The notes under the pieces are model-generated. The model was not told the origin of the DNA. It worked only from the letters and a program-made list of their open reading frames with translations, and did not search any database. From a virus, in IMG/VR virus record IMGVR_UViG_3300037882_005071, positions 1 to 47,030 of that record: DNA of 47,030 nt; one strand, given 5' to 3'. The position numbers and the translations under genes are program-made. Positions 1 to 47,030 of the stretch are shown piece after piece; positions within the stretch are counted from its first letter, which is position 1, and each line of letters starts with the position of its first letter.

Positions 1-80
1 CCGCCGACCACGCCGCTGACTCCGCCGACCACGCCGCTGACTCCGCCGACCACGCCGCTGACTCCGCCGACCACGCCGCC
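1..80. repeat. GC-rich tandem repeat inside the repeat-protein gene (left end)
   Basis: About four copies of a 21-bp unit built from ccgccgaccacgccgctgac. It encodes Trp-Ser-Ala-Glu-Ser-Ala-Ala on the minus strand and is far more GC-rich than its surroundings. A related array forms the right end of the window (46961-47030). Confidence 0.9.
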
Positions 81-559
81 AACTGGTCCCATTTATTGGT
101 TTTTATTTTATTGAGATGTAAAGAAACAATTTGATCAATAATTGCTTTAATTTCATCATTAGCGTATTGATAACAACCAAAATCAGGGTTTACAAGAATC
201 TCAATTTTAATTTTATTTTCTATATTATTGAGATCGACTCCCACGGGTATAGCTTGCCAAAAATCAGCGCCTGCCCATTTTTGACTCTCTTCATGGGGTA
301 AATTCTCAAAAATTGTATCAGCTAAATGTAGTAATGATTCAGGTATTTGCAGCTTCTTAGATAAATATAAATGTCTTTGGTCTTTGAATTCATCTTTAAG
401 TATTTCACATACTTCAAATTCAGCACATCCAATATTACACCCTTTATTGTTTTTATAATATTGACCTTTTACAAGTTTTTCTTGTTCTTTATCAGCTATC
501 ATTGCTGATACTAATTTATTTTTAATTTTTTCGTCGTTTTGGTATGATAATTCTGACAT
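1..559 (-). CDS. Ser/Ala/Trp/Glu-repeat protein, N-terminal part (gene crosses the ends of the window)
   Basis: The frame opens at ATG 559 (MSELSYQNDEKIKNK...) and stays open to the window edge. About 155 ordinary, charged residues are followed by a heptad-like repeat of the type WSAESAA encoded by the GC-rich tandem DNA repeat at 1-80. The same repeat phase resumes at the other end of the window and closes with a short tail, so the gene spans the artificial cut in a circular molecule. Proteins with long Ser-Ala-Trp/Glu repeats of this kind occur in phage and bacterial genomes without a known role. A promoter (TTGACA, 17 bp, TATTTT) lies at 608-636. The number of repeat units is unknown because the repeat is where the assembly broke. 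I do not assign a function. Confidence 0.75.
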   Translation of the reverse strand, partial: MSELSYQNDEKIKNKLVSAMIADKEQEKLVKGQYYKNNKGCNIGCAEFEVCEILKDEFKDQRHLYLSKKLQIPESLLHLADTIFENLPHEESQKWAGADFWQAIPVGVDLNNIENKIKIEILVNPDFGCYQYANDEIKAIIDQIVSLHLNKIKTNKWDQLAAWSAESAAWSAESAAWSAESAAWSA

Positions 560-589
560 ATTTGGTTGGTTTCAATTAGCTATTATTGG

Positions 590-605
590 CTATTATGCCT
601 AATAG
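590..605. promoter_or_regulatory. Palindrome, candidate operator
   Basis: CTATTA-TGCC-TAATAG is a perfect 6-bp inverted repeat that begins 3 bp downstream of the -10 box of the repeat-protein promoter, where a repressor would block start-site access. Sequence only; no regulator is identified. Confidence 0.35.
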
Positions 606-607
606 GA

Positions 608-636
608 AAAATACGAGAAAAGGTTTATTTTGTCAA
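608..636 (-). promoter_or_regulatory. Sigma70-type promoter for the repeat-protein gene
   Basis: On the minus strand TTGACA (636-631), a 17-bp spacer, then TATTTT (613-608). The start codon at 559 is about 40 bases downstream of the expected start point. Confidence 0.5.
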
Positions 637-674
637 GGTTGATTGGTAATAAGCGAAAATTTACTATTTTTCAC

Positions 675-703
675 TTGCACATTTGTTTTTTGTGTGATAA
701 ACT
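675..703 (+). promoter_or_regulatory. Sigma70-type promoter for a short plus-strand transcript
   Basis: TTGCAC (675-680), 17-bp spacer, TAAACT (698-703). It faces the hairpin terminator at 877-906, so it predicts an RNA of about 200 bases diverging from the repeat-protein gene. Confidence 0.5.
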
Positions 704-709
704 ATAGGT

Positions 710-906
710 GAGGGCTAGACAGTTTGTGGGTATATATATAATGGTAATCATTATTTTGTTTTTATTATTTTGTTTGTGATTTGGTGTTTGTTATGATTCA
801 TAAGAGGAAAAACGACCCGCCCCCTGCCCAGTGATGATCTTTGTATCATCTCGTCTAGCTCACTGCGTGTAGGTTAAACCGGCCATTCATTTGGCTGGTT
901 TTTTTT
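710..906 (+). ncRNA. Predicted short transcript with a possible toxin-like micro-ORF; rest of the 560-1211 gap
   Basis: The region between the promoter at 675-703 and the terminator at 877-906 has no normal gene. It holds ATG 739 reading MVIIILFLLFCL then stop, and in the next frame ATG 791 reading MIHKRKNDPPPAQ then stop. Joined by one frame change these would give a hydrophobic helix with a basic tail, the usual shape of type I toxins; unjoined they are just micro-ORFs. Downstream, about 828-864 can fold into a stem (AGTGATGAT pairing toward ATCATC and TCACT). The rest of 560-1211 contains only promoters, a GGGTAAT/ATTACCC hairpin at 943-969, a terminator at 1041-1058 and a doubtful 27-codon minus ORF starting near 1196. 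Confidence 0.35.
877..906 (+). terminator. Rho-independent terminator
   Basis: AACCGGCCA pairs with TGGCTGGTT (9 bp, one G-T) around a 6-base loop and is followed by a run of T. It ends the transcript predicted from 675-703. Confidence 0.75.
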
Positions 907-1029
907 GTTGACAAATATTTTAAATTTCTGGATAGTATGATTGGGTAATTTCACAGGAAGTTATTACCCCATACCGATTTATTTATTTTTAATTGGGATT
1001 GTATTGTTATAGTTTGAGAAGATAAAAAA

Positions 1030-1058
1030 TAACCAAAAAGCCCCTATTTTTATAGGGG
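1030..1058 (-). terminator. Terminator of the minus-strand virion operon
   Basis: CCCCTAT-TTTT-ATAGGGG stem at 1041-1058, followed on the minus strand by CTTTTTGG. It lies downstream of the last gene of the structural block (ends at 1212). Confidence 0.7.
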
Positions 1059-1211
1059 TATATGGTTTTTATACTGATATCTGTCTATTTTTCTACTTGA
1101 GGTGCAAAACCTCCTAAAATATCAATATTGTATCTTTTTGGGTATATTTACTCGAACAATTATTAAAAGCCTCTGAAAATCGCTTACACGAGGTCATTTT
1201 TCTGGCCAAAG

Positions 1212-1571
1212 CTAATCTGGTATCACACCAAGTGATTTTAGGTCACTTTCAAGTTCAGTTACCGATCGAGCAATGATATATGTGGCACCAAGTCTGCTCA
1301 ATTTATTTTGAGTAATTTTTTGGTCGGGTGACATTCGGCCAATTGGTGTTTTGACTTCCACTCCGATGTACTGCCCAGTGTTGGTCACAATCGAGATGTC
1401 TGGACAGCCTGGTTTACCAGTTTTAAAAAAACTTCCACGGGCGGTTGGCACCGCTCCAGATCCTGAACGGAAAAAATACAAGTCACCACGGTTTTCTAGG
1501 GCTTGTAAATAATTGATTATTCCACGTTGAATATCAATCTCTTTTACCTTTGGTAGTTTTTTTGAAGTCAT
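1212..1571 (-). CDS. VRR-NUC domain nuclease
   Basis: A 119-residue protein matching the stand-alone VRR-NUC fold of the PD-(D/E)XK nuclease superfamily. The core is visible in order: a basic start, FRSGSGAVPT, then FKTGKPGCPDISIV carrying the catalytic Asp, then IGVEVKT with the Glu-x-Lys pair, and a C-terminal L...GA.YIIARSV.EL helix-strand typical of the family. Phage VRR-NUC proteins are thought to cut branched or damaged DNA during replication or packaging. It is the last gene of the structural operon, overlapping the 3' end of a small membrane protein gene, and is followed by a terminator. The family assignment is strong; the exact substrate is not known. Confidence 0.85.
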   Translation of the reverse strand: MTSKKLPKVKEIDIQRGIINYLQALENRGDLYFFRSGSGAVPTARGSFFKTGKPGCPDISIVTNTGQYIGVEVKTPIGRMSPDQKITQNKLSRLGATYIIARSVTELESDLKSLGVIPD

Positions 1572-1740
1572 ATTTTTGGGTTAGTAATAAAGTGAGGTAA
1601 ATAATTATGGCTGTTGCTATAATTGAGCCGACTTGGCCAAAATAATAGTTGGCAATAAACTGGATGATTTGGGTTGAAAATACAAAACCAATCACAGCCA
1701 GAAAAATGAGAATTTGATTAAAAATATATTGATAGGTCAT
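1534..1740 (-). CDS. Small two-helix membrane protein (holin-like)
   Basis: The start at ATG 1740 (MTYQYIFNQILIFL) is preferred to an earlier in-frame codon because it falls right after the stop of the upstream tail gene. The 68-residue product has two hydrophobic segments, roughly residues 7-27 and 34-55, separated by a short turn, and a basic tail ending KKTTKGKRD. Length, two helices and a charged C terminus are what class II holins look like, but the amidase is 30 kb away, so a lysis role is uncertain. The gene overlaps the nuclease gene by 38 bases, so the two are probably co-translated. Confidence 0.65.
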   Translation of the reverse strand: MTYQYIFNQILIFLAVIGFVFSTQIIQFIANYYFGQVGSIIATAIIIYLTLLLTQKYDFKKTTKGKRD

Positions 1741-1741
1741 A

Positions 1742-3532
1742 TTAGTTAGTATAATTCGTTGGACCATTTCGAGCATAAGTCATTTCATCAGCCTGTCTTT
1801 GAAGCTCATAGAGACGACGCGCAACAAATGCTTGCCTATCTGATGCAACAATTTTAACTGAGTTGATATTGTAGGTTATTGATGTAATAACATTAAGAGA
1901 ATAGAGTGGGGAACCTGCGGCCACATTTAGGATTCTAAAAGTATCACCTGGTTTGATCGACTCAATATCATAGCCAAAACTTGAATAGTTGTTATCGATA
2001 ATCTCGATCTCGATTGTATTGAGTGGATTTTTGGCAACATCTATCTCACGCTGTGCATAATTATCTGCAGATGTAGTATTGGTAAATCTACTATCCTTTA
2101 TTTTTTTGACCCTTCGACCATATTTTGAAGCAGAAAGCGAGTCAGTGTATAGTTTACTAATTGAAGGAGAATTATCATTCCAAAATAACACAGAGTTTGT
2201 CATATCTAGGATTGATTTTGTCTGTTTTATACTCGTTATATTTTTACCAAAAGTGAAAAAATGTTTAGGAATTGTAGCTATTTGTTGGAAATAGAATATA
2301 TCAGAACTATCGATGTACCAATACCAGTCCGCATTGACTGTTTTCATGATTTGCTCGATGGCCGACAAGTAGGTTTCGGAAGAAAAAGCGTAGTTTCTCG
2401 TTGCTCCCATCAATTGAATTGAAGTGCTGGTATAGTTCAGTCTGCTGTATGGGTTATTCTCTCGATATTTATTGACAATATATTTGAATTCATTACCTGG
2501 ATCGATTCCAGAAATACCTAATTTAATTGTATTTCCTGATTTTAGAATATCATTATCGAGATTAAAAACTGAACCAATCACTCGGACCTCAACTTCCTCT
2601 TTGTCTGTCACAGATGATGAATATTCCTGAATTGTACCAGTATATATCTTGATGCCGTTTGGTGCATCTTTATCATATACATAATACTCAATCTCGTTAT
2701 TGAAATCAATCTCAGAACCCTCACCAAAATTATCAAATTTTCTAGGCACTTTTATTTTCAATTCTCCAGATCCAGCATTGATCGAACTGGAAAAGGACGA
2801 CACTGCATAGTCCGGATAAATTCCTTTGTACGTACGGTTGAAAATTGGTGGTAAGGTGTTTGTATCCCAAGTCGGGGCGGCATTTTGTAGAGCCCCGTGG
2901 AAAGCGTTTGAGGTGGTATCATTGATAGTAGTTCCTGTCCCTTCGTTGAATCTATAATATGCTTTGAGATCACTTTCAGTTCCAAGCAGTTTCTTGTTTT
3001 TGTTATCCAGAAGTTGCTGTGCAGTACGGACAGAATTCCAAATCCTTAGTTCAGATATTCTACCTTTCATGTAGTAAAAGCCAGTTGGGAACATTCCAAT
3101 CCAATAGTTCGAATTGGAAAAATTAGGGTTGGTCGCAGTCTTTGAACCAACTAAAATTCCATTCGAATATAGATACATTGTTGATACGCTTGGATCATAC
3201 ACTGCTGCAATATGCACCCATGAGTAGTAGTAATTTGCGGTCGTGACAAAGACCTCATCTGCAGTTCCTGTTCCAATATGAAACTTCACTGAGTTCCCAT
3301 TTTCCAATCTCATTACAAATGATTGAGTGGTATCCCCTGCACCAAAACCAAAGATTGAATAAACTCCACTTGTAGCGTTGACATTTACCCATGCCTCAAC
3401 AGTTATCGCAGCATTACCACTTATCCCAAGATTTGGAAGTGTGACTCGGTCGTCAACACCATCAAGAACCAAGGTGTTTTGGATATCAAGGTCATTTCTA
3501 TAGACTCGAGGAAGGATATTTTTAACCGCCAT
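1742..3532 (-). CDS. Tail tip/baseplate protein with N-terminal LamG domain
   Basis: A 596-residue tail protein. Residues about 15-205 form a LamG/concanavalin-like jelly roll (VTLPNLGISGNAAITVEAWVN, then YYSWVHIAAVYD, SELRIWNSVRTAQQL, LKAYYRFNEGTG), which normally binds sugars. The remainder (YPDYAVSSFSSSINAGSGELKIKVPRKFD...) resembles the minor tail proteins that follow the distal tail protein in siphophages, with strands and a late conserved DTFRILNV stretch before a helical tail. The arrangement suggests a baseplate hub that displays a carbohydrate-binding head. It lies 4 bases from the next tail gene. Host surface binding is inferred from the LamG domain and position. Confidence 0.75.
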   Translation of the reverse strand: MAVKNILPRVYRNDLDIQNTLVLDGVDDRVTLPNLGISGNAAITVEAWVNVNATSGVYSIFGFGAGDTTQSFVMRLENGNSVKFHIGTGTADEVFVTTANYYYSWVHIAAVYDPSVSTMYLYSNGILVGSKTATNPNFSNSNYWIGMFPTGFYYMKGRISELRIWNSVRTAQQLLDNKNKKLLGTESDLKAYYRFNEGTGTTINDTTSNAFHGALQNAAPTWDTNTLPPIFNRTYKGIYPDYAVSSFSSSINAGSGELKIKVPRKFDNFGEGSEIDFNNEIEYYVYDKDAPNGIKIYTGTIQEYSSSVTDKEEVEVRVIGSVFNLDNDILKSGNTIKLGISGIDPGNEFKYIVNKYRENNPYSRLNYTSTSIQLMGATRNYAFSSETYLSAIEQIMKTVNADWYWYIDSSDIFYFQQIATIPKHFFTFGKNITSIKQTKSILDMTNSVLFWNDNSPSISKLYTDSLSASKYGRRVKKIKDSRFTNTTSADNYAQREIDVAKNPLNTIEIEIIDNNYSSFGYDIESIKPGDTFRILNVAAGSPLYSLNVITSITYNINSVKIVASDRQAFVARRLYELQRQADEMTYARNGPTNYTN

Positions 3533-3536
3533 AGGT

Positions 3537-5285
3537 TTAAGAAAATAGTGGTTTATAACTTGCCGAAAAATCGATATTTGTTGCTGGGGTTGGCTCTGTA
3601 GTCACCGAGAAAGTGAAGTCACCAGTCACTGCAGACCAGGATCCACCTGAATAGGATTTGGCCGACCCGCTGGCATAAGGACCTGTTGAGTTACGTTTCC
3701 AAGACGTTCCATTTGAAGCATCTGGAAGTAAGACTATCCAGTAGGTTGTCCCAGCTGTGACAGTATACGGAGTAAATCCTGTCAAGGTTGGGCTATCCAC
3801 CTGATAGTCAAGTATCGAAATAAAAGTCCCAGACGTCAAATTTGTCCCAGATGGACTTCCTGCTGAGTCAGCTTGGAGCGCTAAAGTCTGCACTGCGGCA
3901 CCAGGGCTTGCACCCCGGATTGTAATTTTTATATCAACTATCGATCCACTGATTGGTGCAATAAATGACTGAGCCAGACGAATTGGTGCAAATACTGCAG
4001 ACCCGTCTGTATAGGTTTCAGAATCGTATGCTGTGTATGCTAACACATTATTACTTGATTGTACCACATCTACTTTTAGTCGATTGAATCCAGGTTTAAA
4101 AATTGGTAAAAATCCGTCCCAAATCTGTACATGTCCGTTTTTAGTTATGTTCAGGGTCTGGGTATCGACTGTGACGATGTCGCCAGGCGCCCATGTGTTT
4201 GAGAATATGACTGACTGATTGTTATTTAGATTAGTGATCCTGAGTTGATTGAGATTGGTTATTGTATTTAGCTTCAAAGAATACGTAGGATACTGATCTC
4301 GTGATCCATTCAGCGTGAATGTCTGAGTGTTGGATAATGTAGTTATCCCGGTCTGATTGAATAGTTGAATTGGATGAGTGGCTTCACCATAACCTGTCTC
4401 ATTTAATAGATTGACTGAATATCTCAAATGATTGACTTGGAAGCTATGCAGGCGAGAAACTTGGACCTGATTTCGCCGTCGACATTGATAGTTTTTGACT
4501 TTGCTTTCGTTCACCCAAAGCAGACCTCCAAAGTTACAGTTCGATATATCAACCGCACTTGCAGAGTAGTTTATTCGGACGAATACATAAGTCATCGATG
4601 CTGTATTTGGAGATCCAGTGATTGTCATACCAGACCAAGGGGTTGAAAAATAGTTCCACCCGTAATCAATTGGTTTGGCCTCATAGTTTTTCGTTAGGGT
4701 TGCTGAATAATAGTTACCGCTTGAGCTCCCTACCCTTACTTCTACACTGGTTACGTACAAAGTATCTGGGATATTAAGTGCAAATTCTATATTTCCTGTG
4801 AGTGCTAGGGACGATAAATTGACTGCAGCGACAGTTCGGGTATACGTTGCATAATTATTCACACTTGTTGCCACAACCACGTTGAATTTTGTTGAGGTTT
4901 TGAAAAATTGGAACTCATCAGTATCACTTGCCAACCCTGTTGCATCGTCGGATAATGTAACTCCAGTTGTATTTTTAGCATCATCAATAAATTGGTATGC
5001 TAGATCGGGAACAATTCTCAAATATTTTGGGCCATCGTTTTGATAGAGTCTATTGAGGCGATCAGTAAGACTGACGATATTATCTTTTGATGAATCATAC
5101 CCTACACTCCCTTGCAGGGAAATTTGTTTACTCTGCGGTCGCTCATTGACAACAACGGATCCACCTCTGGCGATTGGGAGTTCTTGGAGATCGATTGGGT
5201 TAGCACCCCTACTATCTTCATCACCGATTCCATAGTGTTCGTTGGTTATTACATTATTTCCAAATAATAGAAGGTAATTAAGCAT
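3537..5285 (-). CDS. Distal tail protein (Dit-like) with C-terminal carbohydrate-binding-type domain
   Basis: A 582-residue product. The first 100 residues (NEHYGIGDEDSRGANPIDLQ, then GSVVVNERPQSKQISLQGSVG and LYQNDGPKYLRIVPD) follow the pattern of phage distal tail proteins that cap the tail tube. The middle is rich in beta strands. Residues about 425-565 (RLAQSFIAPISGSIVDIKI ... TAGTTYWIVLLPDASNG) resemble the choice-of-anchor or carbohydrate-binding type jelly rolls seen on surface proteins. Position between tape measure and baseplate protein fits Dit exactly. It is much longer than a minimal Dit (about 250 residues), so an evolved Dit with added binding modules is the best reading. Confidence 0.75.
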   Translation of the reverse strand: MLNYLLLFGNNVITNEHYGIGDEDSRGANPIDLQELPIARGGSVVVNERPQSKQISLQGSVGYDSSKDNIVSLTDRLNRLYQNDGPKYLRIVPDLAYQFIDDAKNTTGVTLSDDATGLASDTDEFQFFKTSTKFNVVVATSVNNYATYTRTVAAVNLSSLALTGNIEFALNIPDTLYVTSVEVRVGSSSGNYYSATLTKNYEAKPIDYGWNYFSTPWSGMTITGSPNTASMTYVFVRINYSASAVDISNCNFGGLLWVNESKVKNYQCRRRNQVQVSRLHSFQVNHLRYSVNLLNETGYGEATHPIQLFNQTGITTLSNTQTFTLNGSRDQYPTYSLKLNTITNLNQLRITNLNNNQSVIFSNTWAPGDIVTVDTQTLNITKNGHVQIWDGFLPIFKPGFNRLKVDVVQSSNNVLAYTAYDSETYTDGSAVFAPIRLAQSFIAPISGSIVDIKITIRGASPGAAVQTLALQADSAGSPSGTNLTSGTFISILDYQVDSPTLTGFTPYTVTAGTTYWIVLLPDASNGTSWKRNSTGPYASGSAKSYSGGSWSAVTGDFTFSVTTEPTPATNIDFSASYKPLFS

Positions 5286-5294
5286 AAAATATTT

Positions 5295-7868
5295 TTAGAA
5301 TCCTGGGCTTGTATAAGCAGTTTGATTTTGTTGGCCAAGTTTCTGAATGATCAGGTCTACAATTAGCTGGATCACTGAGTCATCTACTCCTTGCACTCCA
5401 TTTATCACAATCGCACCTCGTTCAATTGTTACTGATTTATTATTACTGACGCTATTTGACTGCCCTGCTGTTGACTGCGCGGCATTAATAGAGGTTTGGG
5501 CAATATTCTCGCTCGATTGAGCAAGCATTGGTGTGGTCTTATCGATACCTCCAGCCATTCCCAGTACCATATTTACACCCATCTCTGCGAAAACTCGCGA
5601 TGGGGAGCGGATTCCAAGTAGGTTTTTGGCTTTATCTATCGCCTCTTGCACTGGTTTAGAAACCGCTTGAATAAGGCTACCTGCCATACTCGAAACTCCA
5701 TCTATCAACCCTTGGAGAAGGTTTTTACCGGTCTCTATCAAACTAAAAGTTCCAAATAAATTCACAACCCCATCCCATAAAGCCCTGAATGGAGCTAAGA
5801 ATATACTCAAATATCCCCAGACAAATTTTATAAACCCTCCGATAATTTGGATTATCCCCTGAAAGGCGAGGTTCCAGTTTCCAGTAAATACTCCGACTAT
5901 AAAGTTTATAATACCCGTAAGTATTGTAATAATTCCAGATAACATCCAGCCGAATGCTGCTATTAATTGGACTATCAAAGTCCCTAGATACATGAAAACT
6001 GGAAATAGAGCTGTTGCTATTGTCACCGCTACTGCTAAGACTATCTGAATGATTGGTTGCAATGCGTTAAATAATTCGATTAATGAACCCCATATACTTA
6101 AGATGATTGGATAGAGTTGTTGGAAAGCATAAATCCCTAACTGTAATGCTCCGAACAAATATACCCCTATTATACCTGCTATTACAATCACAAATGGTAT
6201 TAGATTTTGGACCGCACCACTGACAGCTTCAAAAGTTTGTTTGAAAAGTGAGAACTCTTGGGTTTTGGAAAAAGTAGTCCAAATATCCTGTATTTTCTCT
6301 TTGAACTCATTAAATTTAATTATCAATGGATCAATTACCGACTCTTTAAGCTCATTGAATTTACCTTTTATAAAATCTATGATTTGGGCTTGATTTACCC
6401 AGGCAAGATAGACCCCTCCAATTATTGCAGCTAGTATAATAAATGGTGCTGCAGCAAGTAATACGTTGATGGCAAGAAGCCCCATTGCACCCGCTAATAT
6501 AGCAACTCCTGCACCCGCAAATCCTACAAATAAAGCGTTTAGCTGGTCGGTATGCTCTCTAAAATATGTAAATACTATTTTTCCAATGGTATGCATACGC
6601 TGTAATGCATCGGCCACCATAGCTGTTTTACCACTCAATTGATCCATTGGTACAGCTCCATCGATAAGGATACCATAGAACATTTTAAATTTATCGATTG
6701 TACCTTGAATATCTAAATTAAGTAAAAACTCTGAGAACTCTTCAGCATAAGGGGCAAGTCGATTTGCAATTTTATCTCCCAGTATTTGTGATAATACCTG
6801 TAACTGACTCTGTACTTTTCTAATTATAAATCCAAATAAATTAATTCCCTGTGTTTGCTCTCTAAATGCTGCATCTGTTGCCCCTGCTGCAGCACCCATC
6901 TGCATTAATTTATTTTTATAATCCTCAGCCTGTGGACCTGCGAGTCCGAGTGCTAATATTTGACCTTCTATAGATCCTATAAAATTTTGCAAAGGCTGAT
7001 TAGTCTTTTTAGCTTCATCAACTAGTTTTTTTATTGACCCCTGCAATCCTAACGACTTGATCATGGCTTCACCATTTGCAAAGCCTAATTTTTTCATCAG
7101 GTCTGCTGTGTTTTTACTCGGTGCCATTACAGACTGCAAAGCTCCAGCGAGTTGAGTTGATACCTCAGCCGCGCCACCTGTAACTCCGGTCATAGTTGCC
7201 ATTACGGCAAATAGCTCCTCTTGACTTCCACCAAGGGATTTCATGAGAGGAGTTACCCTACCAACACTTGCTGCAAGCTCTGGGAAGGTTGTTTGACCTA
7301 GTCGAACTGTCATTAAGGCAAGGTCGCTGGCTTTCTGCACTGCGACTGCGGAGGTATCGCCGTATGCCTTTGTGACTGCGGAAGTAAGGTTGATTGCATC
7401 AGTAGTTGAGGCAAGACCTGCCATTGCCGATTTAGCATTTATCTCGAGAATTTTGGCACTGTCTGCAGTGTCGCCAAAGGCAGATATTACCTGGTATAAT
7501 CCTTGAGAGATATCGTCTGTTGATTTACCGGTTACGATCGCAATATTTTGTACCGATTTTTTAAGCTCTTCCACGCGCGCGGTTGCACCTGGCATAAGAG
7601 AGGCTACATTAGCCATCTGTTCGTTGAACTTGATACTTGCCATTGTCGAGGCTCCCATCACCCCGATCAACGCAACAACACCAGCAATAAAACTGGTCTT
7701 GAGTACATCAGCGACTTTTGTCACTGTACCATTTAAGGCATCGAGCCCCTGCTCTTTAAGTGAAATTAAACTTTTCTTAAACTTATCAACGTCACCAGAA
7801 GCCTCACTCAAAACTGGCGAGAGTTGGTTTTTGGCCGTTATTAGTAAGTTGAGTTGCTCTTGAGACAC
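5295..7868 (-). CDS. Tail tape measure protein
   Basis: An 857-residue protein with the TP901-type tape measure core near the N terminus (ASIKFNEQMANVASLMPGA, KSTDDISQGLYQVISAFGD, AITKAYGDTS-like motif), long helical stretches, several strongly hydrophobic segments between about 440 and 680, and a C-terminal IRSPSRVFAEMG motif common in these proteins. Tape measures set tail length; with roughly 0.15 nm per residue the tail would be about 130 nm, a known rule of thumb. It directly follows the frameshifted tail chaperone gene, the usual siphophage order. The call is secure. Confidence 0.93.
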   Translation of the reverse strand: MSQEQLNLLITAKNQLSPVLSEASGDVDKFKKSLISLKEQGLDALNGTVTKVADVLKTSFIAGVVALIGVMGASTMASIKFNEQMANVASLMPGATARVEELKKSVQNIAIVTGKSTDDISQGLYQVISAFGDTADSAKILEINAKSAMAGLASTTDAINLTSAVTKAYGDTSAVAVQKASDLALMTVRLGQTTFPELAASVGRVTPLMKSLGGSQEELFAVMATMTGVTGGAAEVSTQLAGALQSVMAPSKNTADLMKKLGFANGEAMIKSLGLQGSIKKLVDEAKKTNQPLQNFIGSIEGQILALGLAGPQAEDYKNKLMQMGAAAGATDAAFREQTQGINLFGFIIRKVQSQLQVLSQILGDKIANRLAPYAEEFSEFLLNLDIQGTIDKFKMFYGILIDGAVPMDQLSGKTAMVADALQRMHTIGKIVFTYFREHTDQLNALFVGFAGAGVAILAGAMGLLAINVLLAAAPFIILAAIIGGVYLAWVNQAQIIDFIKGKFNELKESVIDPLIIKFNEFKEKIQDIWTTFSKTQEFSLFKQTFEAVSGAVQNLIPFVIVIAGIIGVYLFGALQLGIYAFQQLYPIILSIWGSLIELFNALQPIIQIVLAVAVTIATALFPVFMYLGTLIVQLIAAFGWMLSGIITILTGIINFIVGVFTGNWNLAFQGIIQIIGGFIKFVWGYLSIFLAPFRALWDGVVNLFGTFSLIETGKNLLQGLIDGVSSMAGSLIQAVSKPVQEAIDKAKNLLGIRSPSRVFAEMGVNMVLGMAGGIDKTTPMLAQSSENIAQTSINAAQSTAGQSNSVSNNKSVTIERGAIVINGVQGVDDSVIQLIVDLIIQKLGQQNQTAYTSPGF

Positions 7869-7874
7869 TTTTGA

Positions 7875-8165
7875 CTATTTTGGTTTATTTTCTGCAGCTT
7901 TTCTGGCTCGTTCTTGGCCTTCAGCCTGTGCTGAAATAAAGTCTTGGAGTCTACCGATTATGTAAAAAGGTGTCCCTTTCTGTTTTTTACCAACGAATTC
8001 ATTCCATGACTGGCCGCCGAATTTTTCACTCCAAAGTATCACAAGGTTGTAGTCGCGAGGAGTGGGTCCTTTGCCATTTTTATTCGCAATGACCACCTGT
8101 TCCCACTCTTCATCAGTAATGAAACCTAACCCTTGACTACCTCGTCTTTGAAGGCGGCTTCGACT
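7875..8165 (-). CDS. Tail assembly chaperone, T-part reached by -1 frameshift
   Basis: This frame is open without a stop from the A7 slippery site (8171-8165) to 7875. Read through the shift it extends the upstream protein by 96 residues (SRSRLQRRGSQGLGFITDEE... to ...RKAAENKPK), giving a fused product of about 217 residues. An independent start at GTG 8096 would cut off the conserved-looking GFITDEEWEQV segment, so the fusion is the better model. In lambda and most siphophages the long form (gpGT) bridges the tape measure and tube subunits. The sequence WSEKFGGQSWNEFVG with an upstream acidic helix is ordinary for such T domains. Confidence 0.8.
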   Translation of the reverse strand, partial: SRSRLQRRGSQGLGFITDEEWEQVVIANKNGKGPTPRDYNLVILWSEKFGGQSWNEFVGKKQKGTPFYIIGRLQDFISAQAEGQERARKAAENKPK

Positions 8166-8527
8166 TTTTTTAGGACACCTGAATTTTTGATTGGAATATA
8201 AAGATTTGCTACTTCTTCAGCACCTAGTTTGCCGAATTTTACTTCTTCAGCACCTTCCCAATAAAATTTAATGAGCCAGATTTTTTGCTCTCGTAATCCT
8301 GCAGCTGAATTACTCATATCTATCTCGATATCGTTTTTTTCATTTAATCCACCTTTGACTTTAGAACCTAAGTCCTGCCAAGTGCAGTAGTCATCCCATA
8401 GGATTTCTCTGTTAGGGTTGAAAGTTAAGATTGCACCATTTGATAATTTTACCTCTGTTGCTTTATTTTGTTCAACTACGTGAGTTGTAATTTCTTGATT
8501 TTGATTTGTTAAGATTTCGTCTTGCAT
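8126..8527 (-). CDS. Tail assembly chaperone, short form (gpG-like)
   Basis: A 133-residue protein beginning MQDEILTNQNQEITTHVVEQ and ending ...AAFKDEVVKG. It sits between the major tail protein and the tape measure, the fixed location of gpG-type chaperones, and its 3' part contains CTA AAA AAA GTC in frame, a canonical heptamer for -1 slippage. It keeps the tape measure soluble until the tube forms around it, by analogy with lambda gpG. The two products share the first 121 residues. Confidence 0.85.
   Translation of the reverse strand: MQDEILTNQNQEITTHVVEQNKATEVKLSNGAILTFNPNREILWDDYCTWQDLGSKVKGGLNEKNDIEIDMSNSAAGLREQKIWLIKFYWEGAEEVKFGKLGAEEVANLYIPIKNSGVLKKVEAAFKDEVVKG
8165..8171 (-). promoter_or_regulatory. 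Programmed -1 frameshift site A AAA AAA
   Basis: The minus-strand heptamer lies in frame (A AAA AAA after C-T of a CTA codon) 14 codons before the 0-frame stop. Both frames were followed codon by codon: the -1 frame has no stop until 7875. Confidence 0.85.
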
Positions 8528-8551
8528 AAATTATTTATATATGTTATAATA

Positions 8552-9532
8552 CTAATAAGTTGCCACAAGATTTTGTAGTGATACCCTCACTGCAAATGAA
8601 TTGGTAAATGAATACTCCAACGGTATTGTTGCGTCAAACGTAGTGATACCGTTGATATCTTTTTTATACGTTATGTCAATTAAACTCGGTGGTACCTCGA
8701 TTTTAAGTGCTGGTTTAAGTGCTGAAGTACCAAGCACCGCTGCTTGTGTATTCTCAATAAATATCTGTAAAGCCTGAGCTGTACCAGCCCTAAACAAGGC
8801 GTCAAATGTCGAAGTCTTAACAACACAAGTTATAGATAATTCACCTTCTACGTTTTTAGAATAAATATCAGTGCCTAATTGGCTACCGAGGTCAAAATTA
8901 ACTTCACTGTTATTTTTCATGCTTAACTTAAACGATTTAAGATCTAAGACTGTGCCAGCGTTCAAGCCAACTACAAGAGGGGCAAATTTAGCTATTGGGT
9001 GCTTAGGAAGTAAAATTTTTGTCGGTTCGGTGTAGGCTGGTGTTTGAGAAGATGGAGCATTCTCTGCAAGTCCCAGCATCTTAGTAGACCATTTGACTGC
9101 ATCAGAGCCTTCCTCTGCTGAGATTTCCAGTTCGCTTATAGTTGTTGCCCTGCTACAAAGCCAACCCATTGCTGAATTCTCATAAAAAGCTGTGAATGTT
9201 GGAAGTAAACTCGTTTGGTTAACTGAGAAAACGTGGGTTGTTGCACCAAGTGCCGTGACCGGTGTATCAGTCCCGAAGAAATAAAAGAGAATATCTCCAA
9301 ATGTTTCTGGGTCTAATTTACCTTCCATTCCACCCTCTACCCATTCTTTAGCAATTGTAGTATCAAGCAAAGCTTCTCTGCGGCCAAAAGCTGAATCATC
9401 TTTGAAGAATTCATACTTTTTTTGAAGATCAAAAGATGTATATGGCAGCCATTTTGCTGCTGTAGTTTCTGCGGTGAGACGTACGGCATCTTTTTTTATC
9501 CCGACGTCATCACGTCTTCCGTGAAATGACAT
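8552..9532 (-). CDS. Major tail tube protein
   Basis: A 326-residue protein just upstream of the tail chaperones, where the major tail protein always lies in siphophages. The body has the beta-rich composition of tube subunits with a mid-region ISELEISAEEGSDAVKWSTKMLGL and a C-terminal ATIPLEYSFTNSFAVRVSLQNL, matching the alternation of strands in gpV/TP901-type tubes. The N terminus (MSFHGRRDDVGIKKDAVRLTAE) is typical of proteins that record a tube insertion loop. It would form the hexameric rings of the tail. The family match is by pattern and context. Confidence 0.85.
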   Translation of the reverse strand: MSFHGRRDDVGIKKDAVRLTAETTAAKWLPYTSFDLQKKYEFFKDDSAFGRREALLDTTIAKEWVEGGMEGKLDPETFGDILFYFFGTDTPVTALGATTHVFSVNQTSLLPTFTAFYENSAMGWLCSRATTISELEISAEEGSDAVKWSTKMLGLAENAPSSQTPAYTEPTKILLPKHPIAKFAPLVVGLNAGTVLDLKSFKLSMKNNSEVNFDLGSQLGTDIYSKNVEGELSITCVVKTSTFDALFRAGTAQALQIFIENTQAAVLGTSALKPALKIEVPPSLIDITYKKDINGITTFDATIPLEYSFTNSFAVRVSLQNLVATY

Positions 9533-9562
9533 TTAATTTTGTTTTTGTTAGTTTTTATTTTT

Positions 9563-9709
9563 TTATTTTTTGATGGTATCAGTGAGAATTTTTACAGCAT
9601 TTTCGTAATTTTCTGCAAAAATCGTAACCCCTACGTCTGGGAAGTGAAACTCTATCAATTGAGTTTCTGGTTCTTTTATTTCGATTTCTGTTTTTGTCTC
9701 TTTAGCCAT
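9563..9709 (-). CDS. Small conserved-looking tail-region protein (48 aa)
   Basis: ATG 9709 opens 49 codons including the stop: MAKETKTEIEIKEPETQLIEF, then HFPDVGVTIFAENYENAVKIL, ending DTIKK. It is acidic and mixed alpha/beta in look, and codon composition matches its neighbours. A strong promoter (9721-9749) places its start point about 5 bases before the ATG, which supports a real gene. It is not recognised; it could be a tail tube or chaperone accessory. Confidence 0.7.
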   Translation of the reverse strand: MAKETKTEIEIKEPETQLIEFHFPDVGVTIFAENYENAVKILTDTIKK

Positions 9710-9720
9710 TTTATATTGTC

Positions 9721-9749
9721 ATAGTACCCTATTTACACCGTTATGTCAA
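9721..9749 (-). promoter_or_regulatory. Promoter upstream of the tail genes (TTGACATAACG type)
   Basis: Minus strand TTGACA (9749-9744), 17-bp spacer, TACTAT (9726-9721). The bases after the -35 box read TAACGG as in two other promoters of this genome. It would drive the small protein and the tail operon. Confidence 0.7.
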
Positions 9750-9755
9750 AACTAA

Positions 9756-10205
9756 CTAACTGGTACGGGTCAAAACCTCCTCATTGATCTCGAGGACAAT
9801 ATCTTTATAAAAGTAGGCTGAGTTGTACACCCTACCTTTTGAAAGGGCGGTATAGTTATTAAGATACTCCCATCCGATATTGTCATGGTTTTTTTCTAGG
9901 ACTTCCATTAGTTTCTCCTCTAAATAATAGATATCTTCTTGGGCCTGCTCTGCCCTTTTCTCAGCATTACTTATAATCGATACTACAATATAGTGGGTAC
10001 GCTGATTGGTGACATTATCAAGGATCACTGTTTTTAGATTGTCTCGATAAACATGTATCTCAGTAAGATGACTTATTTCCGATCTATCCTGTTTGTATAT
10101 TAAACCAGCAGACCCCAGCGTTTCAACAGTGCCAAATTCAATTGGCGAGATTAGTGTTGTGATAGTATCAATATATGTAGATGCTTTCGATGCTGTTTGT
10201 GACAT
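9756..10205 (-). CDS. Tail terminator/completion-like protein
   Basis: A 149-residue protein in the slot between the gp10-like neck protein and the tail tube, where tail terminator or completion proteins lie. It begins with a helix (KASTYIDTITTLISPIEFGTV), then strands (HLTEIHVYRDNLKTVILDN, THYIVVSIISNA), a second long helix (AEQAQEDIYYLEEKLMEVLEKN) and a final strand pair, an alpha-beta-beta order like lambda gpU relatives. It starts 2 bases from its upstream neighbour. Identity is mainly from position. Confidence 0.55.
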   Translation of the reverse strand: MSQTASKASTYIDTITTLISPIEFGTVETLGSAGLIYKQDRSEISHLTEIHVYRDNLKTVILDNVTNQRTHYIVVSIISNAEKRAEQAQEDIYYLEEKLMEVLEKNHDNIGWEYLNNYTALSKGRVYNSAYFYKDIVLEINEEVLTRTS

Positions 10206-10207
10206 GA

Positions 10208-10738
10208 TTATTTTGGTTTGAAATTTTTGTATGCTTTTTCTAAAAATGATTTTCGATTTTCTTTTGTGGCCTTAATCGCATCCTGAAAATAGTGGTTGCC
10301 TTTTGTTGCTTTGACTCGCTTCCCAAAAATCACCCACTTTTTATCTTTACTCAGGAGCTTTGCCGGGACCATTCCAACGTTAAATCTCGAAACTGGAGCT
10401 GCTAATATTTTGGCTTTTACTGGTCGTATCTCTTTGTGTCCAGTGTCATTAGCTGGACCATAGTTGAAGTCTGCACCTGCAAACTGAGGGTTGGAGATTA
10501 CTTTGATCGATAACCCCCCATCAGATACTTTTTGGCGCCAACCGTTTTTCAACCAGCCGTTCAGCTTCCAATATTTTGTTCCAGTATAGGTTCGAGATTC
10601 TAGATTTTCTATGCCTCGATCTTCCATGAAAGCTCCAGCGTAGAAGACTGCTTTTTGTGCAACTTCGAGTGGCCACTTTTTATTCAGCCATTTTTTTTGG
10701 AAGTTTGTAGACCCCTCCTCTTCAATTTTCAGTAACAT
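10208..10738 (-). CDS. HK97 gp10-like neck protein
   Basis: A 176-residue basic protein whose features fit the HK97 gp10 / tail-completion family: an N-terminal helical section (NKKWPLEVAQKAVFYAGAFMED), a central SRTYTGTKYWKLNGWLKNGW stretch in the part that is normally structured by glycine and tyrosine, YGPANDTGH..EIRPVKAK beta hairpin resembling the Y..VE.GT motif of the family, and a final helix (FQDAIKATKENRKSFLEKAY). It would sit at the head-tail joint. Neighbour spacing is 2 bases on both sides. Confidence 0.65.
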   Translation of the reverse strand: MLLKIEEEGSTNFQKKWLNKKWPLEVAQKAVFYAGAFMEDRGIENLESRTYTGTKYWKLNGWLKNGWRQKVSDGGLSIKVISNPQFAGADFNYGPANDTGHKEIRPVKAKILAAPVSRFNVGMVPAKLLSKDKKWVIFGKRVKATKGNHYFQDAIKATKENRKSFLEKAYKNFKPK

Positions 10739-10740
10739 TT

Positions 10741-11103
10741 TTAATCGTTCGGGTGTAAAATGGTGATTTCATAGTGAGACTCTATTGGTGAGTTTGGCTT
10801 CCAAATTGACCCATCAACTTTTCGATAAAAATTTTCTTGGATGTCCTGGATTGAAAATGTATTATTTCCGATCTGTAGTTTTTCACCTCTGATAAATTTC
10901 TCAGCATACTTGGCTGGGATCCAAACCGTATGTTCGGTACCTATTCGGATACCACCGATTATTCCATTTGTATCCTGGTAGTAGACCTCTGGTATGAGAA
11001 CTGGTGTTGATGAGTAGCTTGACTCTGATTTGGCTTTATCAACGGCTTTATACCAATTTGCCTGGGTATATTCGAATCTTAATGCTTTGAGTTTAATGGG
11101 CAT
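10741..11103 (-). CDS. Head closure/connector-like protein
   Basis: A 120-residue beta-rich protein (VYYQDTNGIIGGIRIGTEHTVWI, LQIGNNTFSIQDIQENFY) between the zincin-like gene and the gp10-like gene. The size, the strand content and the place in the order match head-tail stopper proteins (SPP1 gp16 / HK97 gp9 type), but no signature residue is diagnostic. Confidence rests on gene order. Confidence 0.5.
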   Translation of the reverse strand: MPIKLKALRFEYTQANWYKAVDKAKSESSYSSTPVLIPEVYYQDTNGIIGGIRIGTEHTVWIPAKYAEKFIRGEKLQIGNNTFSIQDIQENFYRKVDGSIWKPNSPIESHYEITILHPND

Positions 11104-11105
11104 AA

Positions 11106-11627
11106 TTATATGGGTTCAATAATACTCAAAACTGCCTGATCTCCAATTTTCATATCTTTTGCTTTGATTATTACTTCCTGTTCAGCTTCAGCCTCAATCA
11201 TTTGCCTATATTCTATATCTGTACTGTACTTTGATGCGTTTTTATCTAGTCCATGCTGTTTTTTGATATGACCAACTTCGTGACAAATACCTAAAACAAA
11301 ATCAAGATACCTTTTACTATTTAGTAAAATTTTTGATTTTTTAATATTTTCACAATGTGTTCGGGCTATAGTCACAAGATTTTTATCAGTATAGTCTGCA
11401 CTATATGCTCTATCGGGATCGATATAAATAATTCCTGAGCACACTGAGTTATCAGAATGGCAAAAAATTGGGTCATCTGATTTAGCTGATTTATCTATTA
11501 TGATAGTGATATCAAATCGATTATACATATTGATTAAATCACTCACCCCCTTAACAAGCCAAAAGTTACGATCAGACAGTTTTTTAAAATATAATTTTTT
11601 GTATTTCTTGAGTAAAATTAGCTTCAT
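11106..11627 (-). CDS. Zincin-like metalloprotease with HEVGH motif
   Basis: A 173-residue protein with ICHEVGHIKKQH at about residues 118-129 and a downstream helix EAEAEQEVIIKAKD, the pattern of the third metal ligand in ImmA/IrrE-type peptidases (HExxH followed by an E-x-x helix). It has no secretion signal. Finding such a gene between the head-tail connector and the head closure gene is unusual, since prohead maturation is already covered by the protease at 14342-15634. It could process a virion or host protein after delivery, or cleave a repressor; ImmA-like proteins are known to cleave phage repressors. Function is not proven. Confidence 0.6.
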   Translation of the reverse strand: MKLILLKKYKKLYFKKLSDRNFWLVKGVSDLINMYNRFDITIIIDKSAKSDDPIFCHSDNSVCSGIIYIDPDRAYSADYTDKNLVTIARTHCENIKKSKILLNSKRYLDFVLGICHEVGHIKKQHGLDKNASKYSTDIEYRQMIEAEAEQEVIIKAKDMKIGDQAVLSIIEPI

Positions 11628-11631
11628 GTCT

Positions 11632-12309
11632 CTATCCTATACTCATTGGTAACATATCCGAAAAGTCAAAATTCCTTTTCACTTCAAATATCAATTGAGC
11701 TATCTCACCCTCTAGCTCTGCTGGGGTTTTAACTGAGGAACCCTCGCCAAATGTAACTTTGACCTTCCCTATTCCAGCATCGGTGATTGCACCGTACCCA
11801 CCTGTCTCGCTTTGGATCTTGCTCGCATAGCACATTTCTGCTATTTTAGGATACAATACCTTTGCCAAATTATAGTCTGCTGGGACCTCTGCACTGTACC
11901 CATATGTACCAGTTAGTTGTAGGAAGTCAAGGGAGTCTAGACGTCGACTCACAAGCCTTACACCAATGACAACCTTGGTTCCTACTGGGTCCGGGATTGA
12001 ATTCTCAGTATAGAAAAAAGTATAATCCACACCTTCGGTCAGTGTTGTCAGAGAACTAGACCCTTGCCTACCAACCTTAACGACGAGCCCTGTTTTTTGC
12101 CAAGTTCCAACTGGTACGATTCTTGGTGATGATTTGAAAGTATATTCCAGTGTAGTCGCTGGAGTCAAAGCAAATAGAGACCCAAGCTGGGCTTCTATTA
12201 TTGCATTGGTGTCTTCAATAGCACTCTCTAAATAAGTGTCATTGATATCCTCAGCTTGCACACCTGTTTTTGCAAAAAATTTTGATTTTGTTAGAAGATT
12301 GAGAGGCAT
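11632..12309 (-). CDS. Head-tail connector (adaptor) protein
   Basis: A 225-residue protein placed right after capsid-associated small genes. The N-terminal helix bundle (AKTGVQAEDINDTYLESAIEDTNAII), strand-rich centre and C-terminal helix (AELEGEIAQLIFEVKRNF) follow the gp6/gp15-like adaptor fold. These proteins form the ring under the portal. A 7-bp hairpin lies just upstream (12327-12354). The identification is by fold pattern and order. Confidence 0.6.
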   Translation of the reverse strand: MPLNLLTKSKFFAKTGVQAEDINDTYLESAIEDTNAIIEAQLGSLFALTPATTLEYTFKSSPRIVPVGTWQKTGLVVKVGRQGSSSLTTLTEGVDYTFFYTENSIPDPVGTKVVIGVRLVSRRLDSLDFLQLTGTYGYSAEVPADYNLAKVLYPKIAEMCYASKIQSETGGYGAITDAGIGKVKVTFGEGSSVKTPAELEGEIAQLIFEVKRNFDFSDMLPMSIG

Positions 12310-12326
12310 TTGTATATGTATAAATA

Positions 12327-12354
12327 GGCTAGGATCAACGAGTGAAACCTAGCC
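12327..12354. promoter_or_regulatory. Hairpin between capsid and connector genes
   Basis: GGCTAGG (12327-12333) pairs with CCTAGCC (12348-12354) around a 14-base loop, in the only sizeable gap of this operon. There is no T run, so it is more likely an mRNA processing or stability element than a terminator. Confidence 0.5.
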
Positions 12355-12376
12355 CTATAGTTGTAAAGTGTTGTAA

Positions 12377-12709
12377 TTAGTTAAGTCTGAATAACTCGTG
12401 TGTGCAGTCAAGTGTTGCTGCTGTACCACCAGTTTCGGCGACAAAGACTACCCTAACAAATGGGAAACGAGGCTGATAGTCAATCTCATAATTTCCGTTT
12501 TCTGTTAAAACAACATTTGGAGTTCGTTGCTGTACAACTGTAAAGACAGGAGTATCACTCTGTTCAACCCTGACAGTGACATTAGTATTGATTGCTGCGA
12601 CAACTACTCTACAAATTGCAGATGGAGCACCAAGTTGACCAATGTTAAATGATGTACCGTTACCTGGTGCGGTAAGCTGCGCGTTTGGATATCTTGCTAT
12701 AGGAATCAT
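12377..12709 (-). CDS. Small beta-rich protein, possible capsid decoration
   Basis: A 110-residue protein that is nearly all beta-prone (ICRVVVAAINTNVTVRVEQSD, FPFVRVVFVAETGGTAATLDC). It follows the major capsid cluster, and its size and fold resemble capsid decoration or cement proteins. No family is recognised. It begins 2 bases from the preceding gene and is probably co-expressed with it. Confidence 0.5.
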   Translation of the reverse strand: MIPIARYPNAQLTAPGNGTSFNIGQLGAPSAICRVVVAAINTNVTVRVEQSDTPVFTVVQQRTPNVVLTENGNYEIDYQPRFPFVRVVFVAETGGTAATLDCTHELFRLN

Positions 12710-12711
12710 AA

Positions 12712-13023
12712 TTATTTAGTCTCTTTTTTAATTTCTTTGTTGACCACCTGGCCTGCTTTAATAGACTCAGCAATATCGACCGCTGGGACGTCTGGTTTTA
12801 ATTCTAGGGTTGCATCTAAGAAAGTGATACTTGGAAGATATTCCCACTCACCCTTTTTATTTTTTTTACCATTGCTAGAAAAAAACAATAGATCATTGCT
12901 AGAAAAATCAGCAACATTATATTCTTTGTTGACCACCAGTAGTTGGCTTTCTCCCTTGGAGTTTAGGATGGATAGGGAAATATCCCCACCATCTTCTTTT
13001 GGATTTACGATAAATTTAGACAT
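12712..13023 (-). CDS. Unknown protein downstream of the capsid gene (103 aa)
   Basis: A 103-residue protein (MSKFIVNPKEDGGDISLSILN...) with a hydrophilic C-terminal helix (AESIKAGQVVNKEIKKETK) that looks flexible. It could be a capsid-associated or head-tail spacer protein, given its neighbours. Its own promoter puts the start point within a base of the ATG, so a leaderless mRNA is expected. Not recognised. Confidence 0.7.
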   Translation of the reverse strand: MSKFIVNPKEDGGDISLSILNSKGESQLLVVNKEYNVADFSSNDLLFFSSNGKKNKKGEWEYLPSITFLDATLELKPDVPAVDIAESIKAGQVVNKEIKKETK

Positions 13024-13029
13024 GTTATT

Positions 13030-13058
13030 AGTATACTATATATATTAAATTTATGCAA
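13030..13058 (-). promoter_or_regulatory. Promoter for the 13023 gene, abutting its start codon
   Basis: Minus strand TTGCAT (13058-13053), 17-bp spacer, TATACT (13035-13030), then six bases and ATG. Transcription starting the usual 7 bases downstream begins on the start codon. Confidence 0.6.
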
Positions 13059-13060
13059 AT

Positions 13061-14329
13061 CTAGCTTACCGTAAGAGAGAATTTAGCGAACGAATCAGTA
13101 AATATTGCTCTAGCGTCTCGAAGCACGTGATATGTAGTCTGTCTGTTTAGTGATTTACCATTGTCAAGAATGTACTCTTTAAGCTCGCCTGTAGTTACTG
13201 CCAAATAGTGGCTAAGATCGCCAACTAAAACTGAGGTTGCATTTGAGACTGTTGGAATAGTTGACTCAGGTACTACAATAACCCTTACGTCATCAACCAT
13301 TTTCTTTTGAGAATCGATTGAATCGCCATAAGCTTTGTTGATCACTCTGAGTTTCTTGAATTCACCCCATGCTCGTTCATTCATGACCATGATTTTTTTG
13401 ACTACATTTCTTGATCCGACTAGGGAACATGCATCAACAGATGTTAGGTAAGCGTTGCCGTTGAATGCAACTGAAGTTGCAACAGTAAGCATTCCTGATT
13501 CATTTTGACCTGTACCTGGACCAGAGACTGCTTGGTATTCCATTCCAGAATTTAAAGCGATTGCTACAAATCCAAAGATCTGAGACAAAACTGCTGGTGA
13601 TAGCTTAGTTATTGTTCGGAAAGATTGCTCAAGCAGTAATGCGAAATCACGAGGAGTCCATTTTGTTTTCTTGATACCGTTAGTAGCGTCATCAAGGTCG
13701 CCTTGGATGTCAGGAACTGTACCAGTTTCGGTTAGGTAGCCTCCTAGTGAATATTTGTTATAGAATGGCATTTCGTAGTCACCATACGGGATAGTGATTT
13801 TGGAAATCTCTGGAAGAATTTGGCCGATGTTTTCAGCTCTATACATGATCGCTTGAGATACTGTTGTATCTACTGTGTTAGCAACACCTGGGTTTGCGGT
13901 AGAAACTACTGCAGCACGGAATTGCTCACTTGCTTTGCGGTATGCTTTGAATTCCTTAGCCCCTGCTCGGGCTGCTGTGACTGAGTAGTCAACTTGGCAT
14001 CGAGGGTTGTCACCTTGTAATTGATTGTACTCTGCACGGAACTGATGATCAGTATACATGAGTGTATTGATTGCAGCTAAGTGATCACCTTCGCAGATTC
14101 TAAGAATACGGTTGTATTTTTCCAATGTGTCTTGGTTTTCTGCTGCAAGGTCCTTGGTAGCTTTTCGAGTGAAATCTACAAAAGTTTTACTCATTTCAAC
14201 TTGATAGTCTTCAAATCGAATCATATCAAGAGCTCTAAGCTCACTTTCTGTTATTTCCTTGTCTGTGATGTCAGCTTCGGTTACAAAGCGTAAATTTAAT
14301 TTTGGTAGGGTTTCTTTAGTTACGGACAT
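13061..14329 (-). CDS. HK97-fold major capsid protein
   Basis: A 422-residue protein. The first 130 residues are charged and helical (LEKYNRILRICEGDHLAAINTLMY), as expected for a scaffolding delta domain removed by the prohead protease. After this come the HK97 features: the E-loop region YNKYSLGGYLTETGTVPDIQG, the P-domain helix SPAVLSQIFGFVAIALNSGMEYQAV, and a C-terminal A domain with IMVMNERAWGEFKKLR...VIVVPES...VLVGDLSHYLAV. The gene follows the prohead protease and precedes the connectors, the usual order. The call is secure. Confidence 0.92.
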   Translation of the reverse strand: MSVTKETLPKLNLRFVTEADITDKEITESELRALDMIRFEDYQVEMSKTFVDFTRKATKDLAAENQDTLEKYNRILRICEGDHLAAINTLMYTDHQFRAEYNQLQGDNPRCQVDYSVTAARAGAKEFKAYRKASEQFRAAVVSTANPGVANTVDTTVSQAIMYRAENIGQILPEISKITIPYGDYEMPFYNKYSLGGYLTETGTVPDIQGDLDDATNGIKKTKWTPRDFALLLEQSFRTITKLSPAVLSQIFGFVAIALNSGMEYQAVSGPGTGQNESGMLTVATSVAFNGNAYLTSVDACSLVGSRNVVKKIMVMNERAWGEFKKLRVINKAYGDSIDSQKKMVDDVRVIVVPESTIPTVSNATSVLVGDLSHYLAVTTGELKEYILDNGKSLNRQTTYHVLRDARAIFTDSFAKFSLTVS

Positions 14330-14341
14330 TTTTTGTTATTA

Positions 14342-15634
14342 TTAGAATTTTTTATTTTTAATTTTGTGATTTATTCGGTGAAATTCTTTTTCGATTTCAT
14401 CCTCTTCATCATTGACTTGGTCAGCTGCACCCTCACCTTTTTGAGAGATAGGATCAACGGATCGAGTTTTTGGATCGTCTGGTTTGTTCTCTGGTGAATT
14501 TAGGAGTTTGGTTTTGACTTCCAAGTCTTTTTCAAGTTGTGCAATCCTAAGATTTGCTATGTCGAGGTCGTTTGGTTCATCTTCACTGTCTGGTGCTGAT
14601 CGGTTTGTTGTAGTAGATTTTTGTGCAATAAGGAAAACAAGGAGATCTCCCATTTCAGCGTAAACCCATTCAACACCATCTTCTATCTCCCAAGACACTT
14701 TTGAGCCATCTACTGTATAGGTAGCATTGTCAGTTGTAAGAATAGTGACGGTCTCGGTATCAGCCCCGTCTGCATTCTGTTCTTTGACTGTCTTGGTCAC
14801 GACGCCAAGCATCCCATCAGATTGACGCTTCACGCATGCACTAGCATAAGCTCGTTTGCCTGCATTCTTTGCCTCAATATTTTCGATTTCTGGAACCTGC
14901 AATGTTACTAGTGAAGTCTCATCAAGCACAAGCTCGGTATCCCCTACTCGGACCGTGTAGACTGACTGGTCATTGATAGTTTCCACCTTATCGATTTTGA
15001 TTTCTTGGATAATTCGAACTGTATCCTCAGCTTTGTATTTTGACATTTTTTGATTTTCAGTTTCTGTGTTTATATGTTTTGATCTCACATTCAAGAAATA
15101 ACTTGAATCCTGCCCTGGCTTTGTTTTAAGAAGTGAGAAAAAGTTAAGTCTCCATTTTGGGAATTCAACTCGGATTAGGTCACCTTTACCGTTTTTATAT
15201 TCCACTATTTCTAGTGGAGTAAAATCTACGGAACCCCATCGGACTTGACCTCTGTCGACGTCATCCCAAAGGCTTGGGATATCCTCTTTTGGGAGAGATT
15301 GATTTTCCCTTGTATATTCTTTGGCATTTTTTGGCACCCTTACGTCTACGCAAAGTGCTTGGACTTCTACCTCCTCACCACCAGCAAGACGCATTTTTAT
15401 AGTCTCGATCTTGTCATTCTCCATCGTTGCCTCGGTCGCAATGCGGTTATGCATGAAATCAACCGGTGTAGAGGCAATAGGAGATACACACCCAGTTGGG
15501 TGTATTACAGAGTCGTACGAGTCAGTGATGTCAGTTACCAGGGCAACCCTAATGACTTTGTCACCTCGGTCCTCTCGGACGTTAACCACTCTTATATTGA
15601 CAATTGTATCGTCGTATTTTTGGTTTTCTGCCAT
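14342..15634 (-). CDS. Prohead protease with C-terminal scaffold-like extension
   Basis: A 430-residue protein. Residues about 10-180 are the serine-protease core: PVDFMHNR supplies the catalytic His, WGSVDFTPLEI the catalytic Ser with its following strand, and WRLNFFSLL..KPG the last conserved strand. The rest (about 190-430) is mixed, ending in an acidic/helical tail with LRIAQLEKDLEVKTKLLNS that looks like scaffold. Fusion of protease and scaffold is known in several phages. The protease cleaves the capsid N terminus during maturation. The start codon follows an A-rich leader with no Shine-Dalgarno, 40 bases after the promoter at 15681-15709. Confidence 0.85.
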   Translation of the reverse strand: MAENQKYDDTIVNIRVVNVREDRGDKVIRVALVTDITDSYDSVIHPTGCVSPIASTPVDFMHNRIATEATMENDKIETIKMRLAGGEEVEVQALCVDVRVPKNAKEYTRENQSLPKEDIPSLWDDVDRGQVRWGSVDFTPLEIVEYKNGKGDLIRVEFPKWRLNFFSLLKTKPGQDSSYFLNVRSKHINTETENQKMSKYKAEDTVRIIQEIKIDKVETINDQSVYTVRVGDTELVLDETSLVTLQVPEIENIEAKNAGKRAYASACVKRQSDGMLGVVTKTVKEQNADGADTETVTILTTDNATYTVDGSKVSWEIEDGVEWVYAEMGDLLVFLIAQKSTTTNRSAPDSEDEPNDLDIANLRIAQLEKDLEVKTKLLNSPENKPDDPKTRSVDPISQKGEGAADQVNDEEDEIEKEFHRINHKIKNKKF

Positions 15635-15680
15635 TTTTTATTTTTGTTTCTGTTTTTTATTGACAGAAATATTTACAAGT

Positions 15681-15709
15681 ATCTTACTTTATTTGCACCG
15701 TTATGTCAA
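15681..15709 (-). promoter_or_regulatory. Promoter of the protease-capsid operon (TTGACATAACG type)
   Basis: Minus strand TTGACA (15709-15704), 17-bp spacer, TAAGAT (15686-15681). The -35 context TTGACATAACGGTG is shared almost exactly with the promoter at 9721-9749. Confidence 0.75.
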
Positions 15710-15720
15710 AACTATCACCT

Positions 15721-15861
15721 ATGTCTATGCTCAGTAAAATATTCCATAATATAAAACTTTCAGATAAATACCATAAACTGCAGAGGACCCGAGCCATGAA
15801 TATTGCTGGCCGGAAGGTCAACCCTAAGAAATTATTAGAAGAGTTCTTGGATTCATCGTGA
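15721..15861 (+). CDS. Doubtful small plus-strand ORF (46 aa)
   Basis: From ATG 15721 the frame reads MSMLSKIFHNIKLSDKYHKL and ends LLEEFLDSS at TGA 15859-15861. It has a plausible basic/helical composition and fills an otherwise empty gap, but has no visible promoter or Shine-Dalgarno, and an alternative ATG at 15703 lies within the opposing promoter. It may be chance. Confidence 0.3.
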   Translation: MSMLSKIFHNIKLSDKYHKLQRTRAMNIAGRKVNPKKLLEEFLDSS

Positions 15862-15878
15862 GAATAGTGATTTGGATG

Positions 15879-15919
15879 GTAGAAATACTGATATTATACT
15901 GTAATATTTATATTTCTAC
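15879..15919. repeat. Long imperfect palindrome
   Basis: GTAGAAATA (15879-15887) pairs with TATTTCTAC (15911-15919), with a second nested pair ATATTA / TAATAT inside. A 41-base element like this can be a regulatory operator, a cruciform or the stem of a terminator for the small plus ORF upstream. No other copy was seen. Confidence 0.5.
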
Positions 15920-15940
15920 TTTCGTAGATACCAAAAAATA

Positions 15941-15958
15941 CCCTCCAATTTAGGAGGG
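15941..15958 (-). terminator. Terminator-like hairpin on the minus strand
   Basis: CCCTCC-AATTTA-GGAGGG stem. On the minus strand the stem is followed by TATTTTTTGG, and on the plus strand by a weaker ATAATTATTTTT, so it may stop both directions. Confidence 0.5.
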
Positions 15959-15980
15959 ATAATTATTTTTAAGGTGAATT

Positions 15981-16085
15981 TTATTTCGCAATTTCTGGTT
16001 TTATTTTTTTAGCTAATGTATCTTGTAAGGTAGTCTGATATAATAATTTTATTTGATGAGTATATAACCATAGTGACTGAAACAT
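15981..16085 (-). CDS. Possible 34-aa minus-strand ORF
   Basis: ATG 16085 reads MFQSLWLYTHQIKLLYQTTL and ends KKIKPEIAK. A G7 run lies 6-12 bases before the ATG and could serve as a ribosome site, and a hairpin terminator follows at 15941-15958. No recognisable family; low confidence because it is so short. Confidence 0.35.
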   Translation of the reverse strand: MFQSLWLYTHQIKLLYQTTLQDTLAKKIKPEIAK

Positions 16086-16115
16086 AACTTACCCCCCCAT
16101 TTTGTCAATCCAAAA

Positions 16116-16144
16116 TTGCACAAAATAAAAAGTCGAGATATACT
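16116..16144 (+). promoter_or_regulatory. Strong promoter for the plus-strand gene in the virion block
   Basis: TTGCAC (16116-16121), exactly 17 bp, TATACT (16139-16144), followed after eight bases by ATG 16153. This predicts a leaderless or near-leaderless mRNA. Confidence 0.75.
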
Positions 16145-16152
16145 GCCATTAT

Positions 16153-16536
16153 ATGTATATTTTCTTTACTTTCTTGACCTTACTTTATTACTCACTCAAC
16201 CTGTTTGAGCAAAAAAAAGACTTCAATAGAATAAGGAAAGCCTTTGACGATTTGAACAATAGTGACGCAACAAAAAATAAGGAAGAGCACACACAAAACC
16301 TAAAAAATGTAATATACCTTGTCGGACCACTGCGAATAATACTCTCAGTTATCACCCTACTCTGGACCCTATACACAATCGGAACACCCCTCGCAACCAT
16401 CTCCTTTTTCCTACTTGGATTAATGGCGCCACAAGCAGTATTCAAAGACCTAAAAAGGTCATTTTTATTCGACAAAATTGTCGGCATTCTAGGATTCCTG
16501 GTAGTTGCCTGGGTTTTCTATATTCTCCAGAACTAA
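16153..16536 (+). CDS. Small membrane protein, candidate moron
   Basis: A 127-residue protein on the opposite strand to about 32 kb of neighbouring virion genes. Hydrophobic segments lie near residues 2-17 (IFFTFLTLLYYSLNLF), 55-72, 77-96 and 107-124; a charged loop (KKDFNRIRKAFDDLNNSDATKNKEEH) follows the first. Own promoter, convergent overlap of 4 bases with the portal gene and reversed strand are the marks of a moron, a gene added to a phage to help the host or block rivals. Superinfection exclusion is a common role of such proteins but is a guess here. Confidence 0.75.
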   Translation: MYIFFTFLTLLYYSLNLFEQKKDFNRIRKAFDDLNNSDATKNKEEHTQNLKNVIYLVGPLRIILSVITLLWTLYTIGTPLATISFFLLGLMAPQAVFKDLKRSFLFDKIVGILGFLVVAWVFYILQN

Positions 16537-19397
16537 TCCGGCTTTTTCACACTGTCTGAATACCTAAGATTACACCTACAATTAACTGCATCGTGCGGAC
16601 CCTGCTCACCACTTGCCTTGAATGAGTCAGCGATTGGTATCCACCCTTCCTCCCGATCATCTCTGTGACGATCTCGCACGCGGTCATCATTGACCGTCAC
16701 TCTTTTTTTCCATTTGTACCCATTTGAGGTGTACAGTTGATACCGAGTTACTTCGATTGCCTGAGCAGACTCCGTTTTGGCTATCCTCAATGCTCGCCAT
16801 TCAGCCCTTTCTGGGGTCAATACTTGCATTTCTTTGACCGCTTCTGCAATACCTAGTCCTGCATCTAGGCTTCGTTTTAGGATCGTATTAACTTCACTGG
16901 ACAATTCAGCATCAAGACCCTGGTACCCATCATACGGTCTACTGGACCAAAACTTGTCCATGATAGCCCGTTGATCTTCATCGAGACTGTCCCAACCCTT
17001 CAATAGCACCTGGGATTTGGTGTCGAACAATTCCACGAGTTCGGGTGGGTACTCGTATTCATACTCTGTCGCTCTGCTGTAACTTCGCTTTTTGTGTGTT
17101 GCTTCGAACTCAACCATCCCTACCTTGGCAAATTTCATCAATTGGGCTTTCATCGTGTTGACTGGAAGTCCAGAACTGGTGATTGACGGGAGGTCCTTTT
17201 GGACGTTTTTGATCGCCTCTTCTAAGGTGTCGTACTTGGCTAGTTTCTTGGTGTAGAAGTTGAGCTGGTCCGTCGTTGCATTCCTTATAATGCTCTCAAA
17301 TTTTTTAGCGTTTTTCCCATCGATAGCTTTGTCGAGGAAGGCTCTTGTAGATTCATCTGTTTTGGTAAAATCCATAACCGTTTCACTGTCACTTGACCCG
17401 TCTGGTGAGAATACAATTTTTTGGATCCGGAAACTCTGCTTTGGTAGATCGATATTTTCTAGGTATTTATCCCCTTCACCTTTTTTAAGATAAGCAAGGG
17501 TGACGTGTGGTTTATAGTCCGGGTGATTATTTTGGTATGGAAGATCTCGGAGTATCGAGTTGGCTTCTAGGATATTGTCTGTAGGTTTACATTCGATCAC
17601 TAGTACCTCGTATTCTTTACCCTCAGGTTTGAAGACGGTGAGGTGGTCTAAAAATATTTCTGTATCGTCAAAAGTCCCATCCAATTTTTCTTGGATGATC
17701 TGTGTAGTGACTGTTTTTTCTAGTCCATACAACAAGGTTATATGTTGGTCGGTTACCTTTCCTGAAGCATATGATTCATTTGTTGTATATGTATCGGTGT
17801 ATGCTATCTCGGTGAGTAGACTTGCAAACTCAGACGGGTCAAGCATGGCCATGACACACCCGCTTGGGGCGACATTTTGAACTGCCCTAATCACCCCCCT
17901 ACTCTTTTTTTTTTCTACATTGACAGCTGAAGCATCTTTGGTATTATCCACTACATTTTCTGGACCTGACTTTCCAACTTCCTGATTTCCTGACTTGTCA
18001 GGAGGTGTAGAAAGTGTTGGCTCCCCTACCTTTATAATCTCGTTTTTCTCGAGGTCTAGCTCATACCCAGTACCGACCAGTGCAGCGATTATCTCGGACT
18101 GCGACTTAGTTCGATTAGTCATCAGTTCATAAGATTGTAAATCCTCAGCATCTGGATCAACCCCAAATATAAATGGATTTTTCTCTTTGTCATAGTTGCT
18201 GAAAAATATAGGCATCACCCAGTTCATCACCCAGTCCGCTATGTATTTCTGCTCAGGCTCGACGACCAGAGATTGGAAGTTATCAGACTCCACTTCAGCG
18301 TTTGAATACTTACTGTCCTTTGTGTTGATAATGCCTTTTGACATTCTAAATGCATATCCCATCTCTTCATCACAGACCTGTAGGAGTGGGATTGTCTCCA
18401 TTGATTTATTATCTCGGCCGACCTTAGTCACCGTCACTGGGACCTTAGTCATGATAGCTTTGTTAGCATTTCCAGGCCCTGTCAGTTCGTCTGCAATAAT
18501 TGACTTGGTAATCTCCGCTTGGTCCCTAAAAAACTTGATTGGATCAGTTGAAAATTCTTTACTGAAATTTCCTGCGACACTACCTCCAACCTTATTATTT
18601 TGGGTCGAAAACGCAGTTGCCAATTTGGCCAGACCATCGTAGTCCAAAGACATGATCGTCGGGTCCTGCAGTCCGTTCTGAAAACTTGACAGGGTCATCC
18701 CTGCTATGGTTTTTTTGAGTATGTACCAGAATACAGCTTTTTTAGCTGGGTTGGATGAGAACCTGAAATCGCCTCGTTGAGAGTATCTCCCATGAAATAT
18801 ATAATCAGTCTCAGAATTGAAACTGTAGATTGGCCGTTGGGTAAAAGAGTCTATAATCTCGTACCCGGTCACCTTTCTGTTTTTATTATCACCGTACACA
18901 GCGACTCTCGAGAAACCCTCTGCCAAGAACGGCTCAACACGCACTTCCAGATCCCTTCCAGCTTTAACCGTATGGCTCAGGAAGTTCCCTCCACCATCAG
19001 CCCAGCGGGCTGCTATTACGGAAGCTATGAGATCATCAATTTTGATTGATTCAAGTTTGTTGCTGTAAGCCCTAGCAAGTCCTACGGACCCACCGAATCT
19101 CCATCCATTTTTAGTAATCACAGAGACAAGTTGGTCATAGAGTGCCGAGATATATGAGTCCCGTTCCATCAGTTCGTATAGGTCCTTGGAGGATACAGCT
19201 TGGTCCGTTAGTCCGATTATGTTTCCAATTCCAGAGGTGGTGTAGAAGGGTTGCATATCAAAGAAGTGAGACTGGCCTGCAGTTGCCTGTTTAGTGTCCT
19301 GGATGAGGTCATTGAGGCCTGCCCGGATGTTCTGGTTGATCTCTCTGTTATTATTATCTCTGTTTATCCAGTTTTTTACTGTGTTGATTCCAAGCAT
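16533..19397 (-). CDS. Portal protein fused to a 2H phosphoesterase and a MuF-type minor head protein
   Basis: A 954-residue protein with three parts in one frame. Residues 1-460 are a portal: LYELMERDSYISALYDQLVSV at the start, conserved KAVFWYILKKTIAGM, and the NWVMPIFFS/Y motif near 391. Residues about 512-670 are a 2H phosphoesterase (LigT/2'-5' RNA ligase-like) with both catalytic motifs, H-I-T at 552-554 in DQHITLLYG and H-V-T at 631-633 in YKPHVTLAYLKKG. Residues about 830-950 are a Mu gpF-like domain (RIAKTESAQAIEVTRYQLY, DDRVRDRHRD, GPHDAVNCRCNLRY). Portal-MuF fusions are known; the inserted esterase is unusual. Because portals number twelve per virion, the enzyme would be in the particle. 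Confidence 0.88.
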   Translation of the reverse strand: MLGINTVKNWINRDNNNREINQNIRAGLNDLIQDTKQATAGQSHFFDMQPFYTTSGIGNIIGLTDQAVSSKDLYELMERDSYISALYDQLVSVITKNGWRFGGSVGLARAYSNKLESIKIDDLIASVIAARWADGGGNFLSHTVKAGRDLEVRVEPFLAEGFSRVAVYGDNKNRKVTGYEIIDSFTQRPIYSFNSETDYIFHGRYSQRGDFRFSSNPAKKAVFWYILKKTIAGMTLSSFQNGLQDPTIMSLDYDGLAKLATAFSTQNNKVGGSVAGNFSKEFSTDPIKFFRDQAEITKSIIADELTGPGNANKAIMTKVPVTVTKVGRDNKSMETIPLLQVCDEEMGYAFRMSKGIINTKDSKYSNAEVESDNFQSLVVEPEQKYIADWVMNWVMPIFFSNYDKEKNPFIFGVDPDAEDLQSYELMTNRTKSQSEIIAALVGTGYELDLEKNEIIKVGEPTLSTPPDKSGNQEVGKSGPENVVDNTKDASAVNVEKKKSRGVIRAVQNVAPSGCVMAMLDPSEFASLLTEIAYTDTYTTNESYASGKVTDQHITLLYGLEKTVTTQIIQEKLDGTFDDTEIFLDHLTVFKPEGKEYEVLVIECKPTDNILEANSILRDLPYQNNHPDYKPHVTLAYLKKGEGDKYLENIDLPKQSFRIQKIVFSPDGSSDSETVMDFTKTDESTRAFLDKAIDGKNAKKFESIIRNATTDQLNFYTKKLAKYDTLEEAIKNVQKDLPSITSSGLPVNTMKAQLMKFAKVGMVEFEATHKKRSYSRATEYEYEYPPELVELFDTKSQVLLKGWDSLDEDQRAIMDKFWSSRPYDGYQGLDAELSSEVNTILKRSLDAGLGIAEAVKEMQVLTPERAEWRALRIAKTESAQAIEVTRYQLYTSNGYKWKKRVTVNDDRVRDRHRDDREEGWIPIADSFKASGEQGPHDAVNCRCNLRYSDSVKKPD

Positions 19398-19410
19398 TTT
19401 GTTTTTATTT

Positions 19411-21588
19411 TTATATTCTTATTCTTAATTCCCCTGTTGCTGTTTTATATATATCTCCCACTGCAAGACCGCCTGAAATTGCGGAGGCGTTGTCTGGGTG
19501 GGTTGGGACTGTAATAATAGGGTTAGTTTTGCTCGCCACTTCGCCTGTCAAAGCCAATCTATCAACCATAATATTTGACGGTTTTGTAGATGTAAATGTA
19601 CTTCCACCAGTGATAATAACGGTAGGTGCTGATGTGTAACCTCCACCTGCATTTGTAATCGTAAATCCTGTGATACCTCCAGCTGAAACTGTAACATTAG
19701 CAGTAGCACCAAAACCCCCACCGCCTACAATTTCACAAGATGCTGATAAATATCCTGACCCTGCTGTACCTAGAGTTATACTTGAAATACTAGCTCCAAG
19801 ATTAGCGGTTGCAGTAGCACCACTTCCTCCACCTCCAGTAAATGAAATTGTAGGAGCAGATATATATCCTGAGCCTGTTGCTGTAACAGTTATCTGAGTA
19901 ACTAGCCCAGCGACTACACTTGCATATGCACTCGCACCACTTCCTTCACCTCCAGTAAATACTACGTTAGGCGATGAGGTGTAACCAGAGCCTCCTGATA
20001 TAACGGTAACACTATTTAGGCTGTTATTAGCACTTAATACCGCTGTACCTGTACCACCTGAACCTGCTGGTGAATAGTATTGCGTAATATTACTTACTTC
20101 TAATACATTGTTGCCAAATATTACGGTCTGATTAGGTATTGCTGTGTTTCTATATTGATTATCAATGTAAACATCGTAGAGCGTTGTTTTAACAGTCTGG
20201 TCATCATTTGAAACATTGCCATCAAAATAAATAAATTTTCCTGCCAATCCATAATTGTATTTAGTGGAAGAAGTGCCAATTTGACCTGAGTTTTTGACGT
20301 TATTATCTCTTAAAGTAAGGTAATCTGCTTGAACATCAAGACCTGCCCAATGCGTATTTTCAAAAGTGCAACCTTCAATTAAAAGATCAATACAGGATAA
20401 CTGCGTAGATCCATTACGAGCTGTAAATGTATCTGTGTTGATTGCATTACTGTTACAATTTATGAGAATACAACCTTTAATTTTTGATCCTTTCAATCTT
20501 ATGTTTGAATTTGGTGCATCGGCACCCAGCGACTGTTCAGCACTACTTTGTCTATACCCTCTAAATATGATTCCACAAAGTGAGTCAAAAACAGGATCTC
20601 CTTGAAATACACAAGTATCGAATATTGTATTATCCCCTTGTACAAGACATCTAGCTCTCGTAAAAGTACAATTCACAAACCTAGTATCACCGTGAGCATT
20701 TGATGCTTGTGTGCTATCCTCAAATGTGCAATTAGTACAAACAACTGCATATGAGCCATAGTTAAGTAAATTGAAGCCTTGTGTTTTAGATCCAAAGAAA
20801 CAATCGATAAATCTTACATTATAAGTTTGAGCCAGTAGCACAGATTCGTACAACGCAGTTCCACCAGAAAAATCACATCGAATAAGTGTGAAGTTTTTAG
20901 AAGAAAATACAAAACTGACATTATTAGAAAGACCTAAAAACAACATGTTGTAAGCTCCAACTCCTTGATTGATAAAACTACATTCAATTAGTGTCGTGTT
21001 GGTAGTATGACACTTAACTCCATAGCTATTGCCACCAAGATTATTCATGTCAAAAGTTATCCCTTCTATGATGTTGTTATCTGGGTGGTCAGGACTTGCT
21101 CCATTTCCATCGCCGAGAGAAAGGATTGACCCAACTGCTGAAAGTCGGAAAATAGTTTTACCTTTTCCTTGCCCTTTAATTTTTATGTTCGAATATGCTG
21201 TGGTCGTAAGGTTAAGATTGAGAAGTGTAAATGTACCTTTTTGACATTCAACAGTACCACCTCCAAGACTTGAAACATAATCACACGCAGCTTTTACTGC
21301 TAGGGTATGAGACGCATAATTAACAGTGTTATAATTCGCATTTGTATCGTTAATACCGACTGTTACTGAGATTTTGCTTTGCTTCCCTGTCAATCCAGCT
21401 GTCAAATCACTATCAAGAGCATATTGAGCGTGAGGATCTGTAGCGTTCGTATGTGCTGTAATTAACTCCGCAGCAACTCCAGTATTTTCTTTACTCGTTG
21501 GGTCAAAATAATTGACAACCTTGACCTCCACCCTATTTTTGGGTGTTGTTGCTTGTACCACATTACGAGTTACTGAGGCGGTTGGCAT
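19411..21588 (-). CDS. Tail spike-like protein: beta-helix plus Gly-rich repeats
   Basis: A 725-residue protein. Residues 1-80 carry a coiled/adaptor region with AELITAHTNATDPHAQY. Residues about 110-480 form a right-handed beta-helix of the pectate lyase type (AVKAACDYVSSLGGGTVECQ start cap, many N-x-x-F/I/V-x-x-C rungs). Residues about 520-690 contain four imperfect copies of a unit like GSGYTSAPTVSFTGG..GSGATATA. The C terminus resembles a short clamp (ISGGLAVGDIYKTATGELRI). Tail spikes of this kind bind or cleave capsule or lipopolysaccharide. Being between terminase and portal, away from the tail genes, is uncommon for a spike. Confidence 0.78.
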   Translation of the reverse strand: MPTASVTRNVVQATTPKNRVEVKVVNYFDPTSKENTGVAAELITAHTNATDPHAQYALDSDLTAGLTGKQSKISVTVGINDTNANYNTVNYASHTLAVKAACDYVSSLGGGTVECQKGTFTLLNLNLTTTAYSNIKIKGQGKGKTIFRLSAVGSILSLGDGNGASPDHPDNNIIEGITFDMNNLGGNSYGVKCHTTNTTLIECSFINQGVGAYNMLFLGLSNNVSFVFSSKNFTLIRCDFSGGTALYESVLLAQTYNVRFIDCFFGSKTQGFNLLNYGSYAVVCTNCTFEDSTQASNAHGDTRFVNCTFTRARCLVQGDNTIFDTCVFQGDPVFDSLCGIIFRGYRQSSAEQSLGADAPNSNIRLKGSKIKGCILINCNSNAINTDTFTARNGSTQLSCIDLLIEGCTFENTHWAGLDVQADYLTLRDNNVKNSGQIGTSSTKYNYGLAGKFIYFDGNVSNDDQTVKTTLYDVYIDNQYRNTAIPNQTVIFGNNVLEVSNITQYYSPAGSGGTGTAVLSANNSLNSVTVISGGSGYTSSPNVVFTGGEGSGASAYASVVAGLVTQITVTATGSGYISAPTISFTGGGGSGATATANLGASISSITLGTAGSGYLSASCEIVGGGGFGATANVTVSAGGITGFTITNAGGGYTSAPTVIITGGSTFTSTKPSNIMVDRLALTGEVASKTNPIITVPTHPDNASAISGGLAVGDIYKTATGELRIRI
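19540..20020. repeat. Gly/Ser-rich coding repeats of the spike
   Basis: Four in-frame copies of about 38-40 codons around G-[SG]-G-Y-x-S-[AS]-P-x-[VI]-x-[FI]-x-G-G. Units differ in sequence, so they are old rather than a recent expansion. Confidence 0.6.
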
Positions 21589-21590
21589 AG

Positions 21591-21965
21591 TTAAGGTGTA
21601 TAATTTGGTCTATCGTTTTTAACAGTTTTTTTGAATATGATCCCGTCACCTGAATTAAGTTCTAACGGTGTCCACCTGTCGTTTGATGAGGCTACTGGTG
21701 ATTGAGTAAGAATACCCATTATATATAAACGACCGTATTCAATCGTATCATAGAGTGCGTCGTCACTATCAATGTTAAAAGTAATAGTTGATTGATTAAC
21801 AACTGTCGTTGCTTGTACGTCTTCATAGACTTTGGCACTATCAGTCATGTCGTCATCATAGTCTTTCTTAATTGTCAACCACACTTTTGTACCCAAAGCT
21901 AAACCGCTTGGCAGTCCGTCTATGTCTATACTATCATCTGTTTTTCGGTATATTATTAGTGGCAT
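21591..21965 (-). CDS. Small structural protein, unassigned (124 aa)
   Basis: A 124-residue protein rich in strands (MPLIIYRKTDDSIDIDGLPS, SSNDRWTPLELNSGDGIIFKK) that lies between the spike and LamG genes. It resembles small baseplate or fibre-linker domains in the form of strand-turn-strand with a C-terminal WTPLELNSGD motif, but I cannot name a family. Spacing to both neighbours is 1-2 bases, so it is expressed with them. Confidence 0.65.
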   Translation of the reverse strand: MPLIIYRKTDDSIDIDGLPSGLALGTKVWLTIKKDYDDDMTDSAKVYEDVQATTVVNQSTITFNIDSDDALYDTIEYGRLYIMGILTQSPVASSNDRWTPLELNSGDGIIFKKTVKNDRPNYTP

Positions 21966-21966
21966 A

Positions 21967-23040
21967 TTAGTATCCGTATTGAGATTTTTGAGAATTGTAG
22001 ATATTCTGAATCTGTGTGTCGCTTAGAATAGAAGACTTAATAGTGATGAGGTTTTGTTTTTCACTCGCATACTCACTTGCGTTATTTTGTGCAAATATAA
22101 GATTGCCGAAGGCGCACACTTGTGTCGTTGTAGCGTCTGCAATTTTTATACCGTTCAAAAAAACTTTATAAGGAAATGGTGACGCTGTCTGATCAAATGT
22201 CACTGCTACATGATTCCATTGGTTGAGCGTGAGAACCTCACCCACTGCCGAAGTGTAAATATTAGCCTGAAATGACTTGTCGATCGCTATACGCCCTGCA
22301 TTTGTGACCTTTACCACAAAGCCTGAACCAGTGAGCGTCCCGATCAAAGAGTTTGCAACATTTACCGTCTTTTTAGACCAGATCAAGGCTGTTATTTGAG
22401 TCGGTCGAGTATATGTAGTCGATATAAATTGAGTAGCTGATTGGGTATAGTTAAGCACAGGCCAAGATGTGTCGATAGCAAGCATTGATCCTGCCACACC
22501 GTTTGTGTAAGTACCGTCTTCAGCACTGCCAAGGGTACCAAGGTTGAGTATTTTGACAGTCGTTGCATCTACTCTTGCGCGATAAGCAAGTAATGTACTC
22601 CCAACATTTAGCTGAGCACTGTTTACTGTCCCTGTCACAGTAAAGAGTATCGTGCCAGGGGTCGTGACACTGATAGTCTGTGTCTGACCTACCGTAATCG
22701 TACCGAGCCCAGTTGCAACTGCGGTTGACACAGCTGACACGATTGACCCTGCACCACTCAAAAATCCAAATGTGAAAGTACCAACTGGTAAAGTTACAGT
22801 TTGAGTTGATAATGTCGCTGTTGCTGTGAATAGATTATAATTCACGCTAAGACTAGCATCGTATAGGAGCTCAGGTACTCCCCCATTGGACTTATAAACC
22901 TTAAGCAGCTTATTCAACTTATTCGTGCTACTGGACCCAAACAAATACCCATACCCACTTACCTGCGAGATACGGGACCGTACGGTCCTAGTCAAAGCCA
23001 GGAATACACTCCCAAGCTGTCCAAACATCACTGGAAACAT
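21967..23040 (-). CDS. LamG-type surface protein
   Basis: A 357-residue protein. The N-terminal half is beta-rich with no clear family. Residues about 205-345 are a LamG/concanavalin-like domain: ITALIWSKK, NQWNHVAVTFDQTASPF..VFLNGIKIADATT and LSDTQIQNIYNSQKSQYGY, the standard end of phage LamG domains. It is a second LamG protein in this genome, separate from the tail-tip one at 1742-3532, and would bind sugars or proteins at the particle surface. Where on the virion it attaches is not known. Confidence 0.7.
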   Translation of the reverse strand: MFPVMFGQLGSVFLALTRTVRSRISQVSGYGYLFGSSSTNKLNKLLKVYKSNGGVPELLYDASLSVNYNLFTATATLSTQTVTLPVGTFTFGFLSGAGSIVSAVSTAVATGLGTITVGQTQTISVTTPGTILFTVTGTVNSAQLNVGSTLLAYRARVDATTVKILNLGTLGSAEDGTYTNGVAGSMLAIDTSWPVLNYTQSATQFISTTYTRPTQITALIWSKKTVNVANSLIGTLTGSGFVVKVTNAGRIAIDKSFQANIYTSAVGEVLTLNQWNHVAVTFDQTASPFPYKVFLNGIKIADATTTQVCAFGNLIFAQNNASEYASEKQNLITIKSSILSDTQIQNIYNSQKSQYGY

Positions 23041-23041
23041 A

Positions 23042-23536
23042 CTAAATCGAAGCTTGGATTGAAAATCGAGTCCCTGCAGTTGCTGAAACGACTACAACAT
23101 CTTTAATCCTATGACAAACAAAAGTTGCTGATGAAGCCCCTGCATCGACGCGAGTGGACCTGTAGGTCGTGCTGATCCAGCTTGTGTATGGCTGTGAGAC
23201 TATTGTACTTCCTGCAGCGACTGTGACAGTTGCGCTAGTGGCATTCACAATGGTTGCAATGGTAAAAATTTGATCTGCTACCTGGATGAGATCCCCCACT
23301 GCAAGCTCGGTCGTGAATAATGTACCGACACCGGTCAATGCTGTTAGCCCAGTCGTAATTGAGACGAATCCCTGGTATGGTCTAGCCACACCGTAAAAAA
23401 GATTTCCAGAGTTGTCTGCATCAGACGAGACTGTTACATATCGTTTGCCAGTGAAGTTTTGGACTGTTGTTGGTAATTCACCAAATGCTCTTTGAGCTAC
23501 ATTTGAGGTAGTAATTGTAGATTGATTTTGTATCAT
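23042..23536 (-). CDS. Beta-rich virion protein, unassigned (164 aa)
   Basis: A 164-residue protein with a repeated strand pattern (FVSITTGLTALTGVGTLFTTEL then AVGDLIQVADQIFTIATIVN then SATVTVAAGSTI) that matches domains often found in phage tail fibres and spike shafts (the TGVGTxFTTEL..GDxI motif). It is likely a fibre or head fibre component. No catalytic motif is visible. Confidence 0.65.
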   Translation of the reverse strand: MIQNQSTITTSNVAQRAFGELPTTVQNFTGKRYVTVSSDADNSGNLFYGVARPYQGFVSITTGLTALTGVGTLFTTELAVGDLIQVADQIFTIATIVNATSATVTVAAGSTIVSQPYTSWISTTYRSTRVDAGASSATFVCHRIKDVVVVSATAGTRFSIQASI

Positions 23537-23555
23537 ATTTATTTTTGTTTTTGTT

Positions 23556-24287
23556 TTAATTCATTTTAGCATTCTCGGTCACGATATAGCTTGGTGTCGT
23601 CTTATTCACACACAATATACAAACCAGATTGACCGCATTAATTGCTGTGTCCCAATTGTCACTGTACAAGATTGATTCTGCAGGGAGAATTGGTGCTGCA
23701 ATGTTAGCCACCGCATTAGTCGTCTGCAGGAGAACCATCTGTCCAGCCACCGGGTTGAGTACAGTGATCGTCTGTTGACTACTGATTGTCTTGGTAAATA
23801 TAAAACTGGAGTTATAGTCTAGAACCGATCCACTTCCTAGTGGTGACAATACCTTTGCATCTGTGTATGAATATTGCGGACCCGGGACTGCATTAGTCGC
23901 CAGTTCCTGCTCGATGTAAATATTGTACTGGCCATATGTCTCTGTTACCAGCCCGTCATTCGTCTGGATCTCCAAGACATAATTTGTCTTAATTGCCAGT
24001 GCTGCAGACTGGGCTGTGCTGATTGTAATACTCCCCTGTCCACTTGCACTTGCCACGACGGTCTGGGTTAGGTTCCCTGTGTCACCGAAGGCTGGAAGTA
24101 CGTTGGTCACTGCAGTCAGGTCCTGGGTGATATCCCCTGGTTTGATTGTTACTGTCACTGTGTACGATGCGGATGGTGTGAGATTATCAAGCACCAGAAC
24201 CACACCGTCACCCTTCCAGCTTGCTAGTTCTGGTAGGGTTGAATCAGATCTTATCTGTTTGGCCAAGGTGATAGTTCTTGCTGCCAT
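23556..24287 (-). CDS. Beta-sandwich virion protein, unassigned (243 aa)
   Basis: A 243-residue protein starting MAARTITLAKQIRSDS. The first 130 residues read like an Ig/BppU-like sandwich (GVVLVLDNLTPSASYTVTVTIKPGDI ... NYVLEIQTNDGLVTETYGQYNIYIE). It is the first gene after its promoter (24296-24324) whose -10 box is eight bases from the ATG. Likely a base or attachment protein for the surface cluster that follows. Not recognised with certainty. Confidence 0.7.
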   Translation of the reverse strand: MAARTITLAKQIRSDSTLPELASWKGDGVVLVLDNLTPSASYTVTVTIKPGDITQDLTAVTNVLPAFGDTGNLTQTVVASASGQGSITISTAQSAALAIKTNYVLEIQTNDGLVTETYGQYNIYIEQELATNAVPGPQYSYTDAKVLSPLGSGSVLDYNSSFIFTKTISSQQTITVLNPVAGQMVLLQTTNAVANIAAPILPAESILYSDNWDTAINAVNLVCILCVNKTTPSYIVTENAKMN

Positions 24288-24295
24288 TTTGGTAT

Positions 24296-24324
24296 AGTAT
24301 ATCTCACAAAAAGCGTTATGTCAA
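24296..24324 (-). promoter_or_regulatory. Promoter of the surface-protein cluster (TTGACATAACG type)
   Basis: Minus strand TTGACA (24324-24319), 17-bp spacer, TATACT (24301-24296), ATG at 24287. The context after the -35 is TAACG, shared with other promoters here. Confidence 0.75.
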
Positions 24325-24328
24325 AGTG

Positions 24329-25789
24329 TTAGAACGATGCTTTTTTGTGTTTGACATTTGGGTCAACTTCGATAAACGTGAAGTCGGTATTTTTTATAGC
24401 TCCAGAAAGGGTGTCAACTTGGTCGTCAAATCTTCCTACCGGGTATGTCAATAGCTCTTGAATAAAGTCATCAGCCCACGGTGCATCTGCCAAGACGAAT
24501 ACCCTACCCGCTTCTATTTTAGGGGTACAGGCTTCAGCGCGAGCACGCTTGGATAGCTCATTACTCACTGGGTCAACTCTCATATTGAACTCGGTAGAGT
24601 CTAGGAGTAGATCGATAATGTCGTGACCGCTGGCCTTATTCTCAACGAAATGCATTGACTCATCACTGGAACCCATAGCCCGACACCAGTCGGTGTATCG
24701 TTTCTGCCACTTGGTTATTTTCAGCCTCACGACAAACATACCCCAAATGTACATGTTCCCTCGGTGAACGGACCAGCACATTGTAGCTGAATGATCTCCA
24801 CCCTCCACTCCAAATGCCGAGTCAGTATAGAAGTTACGTACGAGATCAGCTGGTACCTCACTCTCCTTAAATCGTTTGAACCAAGCACGCTTGAATACCT
24901 CACCATCAGCCGGTGCTGGAGTCTGCATGTACTGCCCTGCATAATCTCGAGATCCTAACTCTTCTTTTTTTTGTTTGAGGACCGAGGTGGGGAATCGTTC
25001 AGTCCAGAATGTACCCTCTTTATAATATTCCTTGAGTTTTGCAGGGTTTGGTTGGTTATTCTCACCTATCTCAGCTGGAATGACTATCGGTCTGAAATTC
25101 AGACCCCGCCTGTAAATCTCACCACTCACATCCTCTTCATGGACCCTCTGCTGGACTACAATCCTAACACCTGTTTTTAGATTTTTAAGCCTAGATGGGA
25201 TGACCTGAAAAAATTGTTTTAGTACGGACTTCCTGTCAGCTTCACTAGTTGCCGTCTTTGGGTTATTCGGATCGTCACTCACAATGATGTCAAAGTGCTT
25301 ACCGGTTCGCACCCCTGCCCTGCGTTCACCACCCTGTTTGTTTGAGAATACCGACTGAGTGTTTTGGTCCTCCCTCATAGTGAATGAGTCACCAAATAAA
25401 TCTCGATACCACTCTGATGATACCAGAAGCCTGGCTTGCATGGTGTGGTCCAGCGAGAGCTCTTTATTGAAGCTGTCATTTCCAATTTTGACCCATGGGG
25501 CATGTATCCAAATCCAAGCGGTGAGGCACACTGAGAATATTTTGGACTTCGAGGAACCAGGTGGGACGTTGACGACTAAGTCGTACAGTTTGTCCTGTTT
25601 GTTGATCACCCTAGTGACCACCTCTTGGATCTCATCACATAACACTTTGATATGCCAGTTAAAAGACCATTCGGTCTCTGGCTCTAATACTTGTACCGCG
25701 GCACAGAAAAAGTCGTAGTAACTATCAGTTAGTTTTTGTTTGAGTCTTTTTTGTTTTTCTGCCTGTGCCAGTTCTAGAAGGGTTGGCAT
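24329..25789 (-). CDS. Terminase large subunit
   Basis: A 486-residue packaging motor. The ATPase part shows an adapted Walker A, VVNVPPGSSKSKIFSV, near residues 69-84, and FDIIVSDDPNNPKTA as Walker B with the following acidic residue. The RNase H-fold nuclease follows, with DSAFGVEGGDHSAT as its first acidic strand and RFDDQVDTLSGAI as its last. It overlaps the start of its upstream neighbour's stop. It cuts the DNA concatemer and powers packaging through the portal. The call is secure; the Walker A lacks the usual GK(S/T) in exact form but is common in this subgroup. Confidence 0.92.
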   Translation of the reverse strand: MPTLLELAQAEKQKRLKQKLTDSYYDFFCAAVQVLEPETEWSFNWHIKVLCDEIQEVVTRVINKQDKLYDLVVNVPPGSSKSKIFSVCLTAWIWIHAPWVKIGNDSFNKELSLDHTMQARLLVSSEWYRDLFGDSFTMREDQNTQSVFSNKQGGERRAGVRTGKHFDIIVSDDPNNPKTATSEADRKSVLKQFFQVIPSRLKNLKTGVRIVVQQRVHEEDVSGEIYRRGLNFRPIVIPAEIGENNQPNPAKLKEYYKEGTFWTERFPTSVLKQKKEELGSRDYAGQYMQTPAPADGEVFKRAWFKRFKESEVPADLVRNFYTDSAFGVEGGDHSATMCWSVHRGNMYIWGMFVVRLKITKWQKRYTDWCRAMGSSDESMHFVENKASGHDIIDLLLDSTEFNMRVDPVSNELSKRARAEACTPKIEAGRVFVLADAPWADDFIQELLTYPVGRFDDQVDTLSGAIKNTDFTFIEVDPNVKHKKASF

Positions 25790-25989
25790 TATAATTTTTT
25801 GTTTTTGGATTTATATGGATTAGTTTTGTAGGTATCTATAACTACCCTTTTTAGTCTTTTACTGTATATCTTATGCCCATCATAGTAAATAGTTATTCGC
25901 ATTGGTAGCTGTTTTGCTATCTTAGAAGGGGTAGTAGTACCGATGTTAAATTCCAGTCGATCTATCCATTCCTTTTCATTCCTTTTCAT
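25789..25989 (-). CDS. Small basic protein before the terminase (66 aa)
   Basis: A 66-residue protein (MKRNEKEWIDRLEFNIGTTTP, then RITIYYDGHKIYSKRLKRVV, ending NPYKSKNKKL). It is very basic and has a strand-helix look. Its start codon at 25989 lies inside the 10-bp duplication at 25971-25990 and inside the end of the gene at 25976-26077. It may bind nucleic acid. Not recognised. Confidence 0.6.
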   Translation of the reverse strand: MKRNEKEWIDRLEFNIGTTTPSKIAKQLPMRITIYYDGHKIYSKRLKRVVIDTYKTNPYKSKNKKL

Positions 25990-25990
25990 T
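25971..25990. repeat. 10-bp tandem duplication (ccttttcatt x2)
   Basis: Two exact tandem copies. They cover the end of the 33-residue gene and the start of the 66-residue gene, so adding or losing one copy would change the end of the first and give the second a new start. A second 10-bp duplication of different sequence lies at 33439-33460. Confidence 0.85.
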
Positions 25991-26077
25991 CATTGGAGCT
26001 ACAATTGTCTGCAGCAGTTCCCTGTCAACATTTCCAAAATAAGTGTCCTCTAAAATTAGTTTTATTTTATCCCTCAT
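25976..26077 (-). CDS. Tiny gene (33 aa) between unknown genes
   Basis: ATG 26077 reads MRDKIKLILEDTYFGNVDRE and ends APMNEKE at TGA 25978-25976. It overlaps the preceding gene by 11 bases and the following one by 14. The acidic/amphipathic composition and coupled overlaps support a real, short gene; nothing is known of its role. Confidence 0.5.
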   Translation of the reverse strand: MRDKIKLILEDTYFGNVDRELLQTIVAPMNEKE

Positions 26078-26324
26078 TTTTATTCTCGGTTATCGTAGTT
26101 ATAATTTCCCTAGTTTTATCATCCATTTCTGTTTTGAGGACCATTTCTACCTTTCCAATAAATAAAACAATCGTAGCCTGGGTGAGCTGGTCAACTGAAC
26201 TGGTAATACTAACCGACTTGACTGGTAGCTCATATGTCACGCCTTTTATTCTAGTGTACACACGGGTATCCCTAGGTCCCATACCCATTTTGACTGTTAG
26301 TTTCAACTTCTCTATTTTACTCAT
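26067..26324 (-). CDS. Unknown beta-rich protein (85 aa)
   Basis: Start taken at ATG 26324 (MSKIEKLKLTVKMGMGPRDTR), because the earlier in-frame starts lie inside the kinase gene. The product is a small strand-rich protein (YTRIKGVTYELPVKSVSITSSV, QATIVLFIGKVEMVLKTE) of a form common among phage hypothetical proteins. It lies between the kinase-phosphatase and the tiny 33-aa gene. Not recognised. Confidence 0.6.
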   Translation of the reverse strand: MSKIEKLKLTVKMGMGPRDTRVYTRIKGVTYELPVKSVSITSSVDQLTQATIVLFIGKVEMVLKTEMDDKTREIITTITENKNEG

Positions 26325-26334
26325 ACATCGCTTC

Positions 26335-27216
26335 CTAAAAATCTCCATCAGCAACCTGCAAACAGGTCAACCCAAGGGACCTCCACATCTGGACCACTTG
26401 ATCACGATCATCCAAGACAAATTCCACGTAGTATTTATCCCGGATGTGCTGGTCGAAAAGTTCCCGTTTGACTACAGAGTCTTTGCAGGTGTCACCTTGC
26501 GGTCTCATGAGTAAAATCGGATCTCTATACATAGTATGATTAGCATCAATCCAATCTAGTGTTGATTGTCTGCATACCTCATCTCTACCAGAGATAAAAA
26601 TGATTTCAACAAGGTCTAGACTATCAATTAACTCTATTATTGGTTGATTTGGCTTATCCTCCCCTACCTTATCCCATTCATAAGGACCTCTCTCATCCAT
26701 CAATGCAATCGTCCCATCGACATCACAGAGGACTACGTGGGGTAGTTTTGGATCCTGCTGAATGGTAGTCTTGGTGAGTGTTGGCTTGATATACTGGCGC
26801 CACATTTTTTTGATCTCCTTTTCACCTACTGAGTTTGGCCGCTGGAGGTCCCGTTTGATGCACTCCTCTAGCGGTACGTCGGTGAAGTCTTTGGTTTCAA
26901 CGTAGAAGATGTCTTTATCCTCTGGCTCCCTATATTTGCTTATCTCTGTGCAGATGTCCATTGCCTTCCTAAAATGAATTGGATTGAAGTTGGTATCATG
27001 CCAGATCACGTCCAGCCCCTGCTGGAGATACATCTCGGTCAAGGTATCCCTGGTCTGTAGTACCAATTTTTCTCGCTTTTTAGTCGGTGCGAACATTTTT
27101 CGCAGATCGTCTTTGGTGATGGCCACTATCTGCCCTTTTGACTGTTCGATTTCTTCTCGAGCCCAGGTACTTTTGCCACTCCCAGGGAGACCTTTGGTTA
27201 GTATTATTTTAGGCAT
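26335..27216 (-). CDS. pseT: Polynucleotide kinase / 3'-phosphatase (T4 PseT-like)
   Basis: Start ATG 27216 is preferred over an upstream GTG. The 293-residue protein has two parts. The N-terminal kinase has a P-loop GLPGSGKS near residue 9, a KDDLRKMF and a downstream DTNFNP. The C-terminal acylphosphatase-type half has DVDGTIALM with the DxDGT nucleophile, then IIFISGRDEVCRQSTLDWI and VLDDRDQVVQMW, in the same order as T4 Pnkp. T4 Pnkp heals cut tRNA ends by adding a 5' phosphate and removing a 2',3' cyclic phosphate so that a ligase can seal them. The gene overlaps the RNA ligase by 8 bases, which fits one repair operon. Confidence 0.92.
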   Translation of the reverse strand: MPKIILTKGLPGSGKSTWAREEIEQSKGQIVAITKDDLRKMFAPTKKREKLVLQTRDTLTEMYLQQGLDVIWHDTNFNPIHFRKAMDICTEISKYREPEDKDIFYVETKDFTDVPLEECIKRDLQRPNSVGEKEIKKMWRQYIKPTLTKTTIQQDPKLPHVVLCDVDGTIALMDERGPYEWDKVGEDKPNQPIIELIDSLDLVEIIFISGRDEVCRQSTLDWIDANHTMYRDPILLMRPQGDTCKDSVVKRELFDQHIRDKYYVEFVLDDRDQVVQMWRSLGLTCLQVADGDF

Positions 27217-28120
27217 ACGCGACACTCATTTCATTATTGAGAATATCTTTATACACCTGTGTCAACTTCGTCAAAGCTATCCTTTTAAGTTTCCCAAAAT
27301 CTACAGACTGGACCTTCCCTTGTATCTCCCAAATTTCCTCAGTGATTAAATCATGGTACGCACTGGCCGTTACTCTAGATGTATGCTTGAGTCCTATTGG
27401 CTCATCAATCTCTGGCTGGATCTTATTCATAATCTTTTGGACCCTCGCCACGGTGGCGTACTTATTGACAATGTACATCTCCCAGTAGCTATCGGAGTGT
27501 TTGTTGTTGCCACCGAAGATAATACTGTTTTTCTCTTTAAAGCTTTCTATGACGATCTTGGCATAGCACAGGTCGCCAAATTTATTCCGGAAGTCCAGGT
27601 TTTTGATCACCACCCCTTCACCGTTGGGTCCGAGAGAGGACCTGCCGACGTACTCTTGGATTTGGTCCTGGGTTGGGTTGGTTAGGTGTGCAAAAAGTCC
27701 TGGGGTTTCGATTTGGTAGTAATCTGCTAGGCCTATTACTTGCTGTGGCGTTAGATACGCACCACTCTCATCAACTATGTCGAATAGGTAGAATTGTTTG
27801 TATGCCATTTCATTGTAGGATATTGTGTGGCGGACTAGCCATTCACCGTATAGCCTGTACCCTGGGTGGTCTTTGAGTAGGTGTCTTATCCCTTTATGGT
27901 TCAACACATAATCCCGAAACCCATTAAACGACTCATCATCTCGTAGTTCCCTATTTCTGGATGCCAATTTAATTACTGAGAAGCCTTCGCTGGAGTCATC
28001 CCAGTAGATACTCACATTAGCTCCATCAATTTTTTCTTGTATCACGCAGCTCCCTACTAGGATACCCTCAGTCTCTTCCTTACCCAGCCTATGGATCTTA
28101 GGATATTTTATAAATTCCAT
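27209..28120 (-). CDS. RNA ligase (Rnl2-family)
   Basis: A 303-residue ATP-dependent ligase with all nucleotidyltransferase motifs: motif I EKIDGAN with the lysine that receives AMP (near residue 33), motif III YRLYGEWLV, IIIa QFYLFDIVDE, IV GEGVVIKN and V YAKIVIE. The C-terminal helical part fits Rnl2 of T4 rather than Rnl1. Rnl2-type ligases seal nicked or broken RNA and, with the neighbouring kinase-phosphatase, could repair tRNAs cut by host anticodon nucleases. The promoter 28172-28200 lies about 50 bases before the ATG. Confidence 0.9.
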   Translation of the reverse strand: MEFIKYPKIHRLGKEETEGILVGSCVIQEKIDGANVSIYWDDSSEGFSVIKLASRNRELRDDESFNGFRDYVLNHKGIRHLLKDHPGYRLYGEWLVRHTISYNEMAYKQFYLFDIVDESGAYLTPQQVIGLADYYQIETPGLFAHLTNPTQDQIQEYVGRSSLGPNGEGVVIKNLDFRNKFGDLCYAKIVIESFKEKNSIIFGGNNKHSDSYWEMYIVNKYATVARVQKIMNKIQPEIDEPIGLKHTSRVTASAYHDLITEEIWEIQGKVQSVDFGKLKRIALTKLTQVYKDILNNEMSVAYA

Positions 28121-28171
28121 CTTTTTTCTGTTTTAGTTTATGTTTTTCAGGTATTATTCCTGGTTGATGAT

Positions 28172-28200
28172 AGTATATCACACAAACTAAATCCTGTAAA
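28172..28200 (-). promoter_or_regulatory. Promoter of the RNA ligase/kinase operon
   Basis: Minus strand TTTACA (28200-28195), 17-bp spacer, TATACT (28177-28172). It lies within the short gap between the small terminase and the ligase genes. Confidence 0.65.
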
Positions 28201-28201
28201 A

Positions 28202-28909
28202 CTATTTTTTACTCTTTACTTTTTTGGGTTTCTCATTCGCCTTTTTATTGGTGGCGGACTCTCCCTCTTGGACCCTTTCTAGGGTCTTTTTTGGTGCCTC
28301 TTCAGGGATTAACCCAAATGGTACTGCTGGTGCTGTCTCGGTTGCTGGCTGGTCTGTCTCCTTGACCTTTACCTTTTCTAGGAAAGTAGTGAATTGGTCG
28401 AGTTCTTGGTCGGTTAGGTTTGAGAGGTCGACGTCGGTCAGTGACGTCGGTTCTTGCGCTGGTGTCACCTGCTCTTCTACGGTTTTGGTCGCGAATTCAT
28501 TGCGGCGCTTGCGCTCTAGGTACCATTGGGCTACCTTTTCGTCGCCGGATCCTATCTTGGTGAAGATTATGGTACGGGCCAGTCTGGCTGTTGTTGATTT
28601 AGCATCCTCAATTATCGATAAAAACTCTGGGTTTTGGTCCTTGTATTTTTTGAAAGTTGCCCAGGTGATTTTGGCATAAGCACAAGCTTCGGTTTCATTA
28701 TAGTCCATTTTGAATGCTTCCACAAGTTTTTTGACTTCCTCTGTATTAAGGATTTCTTGCCTAGTTGCCTCTTCAGGGATCAATGGTGGTCTTCCAGTTT
28801 CAGCCTTCCCTGTCTTATTATTGATTTTAACCCCGGATTTGGTTTTTTTTGGTCTGCCGTTTTTGGCCGTAGTCTCGGATTCACCGTGTTGGTTTTTGAT
28901 TATTGCCAT
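28202..28909 (-). CDS. Terminase small subunit-like protein
   Basis: A 235-residue protein. The middle region (residues about 50-115) reads VKKLVEAFKMDYNETEACAYAK, then FKKYKDQNPEFLSIIEDAKS, then ARTIIFTKIGSGDEKVAQWYLER, which is the helix-turn-helix and oligomerisation pattern of small terminases (the TEACAYAKIT...YLERKR form). The rest is charged linkers, with a lysine-rich C terminus (NEKPKKVKSKK) that may bind DNA. Small terminases choose the packaging site; the large subunit lies four genes downstream. The position fits well. Confidence 0.75.
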   Translation of the reverse strand: MAIIKNQHGESETTAKNGRPKKTKSGVKINNKTGKAETGRPPLIPEEATRQEILNTEEVKKLVEAFKMDYNETEACAYAKITWATFKKYKDQNPEFLSIIEDAKSTTARLARTIIFTKIGSGDEKVAQWYLERKRRNEFATKTVEEQVTPAQEPTSLTDVDLSNLTDQELDQFTTFLEKVKVKETDQPATETAPAVPFGLIPEEAPKKTLERVQEGESATNKKANEKPKKVKSKK

Positions 28910-28911
28910 AT

Positions 28912-30217
28912 CTAATTCATCTTAACTGCTGTGTTGCCAGTGTAGTCCTCCCAACGTGTCAAGATTACATCAACATATTTCGGGTCGAGCTCACAGATTC
29001 TAGCTTCCCTACCTAAGTTTTCACAGGCTATCAAAGTTGACCCAGAACCTCCAAACAAGTCCAGTACAACATCACCCTCTTTGCTGGAGTTTTTAATTGC
29101 ATACTCGATCAAGGCAGTTGGTTTTTGGGTTGGATGGACATAACTGTTCACATTGTCCCTTGCAATACTCCAGATGGACCGCTGGCCAGAGGCTTCAGCT
29201 TTCCGCTCAGATTCTAATATCTTAAGCAGCTGCTCATCTGTTTTATGTAAATCCCAGACTGTTGTATTGGTTCGGTTACCATAAAACTCTGGTTTATCTC
29301 CCTTAATGTAACAATAAAAAAATGGTTCATGCTTAGATCGATAGTCTCCCATGCCCATTCCACCTGCTGGTTTATTCCAGATTAGTTGGTTTTTAATTTC
29401 ATATCCAGCACGCTCTAAGGAGGATTGGAATTGGCTGGCAGTCTTGTCACTATGAAAAATATACATACCTGCACCCCCCCCCCACAAAGTTTTTTAGATT
29501 TGAAAATACAGCATCAAGCAACGTATCAAATTCAGAATCACTCATCTTATCATTCAAGATCCCATTTTGGGTATTAGCTCCCTTCCCTTTATAATCCACA
29601 TTGTATGGTGGGTCGGTAAATACCATATGTGCTTTAGACCCAGCCATCAGGACCTCTACTGTCTTGAAGTCGGTTGAGTCTCCACAGATAAGGATATGCT
29701 CACCAAGTTGGTAAAGGTCTCCTATTTTGGCTCGTGCTGGTGGATTCATTGGTACTTGATCCGGGTCGGTCTTTTTTTTCTGGCGTTTGAGAATTTGGTC
29801 TATGTTAATGTCTGGAATATTTATTGTAGACAACAATGATTGGACGTCTAGATCTACGCTAAAATCAAGCCAGGATTTCTCGGTTACCGATCCATATTTA
29901 GAACTGATTTTAAGGACGATCGCCTTGGCTTCCTGTTTGGTTTTAGCTTCAATCTCAACGACTGGTAGATCGTCAATAGTGTACCCTTCACCTTCCAAGG
30001 ATGTCAATGCTAGGTTTCTACCGGTCCCGTCGATGACGTACTGGTGTTCGTGCCAAATAAATATTGGAGCTATGAAACCGTCGTTGACTATCGAGTTTTT
30101 GAGTTTTTTTACATCTCGATTTCCGTCTTTTAAATCATTAAATTCCCAGGTCTTTAGTTCGGACCAAGGGATAGTTTTTGTATTTTTTATTTTGTTGATT
30201 ATCTTTTTATCTTTCAT
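28912..30217 (-). CDS. ParB-domain DNA methyltransferase split by a G10 frameshift
   Basis: Two frames belong to one gene. Residues 1-250 (30217-29474) hold a ParB/Srx-like domain (LKDGNRDVKKLKNSI, VIDGTGRNLALTSL) and the methylase motif TDPPYNVDY. After the G10 tract the -1 frame continues with GAGMYIFHSDKTASQFQSSL, and a FGGSGST motif I in VLDLFGGSGSTLIACENL, ending at 28912. In the given frame the protein stops with GGGCRYVYFS at 29450. With nine Gs the frames would join, with ten they do not. Domain order (DPPY before FxGxG) is that of beta-class N4/N6 adenine or cytosine methylases. The methylase could protect phage DNA or act in regulation. Confidence 0.85.
29474..29483. repeat. C10 (coding G10) homopolymer in the methyltransferase
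   Basis: Ten Cs on the plus strand form the coding-strand G10. The frame needs 9 or 12 to be open. Such tracts slip readily during replication and are also a common site of base-calling error. Confidence 0.9.
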
Positions 30218-30234
30218 TTTATCGTAATTTTAGA

Positions 30235-30534
30235 TTACATCATCCCTTTTTTTAAATCATCTATTACATCACTTAACATCTGTCGGTAACTATCTTTAAC
30301 ATATTCTAGAATAGATATCATTTCAGCCAAATATTTATTGATTTTTTCTTTTAGCTGTATCAGCTGTATAGAGTTATCAACAGGTATCCCAAAGACTGAT
30401 GGAATTTGACTCATATATGTCAACCCTTCTAATTCTTTATACAAACCATTTAATTCTTTAGATATTTCACTAAATCGAATCATTTTATTTTCAGCTGTTA
30501 CTTGTATTTCTGGTTTTAGTTTTATATCAATCAT
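30235..30534 (-). CDS. Helical protein, unassigned (99 aa)
   Basis: A 99-residue protein, mostly helical (ENKMIRFSEISKELNGLYKEL, LIQLKEKINKYLAEMISILEYV, SYRQMLSDVIDDLKKGMM), with an initial strand and a heptad-like charge pattern. It overlaps its upstream gene by 4 bases. Not recognised; it may bind the methylase or be part of a control complex. Confidence 0.65.
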   Translation of the reverse strand: MIDIKLKPEIQVTAENKMIRFSEISKELNGLYKELEGLTYMSQIPSVFGIPVDNSIQLIQLKEKINKYLAEMISILEYVKDSYRQMLSDVIDDLKKGMM

Positions 30535-30905
30535 ACATCATCAAGAATATCCCAGTTGTCAGGATCACCCTGCTCACTATCAGTTGGCTTCCAATTGTCA
30601 AACTTGTCTACCTTGGCTGTATCAACCTGTGAGTTGGTTGGTAACCCTAATTTCTTGGCAACTCGATGGACCATAGCTCGTACAGTGTTACAATTACTGC
30701 GGGACAACAGAATCAACACCAGTAGTATGTCGGTGTCGTTCATGTTGATATCCTCTTGTCCATAGACTTCACTTATGAAGCCTGCACGGTTAGCTACCTT
30801 GATTTCAGTATTTCTTGTTTTTGAGTTTTTTATATTCAAATTTGGTTTGTAGAGGTCTAGAACCTCCTGTGCTGTCAATGGTCTCCCGTCGGTATCTCTA
30901 ATCAT
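30531..30905 (-). CDS. Unknown protein (124 aa)
   Basis: A 124-residue protein beginning MIRDTDGRPLTAQEVLDLY. Its centre (NDTDILLVLILLSRSNCNTVRAMVHRVAKKLG) could be a helix-turn-helix, and the C terminus is very acidic (DSEQGDPDNWDILDDV). It overlaps both neighbours by 4 bases, so it is in the same operon. No family recognised. Confidence 0.65.
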   Translation of the reverse strand: MIRDTDGRPLTAQEVLDLYKPNLNIKNSKTRNTEIKVANRAGFISEVYGQEDINMNDTDILLVLILLSRSNCNTVRAMVHRVAKKLGLPTNSQVDTAKVDKFDNWKPTDSEQGDPDNWDILDDV

Positions 30906-31300
30906 ATGCCGAAAAACCTAGCTATCAGGACTTTATAAAAAATATTGATAATGAGAACTATCACATTGGCTGCTATAGTAAAAAATGCTCCAACCATCAG
31001 CCATCTCAGTTTCTTTTGACTTTCTAATCGCTCTGAAATATCTTGGACATTATCAGTTAATGTATTGATATTATCTTGCTGCTCTTCTATTTTAGCTTGT
31101 ATTTTAATAGTTAAATTTTCGTAGTTTTGAAACTTTGAATCCAAATTAGAAAGCTGATTAAGATTTTGGTGGATTGATTCTATCGCATTTCTAACTTGCT
31201 TAATCTCTTCTTTATTTTCTTTTAGACTAGCTTTAATATAATCGTTGGTCGCTTCTAGCGCTCCTATCACTCGATCTAGTCTGTTATCTTTAGTTGCCAT
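30902..31300 (-). CDS. XhlA-like coiled-coil protein with C-terminal membrane anchor
   Basis: A 132-residue protein: an extended coiled coil (residues 20-95, QVRNAIESIHQNLNQLSNLDSKF-like heptads) and one transmembrane helix at about 102-123 (LMVGAFFTIAANVIVLIINIFY). This is the form of the XhlA family of phage cell-surface haemolysins/holin partners. Next to the amidase gene, it could help lysis or hold the enzyme at the membrane. The family match is by shape, not by diagnostic residues. Confidence 0.6.
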   Translation of the reverse strand: MATKDNRLDRVIGALEATNDYIKASLKENKEEIKQVRNAIESIHQNLNQLSNLDSKFQNYENLTIKIQAKIEEQQDNINTLTDNVQDISERLESQKKLRWLMVGAFFTIAANVIVLIINIFYKVLIARFFGI

Positions 31301-31304
31301 ATCT

Positions 31305-32597
31305 CTATTTTTTCCAGTTTTTCATTATTTTAACAATACTTTCAGTCACGATATACAAAAGAACAATGATAAAAATTGCCATTATGTTAGTTGTTTGATC
31401 TGGACCAAATGTCTGAATAACCCAAGATCCAATCCCTGCACTAAAAAATCGGGTTGAAGTAAATGCAAGCAATCTGTCAAGGGTGAAAGCTTTGATTGAA
31501 GATACTTGAGACGTCTCTAATTTCACGCCAGAGAGATTTTCAATGTTTTTCTCGGTAGTTGTTAGCAACTCACTAGAAACACTCTTAATTTTAGGTCTGA
31601 CGATGTCGTCGAAGTAGTTGGGATGTGCTGGATTATCTTGCGATATTAGAATTGGAGTAATGGATCCAGAAGTTTCGTAGTTGTTGACAACATCACTAAC
31701 CTTTTCTCCATCTACTTTTTGATTTTCCTGATTTTGTAACATCAGCAAATTGTCAACATCATCTTGAGTATAGACCTTAATGCCATTTTCTCGTAGTCTA
31801 TTAATACCCCAATCTTTAACCCATTGTGTCAACTGGTGTTCATTTTTGAGATGAAATTCAGGATTGTTTGCTTTGTAATCATTAAAGTCTCCCATCATTT
31901 GGTCTGTCATTTCTTGAATCCAAATAATATCTTCTTTGCCTTGTTTTGCCATATCTGTATTCCCGATCGCACGACCCCAGTTGTCGTAATAGTCTGGATG
32001 GTTGTTTTTAAGCTGCTCGATGGCAGCATTCATTTTCTGTTGTAACATTTCGTTTTCGTTAGTTATGTTTGTGTTTTCTGTTGGCGTTGGGGCTGTTATA
32101 TCATCAATAAGATTTCCAGTCTCTCGGAATTTCAAAATATATGGCCTGAGTTTTAATCCACAGCAAGCTGTCGGGATTAATTCTCCATGATATTTTACAT
32201 CTTTTTGTCCTGCAGGGAACTGCGGAGATTCGTTAGACCACACCCTAAGAAGGTTATCAAGCGTTTGTAGCTGTTCTTTAGTAGGATCTTGACTCTCAAA
32301 ATTACCAATTAAACAAACCGATAACACCTGCCGATTAAGATTTAGCACTGTCCAAGTCAAGTCATCTTGATCATTACATTGATACAAAGTTCCATCCCTG
32401 GTAATCACATTATGATAGCTTAACCCAGGCCACCCCTGCCCTTCATGAATTGATTGAAGCTCACGAAGTTGTTGATCATTGCTTTTACCATCGCCGTTTG
32501 TAACCGAGTGATGCACTACTAGATGTTCTATAGCAGTCAATGGTCGCTTATCCCATTTTCTACTTCGGTAAATTCCTATTACGTTTTTGATTTCCAT
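31305..32597 (-). CDS. N-acetylmuramoyl-L-alanine amidase endolysin with C-terminal membrane helix
   Basis: A 430-residue protein. Residues about 20-150 are an Amidase_2/PGRP domain (AIEHLVVHHSVTNGDG with the zinc-binding His pair, WPGLSYHNVITRDGTLYQCN, SVCLIGNFESQDP) of the zinc amidase family; the C-terminal zinc ligand lies near GELIPTACCG. The middle is a helical linker (QQKMNAAIEQLKNNH...). Near residue 400 there is a hydrophobic helix (NIMAIFIIVLLYIVTESIV), so the enzyme probably stays at the membrane. It cleaves the peptide-sugar bond of peptidoglycan during release or entry. Lysis is the default role; its unusual length and membrane helix suggest a regulated enzyme. Confidence 0.85.
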   Translation of the reverse strand: MEIKNVIGIYRSRKWDKRPLTAIEHLVVHHSVTNGDGKSNDQQLRELQSIHEGQGWPGLSYHNVITRDGTLYQCNDQDDLTWTVLNLNRQVLSVCLIGNFESQDPTKEQLQTLDNLLRVWSNESPQFPAGQKDVKYHGELIPTACCGLKLRPYILKFRETGNLIDDITAPTPTENTNITNENEMLQQKMNAAIEQLKNNHPDYYDNWGRAIGNTDMAKQGKEDIIWIQEMTDQMMGDFNDYKANNPEFHLKNEHQLTQWVKDWGINRLRENGIKVYTQDDVDNLLMLQNQENQKVDGEKVSDVVNNYETSGSITPILISQDNPAHPNYFDDIVRPKIKSVSSELLTTTEKNIENLSGVKLETSQVSSIKAFTLDRLLAFTSTRFFSAGIGSWVIQTFGPDQTTNIMAIFIIVLLYIVTESIVKIMKNWKK

Positions 32598-32739
32598 TTT
32601 TGTTTTTGTTTATTTTTTTTATGCGTTTTATAAAAGATTTATTTCTGCCGATTTTGGTGATGGTTAACACCATTATCAGGGCTGTATACCCGATAATGAA
32701 TTGCAAAAAAGCAACATATAAATCTTCTATTTTTTGCAT
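32560..32739 (-). CDS. Small membrane protein next to the endolysin (holin candidate)
   Basis: The start is ATG 32739 (MQKIEDLYVAFLQFIIGYTAL), not a farther upstream TTG: frame upstream of it reads through a tRNA gene. The 59-residue product has one hydrophobic helix at about residues 8-30 (YVAFLQFIIGYTALIMVLTI) and a lysine-rich tail (KRIKKINKNKNGNQKRNRN). It overlaps the start of the amidase by 38 bases. A single-helix protein with a basic tail next to an endolysin fits a holin or pinholin, and translation of the two genes would be coupled. Confidence 0.6.
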   Translation of the reverse strand: MQKIEDLYVAFLQFIIGYTALIMVLTITKIGRNKSFIKRIKKINKNKNGNQKRNRNLPK

Positions 32740-32755
32740 ATTTATTTTTATTTTT

Positions 32756-32824
32756 TGGTGGAACCTGCGGGAGTTGCACCCGCGTGACAATACTGGTACA
32801 GTACCGTTCAAACTATTTGATCCC
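32756..32824 (-). tRNA. Short tRNA-like gene, anticodon arm atypical
   Basis: On the minus strand: T-arm GCGGG-TGCAACT-CCCGC, then AGGTTCC-A-CCA, with the 5' end GGGATC pairing to GGTTCC (six pairs). Only 69 bases including CCA. A 17-base arm GGTAC-TGTACCA-GTATT folds with wobble pairs, giving anticodon TAC (valine) if read normally, but position 33 is G rather than T. A 12-base stretch replaces the D arm. It could be a divergent tRNA or an RNA that mimics one. Confidence 0.5.
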
Positions 32825-33009
32825 ATTATGCCGGTGGTCAAGTGGCCACCTGATAGTTGCCTAGCGCATCCCTTTCGGGTTGGGTCTTCACCCATTATCA
32901 GGTTTACTTTATTGCACGCTACCAAGAAACGTACTGACTCGATTACTTCGCTAAGGTCTGCACTTGGTTTTAAGCCAAAAAGAGCCAAAGCCCTTTAAGC
33001 AAATTTACT
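32825..33009 (-). other. Structured non-coding stretch between tRNA genes
   Basis: No gene is credible here. Read on the minus strand it folds well: CCTGATA (32902-32896) pairs with TATCAGG (32855-32849), with two small hairpins inside (GGGT-GAAG-ACCC at 32893-32882 and CCC-GAAA-GGG at 32879-32870), and GGTGG pairs with CCACC (32850-32833), partly in competition. The stretch TTGG-CTTAAAA-CCAA lies just upstream. It is probably a processed spacer or an RNA of unknown role. tmRNA and group I intron were considered and rejected. Confidence 0.4.
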
Positions 33010-33082
33010 TGAGTTGACTGGGACTCGAACCCAGAACCATTATCGATCAACCGACATCAGATACCTGCACTAACTTCAACTC
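33010..33082 (-). tRNA. tRNA-like gene with a poor anticodon arm
   Basis: Acceptor GAGTTGA pairs fully with TCAACTC, T-arm CTGGG-TTCGAGT-CCCAG is standard, and a D-arm TTAG...CTGA is visible. The anticodon arm can be drawn two ways: in the normal register the loop would be TTGATCG (anticodon GAT, isoleucine), but its stem does not pair; the paired version TGTCG-GTTGAT-CGATA leaves a six-base loop. No CCA is encoded after A, unlike its neighbours. The identity is open. Confidence 0.55.
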
Positions 33083-33083
33083 A

Positions 33084-33157
33084 TGGTACGACTTGGTGGA
33101 ATTGAACCACCCCATTCAGCCCCAACGGCCGACATGCTAACACTACACTAAAGTCGC
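33084..33157 (-). tRNA. tRNA gene, anticodon possibly TTG (Gln), with G at position 33
   Basis: Acceptor GCGACTT pairs with AAGTCGT (one G-T), with encoded ACCA; T-arm GGTGG-TTCAATT-CCACC; D-arm GTGT...GCAT. The anticodon stem TCGGC/GCTGA leaves loop CGTTGGG, so the anticodon would be TTG, but base 33 is G instead of the invariant T. If the loop is drawn one base off, the anticodon could be TGG (Pro). The clover leaf otherwise looks sound. Confidence 0.7.
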
Positions 33158-33158
33158 T

Positions 33159-33232
33159 TGGTGGCGGAACCTGGACTCGAACCAGGACTGAGAGGTTATG
33201 AGCCTCTTGAGCTGCCGTTACTCAATTCCGCG
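33159..33232 (-). tRNA. tRNA-Met (CAT), initiator-like
   Basis: Acceptor CGCGGAA pairs with TTCCGCC from position 2 onward but not at 1-72 (C-C), a hallmark of bacterial initiator tRNA. The anticodon arm AGAGG-CTCATAA-CCTCT gives CAT in a normal loop, and T-arm CCTGG-TTCGAGT-CCAGG is standard. CCA is encoded. The three G-C pairs of a classic initiator anticodon stem are only partly present (two). It is the first RNA after the promoter at 33259-33287. Confidence 0.85.
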
Positions 33233-33258
33233 ATAATTGTAAAAGAGGAGCTTATCAC

Positions 33259-33287
33259 AGTATATCTCACTTTTTTCGTTAGGTCAA
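33259..33287 (-). promoter_or_regulatory. Promoter of the tRNA cluster and lysis genes (TTGACCTAACG type)
   Basis: Minus strand TTGACC (33287-33282), 17-bp spacer, TATACT (33264-33259), start point expected near 33252, 20 bases before the first tRNA. The TAACG after the -35 box matches other promoters here. Confidence 0.75.
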
Positions 33288-33698
33288 ATTTTGTATAAAC
33301 TAGACCCTGGTTTATAGTTGGTATTTTTAAGACTCTCCCCTATTATGCCATATCCACGGAATTGTCCAGGTATTTCACAAAATCTTACATTTAAACTTTT
33401 TCCAAAATTAAGTGTTCCATCAAAATCAACCCCACACCAATTCACATCAATTCACATCAACCGGCTGGTTGGTAAAAATATCTTGAGTAAGTGGTAGATT
33501 CAACTGTAAAGAATTTAACCACTTTTCCCAATATTCCAAAAAAAGTTTGTCCGGTAATGAGTATGGATCACCTAATCTATCACCACACTGGTTGACTTCT
33601 AATAATCCTTCAGATTGACACCAACTCAGAAAATTGAAGATTGATTGGCCAAATCGTAAGTCGTAGGGAATTTGTAAGATAAGATTTTTACATTTCAT
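33284..33698 (-). pseudogene. Unknown gene split by a 10-bp tandem duplication
   Basis: The first frame runs from ATG 33698 (MKCKNLILQIPYDLRFGQSIF) to TGA 33447, ending QPVDVN. The reading frame then continues, shifted, as WCGVDFDGTLNFGKSLNVRF, then CEIPGQFRGYGIIGESLK, to TGA 33284. Removing one copy of the 10-bp repeat (33439-33460) restores one frame: ...QPVDVNWCGVDFD... The total would be about 135 residues. A GTG start within the repeat might also allow the second part to be made alone. The protein is not recognised. Confidence 0.75.
33439..33460. repeat. 10-bp tandem duplication (aattcacatc x2)
   Basis: Two exact adjacent copies plus a partial third (aa). The 10-bp unit is not a multiple of three, so copy number switches the reading frame of the gene at 33284-33698. 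Confidence 0.9.
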
Positions 33699-33702
33699 AT
33701 TT

Positions 33703-33990
33703 TTATTTTAAAAAACTAGCATTATAAAGTTCGTGTATCATATCCTCAATCGCTACTCTTTTTTTTGGATTTGCTGTCTCAAAATATCCACTCATTGTTT
33801 GTCCAAATGCATATTTGACTACCCATTCACCCTCCTTATTTTGGCTTATAAATTGACGGTAACTGATCATGTCTTTTTTGATAGATTGAGGTAGTATTTC
33901 TGTTAGTTCCTCAACTGATAGGACACTCAAATCAAACTTTTTTAGAGTTTTTTGCTTTGGTGGGATGGTTGGTATACGAAGAGGATACAT
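33703..33990 (-). CDS. Unknown protein (95 aa)
   Basis: A 95-residue protein (MYPLRIPTIPPKQKTLKKFDL ... AIEDMIHELYNASFLK), with one stretch of alternating strands (EWVVKYAFGQTMSGYFETANP). It lies between the split gene and the cysteine-peptidase-like gene with 1-4 bases of spacing, so it is co-transcribed from the replication promoter. No family recognised. Confidence 0.65.
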   Translation of the reverse strand: MYPLRIPTIPPKQKTLKKFDLSVLSVEELTEILPQSIKKDMISYRQFISQNKEGEWVVKYAFGQTMSGYFETANPKKRVAIEDMIHELYNASFLK

Positions 33991-33991
33991 A

Positions 33992-34363
33992 CTACGTTCG
34001 ACGTTGTTTAAGTGACAAAATTATATAGTAATCGATTTCTGTCAAGCCTGTTTTTTTTGGGTGTGGATCAAAAATTACCTTTCCATTTTCTGCCAAGACC
34101 GCATGGGGAATGTCACCCCTATCTGTTGATCCGATAGCGATACAAAATTCCTTACTTTTCTCTCGGACAAAGCAATTGTAACCCCTACCCTGCGACCATG
34201 TGTGTAGGTCGTCAAACCAATCTTTATCGTCTGGGACGTCATCTAGAGACCAAGCTTCGGTGATTGGAATATTCAGGATTGAGGCTATACAAGCTGATAG
34301 ACAATTTCCATTTTTTCCTGTTTTTGTTTGATCTATAAAAAATCTGTTTTTTTGGACTTGCAT
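33992..34363 (-). CDS. Papain/C39-like cysteine peptidase-type protein
   Basis: A 123-residue protein with GKNGNCLSACIASILNIPI at about residues 14-32, where the Cys-x-x-x-Cys is the usual nucleophile region of small papain/C39-like folds, and HAVLAENGKVIFDPHP further on, supplying the His and Asp. Similar short proteins are common in phage genomes with no proven substrate. The nucleophile here would be the first Cys (GNC). It lies just after the replication gene. Protease activity is inferred. Confidence 0.65.
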   Translation of the reverse strand: MQVQKNRFFIDQTKTGKNGNCLSACIASILNIPITEAWSLDDVPDDKDWFDDLHTWSQGRGYNCFVREKSKEFCIAIGSTDRGDIPHAVLAENGKVIFDPHPKKTGLTEIDYYIILSLKQRRT

Positions 34364-34366
34364 AGG

Positions 34367-35173
34367 TTATTTCTTGTTTCCAAATTCAACTAATAATTTT
34401 TTACTATCTTCATCTCTTTGAATATCAAGGGTTTTCTGTGTAGTCTCTTCAATTTTAATCATATATTCGGATATATCAGGTCTGCTTCTACTATATGCTT
34501 TTCGCATACACTCTCTTCCTGTATATGATTTTAAATTTTGATAAAATTCTAATATTTGATCGTCAGTCATATTAGGTTGCACATCCGCTTCATTTTGGTG
34601 AGCTTGCTCACTCCCTGAAATCTCTTGATTTTCATTACTATAAATACTAATAATACTACGCCCGCAATTTTCTGAGGGGCTGTTTCCGCTTCGTCCCTGA
34701 TTGGTCGTATTCGACTCCCTCAAAACATTGAGGGACACCTCCCTCAATGTTTTGAGGGGCTTTGCCTGTTGCAATTTAAGGAAATTGTTATCTTCAAATG
34801 GTTCATAAGGATTGATAGAAATCACTGGAATTTTACCTGGTTTAATTTTCCTAGTTATCATTCCAAGCTTTTCCAGTTCTTCTAAGGCTGGCGATACTTT
34901 TTTCCGGATCAGTTCATATTCTTTGTCTTGAATATCCTTCTCCCCTTTTTCAACTGCGATATCATACTTTTCAGTATTTATTCCGATCTGTTTTGCGATT
35001 GTAATCGTTTTTGGAAACACTGATTGAAACCCAAAGCTTTCGGCCATGTTTTTTAAGAGTGCATAAATTCGGAATGCTCGGTCAGATAAGTGGTTATCTG
35101 CTATCATTGTTCTTTCTATGATTGTACTAGTATTTCGTAAATTATTGACGAATTGGTAATCTGATTGTTGCAT
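34367..35173 (-). CDS. Probable replication initiation protein (helix-turn-helix)
   Basis: A 268-residue protein. The first 130 residues are a winged-helix pair of the type seen in phage and plasmid initiators: TMIADNHLSDRAFRIYALLK, then FQSVFPKTITIAKQIGIN, then VSPALEELEKLGMITRK with a following wing. The next part is a linker with an aspartate/asparagine-rich run and a C-terminal helical region. It sits next to the divergent promoter region, a likely origin. No polymerase gene is present, so host enzymes would be recruited. It could instead be a replication-fork regulator, but initiator is favoured. Confidence 0.6.
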   Translation of the reverse strand: MQQSDYQFVNNLRNTSTIIERTMIADNHLSDRAFRIYALLKNMAESFGFQSVFPKTITIAKQIGINTEKYDIAVEKGEKDIQDKEYELIRKKVSPALEELEKLGMITRKIKPGKIPVISINPYEPFEDNNFLKLQQAKPLKTLREVSLNVLRESNTTNQGRSGNSPSENCGRSIISIYSNENQEISGSEQAHQNEADVQPNMTDDQILEFYQNLKSYTGRECMRKAYSRSRPDISEYMIKIEETTQKTLDIQRDEDSKKLLVEFGNKK

Positions 35174-35196
35174 ATTGCTAAGAAGTTAGTAAAATT

Positions 35197-35225
35197 ATTA
35201 TATTTTATAATTTCCCTCTTGACAA
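35197..35225 (-). promoter_or_regulatory. Promoter of the replication operon, overlapping a divergent one
   Basis: Minus strand TTGTCA (35225-35220), 17-bp spacer, TATAAT (35202-35197), start near 35190 and ATG at 35173. Its -35 box shares bases with the plus-strand promoter at 35219-35247. Confidence 0.7.
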
Positions 35226-35247
35226 ATCCAAACTTTTGTTTTATATT
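35219..35247 (+). promoter_or_regulatory. Plus-strand promoter sharing its -35 region with the replication promoter
   Basis: TTGACA (35219-35224), 17-bp spacer, TATATT (35242-35247). It predicts a short RNA ending at the terminator near 35299-35324. Confidence 0.65.
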
Positions 35248-35253
35248 TTCAAT

Positions 35254-35324
35254 TAGAAATTGTTATTTCTACACGAGCTTATACAACTCTGAAAGTTTGG
35301 ACCTGTGAGGGGTCCCCTTTTTTT
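35254..35324 (+). ncRNA. Predicted short RNA of about 70 bases; remainder of the 35174-35573 gap
   Basis: Starts near 35254 and ends at a short GGACC/GGTCC hairpin followed by seven Ts. It contains no convincing ORF. The rest of the gap (35325-35518) holds ggcaggggaac at 35332, scattered short inverted repeats such as GGTCGTGATGACC near 35370, and a promoter for the next operon. A regulatory RNA or attenuated leader of the plus operon is possible. Confidence 0.45.
35299..35324 (+). terminator. Terminator-like hairpin
   Basis: GGACC-TGTGAGG-GGTCC, five GC-rich pairs, then CC and T7. It would stop most of the transcripts from 35254. Confidence 0.55.
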
Positions 35325-35518
35325 GTCTTGGCAGGGGAACTTGGCCGACAAATATCCCCCACACTGGTCGTGATGACCGCATGGTTACTAATGTGAGGAA
35401 TATTGACATACAATTACACTCTACACTTTTTCAAATCTTGTCTAGTGTATTTTTTTTGTATTCTTATTTCGCTTTTTCTATAAGGTAAATTTTCAGAGAT
35501 ATTTCTATTGGTATTTAC

Positions 35519-35547
35519 TTGACAAATTTTAATATTTTTTTTATAGT
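35519..35547 (+). promoter_or_regulatory. Promoter of the single-strand-binding operon
   Basis: TTGACA (35519-35524), 17-bp spacer rich in T, TATAGT (35542-35547). The ATG at 35574 is about 20 bases from the start point. Confidence 0.7.
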
Positions 35548-35573
35548 ATTGGTAGCCCTTTAGGCTCTTGTAT

Positions 35574-35777
35574 ATGAATAACATTTCTCAACTAATCAAA
35601 AAGTTTACTAGTTTACTTTTTTCAAACAACGACTTTACCATCGTTAAAACTAGATATGGTTACACTGCTATCAGAAATTTTAATATAATAAAAAAAGTTG
35701 TTTTGTTTTATCAAAATATTATGACTGTCGAACAGACTCAAGGTCAATTATTATTAAGTAAAAATATTAATCTATAG
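35574..35777 (+). CDS. Unknown small protein (67 aa)
   Basis: Start ATG 35574 (MNNISQLIKKFTSLLFSNND) is preferred to the upstream TTG 35568. The product has a mixed helical and strand composition (FTIVKTRYGYTAIRNFNIIKKV) and a basic charge. It is the first gene after a clean promoter. It ends just before the next gene (1-base spacing). Not recognised. Confidence 0.6.
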   Translation: MNNISQLIKKFTSLLFSNNDFTIVKTRYGYTAIRNFNIIKKVVLFYQNIMTVEQTQGQLLLSKNINL

Positions 35778-35778
35778 T

Positions 35779-36096
35779 ATGTCACTTAAAATAACTACAG
35801 CAACAACCCCTACCCTCCGAAAAAATACCGCAATGGCAACGCGGCAACAAATTTGGAGAATTGACACCCTGACCGATAAATTTGGATCATATTGGAAAAA
35901 ACAACAACCACGATCCTCATTTCAAGGTTCCCTGTTTTCAATTATATTTCCTGACAATCCAAACTGGTTGGCTGTTGAAGACTTAACCCTCCGAATGGCC
36001 CAAAAGGCCATTGCTTGGATGGTTCAACCAGATGCCATCGATAAATACCACGAAGCCTGTGCAAAAATAAATTCACGAATTAAAGTTATAAATTAA
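35779..36096 (+). CDS. Unknown protein (105 aa)
   Basis: A 105-residue protein (MSLKITTATTPTLRKNTAMA ... KYHEACAKINSRIKVIN), largely helical after residue 60 (AVEDLTLRMAQKAIAWMVQ). The N-terminal MSLKI repeats the start of the next gene's product. It is translated from a leader ending TATAGT-ATG with no Shine-Dalgarno. No family recognised; a DNA-associated accessory protein is plausible. Confidence 0.65.
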   Translation: MSLKITTATTPTLRKNTAMATRQQIWRIDTLTDKFGSYWKKQQPRSSFQGSLFSIIFPDNPNWLAVEDLTLRMAQKAIAWMVQPDAIDKYHEACAKINSRIKVIN

Positions 36097-36108
36097 ATTT
36101 TACTATAT

Positions 36109-36753
36109 ATGTCACTAAAAATATCTACTCAAAAAAACTCAAACAATCTTAGTCCAATCCCTACTGGAACATATCTAGCTAGATGTATCTCAGTTATTGA
36201 CCTAGGTACCCAAGAAGATTTTTGGGACAACAAGCTTCGACACCTTCAAAAAATTCGTCTTACTTGGGAAACACCTTCAGAGTTAAAGGTTTTCAAGGAA
36301 GAAAACGGCAAACAGCCATATGTCATTTCTAAAGAATATACCGCATCGCTTTCACCTTCGTCTCACTTGAAACGGGACTTAGAGAATTGGAAGGGTCGAG
36401 CTTTCACCCAAGAAGAGATAGACAATTTTGACTCGGATAATTTGCTCGATAAAGTATGCCAGATTCAGGTCATGCACAAGCAAGGAAAAGAAGGTAAAAT
36501 TTATCCTGTAATTTCTGGAATTGTGTCGGTTCCACGTGGTATGTCAGTTCCACCGCGCATAAATGATTTGACCTTGTTCGATTTTGACAAGTATGATCAA
36601 TCAATTTTTGATGCCCTTCCAGAATTTATTCAGAATAAAATCAAAAAGTCAAAGGAGTGGGAGAAAATAATGTCCCCGCACGAAACAACCTTCGATAATA
36701 ATTTGGATAGTCTTGATGGTGTCACTTTCAGCAACGAATACAATCCATTCTAG
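36109..36753 (+). CDS. Phage single-stranded-DNA-binding-like protein
   Basis: A 214-residue protein with the sequence pattern of a widespread phage replication/ssDNA-binding family: PIPTGTYLARCISVIDLGTQEDF, then KIRLTWETPSELKVFKEENG, PYVISKEYTASLSPSSHLKRDL, NWKGRAFTQEEIDNFDSDNLL, and a late strand YPVISGIVSVPRG. The centre is an OB-fold-like barrel and the C terminus is acidic (ETTFDNNLDSLDG), as in ssDNA-binding proteins that recruit partners by an acidic tail. It would protect and organise the phage replication fork. The family match is by pattern. Confidence 0.65.
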   Translation: MSLKISTQKNSNNLSPIPTGTYLARCISVIDLGTQEDFWDNKLRHLQKIRLTWETPSELKVFKEENGKQPYVISKEYTASLSPSSHLKRDLENWKGRAFTQEEIDNFDSDNLLDKVCQIQVMHKQGKEGKIYPVISGIVSVPRGMSVPPRINDLTLFDFDKYDQSIFDALPEFIQNKIKKSKEWEKIMSPHETTFDNNLDSLDGVTFSNEYNPF

Positions 36754-36771
36754 ATTTCTATTTTCAATCTT

Positions 36772-36797
36772 GGCAGGGTAAACCCCTGCCCTTTTTA
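36772..36797 (+). terminator. Terminator after the ssDNA-binding-like gene
   Basis: GGCAGGG-TAAAC-CCCTGCC, seven GC-rich pairs, then CTTTTTATT. It reuses the GGCAGGG motif common in this half of the genome. Confidence 0.85.
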
Positions 36798-36810
36798 TTC
36801 CCTTATTTAT

Positions 36811-36966
36811 ATGACTTTCGATATTACTTACATTATATTAAAAGAGATTATCAATTCACTGATAGTTTATGTTCAAACTCTAAAAGATTTGGCTCCAAAG
36901 TCACAAAATAAAAAGCTTTCTGATGTCATATTAAATTTAGAAAATACATTAGAAATACTATCTTGA
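36811..36966 (+). CDS. Small helical protein (51 aa)
   Basis: ATG 36811 reads MTFDITYIILKEIINSLIVY, then VQTLKDLAPKSQNKKLSDVI, ending ENTLEILS at TGA 36964-36966. It is amphipathic and helical, begins 14 bases after the preceding terminator and is followed by a second terminator. Not recognised. Composition and bounded position suggest a real gene. Confidence 0.55.
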   Translation: MTFDITYIILKEIINSLIVYVQTLKDLAPKSQNKKLSDVILNLENTLEILS

Positions 36967-36991
36967 GTTCCCTACCCTTTTTAGCCAAATT

Positions 36992-37019
36992 TAGCCATTT
37001 TCTGGCTATTTTTGTTTTT
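36992..37019 (+). terminator. Terminator between convergent genes
   Basis: TAGCCA-TTTTC-TGGCTA with a T-rich tail. It is followed by further TTTAGC repeats up to the end of the RHH gene at 37095, which is transcribed the other way. Confidence 0.65.
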
Positions 37020-37094
37020 CCATTTGTCCCATAAACATGGGCTGGAGGCTAAATTTAGCTAAATTAAAACAAACCTAATTAAATAACAAAAAAA

Positions 37095-37376
37095 TTATAA
37101 TAAAAAGTCGTCAAGTGGGATGTTATTTTGGCTAATATATAGGCTCAAAGCTTCTTCAATTATCATGTATTCTTTGGTCTTTTTATTTCGCAATTTCATG
37201 ATTCCGGTTATCCTGTCAACAAGCTCTACAGTCTGGGGTGTTAATTTGAACGTTTTTGGGACCCTCACTTCGACCTGCTTTGACTGTTGCAGGGCAGGGG
37301 ATGGAGCTGGCAGACTAATTGCAGGCTTCCGGTTTGCGAAGTAATCGTCCAGGGCGTTTCCTATTTTTTTATGCAT
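37095..37376 (-). CDS. Ribbon-helix-helix partner of ParA
   Basis: A 93-residue protein with a flexible Pro-rich start (ISLPAPSPALQQSKQ) and an RHH-type C-terminal part: a short strand VRVPKTFKL, then TPQTVELVDRITGIMK and a second helix EYMIIEEALSLYISQ. It overlaps the ParA gene by 16 bases, the usual setting of the centromere-binding partner of type Ib partition systems (ParG/ParR-like). It would bind a parS-type site, perhaps in the region at 38159-38718, and link it to ParA. Confidence 0.7.
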   Translation of the reverse strand: MHKKIGNALDDYFANRKPAISLPAPSPALQQSKQVEVRVPKTFKLTPQTVELVDRITGIMKLRNKKTKEYMIIEEALSLYISQNNIPLDDFLL

Positions 37377-38158
37377 ATTGTTTTGGTTGTTTTATTTATA
37401 ACTTCCTTTGTTAGATCGAGAAAGTCGTTGAGTCCTTTCCTGATTGATTGTGAGTGCATCGGTGCATTGAAGAATGTTTGATTCATTGCTAGTATCCTGT
37501 CAAAATCTGGGTTCTGTCTTATCTTGGTATCCATGATGTTTTCTTTGCCAAAGAATCTCGTCAGGTTTTTCTCCATATCATTTTTGAAGATGTAATTGTG
37601 AAATGTATATTTGGTTATTAGTATTCCAAGTAGCTGCAGGGCAGGGTTAATGTTTTGCCATTGGGGTGTTACTTTCTCCATGAATTTCACGGTACCATCG
37701 ATTTTGGAAAATTCCAGTGTCGTTGGAATTATCATGTGTGTTGATGCGCACAACGCGTTCAGTGCCTGTACATCGAGGGCAGGGTTACAATCTATGATAA
37801 TATAGTCAAAGTCCTTACAATCCTTCAGTATCCTGCTCAGTACCTGGGTTTCACGGCCAGATAGTACACCTTTTTGTAGAAAAAATTTATCTGTTAAATC
37901 TCCTAAGTTTGGGAGTATCCAAAGGTTTTCTTCTTTTGTTTTGCAGAAATCGTCAATGGTTAGAGTTTTTTCCTTGTCCAGGCAGGATCTGAGGTCAGAA
38001 GTCCGGTCGAATATAAAGCCAAGTGAGGCTTGGTCTTGGGAGTCAAAGTCGATAAGGCCTGTTTTGAATCCTGCATGCGCAAGGCCAGCTGCCAAATTGA
38101 TCGAAATAGGGGTCTTACCAACGCCTCCTTTATTATTAATGATTGAAATTACGTTCAT
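37361..38158 (-). CDS. parA: ParA-type partition ATPase
   Basis: A 265-residue protein with the deviant Walker A KGGVGKTP at about residues 10-17, GLIDFDSQDQAS as A' motif and DYIIIDCNPALD as Walker B. The P after KT is unusual (T in most), and the A-prime and later VTPQW/KYTFHNYIF signatures place it in the short type Ib group. These ATPases move replicon copies on the nucleoid. It is likely that this provides stable inheritance of the circular form of the phage. Its start has no clear promoter, only a TTGAC..GTCAA inverted repeat just upstream. Confidence 0.88.
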   Translation of the reverse strand: MNVISIINNKGGVGKTPISINLAAGLAHAGFKTGLIDFDSQDQASLGFIFDRTSDLRSCLDKEKTLTIDDFCKTKEENLWILPNLGDLTDKFFLQKGVLSGRETQVLSRILKDCKDFDYIIIDCNPALDVQALNALCASTHMIIPTTLEFSKIDGTVKFMEKVTPQWQNINPALQLLGILITKYTFHNYIFKNDMEKNLTRFFGKENIMDTKIRQNPDFDRILAMNQTFFNAPMHSQSIRKGLNDFLDLTKEVINKTTKTICIKK

Positions 38159-38331
38159 AATGAATGAAAGTTGACTTTTTTTTCCTAAATGTCAATATAA
38201 AAAACAACAAAATATACACTTTTTACACATTTTTTTGCATTAAAATCAAAAATATTAAATTTTTTGTATGCTTTTTTGTCTTTATTTTATGGGATTTGTT
38301 AACTTTACCTGTACTTTTTTTGAAAAAAGAC

Positions 38332-38360
38332 TTGCACGAATCAAAATTGTGTGGTATAAT
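38332..38360 (+). promoter_or_regulatory. Consensus promoter of the filament/lysozyme operon
   Basis: TTGCAC (38332-38337), 17-bp spacer, TATAAT (38355-38360). It is the only promoter with a perfect -10 box found for this large plus-strand operon. Confidence 0.8.
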
Positions 38361-38366
38361 TAATGT

Positions 38367-38718
38367 ATCGTTCATTGTAACGGTACTTCACACACATACC
38401 TGAAGCAGGGGACATCTCGAGAGATGACTGGCAAGGTTCGCAACTACAATCCCAAAAACGACAACCTAATAAGAGTCAAAACAAATACTAATCATACTTA
38501 TCGTAGATTCAACTAATCCATTCGGTCGAAAGCTAGGGTGGCGGGCAGGTGACTCCTCTCGATATATAAACAACAGTCCATCGAAGTAATTCGATGTCAG
38601 TCTGTTATCATACGTAAATATATAACAGTATCTCTATCAATCGATAGCAGGCTGACATCGGCTTGATTTCTCACAAAACCAAAACCGAAACAATTTTAAA
38701 TTTTACTTATCTAAGTCT
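38367..38718 (+). promoter_or_regulatory. Long structured leader of the filament operon; also most of the 38159-38718 gap
   Basis: Between promoter and ATG 38719 there are about 350 bases with no gene but several inverted repeats: CATCTC/GAGATG near 38412; CATCGAA-GTAA-TTCGATG near 38580; then CGATGTCAG...CTGACATCG closing a three-way element that contains CTGTTAT/ATAACAG and CTATC/GATAG hairpins, using the same CGATG strand as the previous hairpin. These are alternative pairs, as in attenuators or riboswitches, or DNA sites for a partition protein. The stretch 38159-38331 is very A/T-rich and holds only TTGAC/GTCAA inverted bases near 38172. Confidence 0.55.
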
Positions 38719-39387
38719 ATGACTCCATTCAACCAAAATCAAAACAAAACAATTATTTTAAAAACAAGTCCAAAAGCTCCAGAAGTAGAATCTACAGTAG
38801 GGGGTAAAGCACTTACTATTGTAGGTATTGCATTGGCTGTACTTTTTTTTGGCTCACTCATATATAACAATATGACAAAACCAAGCACAGCTCCAGTAGT
38901 TGCTGCAAATCCAGCTCCAATAGTGCAGGGTACTGCTCCAACACAACCAGAGCAAGCTCCAGTAGTACCAACGGTTACTCCAAAAGCTCCTGAAGCACCT
39001 GTCATCAATCCAACACCAGCTCCAACCAAGAAATCACAGGTTGACGCAATGGCATTACTCAAAGCTGAGACTGAGAAACTTAAAAATTCTCAAGTCAAAA
39101 ATGTGCAGACTCAATCTGTACAACCTCCAACCAAACCTCAGGATGATCTTAGCGAAGGCAACTTCGTCGGTTCTCTAGAAGACCTTGACAAAGGGCAGGG
39201 GAACAATGTCGGAGCTCCTATCCAGGAGGGTACTCCAAATGACATGCAATCTATCCAAGATAGTCGTGTCAACAACCCCTGTACTACAGGTGACGAGTAC
39301 TGCGGTACAGACCGTAATTCACATACTGCTTCAAATGAAGCAAAATATGGGTCACGAACTCCTGATTTTATAAACTCTAATAACTAA
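38719..39387 (+). CDS. Membrane protein with a Pro/Ala-rich outer region (222 aa)
   Basis: A 222-residue protein. A short cytoplasmic N terminus (MTPFNQNQNKTIILKTSPKAPE) precedes one transmembrane helix at about 32-50 (LTIVGIALAVLFFGSLIYN). The following 70 residues are Pro/Ala/Thr-rich (NPAPIVQGTAPTQPEQAP) like wall-spanning linkers, followed by a Lys/Gln-rich helix and an acidic tail (EYCGTDRNS). TonB- and VirB10-like proteins have this shape without sequence similarity. As first gene of the filament operon it may anchor the apparatus to the envelope. Not recognised as a family. Confidence 0.7.
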   Translation: MTPFNQNQNKTIILKTSPKAPEVESTVGGKALTIVGIALAVLFFGSLIYNNMTKPSTAPVVAANPAPIVQGTAPTQPEQAPVVPTVTPKAPEAPVINPTPAPTKKSQVDAMALLKAETEKLKNSQVKNVQTQSVQPPTKPQDDLSEGNFVGSLEDLDKGQGNNVGAPIQEGTPNDMQSIQDSRVNNPCTTGDEYCGTDRNSHTASNEAKYGSRTPDFINSNN

Positions 39388-39393
39388 AGTAGT

Positions 39394-40122
39394 ATGTTTG
39401 TAAAATTAGCAAAGTGGCTTTGGGATGGTGATGTTAATGAGACCACAGTCAAAGTCGATTACGAAAAAAAATTAGAGGAGGAGAAAGCTCGATATCTTGA
39501 GGAGCTTAAAAGAGAGAGAGAACGAAAAGAAAGGGAAGAAGAGTTGGACGAGATAGCTGAGGAAGTCAAGAAAGTTAAAAAGAAAGTTGAGAAAATTGAC
39601 TATACGGCCATCATCATCGAGGCTCTTCAGTCAGATGCGGTGTTGGAAGCATTCGCAAAAATGACTGATGAACGTCTTCACGATCATATCGGAGTGACCA
39701 ACCTCATCGCAGAAAAAATCAAGGAGGAAATTGCACCTATCAAGGGTAAAGTAACTCAGATAGAGGAGGGTGTCCTGGCTGTAGAGACACAAATGAAAGA
39801 CTCAAACTACAATCTCCAACCAACTCCTGCAGAGATTCATATCGGCGAAAAAGTACAGCGTGAAGATCGAGAGGTCAATGTCACTTATCAGAAAAAAGTA
39901 AGAGAAGCGACAAAAGAGGTCAACGAAATGAATGCAAAGCTAGAAAAAATCCGAAAGCTCGAAGTAGCCAACGGAGGTTCATTTTCAGCAATTCAAGTTC
40001 GCAGCTCTCTACGTATATCATCAGAGGATATTCAAGACTTTATTTTCGATCTCGTGGATAAATCATTTATTTACGAAGTCGAAAAAAAGAATGGTATACG
40101 ATTCTACAAAACAGTTCGGTAG
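39394..40122 (+). CDS. Coiled-coil protein with C-terminal winged-helix-like domain
   Basis: A 242-residue protein. Residues about 20-70 are an intense charged coiled coil (EKKLEEEKARYLEELKRERE). The middle is helical with another coil (KVREATKEVNEMNAKLEKIRKL). The last 50 residues (GGSFSAIQVRSSLRISSEDI, then QDFIFDLVDKSFIYEVEKKN and GIRFYKTVR) read like a winged helix: recognition helix, second helix and a YEVEKKNGIRFY wing. TubR, the adaptor of TubZ partition systems, is a winged-helix DNA-binding protein located next to the filament gene. The coil suggests it links DNA or membrane to the filament protein made by the next gene. This is inference. Confidence 0.6.
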   Translation: MFVKLAKWLWDGDVNETTVKVDYEKKLEEEKARYLEELKRERERKEREEELDEIAEEVKKVKKKVEKIDYTAIIIEALQSDAVLEAFAKMTDERLHDHIGVTNLIAEKIKEEIAPIKGKVTQIEEGVLAVETQMKDSNYNLQPTPAEIHIGEKVQREDREVNVTYQKKVREATKEVNEMNAKLEKIRKLEVANGGSFSAIQVRSSLRISSEDIQDFIFDLVDKSFIYEVEKKNGIRFYKTVR

Positions 40123-40223
40123 TATTCTAATCCTGCTCTCTATTAAGAGGGTAGGGCCTAGGATATTATAACTACTCACATCCTAGAGTGAGCGTCTTGT
40201 CAACGATAATGACCTATACCTAT

Positions 40224-41621
40224 ATGTCAGATACTAACTTAACAATCGGATTCAAAAAAACCAATTCATCAACTCTTTTGATTGATGTCGGTTCCCATGC
40301 AAGTGGGTTTTTACCAAAATTTGTAAAACAAGCTAAAGTAGATGCAGATATCGCATTCATCTATACGGACGAAGAGCAATATAATAGCTTTGAAACAAAT
40401 ATTGGGACTACAGCTCGTTTTACGACTGTAAACTCAATGCCAACTCAAGCAGTCAAGCAAGAGTGGGTCGCTCTCGGCAACCCTTATCCTGGCGATCAAG
40501 GTCTCGGAGGTAATGACGAGTATGCAAACTTCGTATTTGAAAAACTTACCAAAAAACTACTCCATGATCTCGTGATCGGAGCAGACGGACAATCAAAATA
40601 TACTATAGTCATTATAGTAGGTTGCCCCGTAGGTGCAAGTTTTGGTGCTAATGCAGACCTTTATGCTTCAGCTCTCAAAGAGTTCGGTGTGCCAGTTTCA
40701 ACAACAATATTGGTACACAATCCATTTGATGTGAAAACAGCAACTCAAACGATTGAAGGCGCGAGAAGGGTTAAAGGCATTAAGAGAATGGCCAACATCG
40801 CTCAGAATGGTTTGTCAGTTATTCCTTTGGATTCAGAGTGTGTACGCACTAAGACTGAAAATGAAGGTGAATCAATCTCAACTTTGGACATTATCAATGA
40901 GATCGATAAAAAAGCAATCGACTTGATCGATGAGCTTTGTAACCGAATTGATATTAATACTCCGCAAGGAGCTATCACCAAGGGTACTATCAATGACTCA
41001 GACGTAGTCAACGACTTCTCAGTTGGTGGATATTGTATTCCATTTTCTACTTTCAATTTACACGGTAATGCGAATAACATCATCAAACAAATCGAAGAGA
41101 CAAACTATATTCATCCAAATTGTTTATCATCCGAATTTGAGGCTAAAAAAGCCTACATGTTTATCGAGGGTAGGGAATTGACAATTGATGAAGAGTCTAA
41201 AATCAAAGCAGCAATAAGTCGCTTCGGTATTTACTCAAATGCTACGGATCTTAAGGATCGCTATGAGATATACCCAAATGCTTCATACCTTAAAGTCACT
41301 TTCTACTTTATGCAACTTACACAAGCTTCAGTTGTCAATAGGATAAGCGACAAGACCGCGAGCAATTTTGGTAACGAATCTCAATTATCGATTGCCGAAC
41401 AAATTGAGAGGGCTGTAAACGCTAGACTTGCTCAAATGCAAGTTGCACCAGTCGTTACATCAGCTCCAGAGTCTGAGAATAAGACTACAATTTCAGCTTA
41501 TCTTAACCCAAACATGAGCAATGAGGGGATCAAAGCAAGTAAGAAATTTGCTTCTTTACCACTTGAAGACCAACAAACGGTTTGGGAATTGAGAGCGGAA
41601 AAAATCTTTCATAAATTCTAA
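40224..41621 (+). CDS. Divergent FtsZ/tubulin-like protein
   Basis: The start is taken at ATG 40224 (MSDTNLTIGFKKTNSSTLLI). The 465-residue protein follows the order of the FtsZ/tubulin fold: strand and T1 loop LLIDVGSHASGFLPKFV (compare GVGGGGSNAVNRM), NTDA-like IYTDEEQ, GLGGND at 93-98, T4-like loop VGCPVGASFGANADL at 132-146 where FtsZ has GGGTGTGAAP, a strand VSTTILVHNPF, IPLD, a central helix, and a T7-like NDSDVVND at 257-264. The GTPase domain is followed by a strand-helix C domain (AYMFIEGRELTIDEESKI ... YLKVTFYFMQL). The glycine-rich loop is changed, so GTP use is unsure. Function is likely filament formation. Confidence 0.7.
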   Translation: MSDTNLTIGFKKTNSSTLLIDVGSHASGFLPKFVKQAKVDADIAFIYTDEEQYNSFETNIGTTARFTTVNSMPTQAVKQEWVALGNPYPGDQGLGGNDEYANFVFEKLTKKLLHDLVIGADGQSKYTIVIIVGCPVGASFGANADLYASALKEFGVPVSTTILVHNPFDVKTATQTIEGARRVKGIKRMANIAQNGLSVIPLDSECVRTKTENEGESISTLDIINEIDKKAIDLIDELCNRIDINTPQGAITKGTINDSDVVNDFSVGGYCIPFSTFNLHGNANNIIKQIEETNYIHPNCLSSEFEAKKAYMFIEGRELTIDEESKIKAAISRFGIYSNATDLKDRYEIYPNASYLKVTFYFMQLTQASVVNRISDKTASNFGNESQLSIAEQIERAVNARLAQMQVAPVVTSAPESENKTTISAYLNPNMSNEGIKASKKFASLPLEDQQTVWELRAEKIFHKF

Positions 41622-41633
41622 TTTTATTATTTT

Positions 41634-41933
41634 ATGTCAGATAAAACAATCAAATCCAGCAAGGCTCAAGAGTATCTCCAACGAGGCTCTTTTGCCTCTG
41701 AATGGGAGGCTTGCATGGTTGAGCTCGGAGTTCATTTGGAAGAAAAGTACAACGCTACGGAGTTTAACGAGATAATCCAGAAAGAGGCTATCAAAAGCCA
41801 TGAGGTTACTCAAAATCTTGCTCTCAATCAATACACTCCGCTCAATCGTGCTAGCAATATTAAGATGGTACAGCACTCTACAATCACTGAGCTACTTGGC
41901 CCAAAACCTAGAAAGGAAGGCTCAAATGCCTAA
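41634..41933 (+). CDS. Unknown helical protein (99 aa)
   Basis: A 99-residue protein (MSDKTIKSSKAQEYLQRGSF ... TELLGPKPRKEGSNA), mostly helical and charged. It overlaps the start of the next gene by 8 bases, and follows the filament gene at 12 bases, so the three are coupled. Not recognised; it may be an adaptor between the filament and the coiled-coil protein. Confidence 0.6.
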   Translation: MSDKTIKSSKAQEYLQRGSFASEWEACMVELGVHLEEKYNATEFNEIIQKEAIKSHEVTQNLALNQYTPLNRASNIKMVQHSTITELLGPKPRKEGSNA

Positions 41934-42813
41934 CGATTACAATCATCAATGTTCAGGGTGGGAAGGGGATATATCCTCTCTCCGCTCTGAGCTTGCTAGT
42001 TTACGCAGTGAGTTAGCCAGTTTACGGACTGAGTCACTTGCTCAAAAAGCTGAGATCAATAACCTCAACCTCAAAAACAAAGAGCAGGAGGCAATAAACA
42101 AAGCTACAGCTGAATTTATTATCCAGCAAAAAAAGATTAATGAAGAAAATATAAAAAACTTCAAATATCTTAATCTTGAAGTATCTGCCTTAAGCTTCGA
42201 TATGGAAGAAGCCAAAAAAGATATCTTAATCTTGAAAGATAATATTCAAAATGCGATTGAGCTTGCAATGCAACACTTACAGACCTACTCACAAGTACCA
42301 AAATCTGATTATGTTGTATTGAATACGATTCAAGATATTACGACCGAGAACATGGCTAGTGTTGTCATGGCTCTTGGAGGAGAGGGCGGGGTATCTGTCT
42401 CACCTCGAGCTCCAGCCATCACAGCTCAACAAGCATCGCTCGCTCCCATCCCAAGTGTCTCAAAATCCTCCAAGTTCAAATCCAATAAATACTGGAAGGC
42501 AACCGATGGGTCTATCGTAGCTGACGAAGATATTGAGAGACACGAGGAAAAGTATTGGACCGAAAAAGGCCTTTATTATGATACAAACGATGGAGTAGTT
42601 ATGATTTCGGGTACTGCAGATGGTAACGATCATGATAATTACATGTACGCTTATGACACGCGATCGGGTGGAGGACAAAAATCAGTCACCTACAACCAAA
42701 AAACTGGCCTTTGGGAAGATACTGAAGACTTTTTAGGATACAAAAATATACCTAATAAAGCTCCAGTTTCTACTTATAGGACATATTCTTCACCAGAAGA
42801 AGCTTTGAGCTAA
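41926..42813 (+). CDS. Coiled-coil protein with a beta-rich C-terminal region (295 aa)
   Basis: Start ATG 41926, preceded by AGGAAGG, one of the few clear Shine-Dalgarno sequences here. A 295-residue protein: a 7-residue internal repeat SLRSELA repeated at residues 17-37 leads a long coiled coil to about 125, then a helical linker, and a C-terminal region from about residue 180 with YWKATDGSIVADEDIERHEE and MYAYDTRSGGGQKSVTYNQK, compatible with a small beta-fold. It would bring several chains together. No family recognised. Confidence 0.65.
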   Translation: MPNDYNHQCSGWEGDISSLRSELASLRSELASLRTESLAQKAEINNLNLKNKEQEAINKATAEFIIQQKKINEENIKNFKYLNLEVSALSFDMEEAKKDILILKDNIQNAIELAMQHLQTYSQVPKSDYVVLNTIQDITTENMASVVMALGGEGGVSVSPRAPAITAQQASLAPIPSVSKSSKFKSNKYWKATDGSIVADEDIERHEEKYWTEKGLYYDTNDGVVMISGTADGNDHDNYMYAYDTRSGGGQKSVTYNQKTGLWEDTEDFLGYKNIPNKAPVSTYRTYSSPEEALS

Positions 42814-42833
42814 TCTATAGTTTTCAACCGCTT

Positions 42834-42876
42834 GACCATACTTCACGGTGTGGTCTTGCAGTTGGCAATTACCAAC
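42834..42876 (+). promoter_or_regulatory. Two tandem hairpins in an intercistronic gap
   Basis: GACCATAC-TTCACG-GTGTGGTC (8 bp with one wobble) and GTTGG-CAATTA-CCAAC. They lie between the coiled-coil gene and the lysozyme-like gene, with no T tract, so they may protect or cut the mRNA and set the dose of the downstream enzyme. Confidence 0.5.
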
Positions 42877-42938
42877 AATCTACCCATTTTAAAATGCTCA
42901 GGGTAGGGGCAAGGACGCTCCCTTTAGTAGCTTTTCAC

Positions 42939-43439
42939 ATGAATTTAAATTCAAAAACACAAACAAAAATCCCAGTATGGCTCGTTGTTGCAGTAATTGC
43001 CGCAGTTGTATACTTCATGTTTTACAAACCTTCACAAACAACAACTCCAGTCAACGCTCAGATCTCGAGCGTGGGAATAGCTTCTATGCCTGCAGGAACA
43101 CCAGCTGAGTGTCAACCAGTTTGGGATGCAATCCTAGCTCCAGATGGCAAAGGTAATCCTAAGCTTTGGGATGCCCGCACTATGCTCGCTATCGTGCGTG
43201 CTGAATCAGGATGTCAAGCAGACATAGTTTCAAAACCAAACTTAAACGGCACTGTCGATAAGGGTTGGTTTCAGCTTAATTCAAGCCATCCGGGTATTGC
43301 ACCTAGTCACTATTCTAGTGCCATTGATTCTAGCAATCATGCTTATGGTATTTTCCTTAAGGCACAAGAGAGAGATGGTATAGGGTACACCGCTTGGTCA
43401 AGCTACGGCAACGGAAGATATAAACAATTCCTGAAATAG
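42939..43439 (+). CDS. Membrane-anchored lysozyme/transglycosylase-like enzyme
   Basis: Start ATG 42939 (MNLNSKTQTKIPVWLVVAVI), rather than an earlier ATG at 42894 which adds no hydrophobic start. The 166-residue protein has a single N-terminal membrane helix (residues 12-32) and then a goose-type lysozyme/SLT-like domain: MLAIVRAESGCQADIV with the catalytic Glu at about residue 91, DKGWFQLNSSHPG, AYGIFLKAQERDGI, WSSYGNGRYKQFL. It would cut peptidoglycan from the outer face of the membrane. It belongs to the filament operon, not the lysis genes, so local wall opening is more likely than lysis. Confidence 0.8.
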   Translation: MNLNSKTQTKIPVWLVVAVIAAVVYFMFYKPSQTTTPVNAQISSVGIASMPAGTPAECQPVWDAILAPDGKGNPKLWDARTMLAIVRAESGCQADIVSKPNLNGTVDKGWFQLNSSHPGIAPSHYSSAIDSSNHAYGIFLKAQERDGIGYTAWSSYGNGRYKQFLK

Positions 43440-43440
43440 T

Positions 43441-43602
43441 ATGCCTTGTAAATTCTCACAATGGTTTATGATGGGTGTATATACATATTTTGTATTTGGA
43501 ATGAATGGAGGAAATATCATATACACTAATTTCAACGTTGATCCACTTCTACCTCTTATAGGTATTGGATTAGCTTGTATCTACATTTCTAAACTCTTCT
43601 AG
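43441..43602 (+). CDS. Small membrane protein (53 aa)
   Basis: ATG 43441 opens 54 codons: MPCKFSQWFMMGVYTYFVFG, then MNGGNIIYTNFNVDPLLPLIG, then IGLACIYISKLF. It has two hydrophobic segments, starts 1 base after the lysozyme stop and precedes a strong terminator, so it is the last gene of this transcription unit. It may be a holin-like or inhibitor partner for the lysozyme. Not recognised. Confidence 0.7.
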   Translation: MPCKFSQWFMMGVYTYFVFGMNGGNIIYTNFNVDPLLPLIGIGLACIYISKLF

Positions 43603-43607
43603 TTTCT

Positions 43608-43634
43608 ACCCCCTTAATTGGGGGTGTTTTTTTT
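43608..43634 (+). terminator. Strong terminator of the filament operon
   Basis: ACCCCC-TTAATT-GGGGGT, six GC-rich pairs, then G and eight Ts. Confidence 0.9.
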
Positions 43635-43658
43635 GGCCAGATTTTTTCTCCCCTGCTC

Positions 43659-43687
43659 TTGACAACTCAAAATGTAAATGCCATAAC
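43659..43687 (+). promoter_or_regulatory. Promoter abutting the RHH-like gene
   Basis: TTGACA (43659-43664), 17-bp spacer, CATAAC (43682-43687), then six bases and ATG 43694. The -10 box is weak (4 of 6), but the spacing fits a leaderless mRNA like others here. Confidence 0.45.
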
Positions 43688-43693
43688 AGACAT

Positions 43694-43903
43694 ATGCTGA
43701 TAAAGAAAAAGGAAATCAAAAAACGAAAAATAGGCTCAGGTGGTGCTAGAGTCGGGAGTGGGAGAAAACTCAAAAGCAGAGAAGAAACAACAAATCTGAG
43801 AATTTCAAAGCTTACATCTAGAAAATTATCTCAAAAAGCAAAAAGAAAAGGTATAACTAAACTTGAACTTTTAGATCGATATGCTGACAGTAAGTATTTT
43901 TAG
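43694..43903 (+). CDS. Small basic protein, possible DNA-binding (69 aa)
   Basis: A 69-residue very basic protein (MLIKKKEIKKRKIGSGGARV ... LELLDRYADSKYF). After a GSGGARVGSGRK stretch common in phage DNA-binding proteins comes TTNLRISKLTSRKLSQKAKR and GITKLELLDRYAD, which resembles the strand-helix-helix of RHH/Arc-type proteins. It may regulate the second part of the plus operon. The function is not shown. Confidence 0.6.
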   Translation: MLIKKKEIKKRKIGSGGARVGSGRKLKSREETTNLRISKLTSRKLSQKAKRKGITKLELLDRYADSKYF

Positions 43904-43961
43904 TCGGTTTTTTTATGAAAAAATACTTGCCAAAATATTAAAAACTCTCTACCATTTAATC

Positions 43962-44417
43962 ATGACCTTAATCAAAATAACCCTCATCTTTCTCACTTTC
44001 GCCACTGGTTTTTTACTCTTATGTTTTCTAGTCTATTTTTGGACCCAACTCATTAAACTACCAACCGTCCCAGAAACTGTCGTTGACCTTATTTCTCTCG
44101 ATACTGTTCCACCACTTTCTCAGACTCAGGAAACCGTCCAAACAGCCCCAAAAACGGTTCCAGACGCTCCTACAACAGTTTCCTTTGATAAACCACTTCA
44201 GCTTTTGTCAACACCACCAAAAACAGTCCAAGAAACTAAAAAGCTAATAGTTCCTGAAGTCATTCCTATCGAACAATCAGTAGCTCCTACTATTGTACCT
44301 GTAACCAATAAAGATCCTCAAATCATAACTATCACAATCCCAGATCAAGTCCCAGTATGTGAAGTCCCATTTTGTCGTGGTGAGTACAGTGAGAATATTA
44401 ACAACTATCAGATCTAG
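43962..44417 (+). CDS. Membrane protein with Pro/Thr-rich outer part (151 aa)
   Basis: Start ATG 43962 (MTLIKITLIFLTFATGFLLL), because an earlier start lies within the previous gene. One N-terminal transmembrane helix (about 3-27) is followed by a Pro/Thr/Val-rich chain (VPETVVDLISLDTVPPLSQT) with repeated TVP motifs and a short Cys-containing end (PVCEVPFCRGE). It is similar in shape, not in sequence, to the membrane protein at 38719-39387. It ends 3 bases before the next gene. Not recognised. Confidence 0.65.
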   Translation: MTLIKITLIFLTFATGFLLLCFLVYFWTQLIKLPTVPETVVDLISLDTVPPLSQTQETVQTAPKTVPDAPTTVSFDKPLQLLSTPPKTVQETKKLIVPEVIPIEQSVAPTIVPVTNKDPQIITITIPDQVPVCEVPFCRGEYSENINNYQI

Positions 44418-44420
44418 GAT

Positions 44421-44728
44421 ATGTCATCATACAATTCAACTAATTACTACCCAACCTTTAATGAAAAAATACAAGACAAATTTCCGGGTGGTCTTCCTGA
44501 GTTTTTTCAGGCCGAGGAGACCACTATCTTTTTATTGATAAATCAGAATATTTCTCCATCAAAAAAATTTCCAAAAAAGAAATAAAAGTAACTAAACAAA
44601 AACTCATCGACGGCCGACCTGTCAACCAAAAAAGAGCTACCTTCGTAGTGGACCTAAACCAGCAGACAATTTGGTATCTCATTGGTACCGAAGAAAACTT
44701 TATACCAGATAAAAATCCCATAATATAA
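44421..44728 (+). CDS. Small unknown protein read through a -1 frameshift or broken at T6
   Basis: The zero frame from ATG 44421 (MSSYNSTNYYPTFNEKIQDK ... GLPEFFQAEE) ends early at TAA 44585. The -1 frame, open only from 44501, carries a better-looking sequence, FSGRGDHYLFIDKSEYFSIK then VNQKRATFVVDLNQQTIWYLI, up to TAA 44728, 4 bases before the next gene. Both frames overlap at GAG TTT TTT CAG (44499-44510). A -1 slip at the T6 run would join them to about 101 residues. Programmed slippage or a sequencing/real deletion are both possible. Confidence 0.6.
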
Positions 44729-44731
44729 TCT

Positions 44732-45124
44732 ATGACTACTGAATCTTACCAAGGATATAAAAAATTAAGTAAAAAGGTTGACAGCCTGCTCGCAGTAATA
44801 GGTGAGCTCCTTGACAACAACAGGCCCAGCTGCAGGATTTACGAGATAGCTACATACGCACTCATTATCATAACAATCCTATTCATTTTATTCATCGATA
44901 GTTATATCGTCCAAATAGCTTACTCAATTGTCTTTGGTTTCAATGTATGTGTAATAATTATCAGAGCCCTAGAGTTAAGACGTATAACAAAAATATTTAA
45001 ACAAATCGATAAACTACAAAAAGAACAAGAGCTAATGCTGGCCTGTGGAATTATAGGAGAACCTGGACCCGATATGATAGACTCCCTCCGTTATACCATA
45101 AATTCGACAAAACCAAAAATCTAA
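44732..45124 (+). CDS. Two-helix membrane protein (130 aa)
   Basis: A 130-residue protein. A helical start (YKKLSKKVDSLLAVIGELLDN) leads to two closely spaced membrane segments at about 43-62 (YALIIITILFILFIDSYIV) and 66-84 (AYSIVFGFNVCVIIIRALEL), then an amphipathic tail helix (ITKIFKQIDKLQKEQELM). It is the last gene of the plus operon before a terminator. Holin-like topology, but no proof. Confidence 0.6.
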   Translation: MTTESYQGYKKLSKKVDSLLAVIGELLDNNRPSCRIYEIATYALIIITILFILFIDSYIVQIAYSIVFGFNVCVIIIRALELRRITKIFKQIDKLQKEQELMLACGIIGEPGPDMIDSLRYTINSTKPKI

Positions 45125-45170
45125 GCTACACTATAACCAGCCCAATACGGGCCTTTCTTCCGTCTAAAAT

Positions 45171-45369
45171 ATTATACGAAGTCTAGCTACCACACACAAA
45201 ACCGAAACCGATCACAGCACCAACCTTACCCAAAACCAGAAGACCACCTGGGTCTTTTTTTGGGCCGATTTTCGCGCGGGCAGGGGATGGAGCTGGGTGG
45301 TTTCCGGGATTGAGTAAGGTGGTGACGTGGTGGTTTTAGAGTGTAGGTGTGGATTGGACTTCGTATAAT
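45171..45369. repeat. 13-bp inverted repeats framing a convergent terminator region
   Basis: ATTATACGAAGTC (45171-45183) and its exact reverse complement GACTTCGTATAAT (45357-45369) flank 173 bases. The inner flanks are also loosely complementary, A/C-rich on the left and G/T-rich on the right. The arms contain TATACGAAGT, the core of the Cre/loxP arm. The 280-base gap 45125-45405 holds no gene, only this element and a terminator. The tyrosine recombinase at 46251-46877 is close enough for this to be its site. Confidence 0.5.
45240..45261 (+). terminator. Terminator of the last plus-strand gene
   Basis: AAGACC-ACCTG-GGTCTT followed by a T run. It lies at the point of convergence with the minus-strand genes. 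Confidence 0.75.
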
Positions 45370-45405
45370 GTAATGAGGTGTATTTGGTGACTATTTAATG
45401 AGGTT

Positions 45406-45585
45406 TTAGGGTAGGGTAGATATTTGTATTTTAGTTGTTTTGTGGTGGTTTGTCAAGAGGGCTTTTTGGTGATCGAAATATTCATCGAGGAATCTATTGA
45501 TAGCTCTAGCAATATTTGGAATCCATCTTGTTACTGCTCTTGGTGTACAAAAAGTGAGAGTAGGCGTCATTCTAGGGTCGTTCAT
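45406..45585 (-). CDS. Small basic protein (59 aa)
   Basis: ATG 45585 reads MNDPRMTPTLTFCTPRAVTR, then WIPNIARAINRFLDEYFDHQ, ending KIQISTLP at TAA 45406. The protein has a helix-rich look and codon use like its neighbours. Its frame overlaps a shorter reading frame on the other strand. Not recognised; position next to a recombination-like repeat makes a DNA-binding accessory protein possible. Confidence 0.6.
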   Translation of the reverse strand: MNDPRMTPTLTFCTPRAVTRWIPNIARAINRFLDEYFDHQKALLTNHHKTTKIQISTLP

Positions 45586-45592
45586 TTGTTTG

Positions 45593-46147
45593 TCATATCA
45601 TGGGGATGTTTTCTGGTAAATATACAAAATTAAATATTTCTTCACGTGATTGGGTTTTTTCTAACTCTTTAAATAGTTTTATTCTATTTTCTGAATCCAT
45701 CATCCAAACTATACTATGAATGGCTTCAGCCTTTGCCTCATCAGTTCCAATAAACGATTGATAAATATGATTTATTTTATCTATTTTTTGGCTTTGATAT
45801 CCATAGGTATCATCTCGATCCATAAATATTTTTTTGGCCGCTTCAGTTAAATGATATATATGTGTTCGATATATCTTACTTAGAAGTTGGTTGTATATGA
45901 AATGTGGTTTTTCTATTTCGCTGGTGAGGTCAGTATATACATGCTCTTTTAATTCATCATTATCATATGTTTTTGATAAAATTTCCACCCATCTATTGAT
46001 GTATGGAATATGATAGTAAAGTTTATATTCACCATCAGTAAGGGGACCATCATTGGTCAATATTGTAAATAGTCTATCTTGATTTATAAATTGATATACA
46101 GATCCAAAAGGGTTTGGGAGGTCCATTATTGTAAATTTAGTGTGCAT
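45593..46147 (-). CDS. Unknown protein (184 aa)
   Basis: A 184-residue protein, mainly helical, starting MHTKFTIMDLPNPFGSVYQF and ending NFVYLPENIPMI. A DNA-binding style helix pair is possible (HLTEAAKKIFMDRDDTYG), but no catalytic motif is seen. It overlaps the tiny membrane gene upstream by 11 bases. Not recognised. Confidence 0.65.
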   Translation of the reverse strand: MHTKFTIMDLPNPFGSVYQFINQDRLFTILTNDGPLTDGEYKLYYHIPYINRWVEILSKTYDNDELKEHVYTDLTSEIEKPHFIYNQLLSKIYRTHIYHLTEAAKKIFMDRDDTYGYQSQKIDKINHIYQSFIGTDEAKAEAIHSIVWMMDSENRIKLFKELEKTQSREEIFNFVYLPENIPMI

Positions 46148-46244
46148 AGGTGTATGTTATTATCGTATAAATTATGTGAAAAATTGTCCAGAAAAGAACG
46201 ATACTTGTGAAATATAATAGGGTGGCTTTATCGGTGTTTTTCAT
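46137..46244 (-). CDS. Tiny membrane protein (35 aa)
   Basis: ATG 46244 reads MKNTDKATLLYFTSIVLFWT, then IFHIIYTIITYTYAH. A single hydrophobic helix spans about residues 9-31. It lies 6 bases after the recombinase stop and overlaps the next gene's start by 11 bases. No family can be assigned. Confidence 0.55.
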   Translation of the reverse strand: MKNTDKATLLYFTSIVLFWTIFHIIYTIITYTYAH

Positions 46245-46250
46245 TATATA

Positions 46251-46877
46251 TTAACTAATTTTGGCTATAAATTCGCCTTGAAAAGCTTTTTTCTGCAGTT
46301 TTTCTCTTCCTTGGTCAGTAAGACCAAAGTATACCATCGTTGACTTTTGAGTCTTGTGTCTCAGATGCATTTGAACCTCTGATATACTTGACCCAGATGA
46401 TGCCATGTGTACTGCGATCGAATGTCTTAATGTGTGAGCATGTTGGACCGCCAATCCTATTCTTGCTTTTTTGCCGTAAACTTTGAACCAATATTGGATA
46501 GTTTTTTCAGATAGTTTTTGGCCTCTGCTTTTGTTACCATCTGATACAAAAAGGAAAGGTACTTGGTCGCTTCCCTTTACTGTTTTTCTGTATTTCAGGT
46601 ATTCGATAATCATTGGCCGAATGTCCGGGTGAAGATAATATATCCCAGAAATACCATTTTTTGCTGCTGCAATATATATTTGTTGAGACTGGAGCCGTAT
46701 GTCAGATACAATCATTTCCGAGGCTTCTACGCAGCGTAAACCGTATAAGTACATCATGGTAAACATGAGTTTATCTCGAAGTGTAGGTACTCTTGAAAGG
46801 AAACGGACGACCTCAATTGTTGTTAGATATTTAATTGTCTCCTTTTGGTTTCGTCTTATTTTGGTTGTTGGTTTCAT
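46251..46877 (-). CDS. Tyrosine recombinase, catalytic-domain-only
   Basis: A 208-residue protein with the four-part active site of tyrosine recombinases: Arg in LYGLRCVEASEM, Lys in AAKNGISG, HTLRHSIAVHM with the H-x-x-R pair, LRHKT with the second His, and VYFG as the likely catalytic Tyr near residue 185. The usual N-terminal core-binding domain is almost absent (the catalytic part begins by residue 17). It may act as an integrase, dimer resolvase or inversion enzyme for the repeats nearby. A full-length integrase would be about 320-400 residues, so this one is a reduced form. Confidence 0.85.
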   Translation of the reverse strand: MKPTTKIRRNQKETIKYLTTIEVVRFLSRVPTLRDKLMFTMMYLYGLRCVEASEMIVSDIRLQSQQIYIAAAKNGISGIYYLHPDIRPMIIEYLKYRKTVKGSDQVPFLFVSDGNKSRGQKLSEKTIQYWFKVYGKKARIGLAVQHAHTLRHSIAVHMASSGSSISEVQMHLRHKTQKSTMVYFGLTDQGREKLQKKAFQGEFIAKIS

Positions 46878-46894
46878 ATAGTCGAAGGTATAAT

Positions 46895-47030
46895 TTAGTT
46901 GTATGAATTTAAAATTTCAATAACTTTTTGAGATAATTTAATGAAATAATCAGACCTCACCGCCGCCGACTCCGCCGCCGACTCCGCCGACTCCGCCGCC
47001 GACTCCGCCGCCGACTCCGCCGACCACGCC
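46895..47030 (-). CDS. Ser/Ala/Trp/Glu-repeat protein, C-terminal part
   Basis: Reading on the minus strand from the right edge, the frame gives AWSAESAAESAAESAESAAE and then leaves the repeat with VRSDYFIKLSQKVIEILNSY and a stop at 46897-46895. It is the end of the gene that begins at 559. Joined directly, the two edges are out of frame by one base, so some of the repeat is missing. The short helical tail looks like a normal end rather than a random stop. Confidence 0.75.
   Translation of the reverse strand, partial: AWSAESAAESAAESAESAAESAAVRSDYFIKLSQKVIEILNSYN
46961..47030. repeat. GC-rich tandem repeat inside the repeat-protein gene (right end)
   Basis: About ten copies of 6- to 9-bp units (gccgactcc, gccgccgac) that encode Ala-Glu-Ser-Ala on the minus strand. 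The same array forms the left end (1-80), which supports circularity. Confidence 0.9.

What the first reader, a model, noticed from the sequence alone, without database searches (positions are those of the whole stretch)
17388..17864. 2H phosphoesterase built into the portal protein
The portal-MuF fusion carries an inserted domain with both H-x-T motifs (HIT at 552-554, HVT at 631-633) of the 2H family. Members of this family include Acb1, which cuts cyclic nucleotides to block CBASS defence, and RNA-cyclic phosphodiesterases. Placing the enzyme in the portal would load about twelve copies in every particle, ready at entry. I know of portal-MuF fusions, but not this insertion as a common form.
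Basis: partly seen in the sequence, partly recalled or inferred. Interest (0 to 1): 0.75.

Follow-up and report, generated by a model that had tools for sequence, protein, structure and literature searches.

The report
2H phosphoesterase between portal and MuF
A phage portal protein really does carry an intact RNA- or nucleotide-cutting enzyme domain between its portal and MuF parts, but such fusions were described in 2017 and recur in many phages; the less usual point is that this phage also encodes an RNA kinase/phosphatase and an RNA ligase next door, so RNA repair is at least as likely a job as blocking the CBASS defence.

Summary
ORF 19397..16533 (-), 954 aa, is portal, then 2H domain, then MuF. 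Both catalytic motifs are there (H552-I-T554, H631-V-T633). Pfam PF13563 passes its cut-off on the excised domain, and AlphaFold2 gives a confident 2H fold (pLDDT 86). The domain lies between the portal and MuF parts, joined by linkers; it is not inserted in the portal fold.

It is not novel as an architecture. Iyer et al. (PMC5512222, PMC9503650) reported 2H fused to portal or MuF. Here I found the same portal-2H-MuF order in two further viral contigs, and portal-2H in at least five more sequence types, one in a Rhodococcus genome. Both histidines are essentially invariant in 134 relatives. The tree requires at least five label changes, so fusion was repeated. In two cultured Arthrobacter phages a NUDIX domain occupies the same slot.

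Function: Acb1 membership is not supported (below the Pfam cut-off; substrate-contact residues not recognisable). The window's 2H clade is mostly stand-alone phage proteins and tRNA-nucleotidyltransferase fusions. This phage also has overlapping RNA-ligase and Pnkp genes. I favour 2',3'-cyclic-phosphate RNA end healing (about 0.45) over degradation of nucleotide signals (about 0.3). Release from the portal at entry is unproven.

The parts
16533..19397 (-). portal-2H-MuF fusion gene, 954 aa
18018..19397 (-). portal domain, about residues 1-460 (Portal_Mu match at 338-450)
   Evidence: PF06074 E 2.7e-5, 24.1 bits against a cut-off of 23.9; phrog_2662 'portal protein' 3.1e-16 for the whole protein, two stretches
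17370..17894 (-). 2H phosphoesterase domain, residues 502-676
   Evidence: PF13563, phrog_755; AlphaFold2 pLDDT 86; Foldseek to Usb1, CPDase, Acb1, LigT
17736..17744 (-). first HxT motif, H552-I-T554
17499..17507 (-). second HxT motif, H631-V-T633
16566..16895 (-). MuF domain, residues 835-944
   Evidence: PF04233 E 2.1e-9; phrog_2468 3.6e-16
27209..28120 (-). ATP-dependent RNA ligase (PF09414), overlapping the start of the Pnkp gene
   Evidence: E 5.4e-25, 88.9 bits
26335..27225 (-). T4-type polynucleotide kinase-phosphatase (HAD_PNKP + AAA_33)
   Evidence: phrog_505 8.4e-88; PF25109 1.3e-50; T4 Pnkp 1ltq E 2.9e-38
24329..25789 (-). terminase large subunit
   Evidence: phrog_38 8.2e-69
14342..15634 (-). 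possible prohead protease/scaffold (by eye: His and Ser motifs like S78; no profile or BLAST support)
   Evidence: inference; no phrog or informative Pfam hit, no phage tblastn hit
13061..14329 (-). major capsid protein
   Evidence: PF05065 E 3e-7

Best explanation
The domain is a 2H phosphoesterase of a phage family, with its catalytic motifs intact, carried as a cargo module between the portal and MuF parts of one head protein, so that it is presumably built into the particle on the inside of the head. Its most likely chemistry is metal-independent opening of 2',3'-cyclic phosphate ends on RNA, made when host ribonucleases cut tRNA or other RNA. In this phage the opened ends could be finished by the phage's own Pnkp (5' kinase, end phosphatase) and sealed by its ATP-dependent RNA ligase. 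Shown: domain order, both motifs, predicted fold, conservation, presence of Pnkp and ligase genes. Inferred: activity, substrate, location in the virion, and whether it acts after delivery at entry or as newly made protein late in infection.
For: 2H domain and motifs; confident 2H model, with Usb1 and plant cyclic phosphodiesterase among the top Foldseek matches; active-site residues invariant. The phage has a T4-type Pnkp and an RNA ligase in overlapping genes just upstream of terminase and two tRNA genes. The window 2H falls in a 63-row clade (SH-aLRT 99) with stand-alone phage 2H proteins and six tRNA-nucleotidyltransferase (CCA-adding) fusions; several stand-alone members lie near arrays of 5-25 tRNA genes, and in four records (L028, L047, L055, L057) an RNA ligase lies about 2-4 kb from the 2H gene. 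The structural delivery context recurs: portal, MuF-like minor head protein and prohead protease fusions.
Against: None of the other 16 viral records searched that have 2H fused to head proteins (or in the L069/L070 protein) has an RNA ligase of this family, though many are fragments; so most portal-2H proteins seem to work without one. Iyer et al. took the lack of ligase linkage as evidence against RNA repair. T4 Pnkp can itself remove 2',3'-cyclic phosphates (own knowledge), so a 2H step would be partly redundant. TIGR02258, the RNA cyclic phosphodiesterase equivalog, is far below cut-off. By profile search the best solved relative is an Acb1.
Confidence: 0.45

Rival explanations
1. The 2H domain degrades nucleotide immune signals (CBASS cyclic di/trinucleotides, 2'-5' linked or CRISPR-type oligonucleotides), working like Acb1 or poxvirus cGAMP phosphodiesterase.
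For: Same fold; Acb1 structures are the best profile matches in the PDB (9q2g 4.3e-6) and are among the Foldseek hits (7t27 1.5e-5, target TM 0.64; poxvirus cGAMP PDE 3.6e-5). Carriage in the head would suit a fast counter to an immediate signal; this was proposed for the fusions in PMC9503650.
Against: PF23474 Acb1 below cut-off (19.1 and 23.9 against 27 bits). Acb1 contact residues Y12, F107, E141, W147 align with Q507, H625, S669, M675 (the C-terminal part is poorly aligned). The window has RNA repair genes.
Confidence: 0.3
2. It is a ribonuclease like Usb1/Mpn1, a 3' exonuclease that cuts host RNA (for example tRNA or CRISPR RNA) as an injected effector.
For: Top Foldseek match is human Usb1 (4h7w E 1.8e-6); Iyer et al. 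favoured this because PBECR RNases are fused to MuF and portal in the same way.
Against: Usb1 similarity is fold-level (11% identity). Stand-alone relatives are kept by phages that carry large tRNA arrays, and relatives are fused to a CCA-adding enzyme, which suits repair more than destruction.
Confidence: 0.12
3. On timing rather than chemistry (not exclusive with the others): the domain acts in the infected cell late in infection, as newly made portal protein, and its place in the portal gene is only a way of co-expression; nothing is delivered at entry.
For: The ligase, Pnkp, terminase, portal and capsid genes are all on the same strand and look like one late block; a tethered domain would stay with the capsid after ejection (own knowledge of portals).
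Against: The repeated fusion specifically to portal, MuF-like and prohead protease proteins is hard to explain by expression timing alone; stand-alone late genes would do.
Confidence: 0.3
4. The domain is a structural spacer whose enzyme activity no longer matters.
For: The slot tolerates different modules (2H or NUDIX).
Against: HxT residues are invariant in 133-134 of 134 relatives.
Confidence: 0.05

Closest known systems
2H-portal and 2H-MuF fusions of Iyer et al. 2017 (PMC5512222) and 2022 (PMC9503650)
   Same: 2H domain fused to portal or MuF in a phage packaging module; same suggested purpose, delivery with the DNA
   Different: The passages read report no measured activity; they state that these 2H domains were never seen to associate with RNA ligases, whereas this phage encodes Pnkp and an RNA ligase
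Portal-2H-MuF proteins in IMG/VR contigs L112 (891 aa) and L126 (1173 aa)
   Same: Same domain order with both HxT motifs
   Different: Their 2H belongs to another part of the tree (N-terminal SSTQxDLP instead of GCVM), so probably a separate fusion event
Stand-alone phage 2H proteins (phrog_755; Maribacter Colly_1/Molly, Rhodococcus Weasels2, Microbacterium A3Wally), often annotated 'RNA ligase'
   Same: Nearest in sequence and fold (28-34% identity; BFVD E 7.2e-12, target TM 0.81)
   Different: Not fused; encoded among small genes, in Weasels2 with a tRNA and a tRNA-His guanylyltransferase gene
Portal-NUDIX-MuF of Arthrobacter phages Sonali and Mufasa8 (gp3)
   Same: Enzyme domain in the same slot between portal and MuF, in cultured phages
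   Different: NUDIX instead of 2H
Acb1 (T4 57B family)
   Same: 2H fold, HxT/HxT tetrad
   Different: No YGL or KKGxGxKY motifs; substrate-contact residues differ
MuF polymorphic toxins (PMC5576092)
   Same: Enzyme carried with MuF
   Different: There the toxin domain follows MuF (own knowledge of that family); here MuF is last

Membership tests
2H phosphoesterase superfamily | Two HxT/S motifs at proper spacing | tested here: met
   H552-I-T, H631-V-T, 79 residues apart; kept in 133-134 of 134 relatives
2H phosphoesterase superfamily | Profile match above curated cut-off | tested here: met
   PF13563 31.1 bits against 27 on the excised domain (26.3, just under, in the whole protein)
2H phosphoesterase superfamily | 2H fold | tested here: met
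   AlphaFold2 pLDDT 86; 26 PDB matches at E <= 0.001, all from 2H-type entries
Acb1 anti-CBASS nuclease | Acb1 profile cut-off | tested here: not met
   PF23474 19.1 and 23.9 bits against 27
Acb1 anti-CBASS nuclease | Nucleobase-stacking and adenine-reading residues Y12, W74, F107, E141, W147 | tested here: inconclusive
   Aligned to Q507, F589, H625, S669, M675; FBB1 Acb1 itself has F at 74; C-terminal alignment unsure
Acb1 anti-CBASS nuclease | Cleaves cyclic di/trinucleotides | not testable with these tools
   Needs an assay
RNA 2',3'-cyclic phosphodiesterase ThpR/LigT (TIGR02258 equivalog) | Equivalog profile cut-off | tested here: not met
   21.0 bits against 65.7
Portal/MuF-2H fusions (Iyer et al.) | 2H in one polypeptide with portal and/or MuF, in the packaging module | tested here: met
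T4-type RNA repair system | Pnkp and ATP-dependent RNA ligase in the same genome | tested here: met
T4-type RNA repair system | The 2H domain takes part in the repair | not testable with these tools
   Needs biochemistry; none of 16 other viral records with such fusions has the ligase
MuF polymorphic toxins | Enzyme domain C-terminal to MuF | tested here: not met
   MuF 835-944 is the last domain of 954 aa

The most novel reading that the evidence does not exclude
A virion-borne first step of RNA repair: the portal carries the end-healing 2H enzyme into the cell with the DNA, the phage then makes the kinase-phosphatase and ligase that finish the job, and the portal-MuF junction is a general cargo slot into which phages load different RNA- or nucleotide-processing enzymes (2H, NUDIX).
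Probability: 0.2. Interest if true: 0.6.

Novelty: new member of a known kind. Interest (0 to 1): 0.36.

Why it matters
No published activity for a portal- or MuF-fused 2H domain turned up in the searches made here. The repeated loading of 2H or NUDIX enzymes into one slot between portal and MuF suggests that phages use the portal complex as a cargo carrier. A phage that combines the 2H with Pnkp and an RNA ligase goes against the published reason for dismissing RNA repair, and makes the choice between RNA repair and anti-signalling directly testable.

Tried and rejected
No relatives of the whole protein, the isolated 2H domain or the terminase were found in viral contigs with single-sequence queries; alignments were needed. 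Most very long ORFs with 2H (1000-4000 aa) looked at first like portal fusions, but the N-terminal parts of those scanned match DarB-like or other polyvalent proteins or nothing, not portals, and were not counted. L069 first looked like a PNK plus prohead protease fusion; Pfam shows zeta-type kinase, NUDIX, 2H and ADP-ribosyltransferase. Full-length AlphaFold2 failed (pLDDT 40) and was not used, so the place of 2H relative to the portal is unmodelled. A prohead protease that might release the domain (15634..14342) has only by-eye support. Chance co-occurrence of two HxT motifs is not negligible (1.5%), so the motifs alone were not relied on.

Full report
Observation. The ORF 19397..16533 on the - strand is 954 aa long. 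Residues 338-450 match Portal_Mu (E 2.7e-5, just above its cut-off), residues 551-662 the 2'-5' RNA ligase / 2H family PF13563, and residues 835-944 Phage_Mu_F (E 2.1e-9). PHROGs agree: portal protein phrog_2662 (3.1e-16), head morphogenesis phrog_2468, and phrog_755 'RNA ligase' for the middle part. The motifs are at the stated residues, HIT 552-554 and HVT 631-633, with a third HxT (HLT 585-587) between. Two HxT motifs 60-100 residues apart occur in 1.5% of shuffles, so the profile, alignment and fold evidence carries the claim.

Fold and active site. AlphaFold2 with 43 window and IMG/VR sequences gives a confident model (pLDDT 86, pTM 0.79). Foldseek finds known 2H proteins: Usb1 (1.8e-6), plant cyclic phosphodiesterase (3.5e-6), Acb1 (1.3e-5 and 1.5e-5), poxvirus cGAMP phosphodiesterase (about 3.6e-5), LigT (5.3e-4); among viral predictions the nearest are stand-alone phage '2'-5' RNA ligase' proteins (7.2e-12). 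In 134 distinct relatives H552 and T554 are kept in 133 (one gap) and H631 and T633 in all. The scan patterns included part of the second motif and, in the second scan, part of the first, so the invariance is partly favoured by the search; but the first scan constrained neither H552, T554 nor H631, and all its loci kept an HxT pair except one whose ORF is cut short (L018).

Architecture in other phages. Scans of viral and genome contigs followed by Pfam and PHROG scans gave: portal-2H-MuF in L112 (portal 54-397, 2H 500-591, MuF 811-884, the last below cut-off) and L126 (76-417, 482-597, 1043-1151); portal-2H in L085 (contig ends), L095, L098-L103, L110 and in a Rhodococcus aetherivorans genome (L090); 2H with a minor head protein (L144, L154); 2H with a prohead protease (L118, L152); 2H with a tRNA nucleotidyltransferase inside larger proteins (L039, L043, L058, L061, L062, L074); and 2H in giant polyvalent proteins. 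In the cultured Arthrobacter phages Sonali and Mufasa8 the slot between portal and MuF holds a NUDIX domain instead. The tree of 2H domains (quick method, two Acb1 sequences used as the root) puts the window domain in a 63-row clade (99) of mostly stand-alone phage proteins, apart from most other portal-2H domains; portal fusion needs at least five label changes on well-supported branches. The fusion has therefore arisen or been exchanged repeatedly.

Literature. Iyer et al. 2017 (PMC5512222) state that 2H domains are fused to MuF or portal domains and propose a role as RNases or against nucleotide signals, noting that they never saw these 2H domains associate with RNA ligases. Iyer et al. 2022 (PMC9503650) repeat the fusion and suggest delivery to counter nucleotide signalling. 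The architecture is therefore known, and its function predicted but, as far as these searches show, untested.

Context in this window. Overlapping genes 28120..27209 and 27225..26335, on the same strand as terminase, portal and capsid and just upstream of terminase, encode an ATP-dependent RNA ligase (PF09414, 88.9 bits) and a complete T4-type Pnkp (PF25109 1.3e-50, AAA_33; T4 Pnkp 1ltq E 2.9e-38). Two tRNA genes lie at 33084-33232. So this phage carries a kinase, an end phosphatase, a ligase and a 2H domain. In the other 16 viral records searched (head-protein 2H fusions or the L069/L070 fusion) PF09414 was not found, though many are fragments, so this combination appears particular to the window. 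Among larger records of the window's side of the 2H tree an RNA ligase over cut-off occurs in 10 of 31, against 2 of 19 in the mainly polyvalent set, but genome size confounds this; in four records the ligase is about 2-4 kb from the 2H gene (positions and the locus ranges). Several stand-alone members lie near tRNA arrays.

Acb1 question. The domain fails the Acb1 cut-off, and the residues that contact the cyclic nucleotide in Acb1 align with Q507, F589, H625, S669 and M675; the last two are in an unsure stretch. Yet Acb1 is the best solved match by profile, so an Acb1-like activity is not excluded: it is not shown to be a member, and it may still work like one.

Mechanism and delivery. I favour RNA end healing (0.45), then signal degradation (0.3). 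That the domain acts at entry is not shown. Portal proteins stay with the capsid (own knowledge), so delivery needs proteolytic release; a candidate protease (15634..14342) has only by-eye support. Action late in infection by newly made protein is a serious rival on timing. Since Pnkp can clear cyclic phosphates itself (own knowledge), a 2H step would have to add speed or reach.

Verdict. Observation confirmed, interpretation partly supported, novelty low as an architecture; moderate interest from the RNA repair genes and the exchangeable cargo slot.

Noticed in passing
26335-28120 (-): RNA ligase and T4-type Pnkp genes overlap by 17 bases just upstream of terminase, an RNA repair pair in the packaging-gene block of a 47-kb phage contig.
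   Followed up: yes
L179 1303-4287 and L180 1324-4323 (Arthrobacter phages Sonali and Mufasa8): Portal-NUDIX-MuF fusion: a different enzyme in the same slot between portal and MuF, in cultured phages.
   Followed up: partly
L043, L058, L061, L062, L039, L074: A tRNA nucleotidyltransferase (CCA-adding type) is fused to 2H in large phage proteins, one clade of six.
   Followed up: partly
L069 470-3751, L070: 1094-aa phage protein with zeta-type kinase, NUDIX, 2H and ADP-ribosyltransferase domains.
   Followed up: no
L143 record (G062) 65337-67296: RtcB and an ATP-dependent RNA ligase side by side in a record that also has a 2H polyvalent protein of at least 4173 aa.
   Followed up: no
19411-24287 (-): A run of tail-fibre-like or structural genes lies between terminase and portal, an unusual order for a packaging module.
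   Followed up: no
46251-46877 (-), 37361-38158 (-), 28912-29487 (-): Phage integrase domain, ParA-like ATPase and partial DNA methylase: hints of a temperate or plasmid-like life style.
   Followed up: no
33084-33232 (-): tRNA-Gln and tRNA-Met genes side by side.
   Followed up: no
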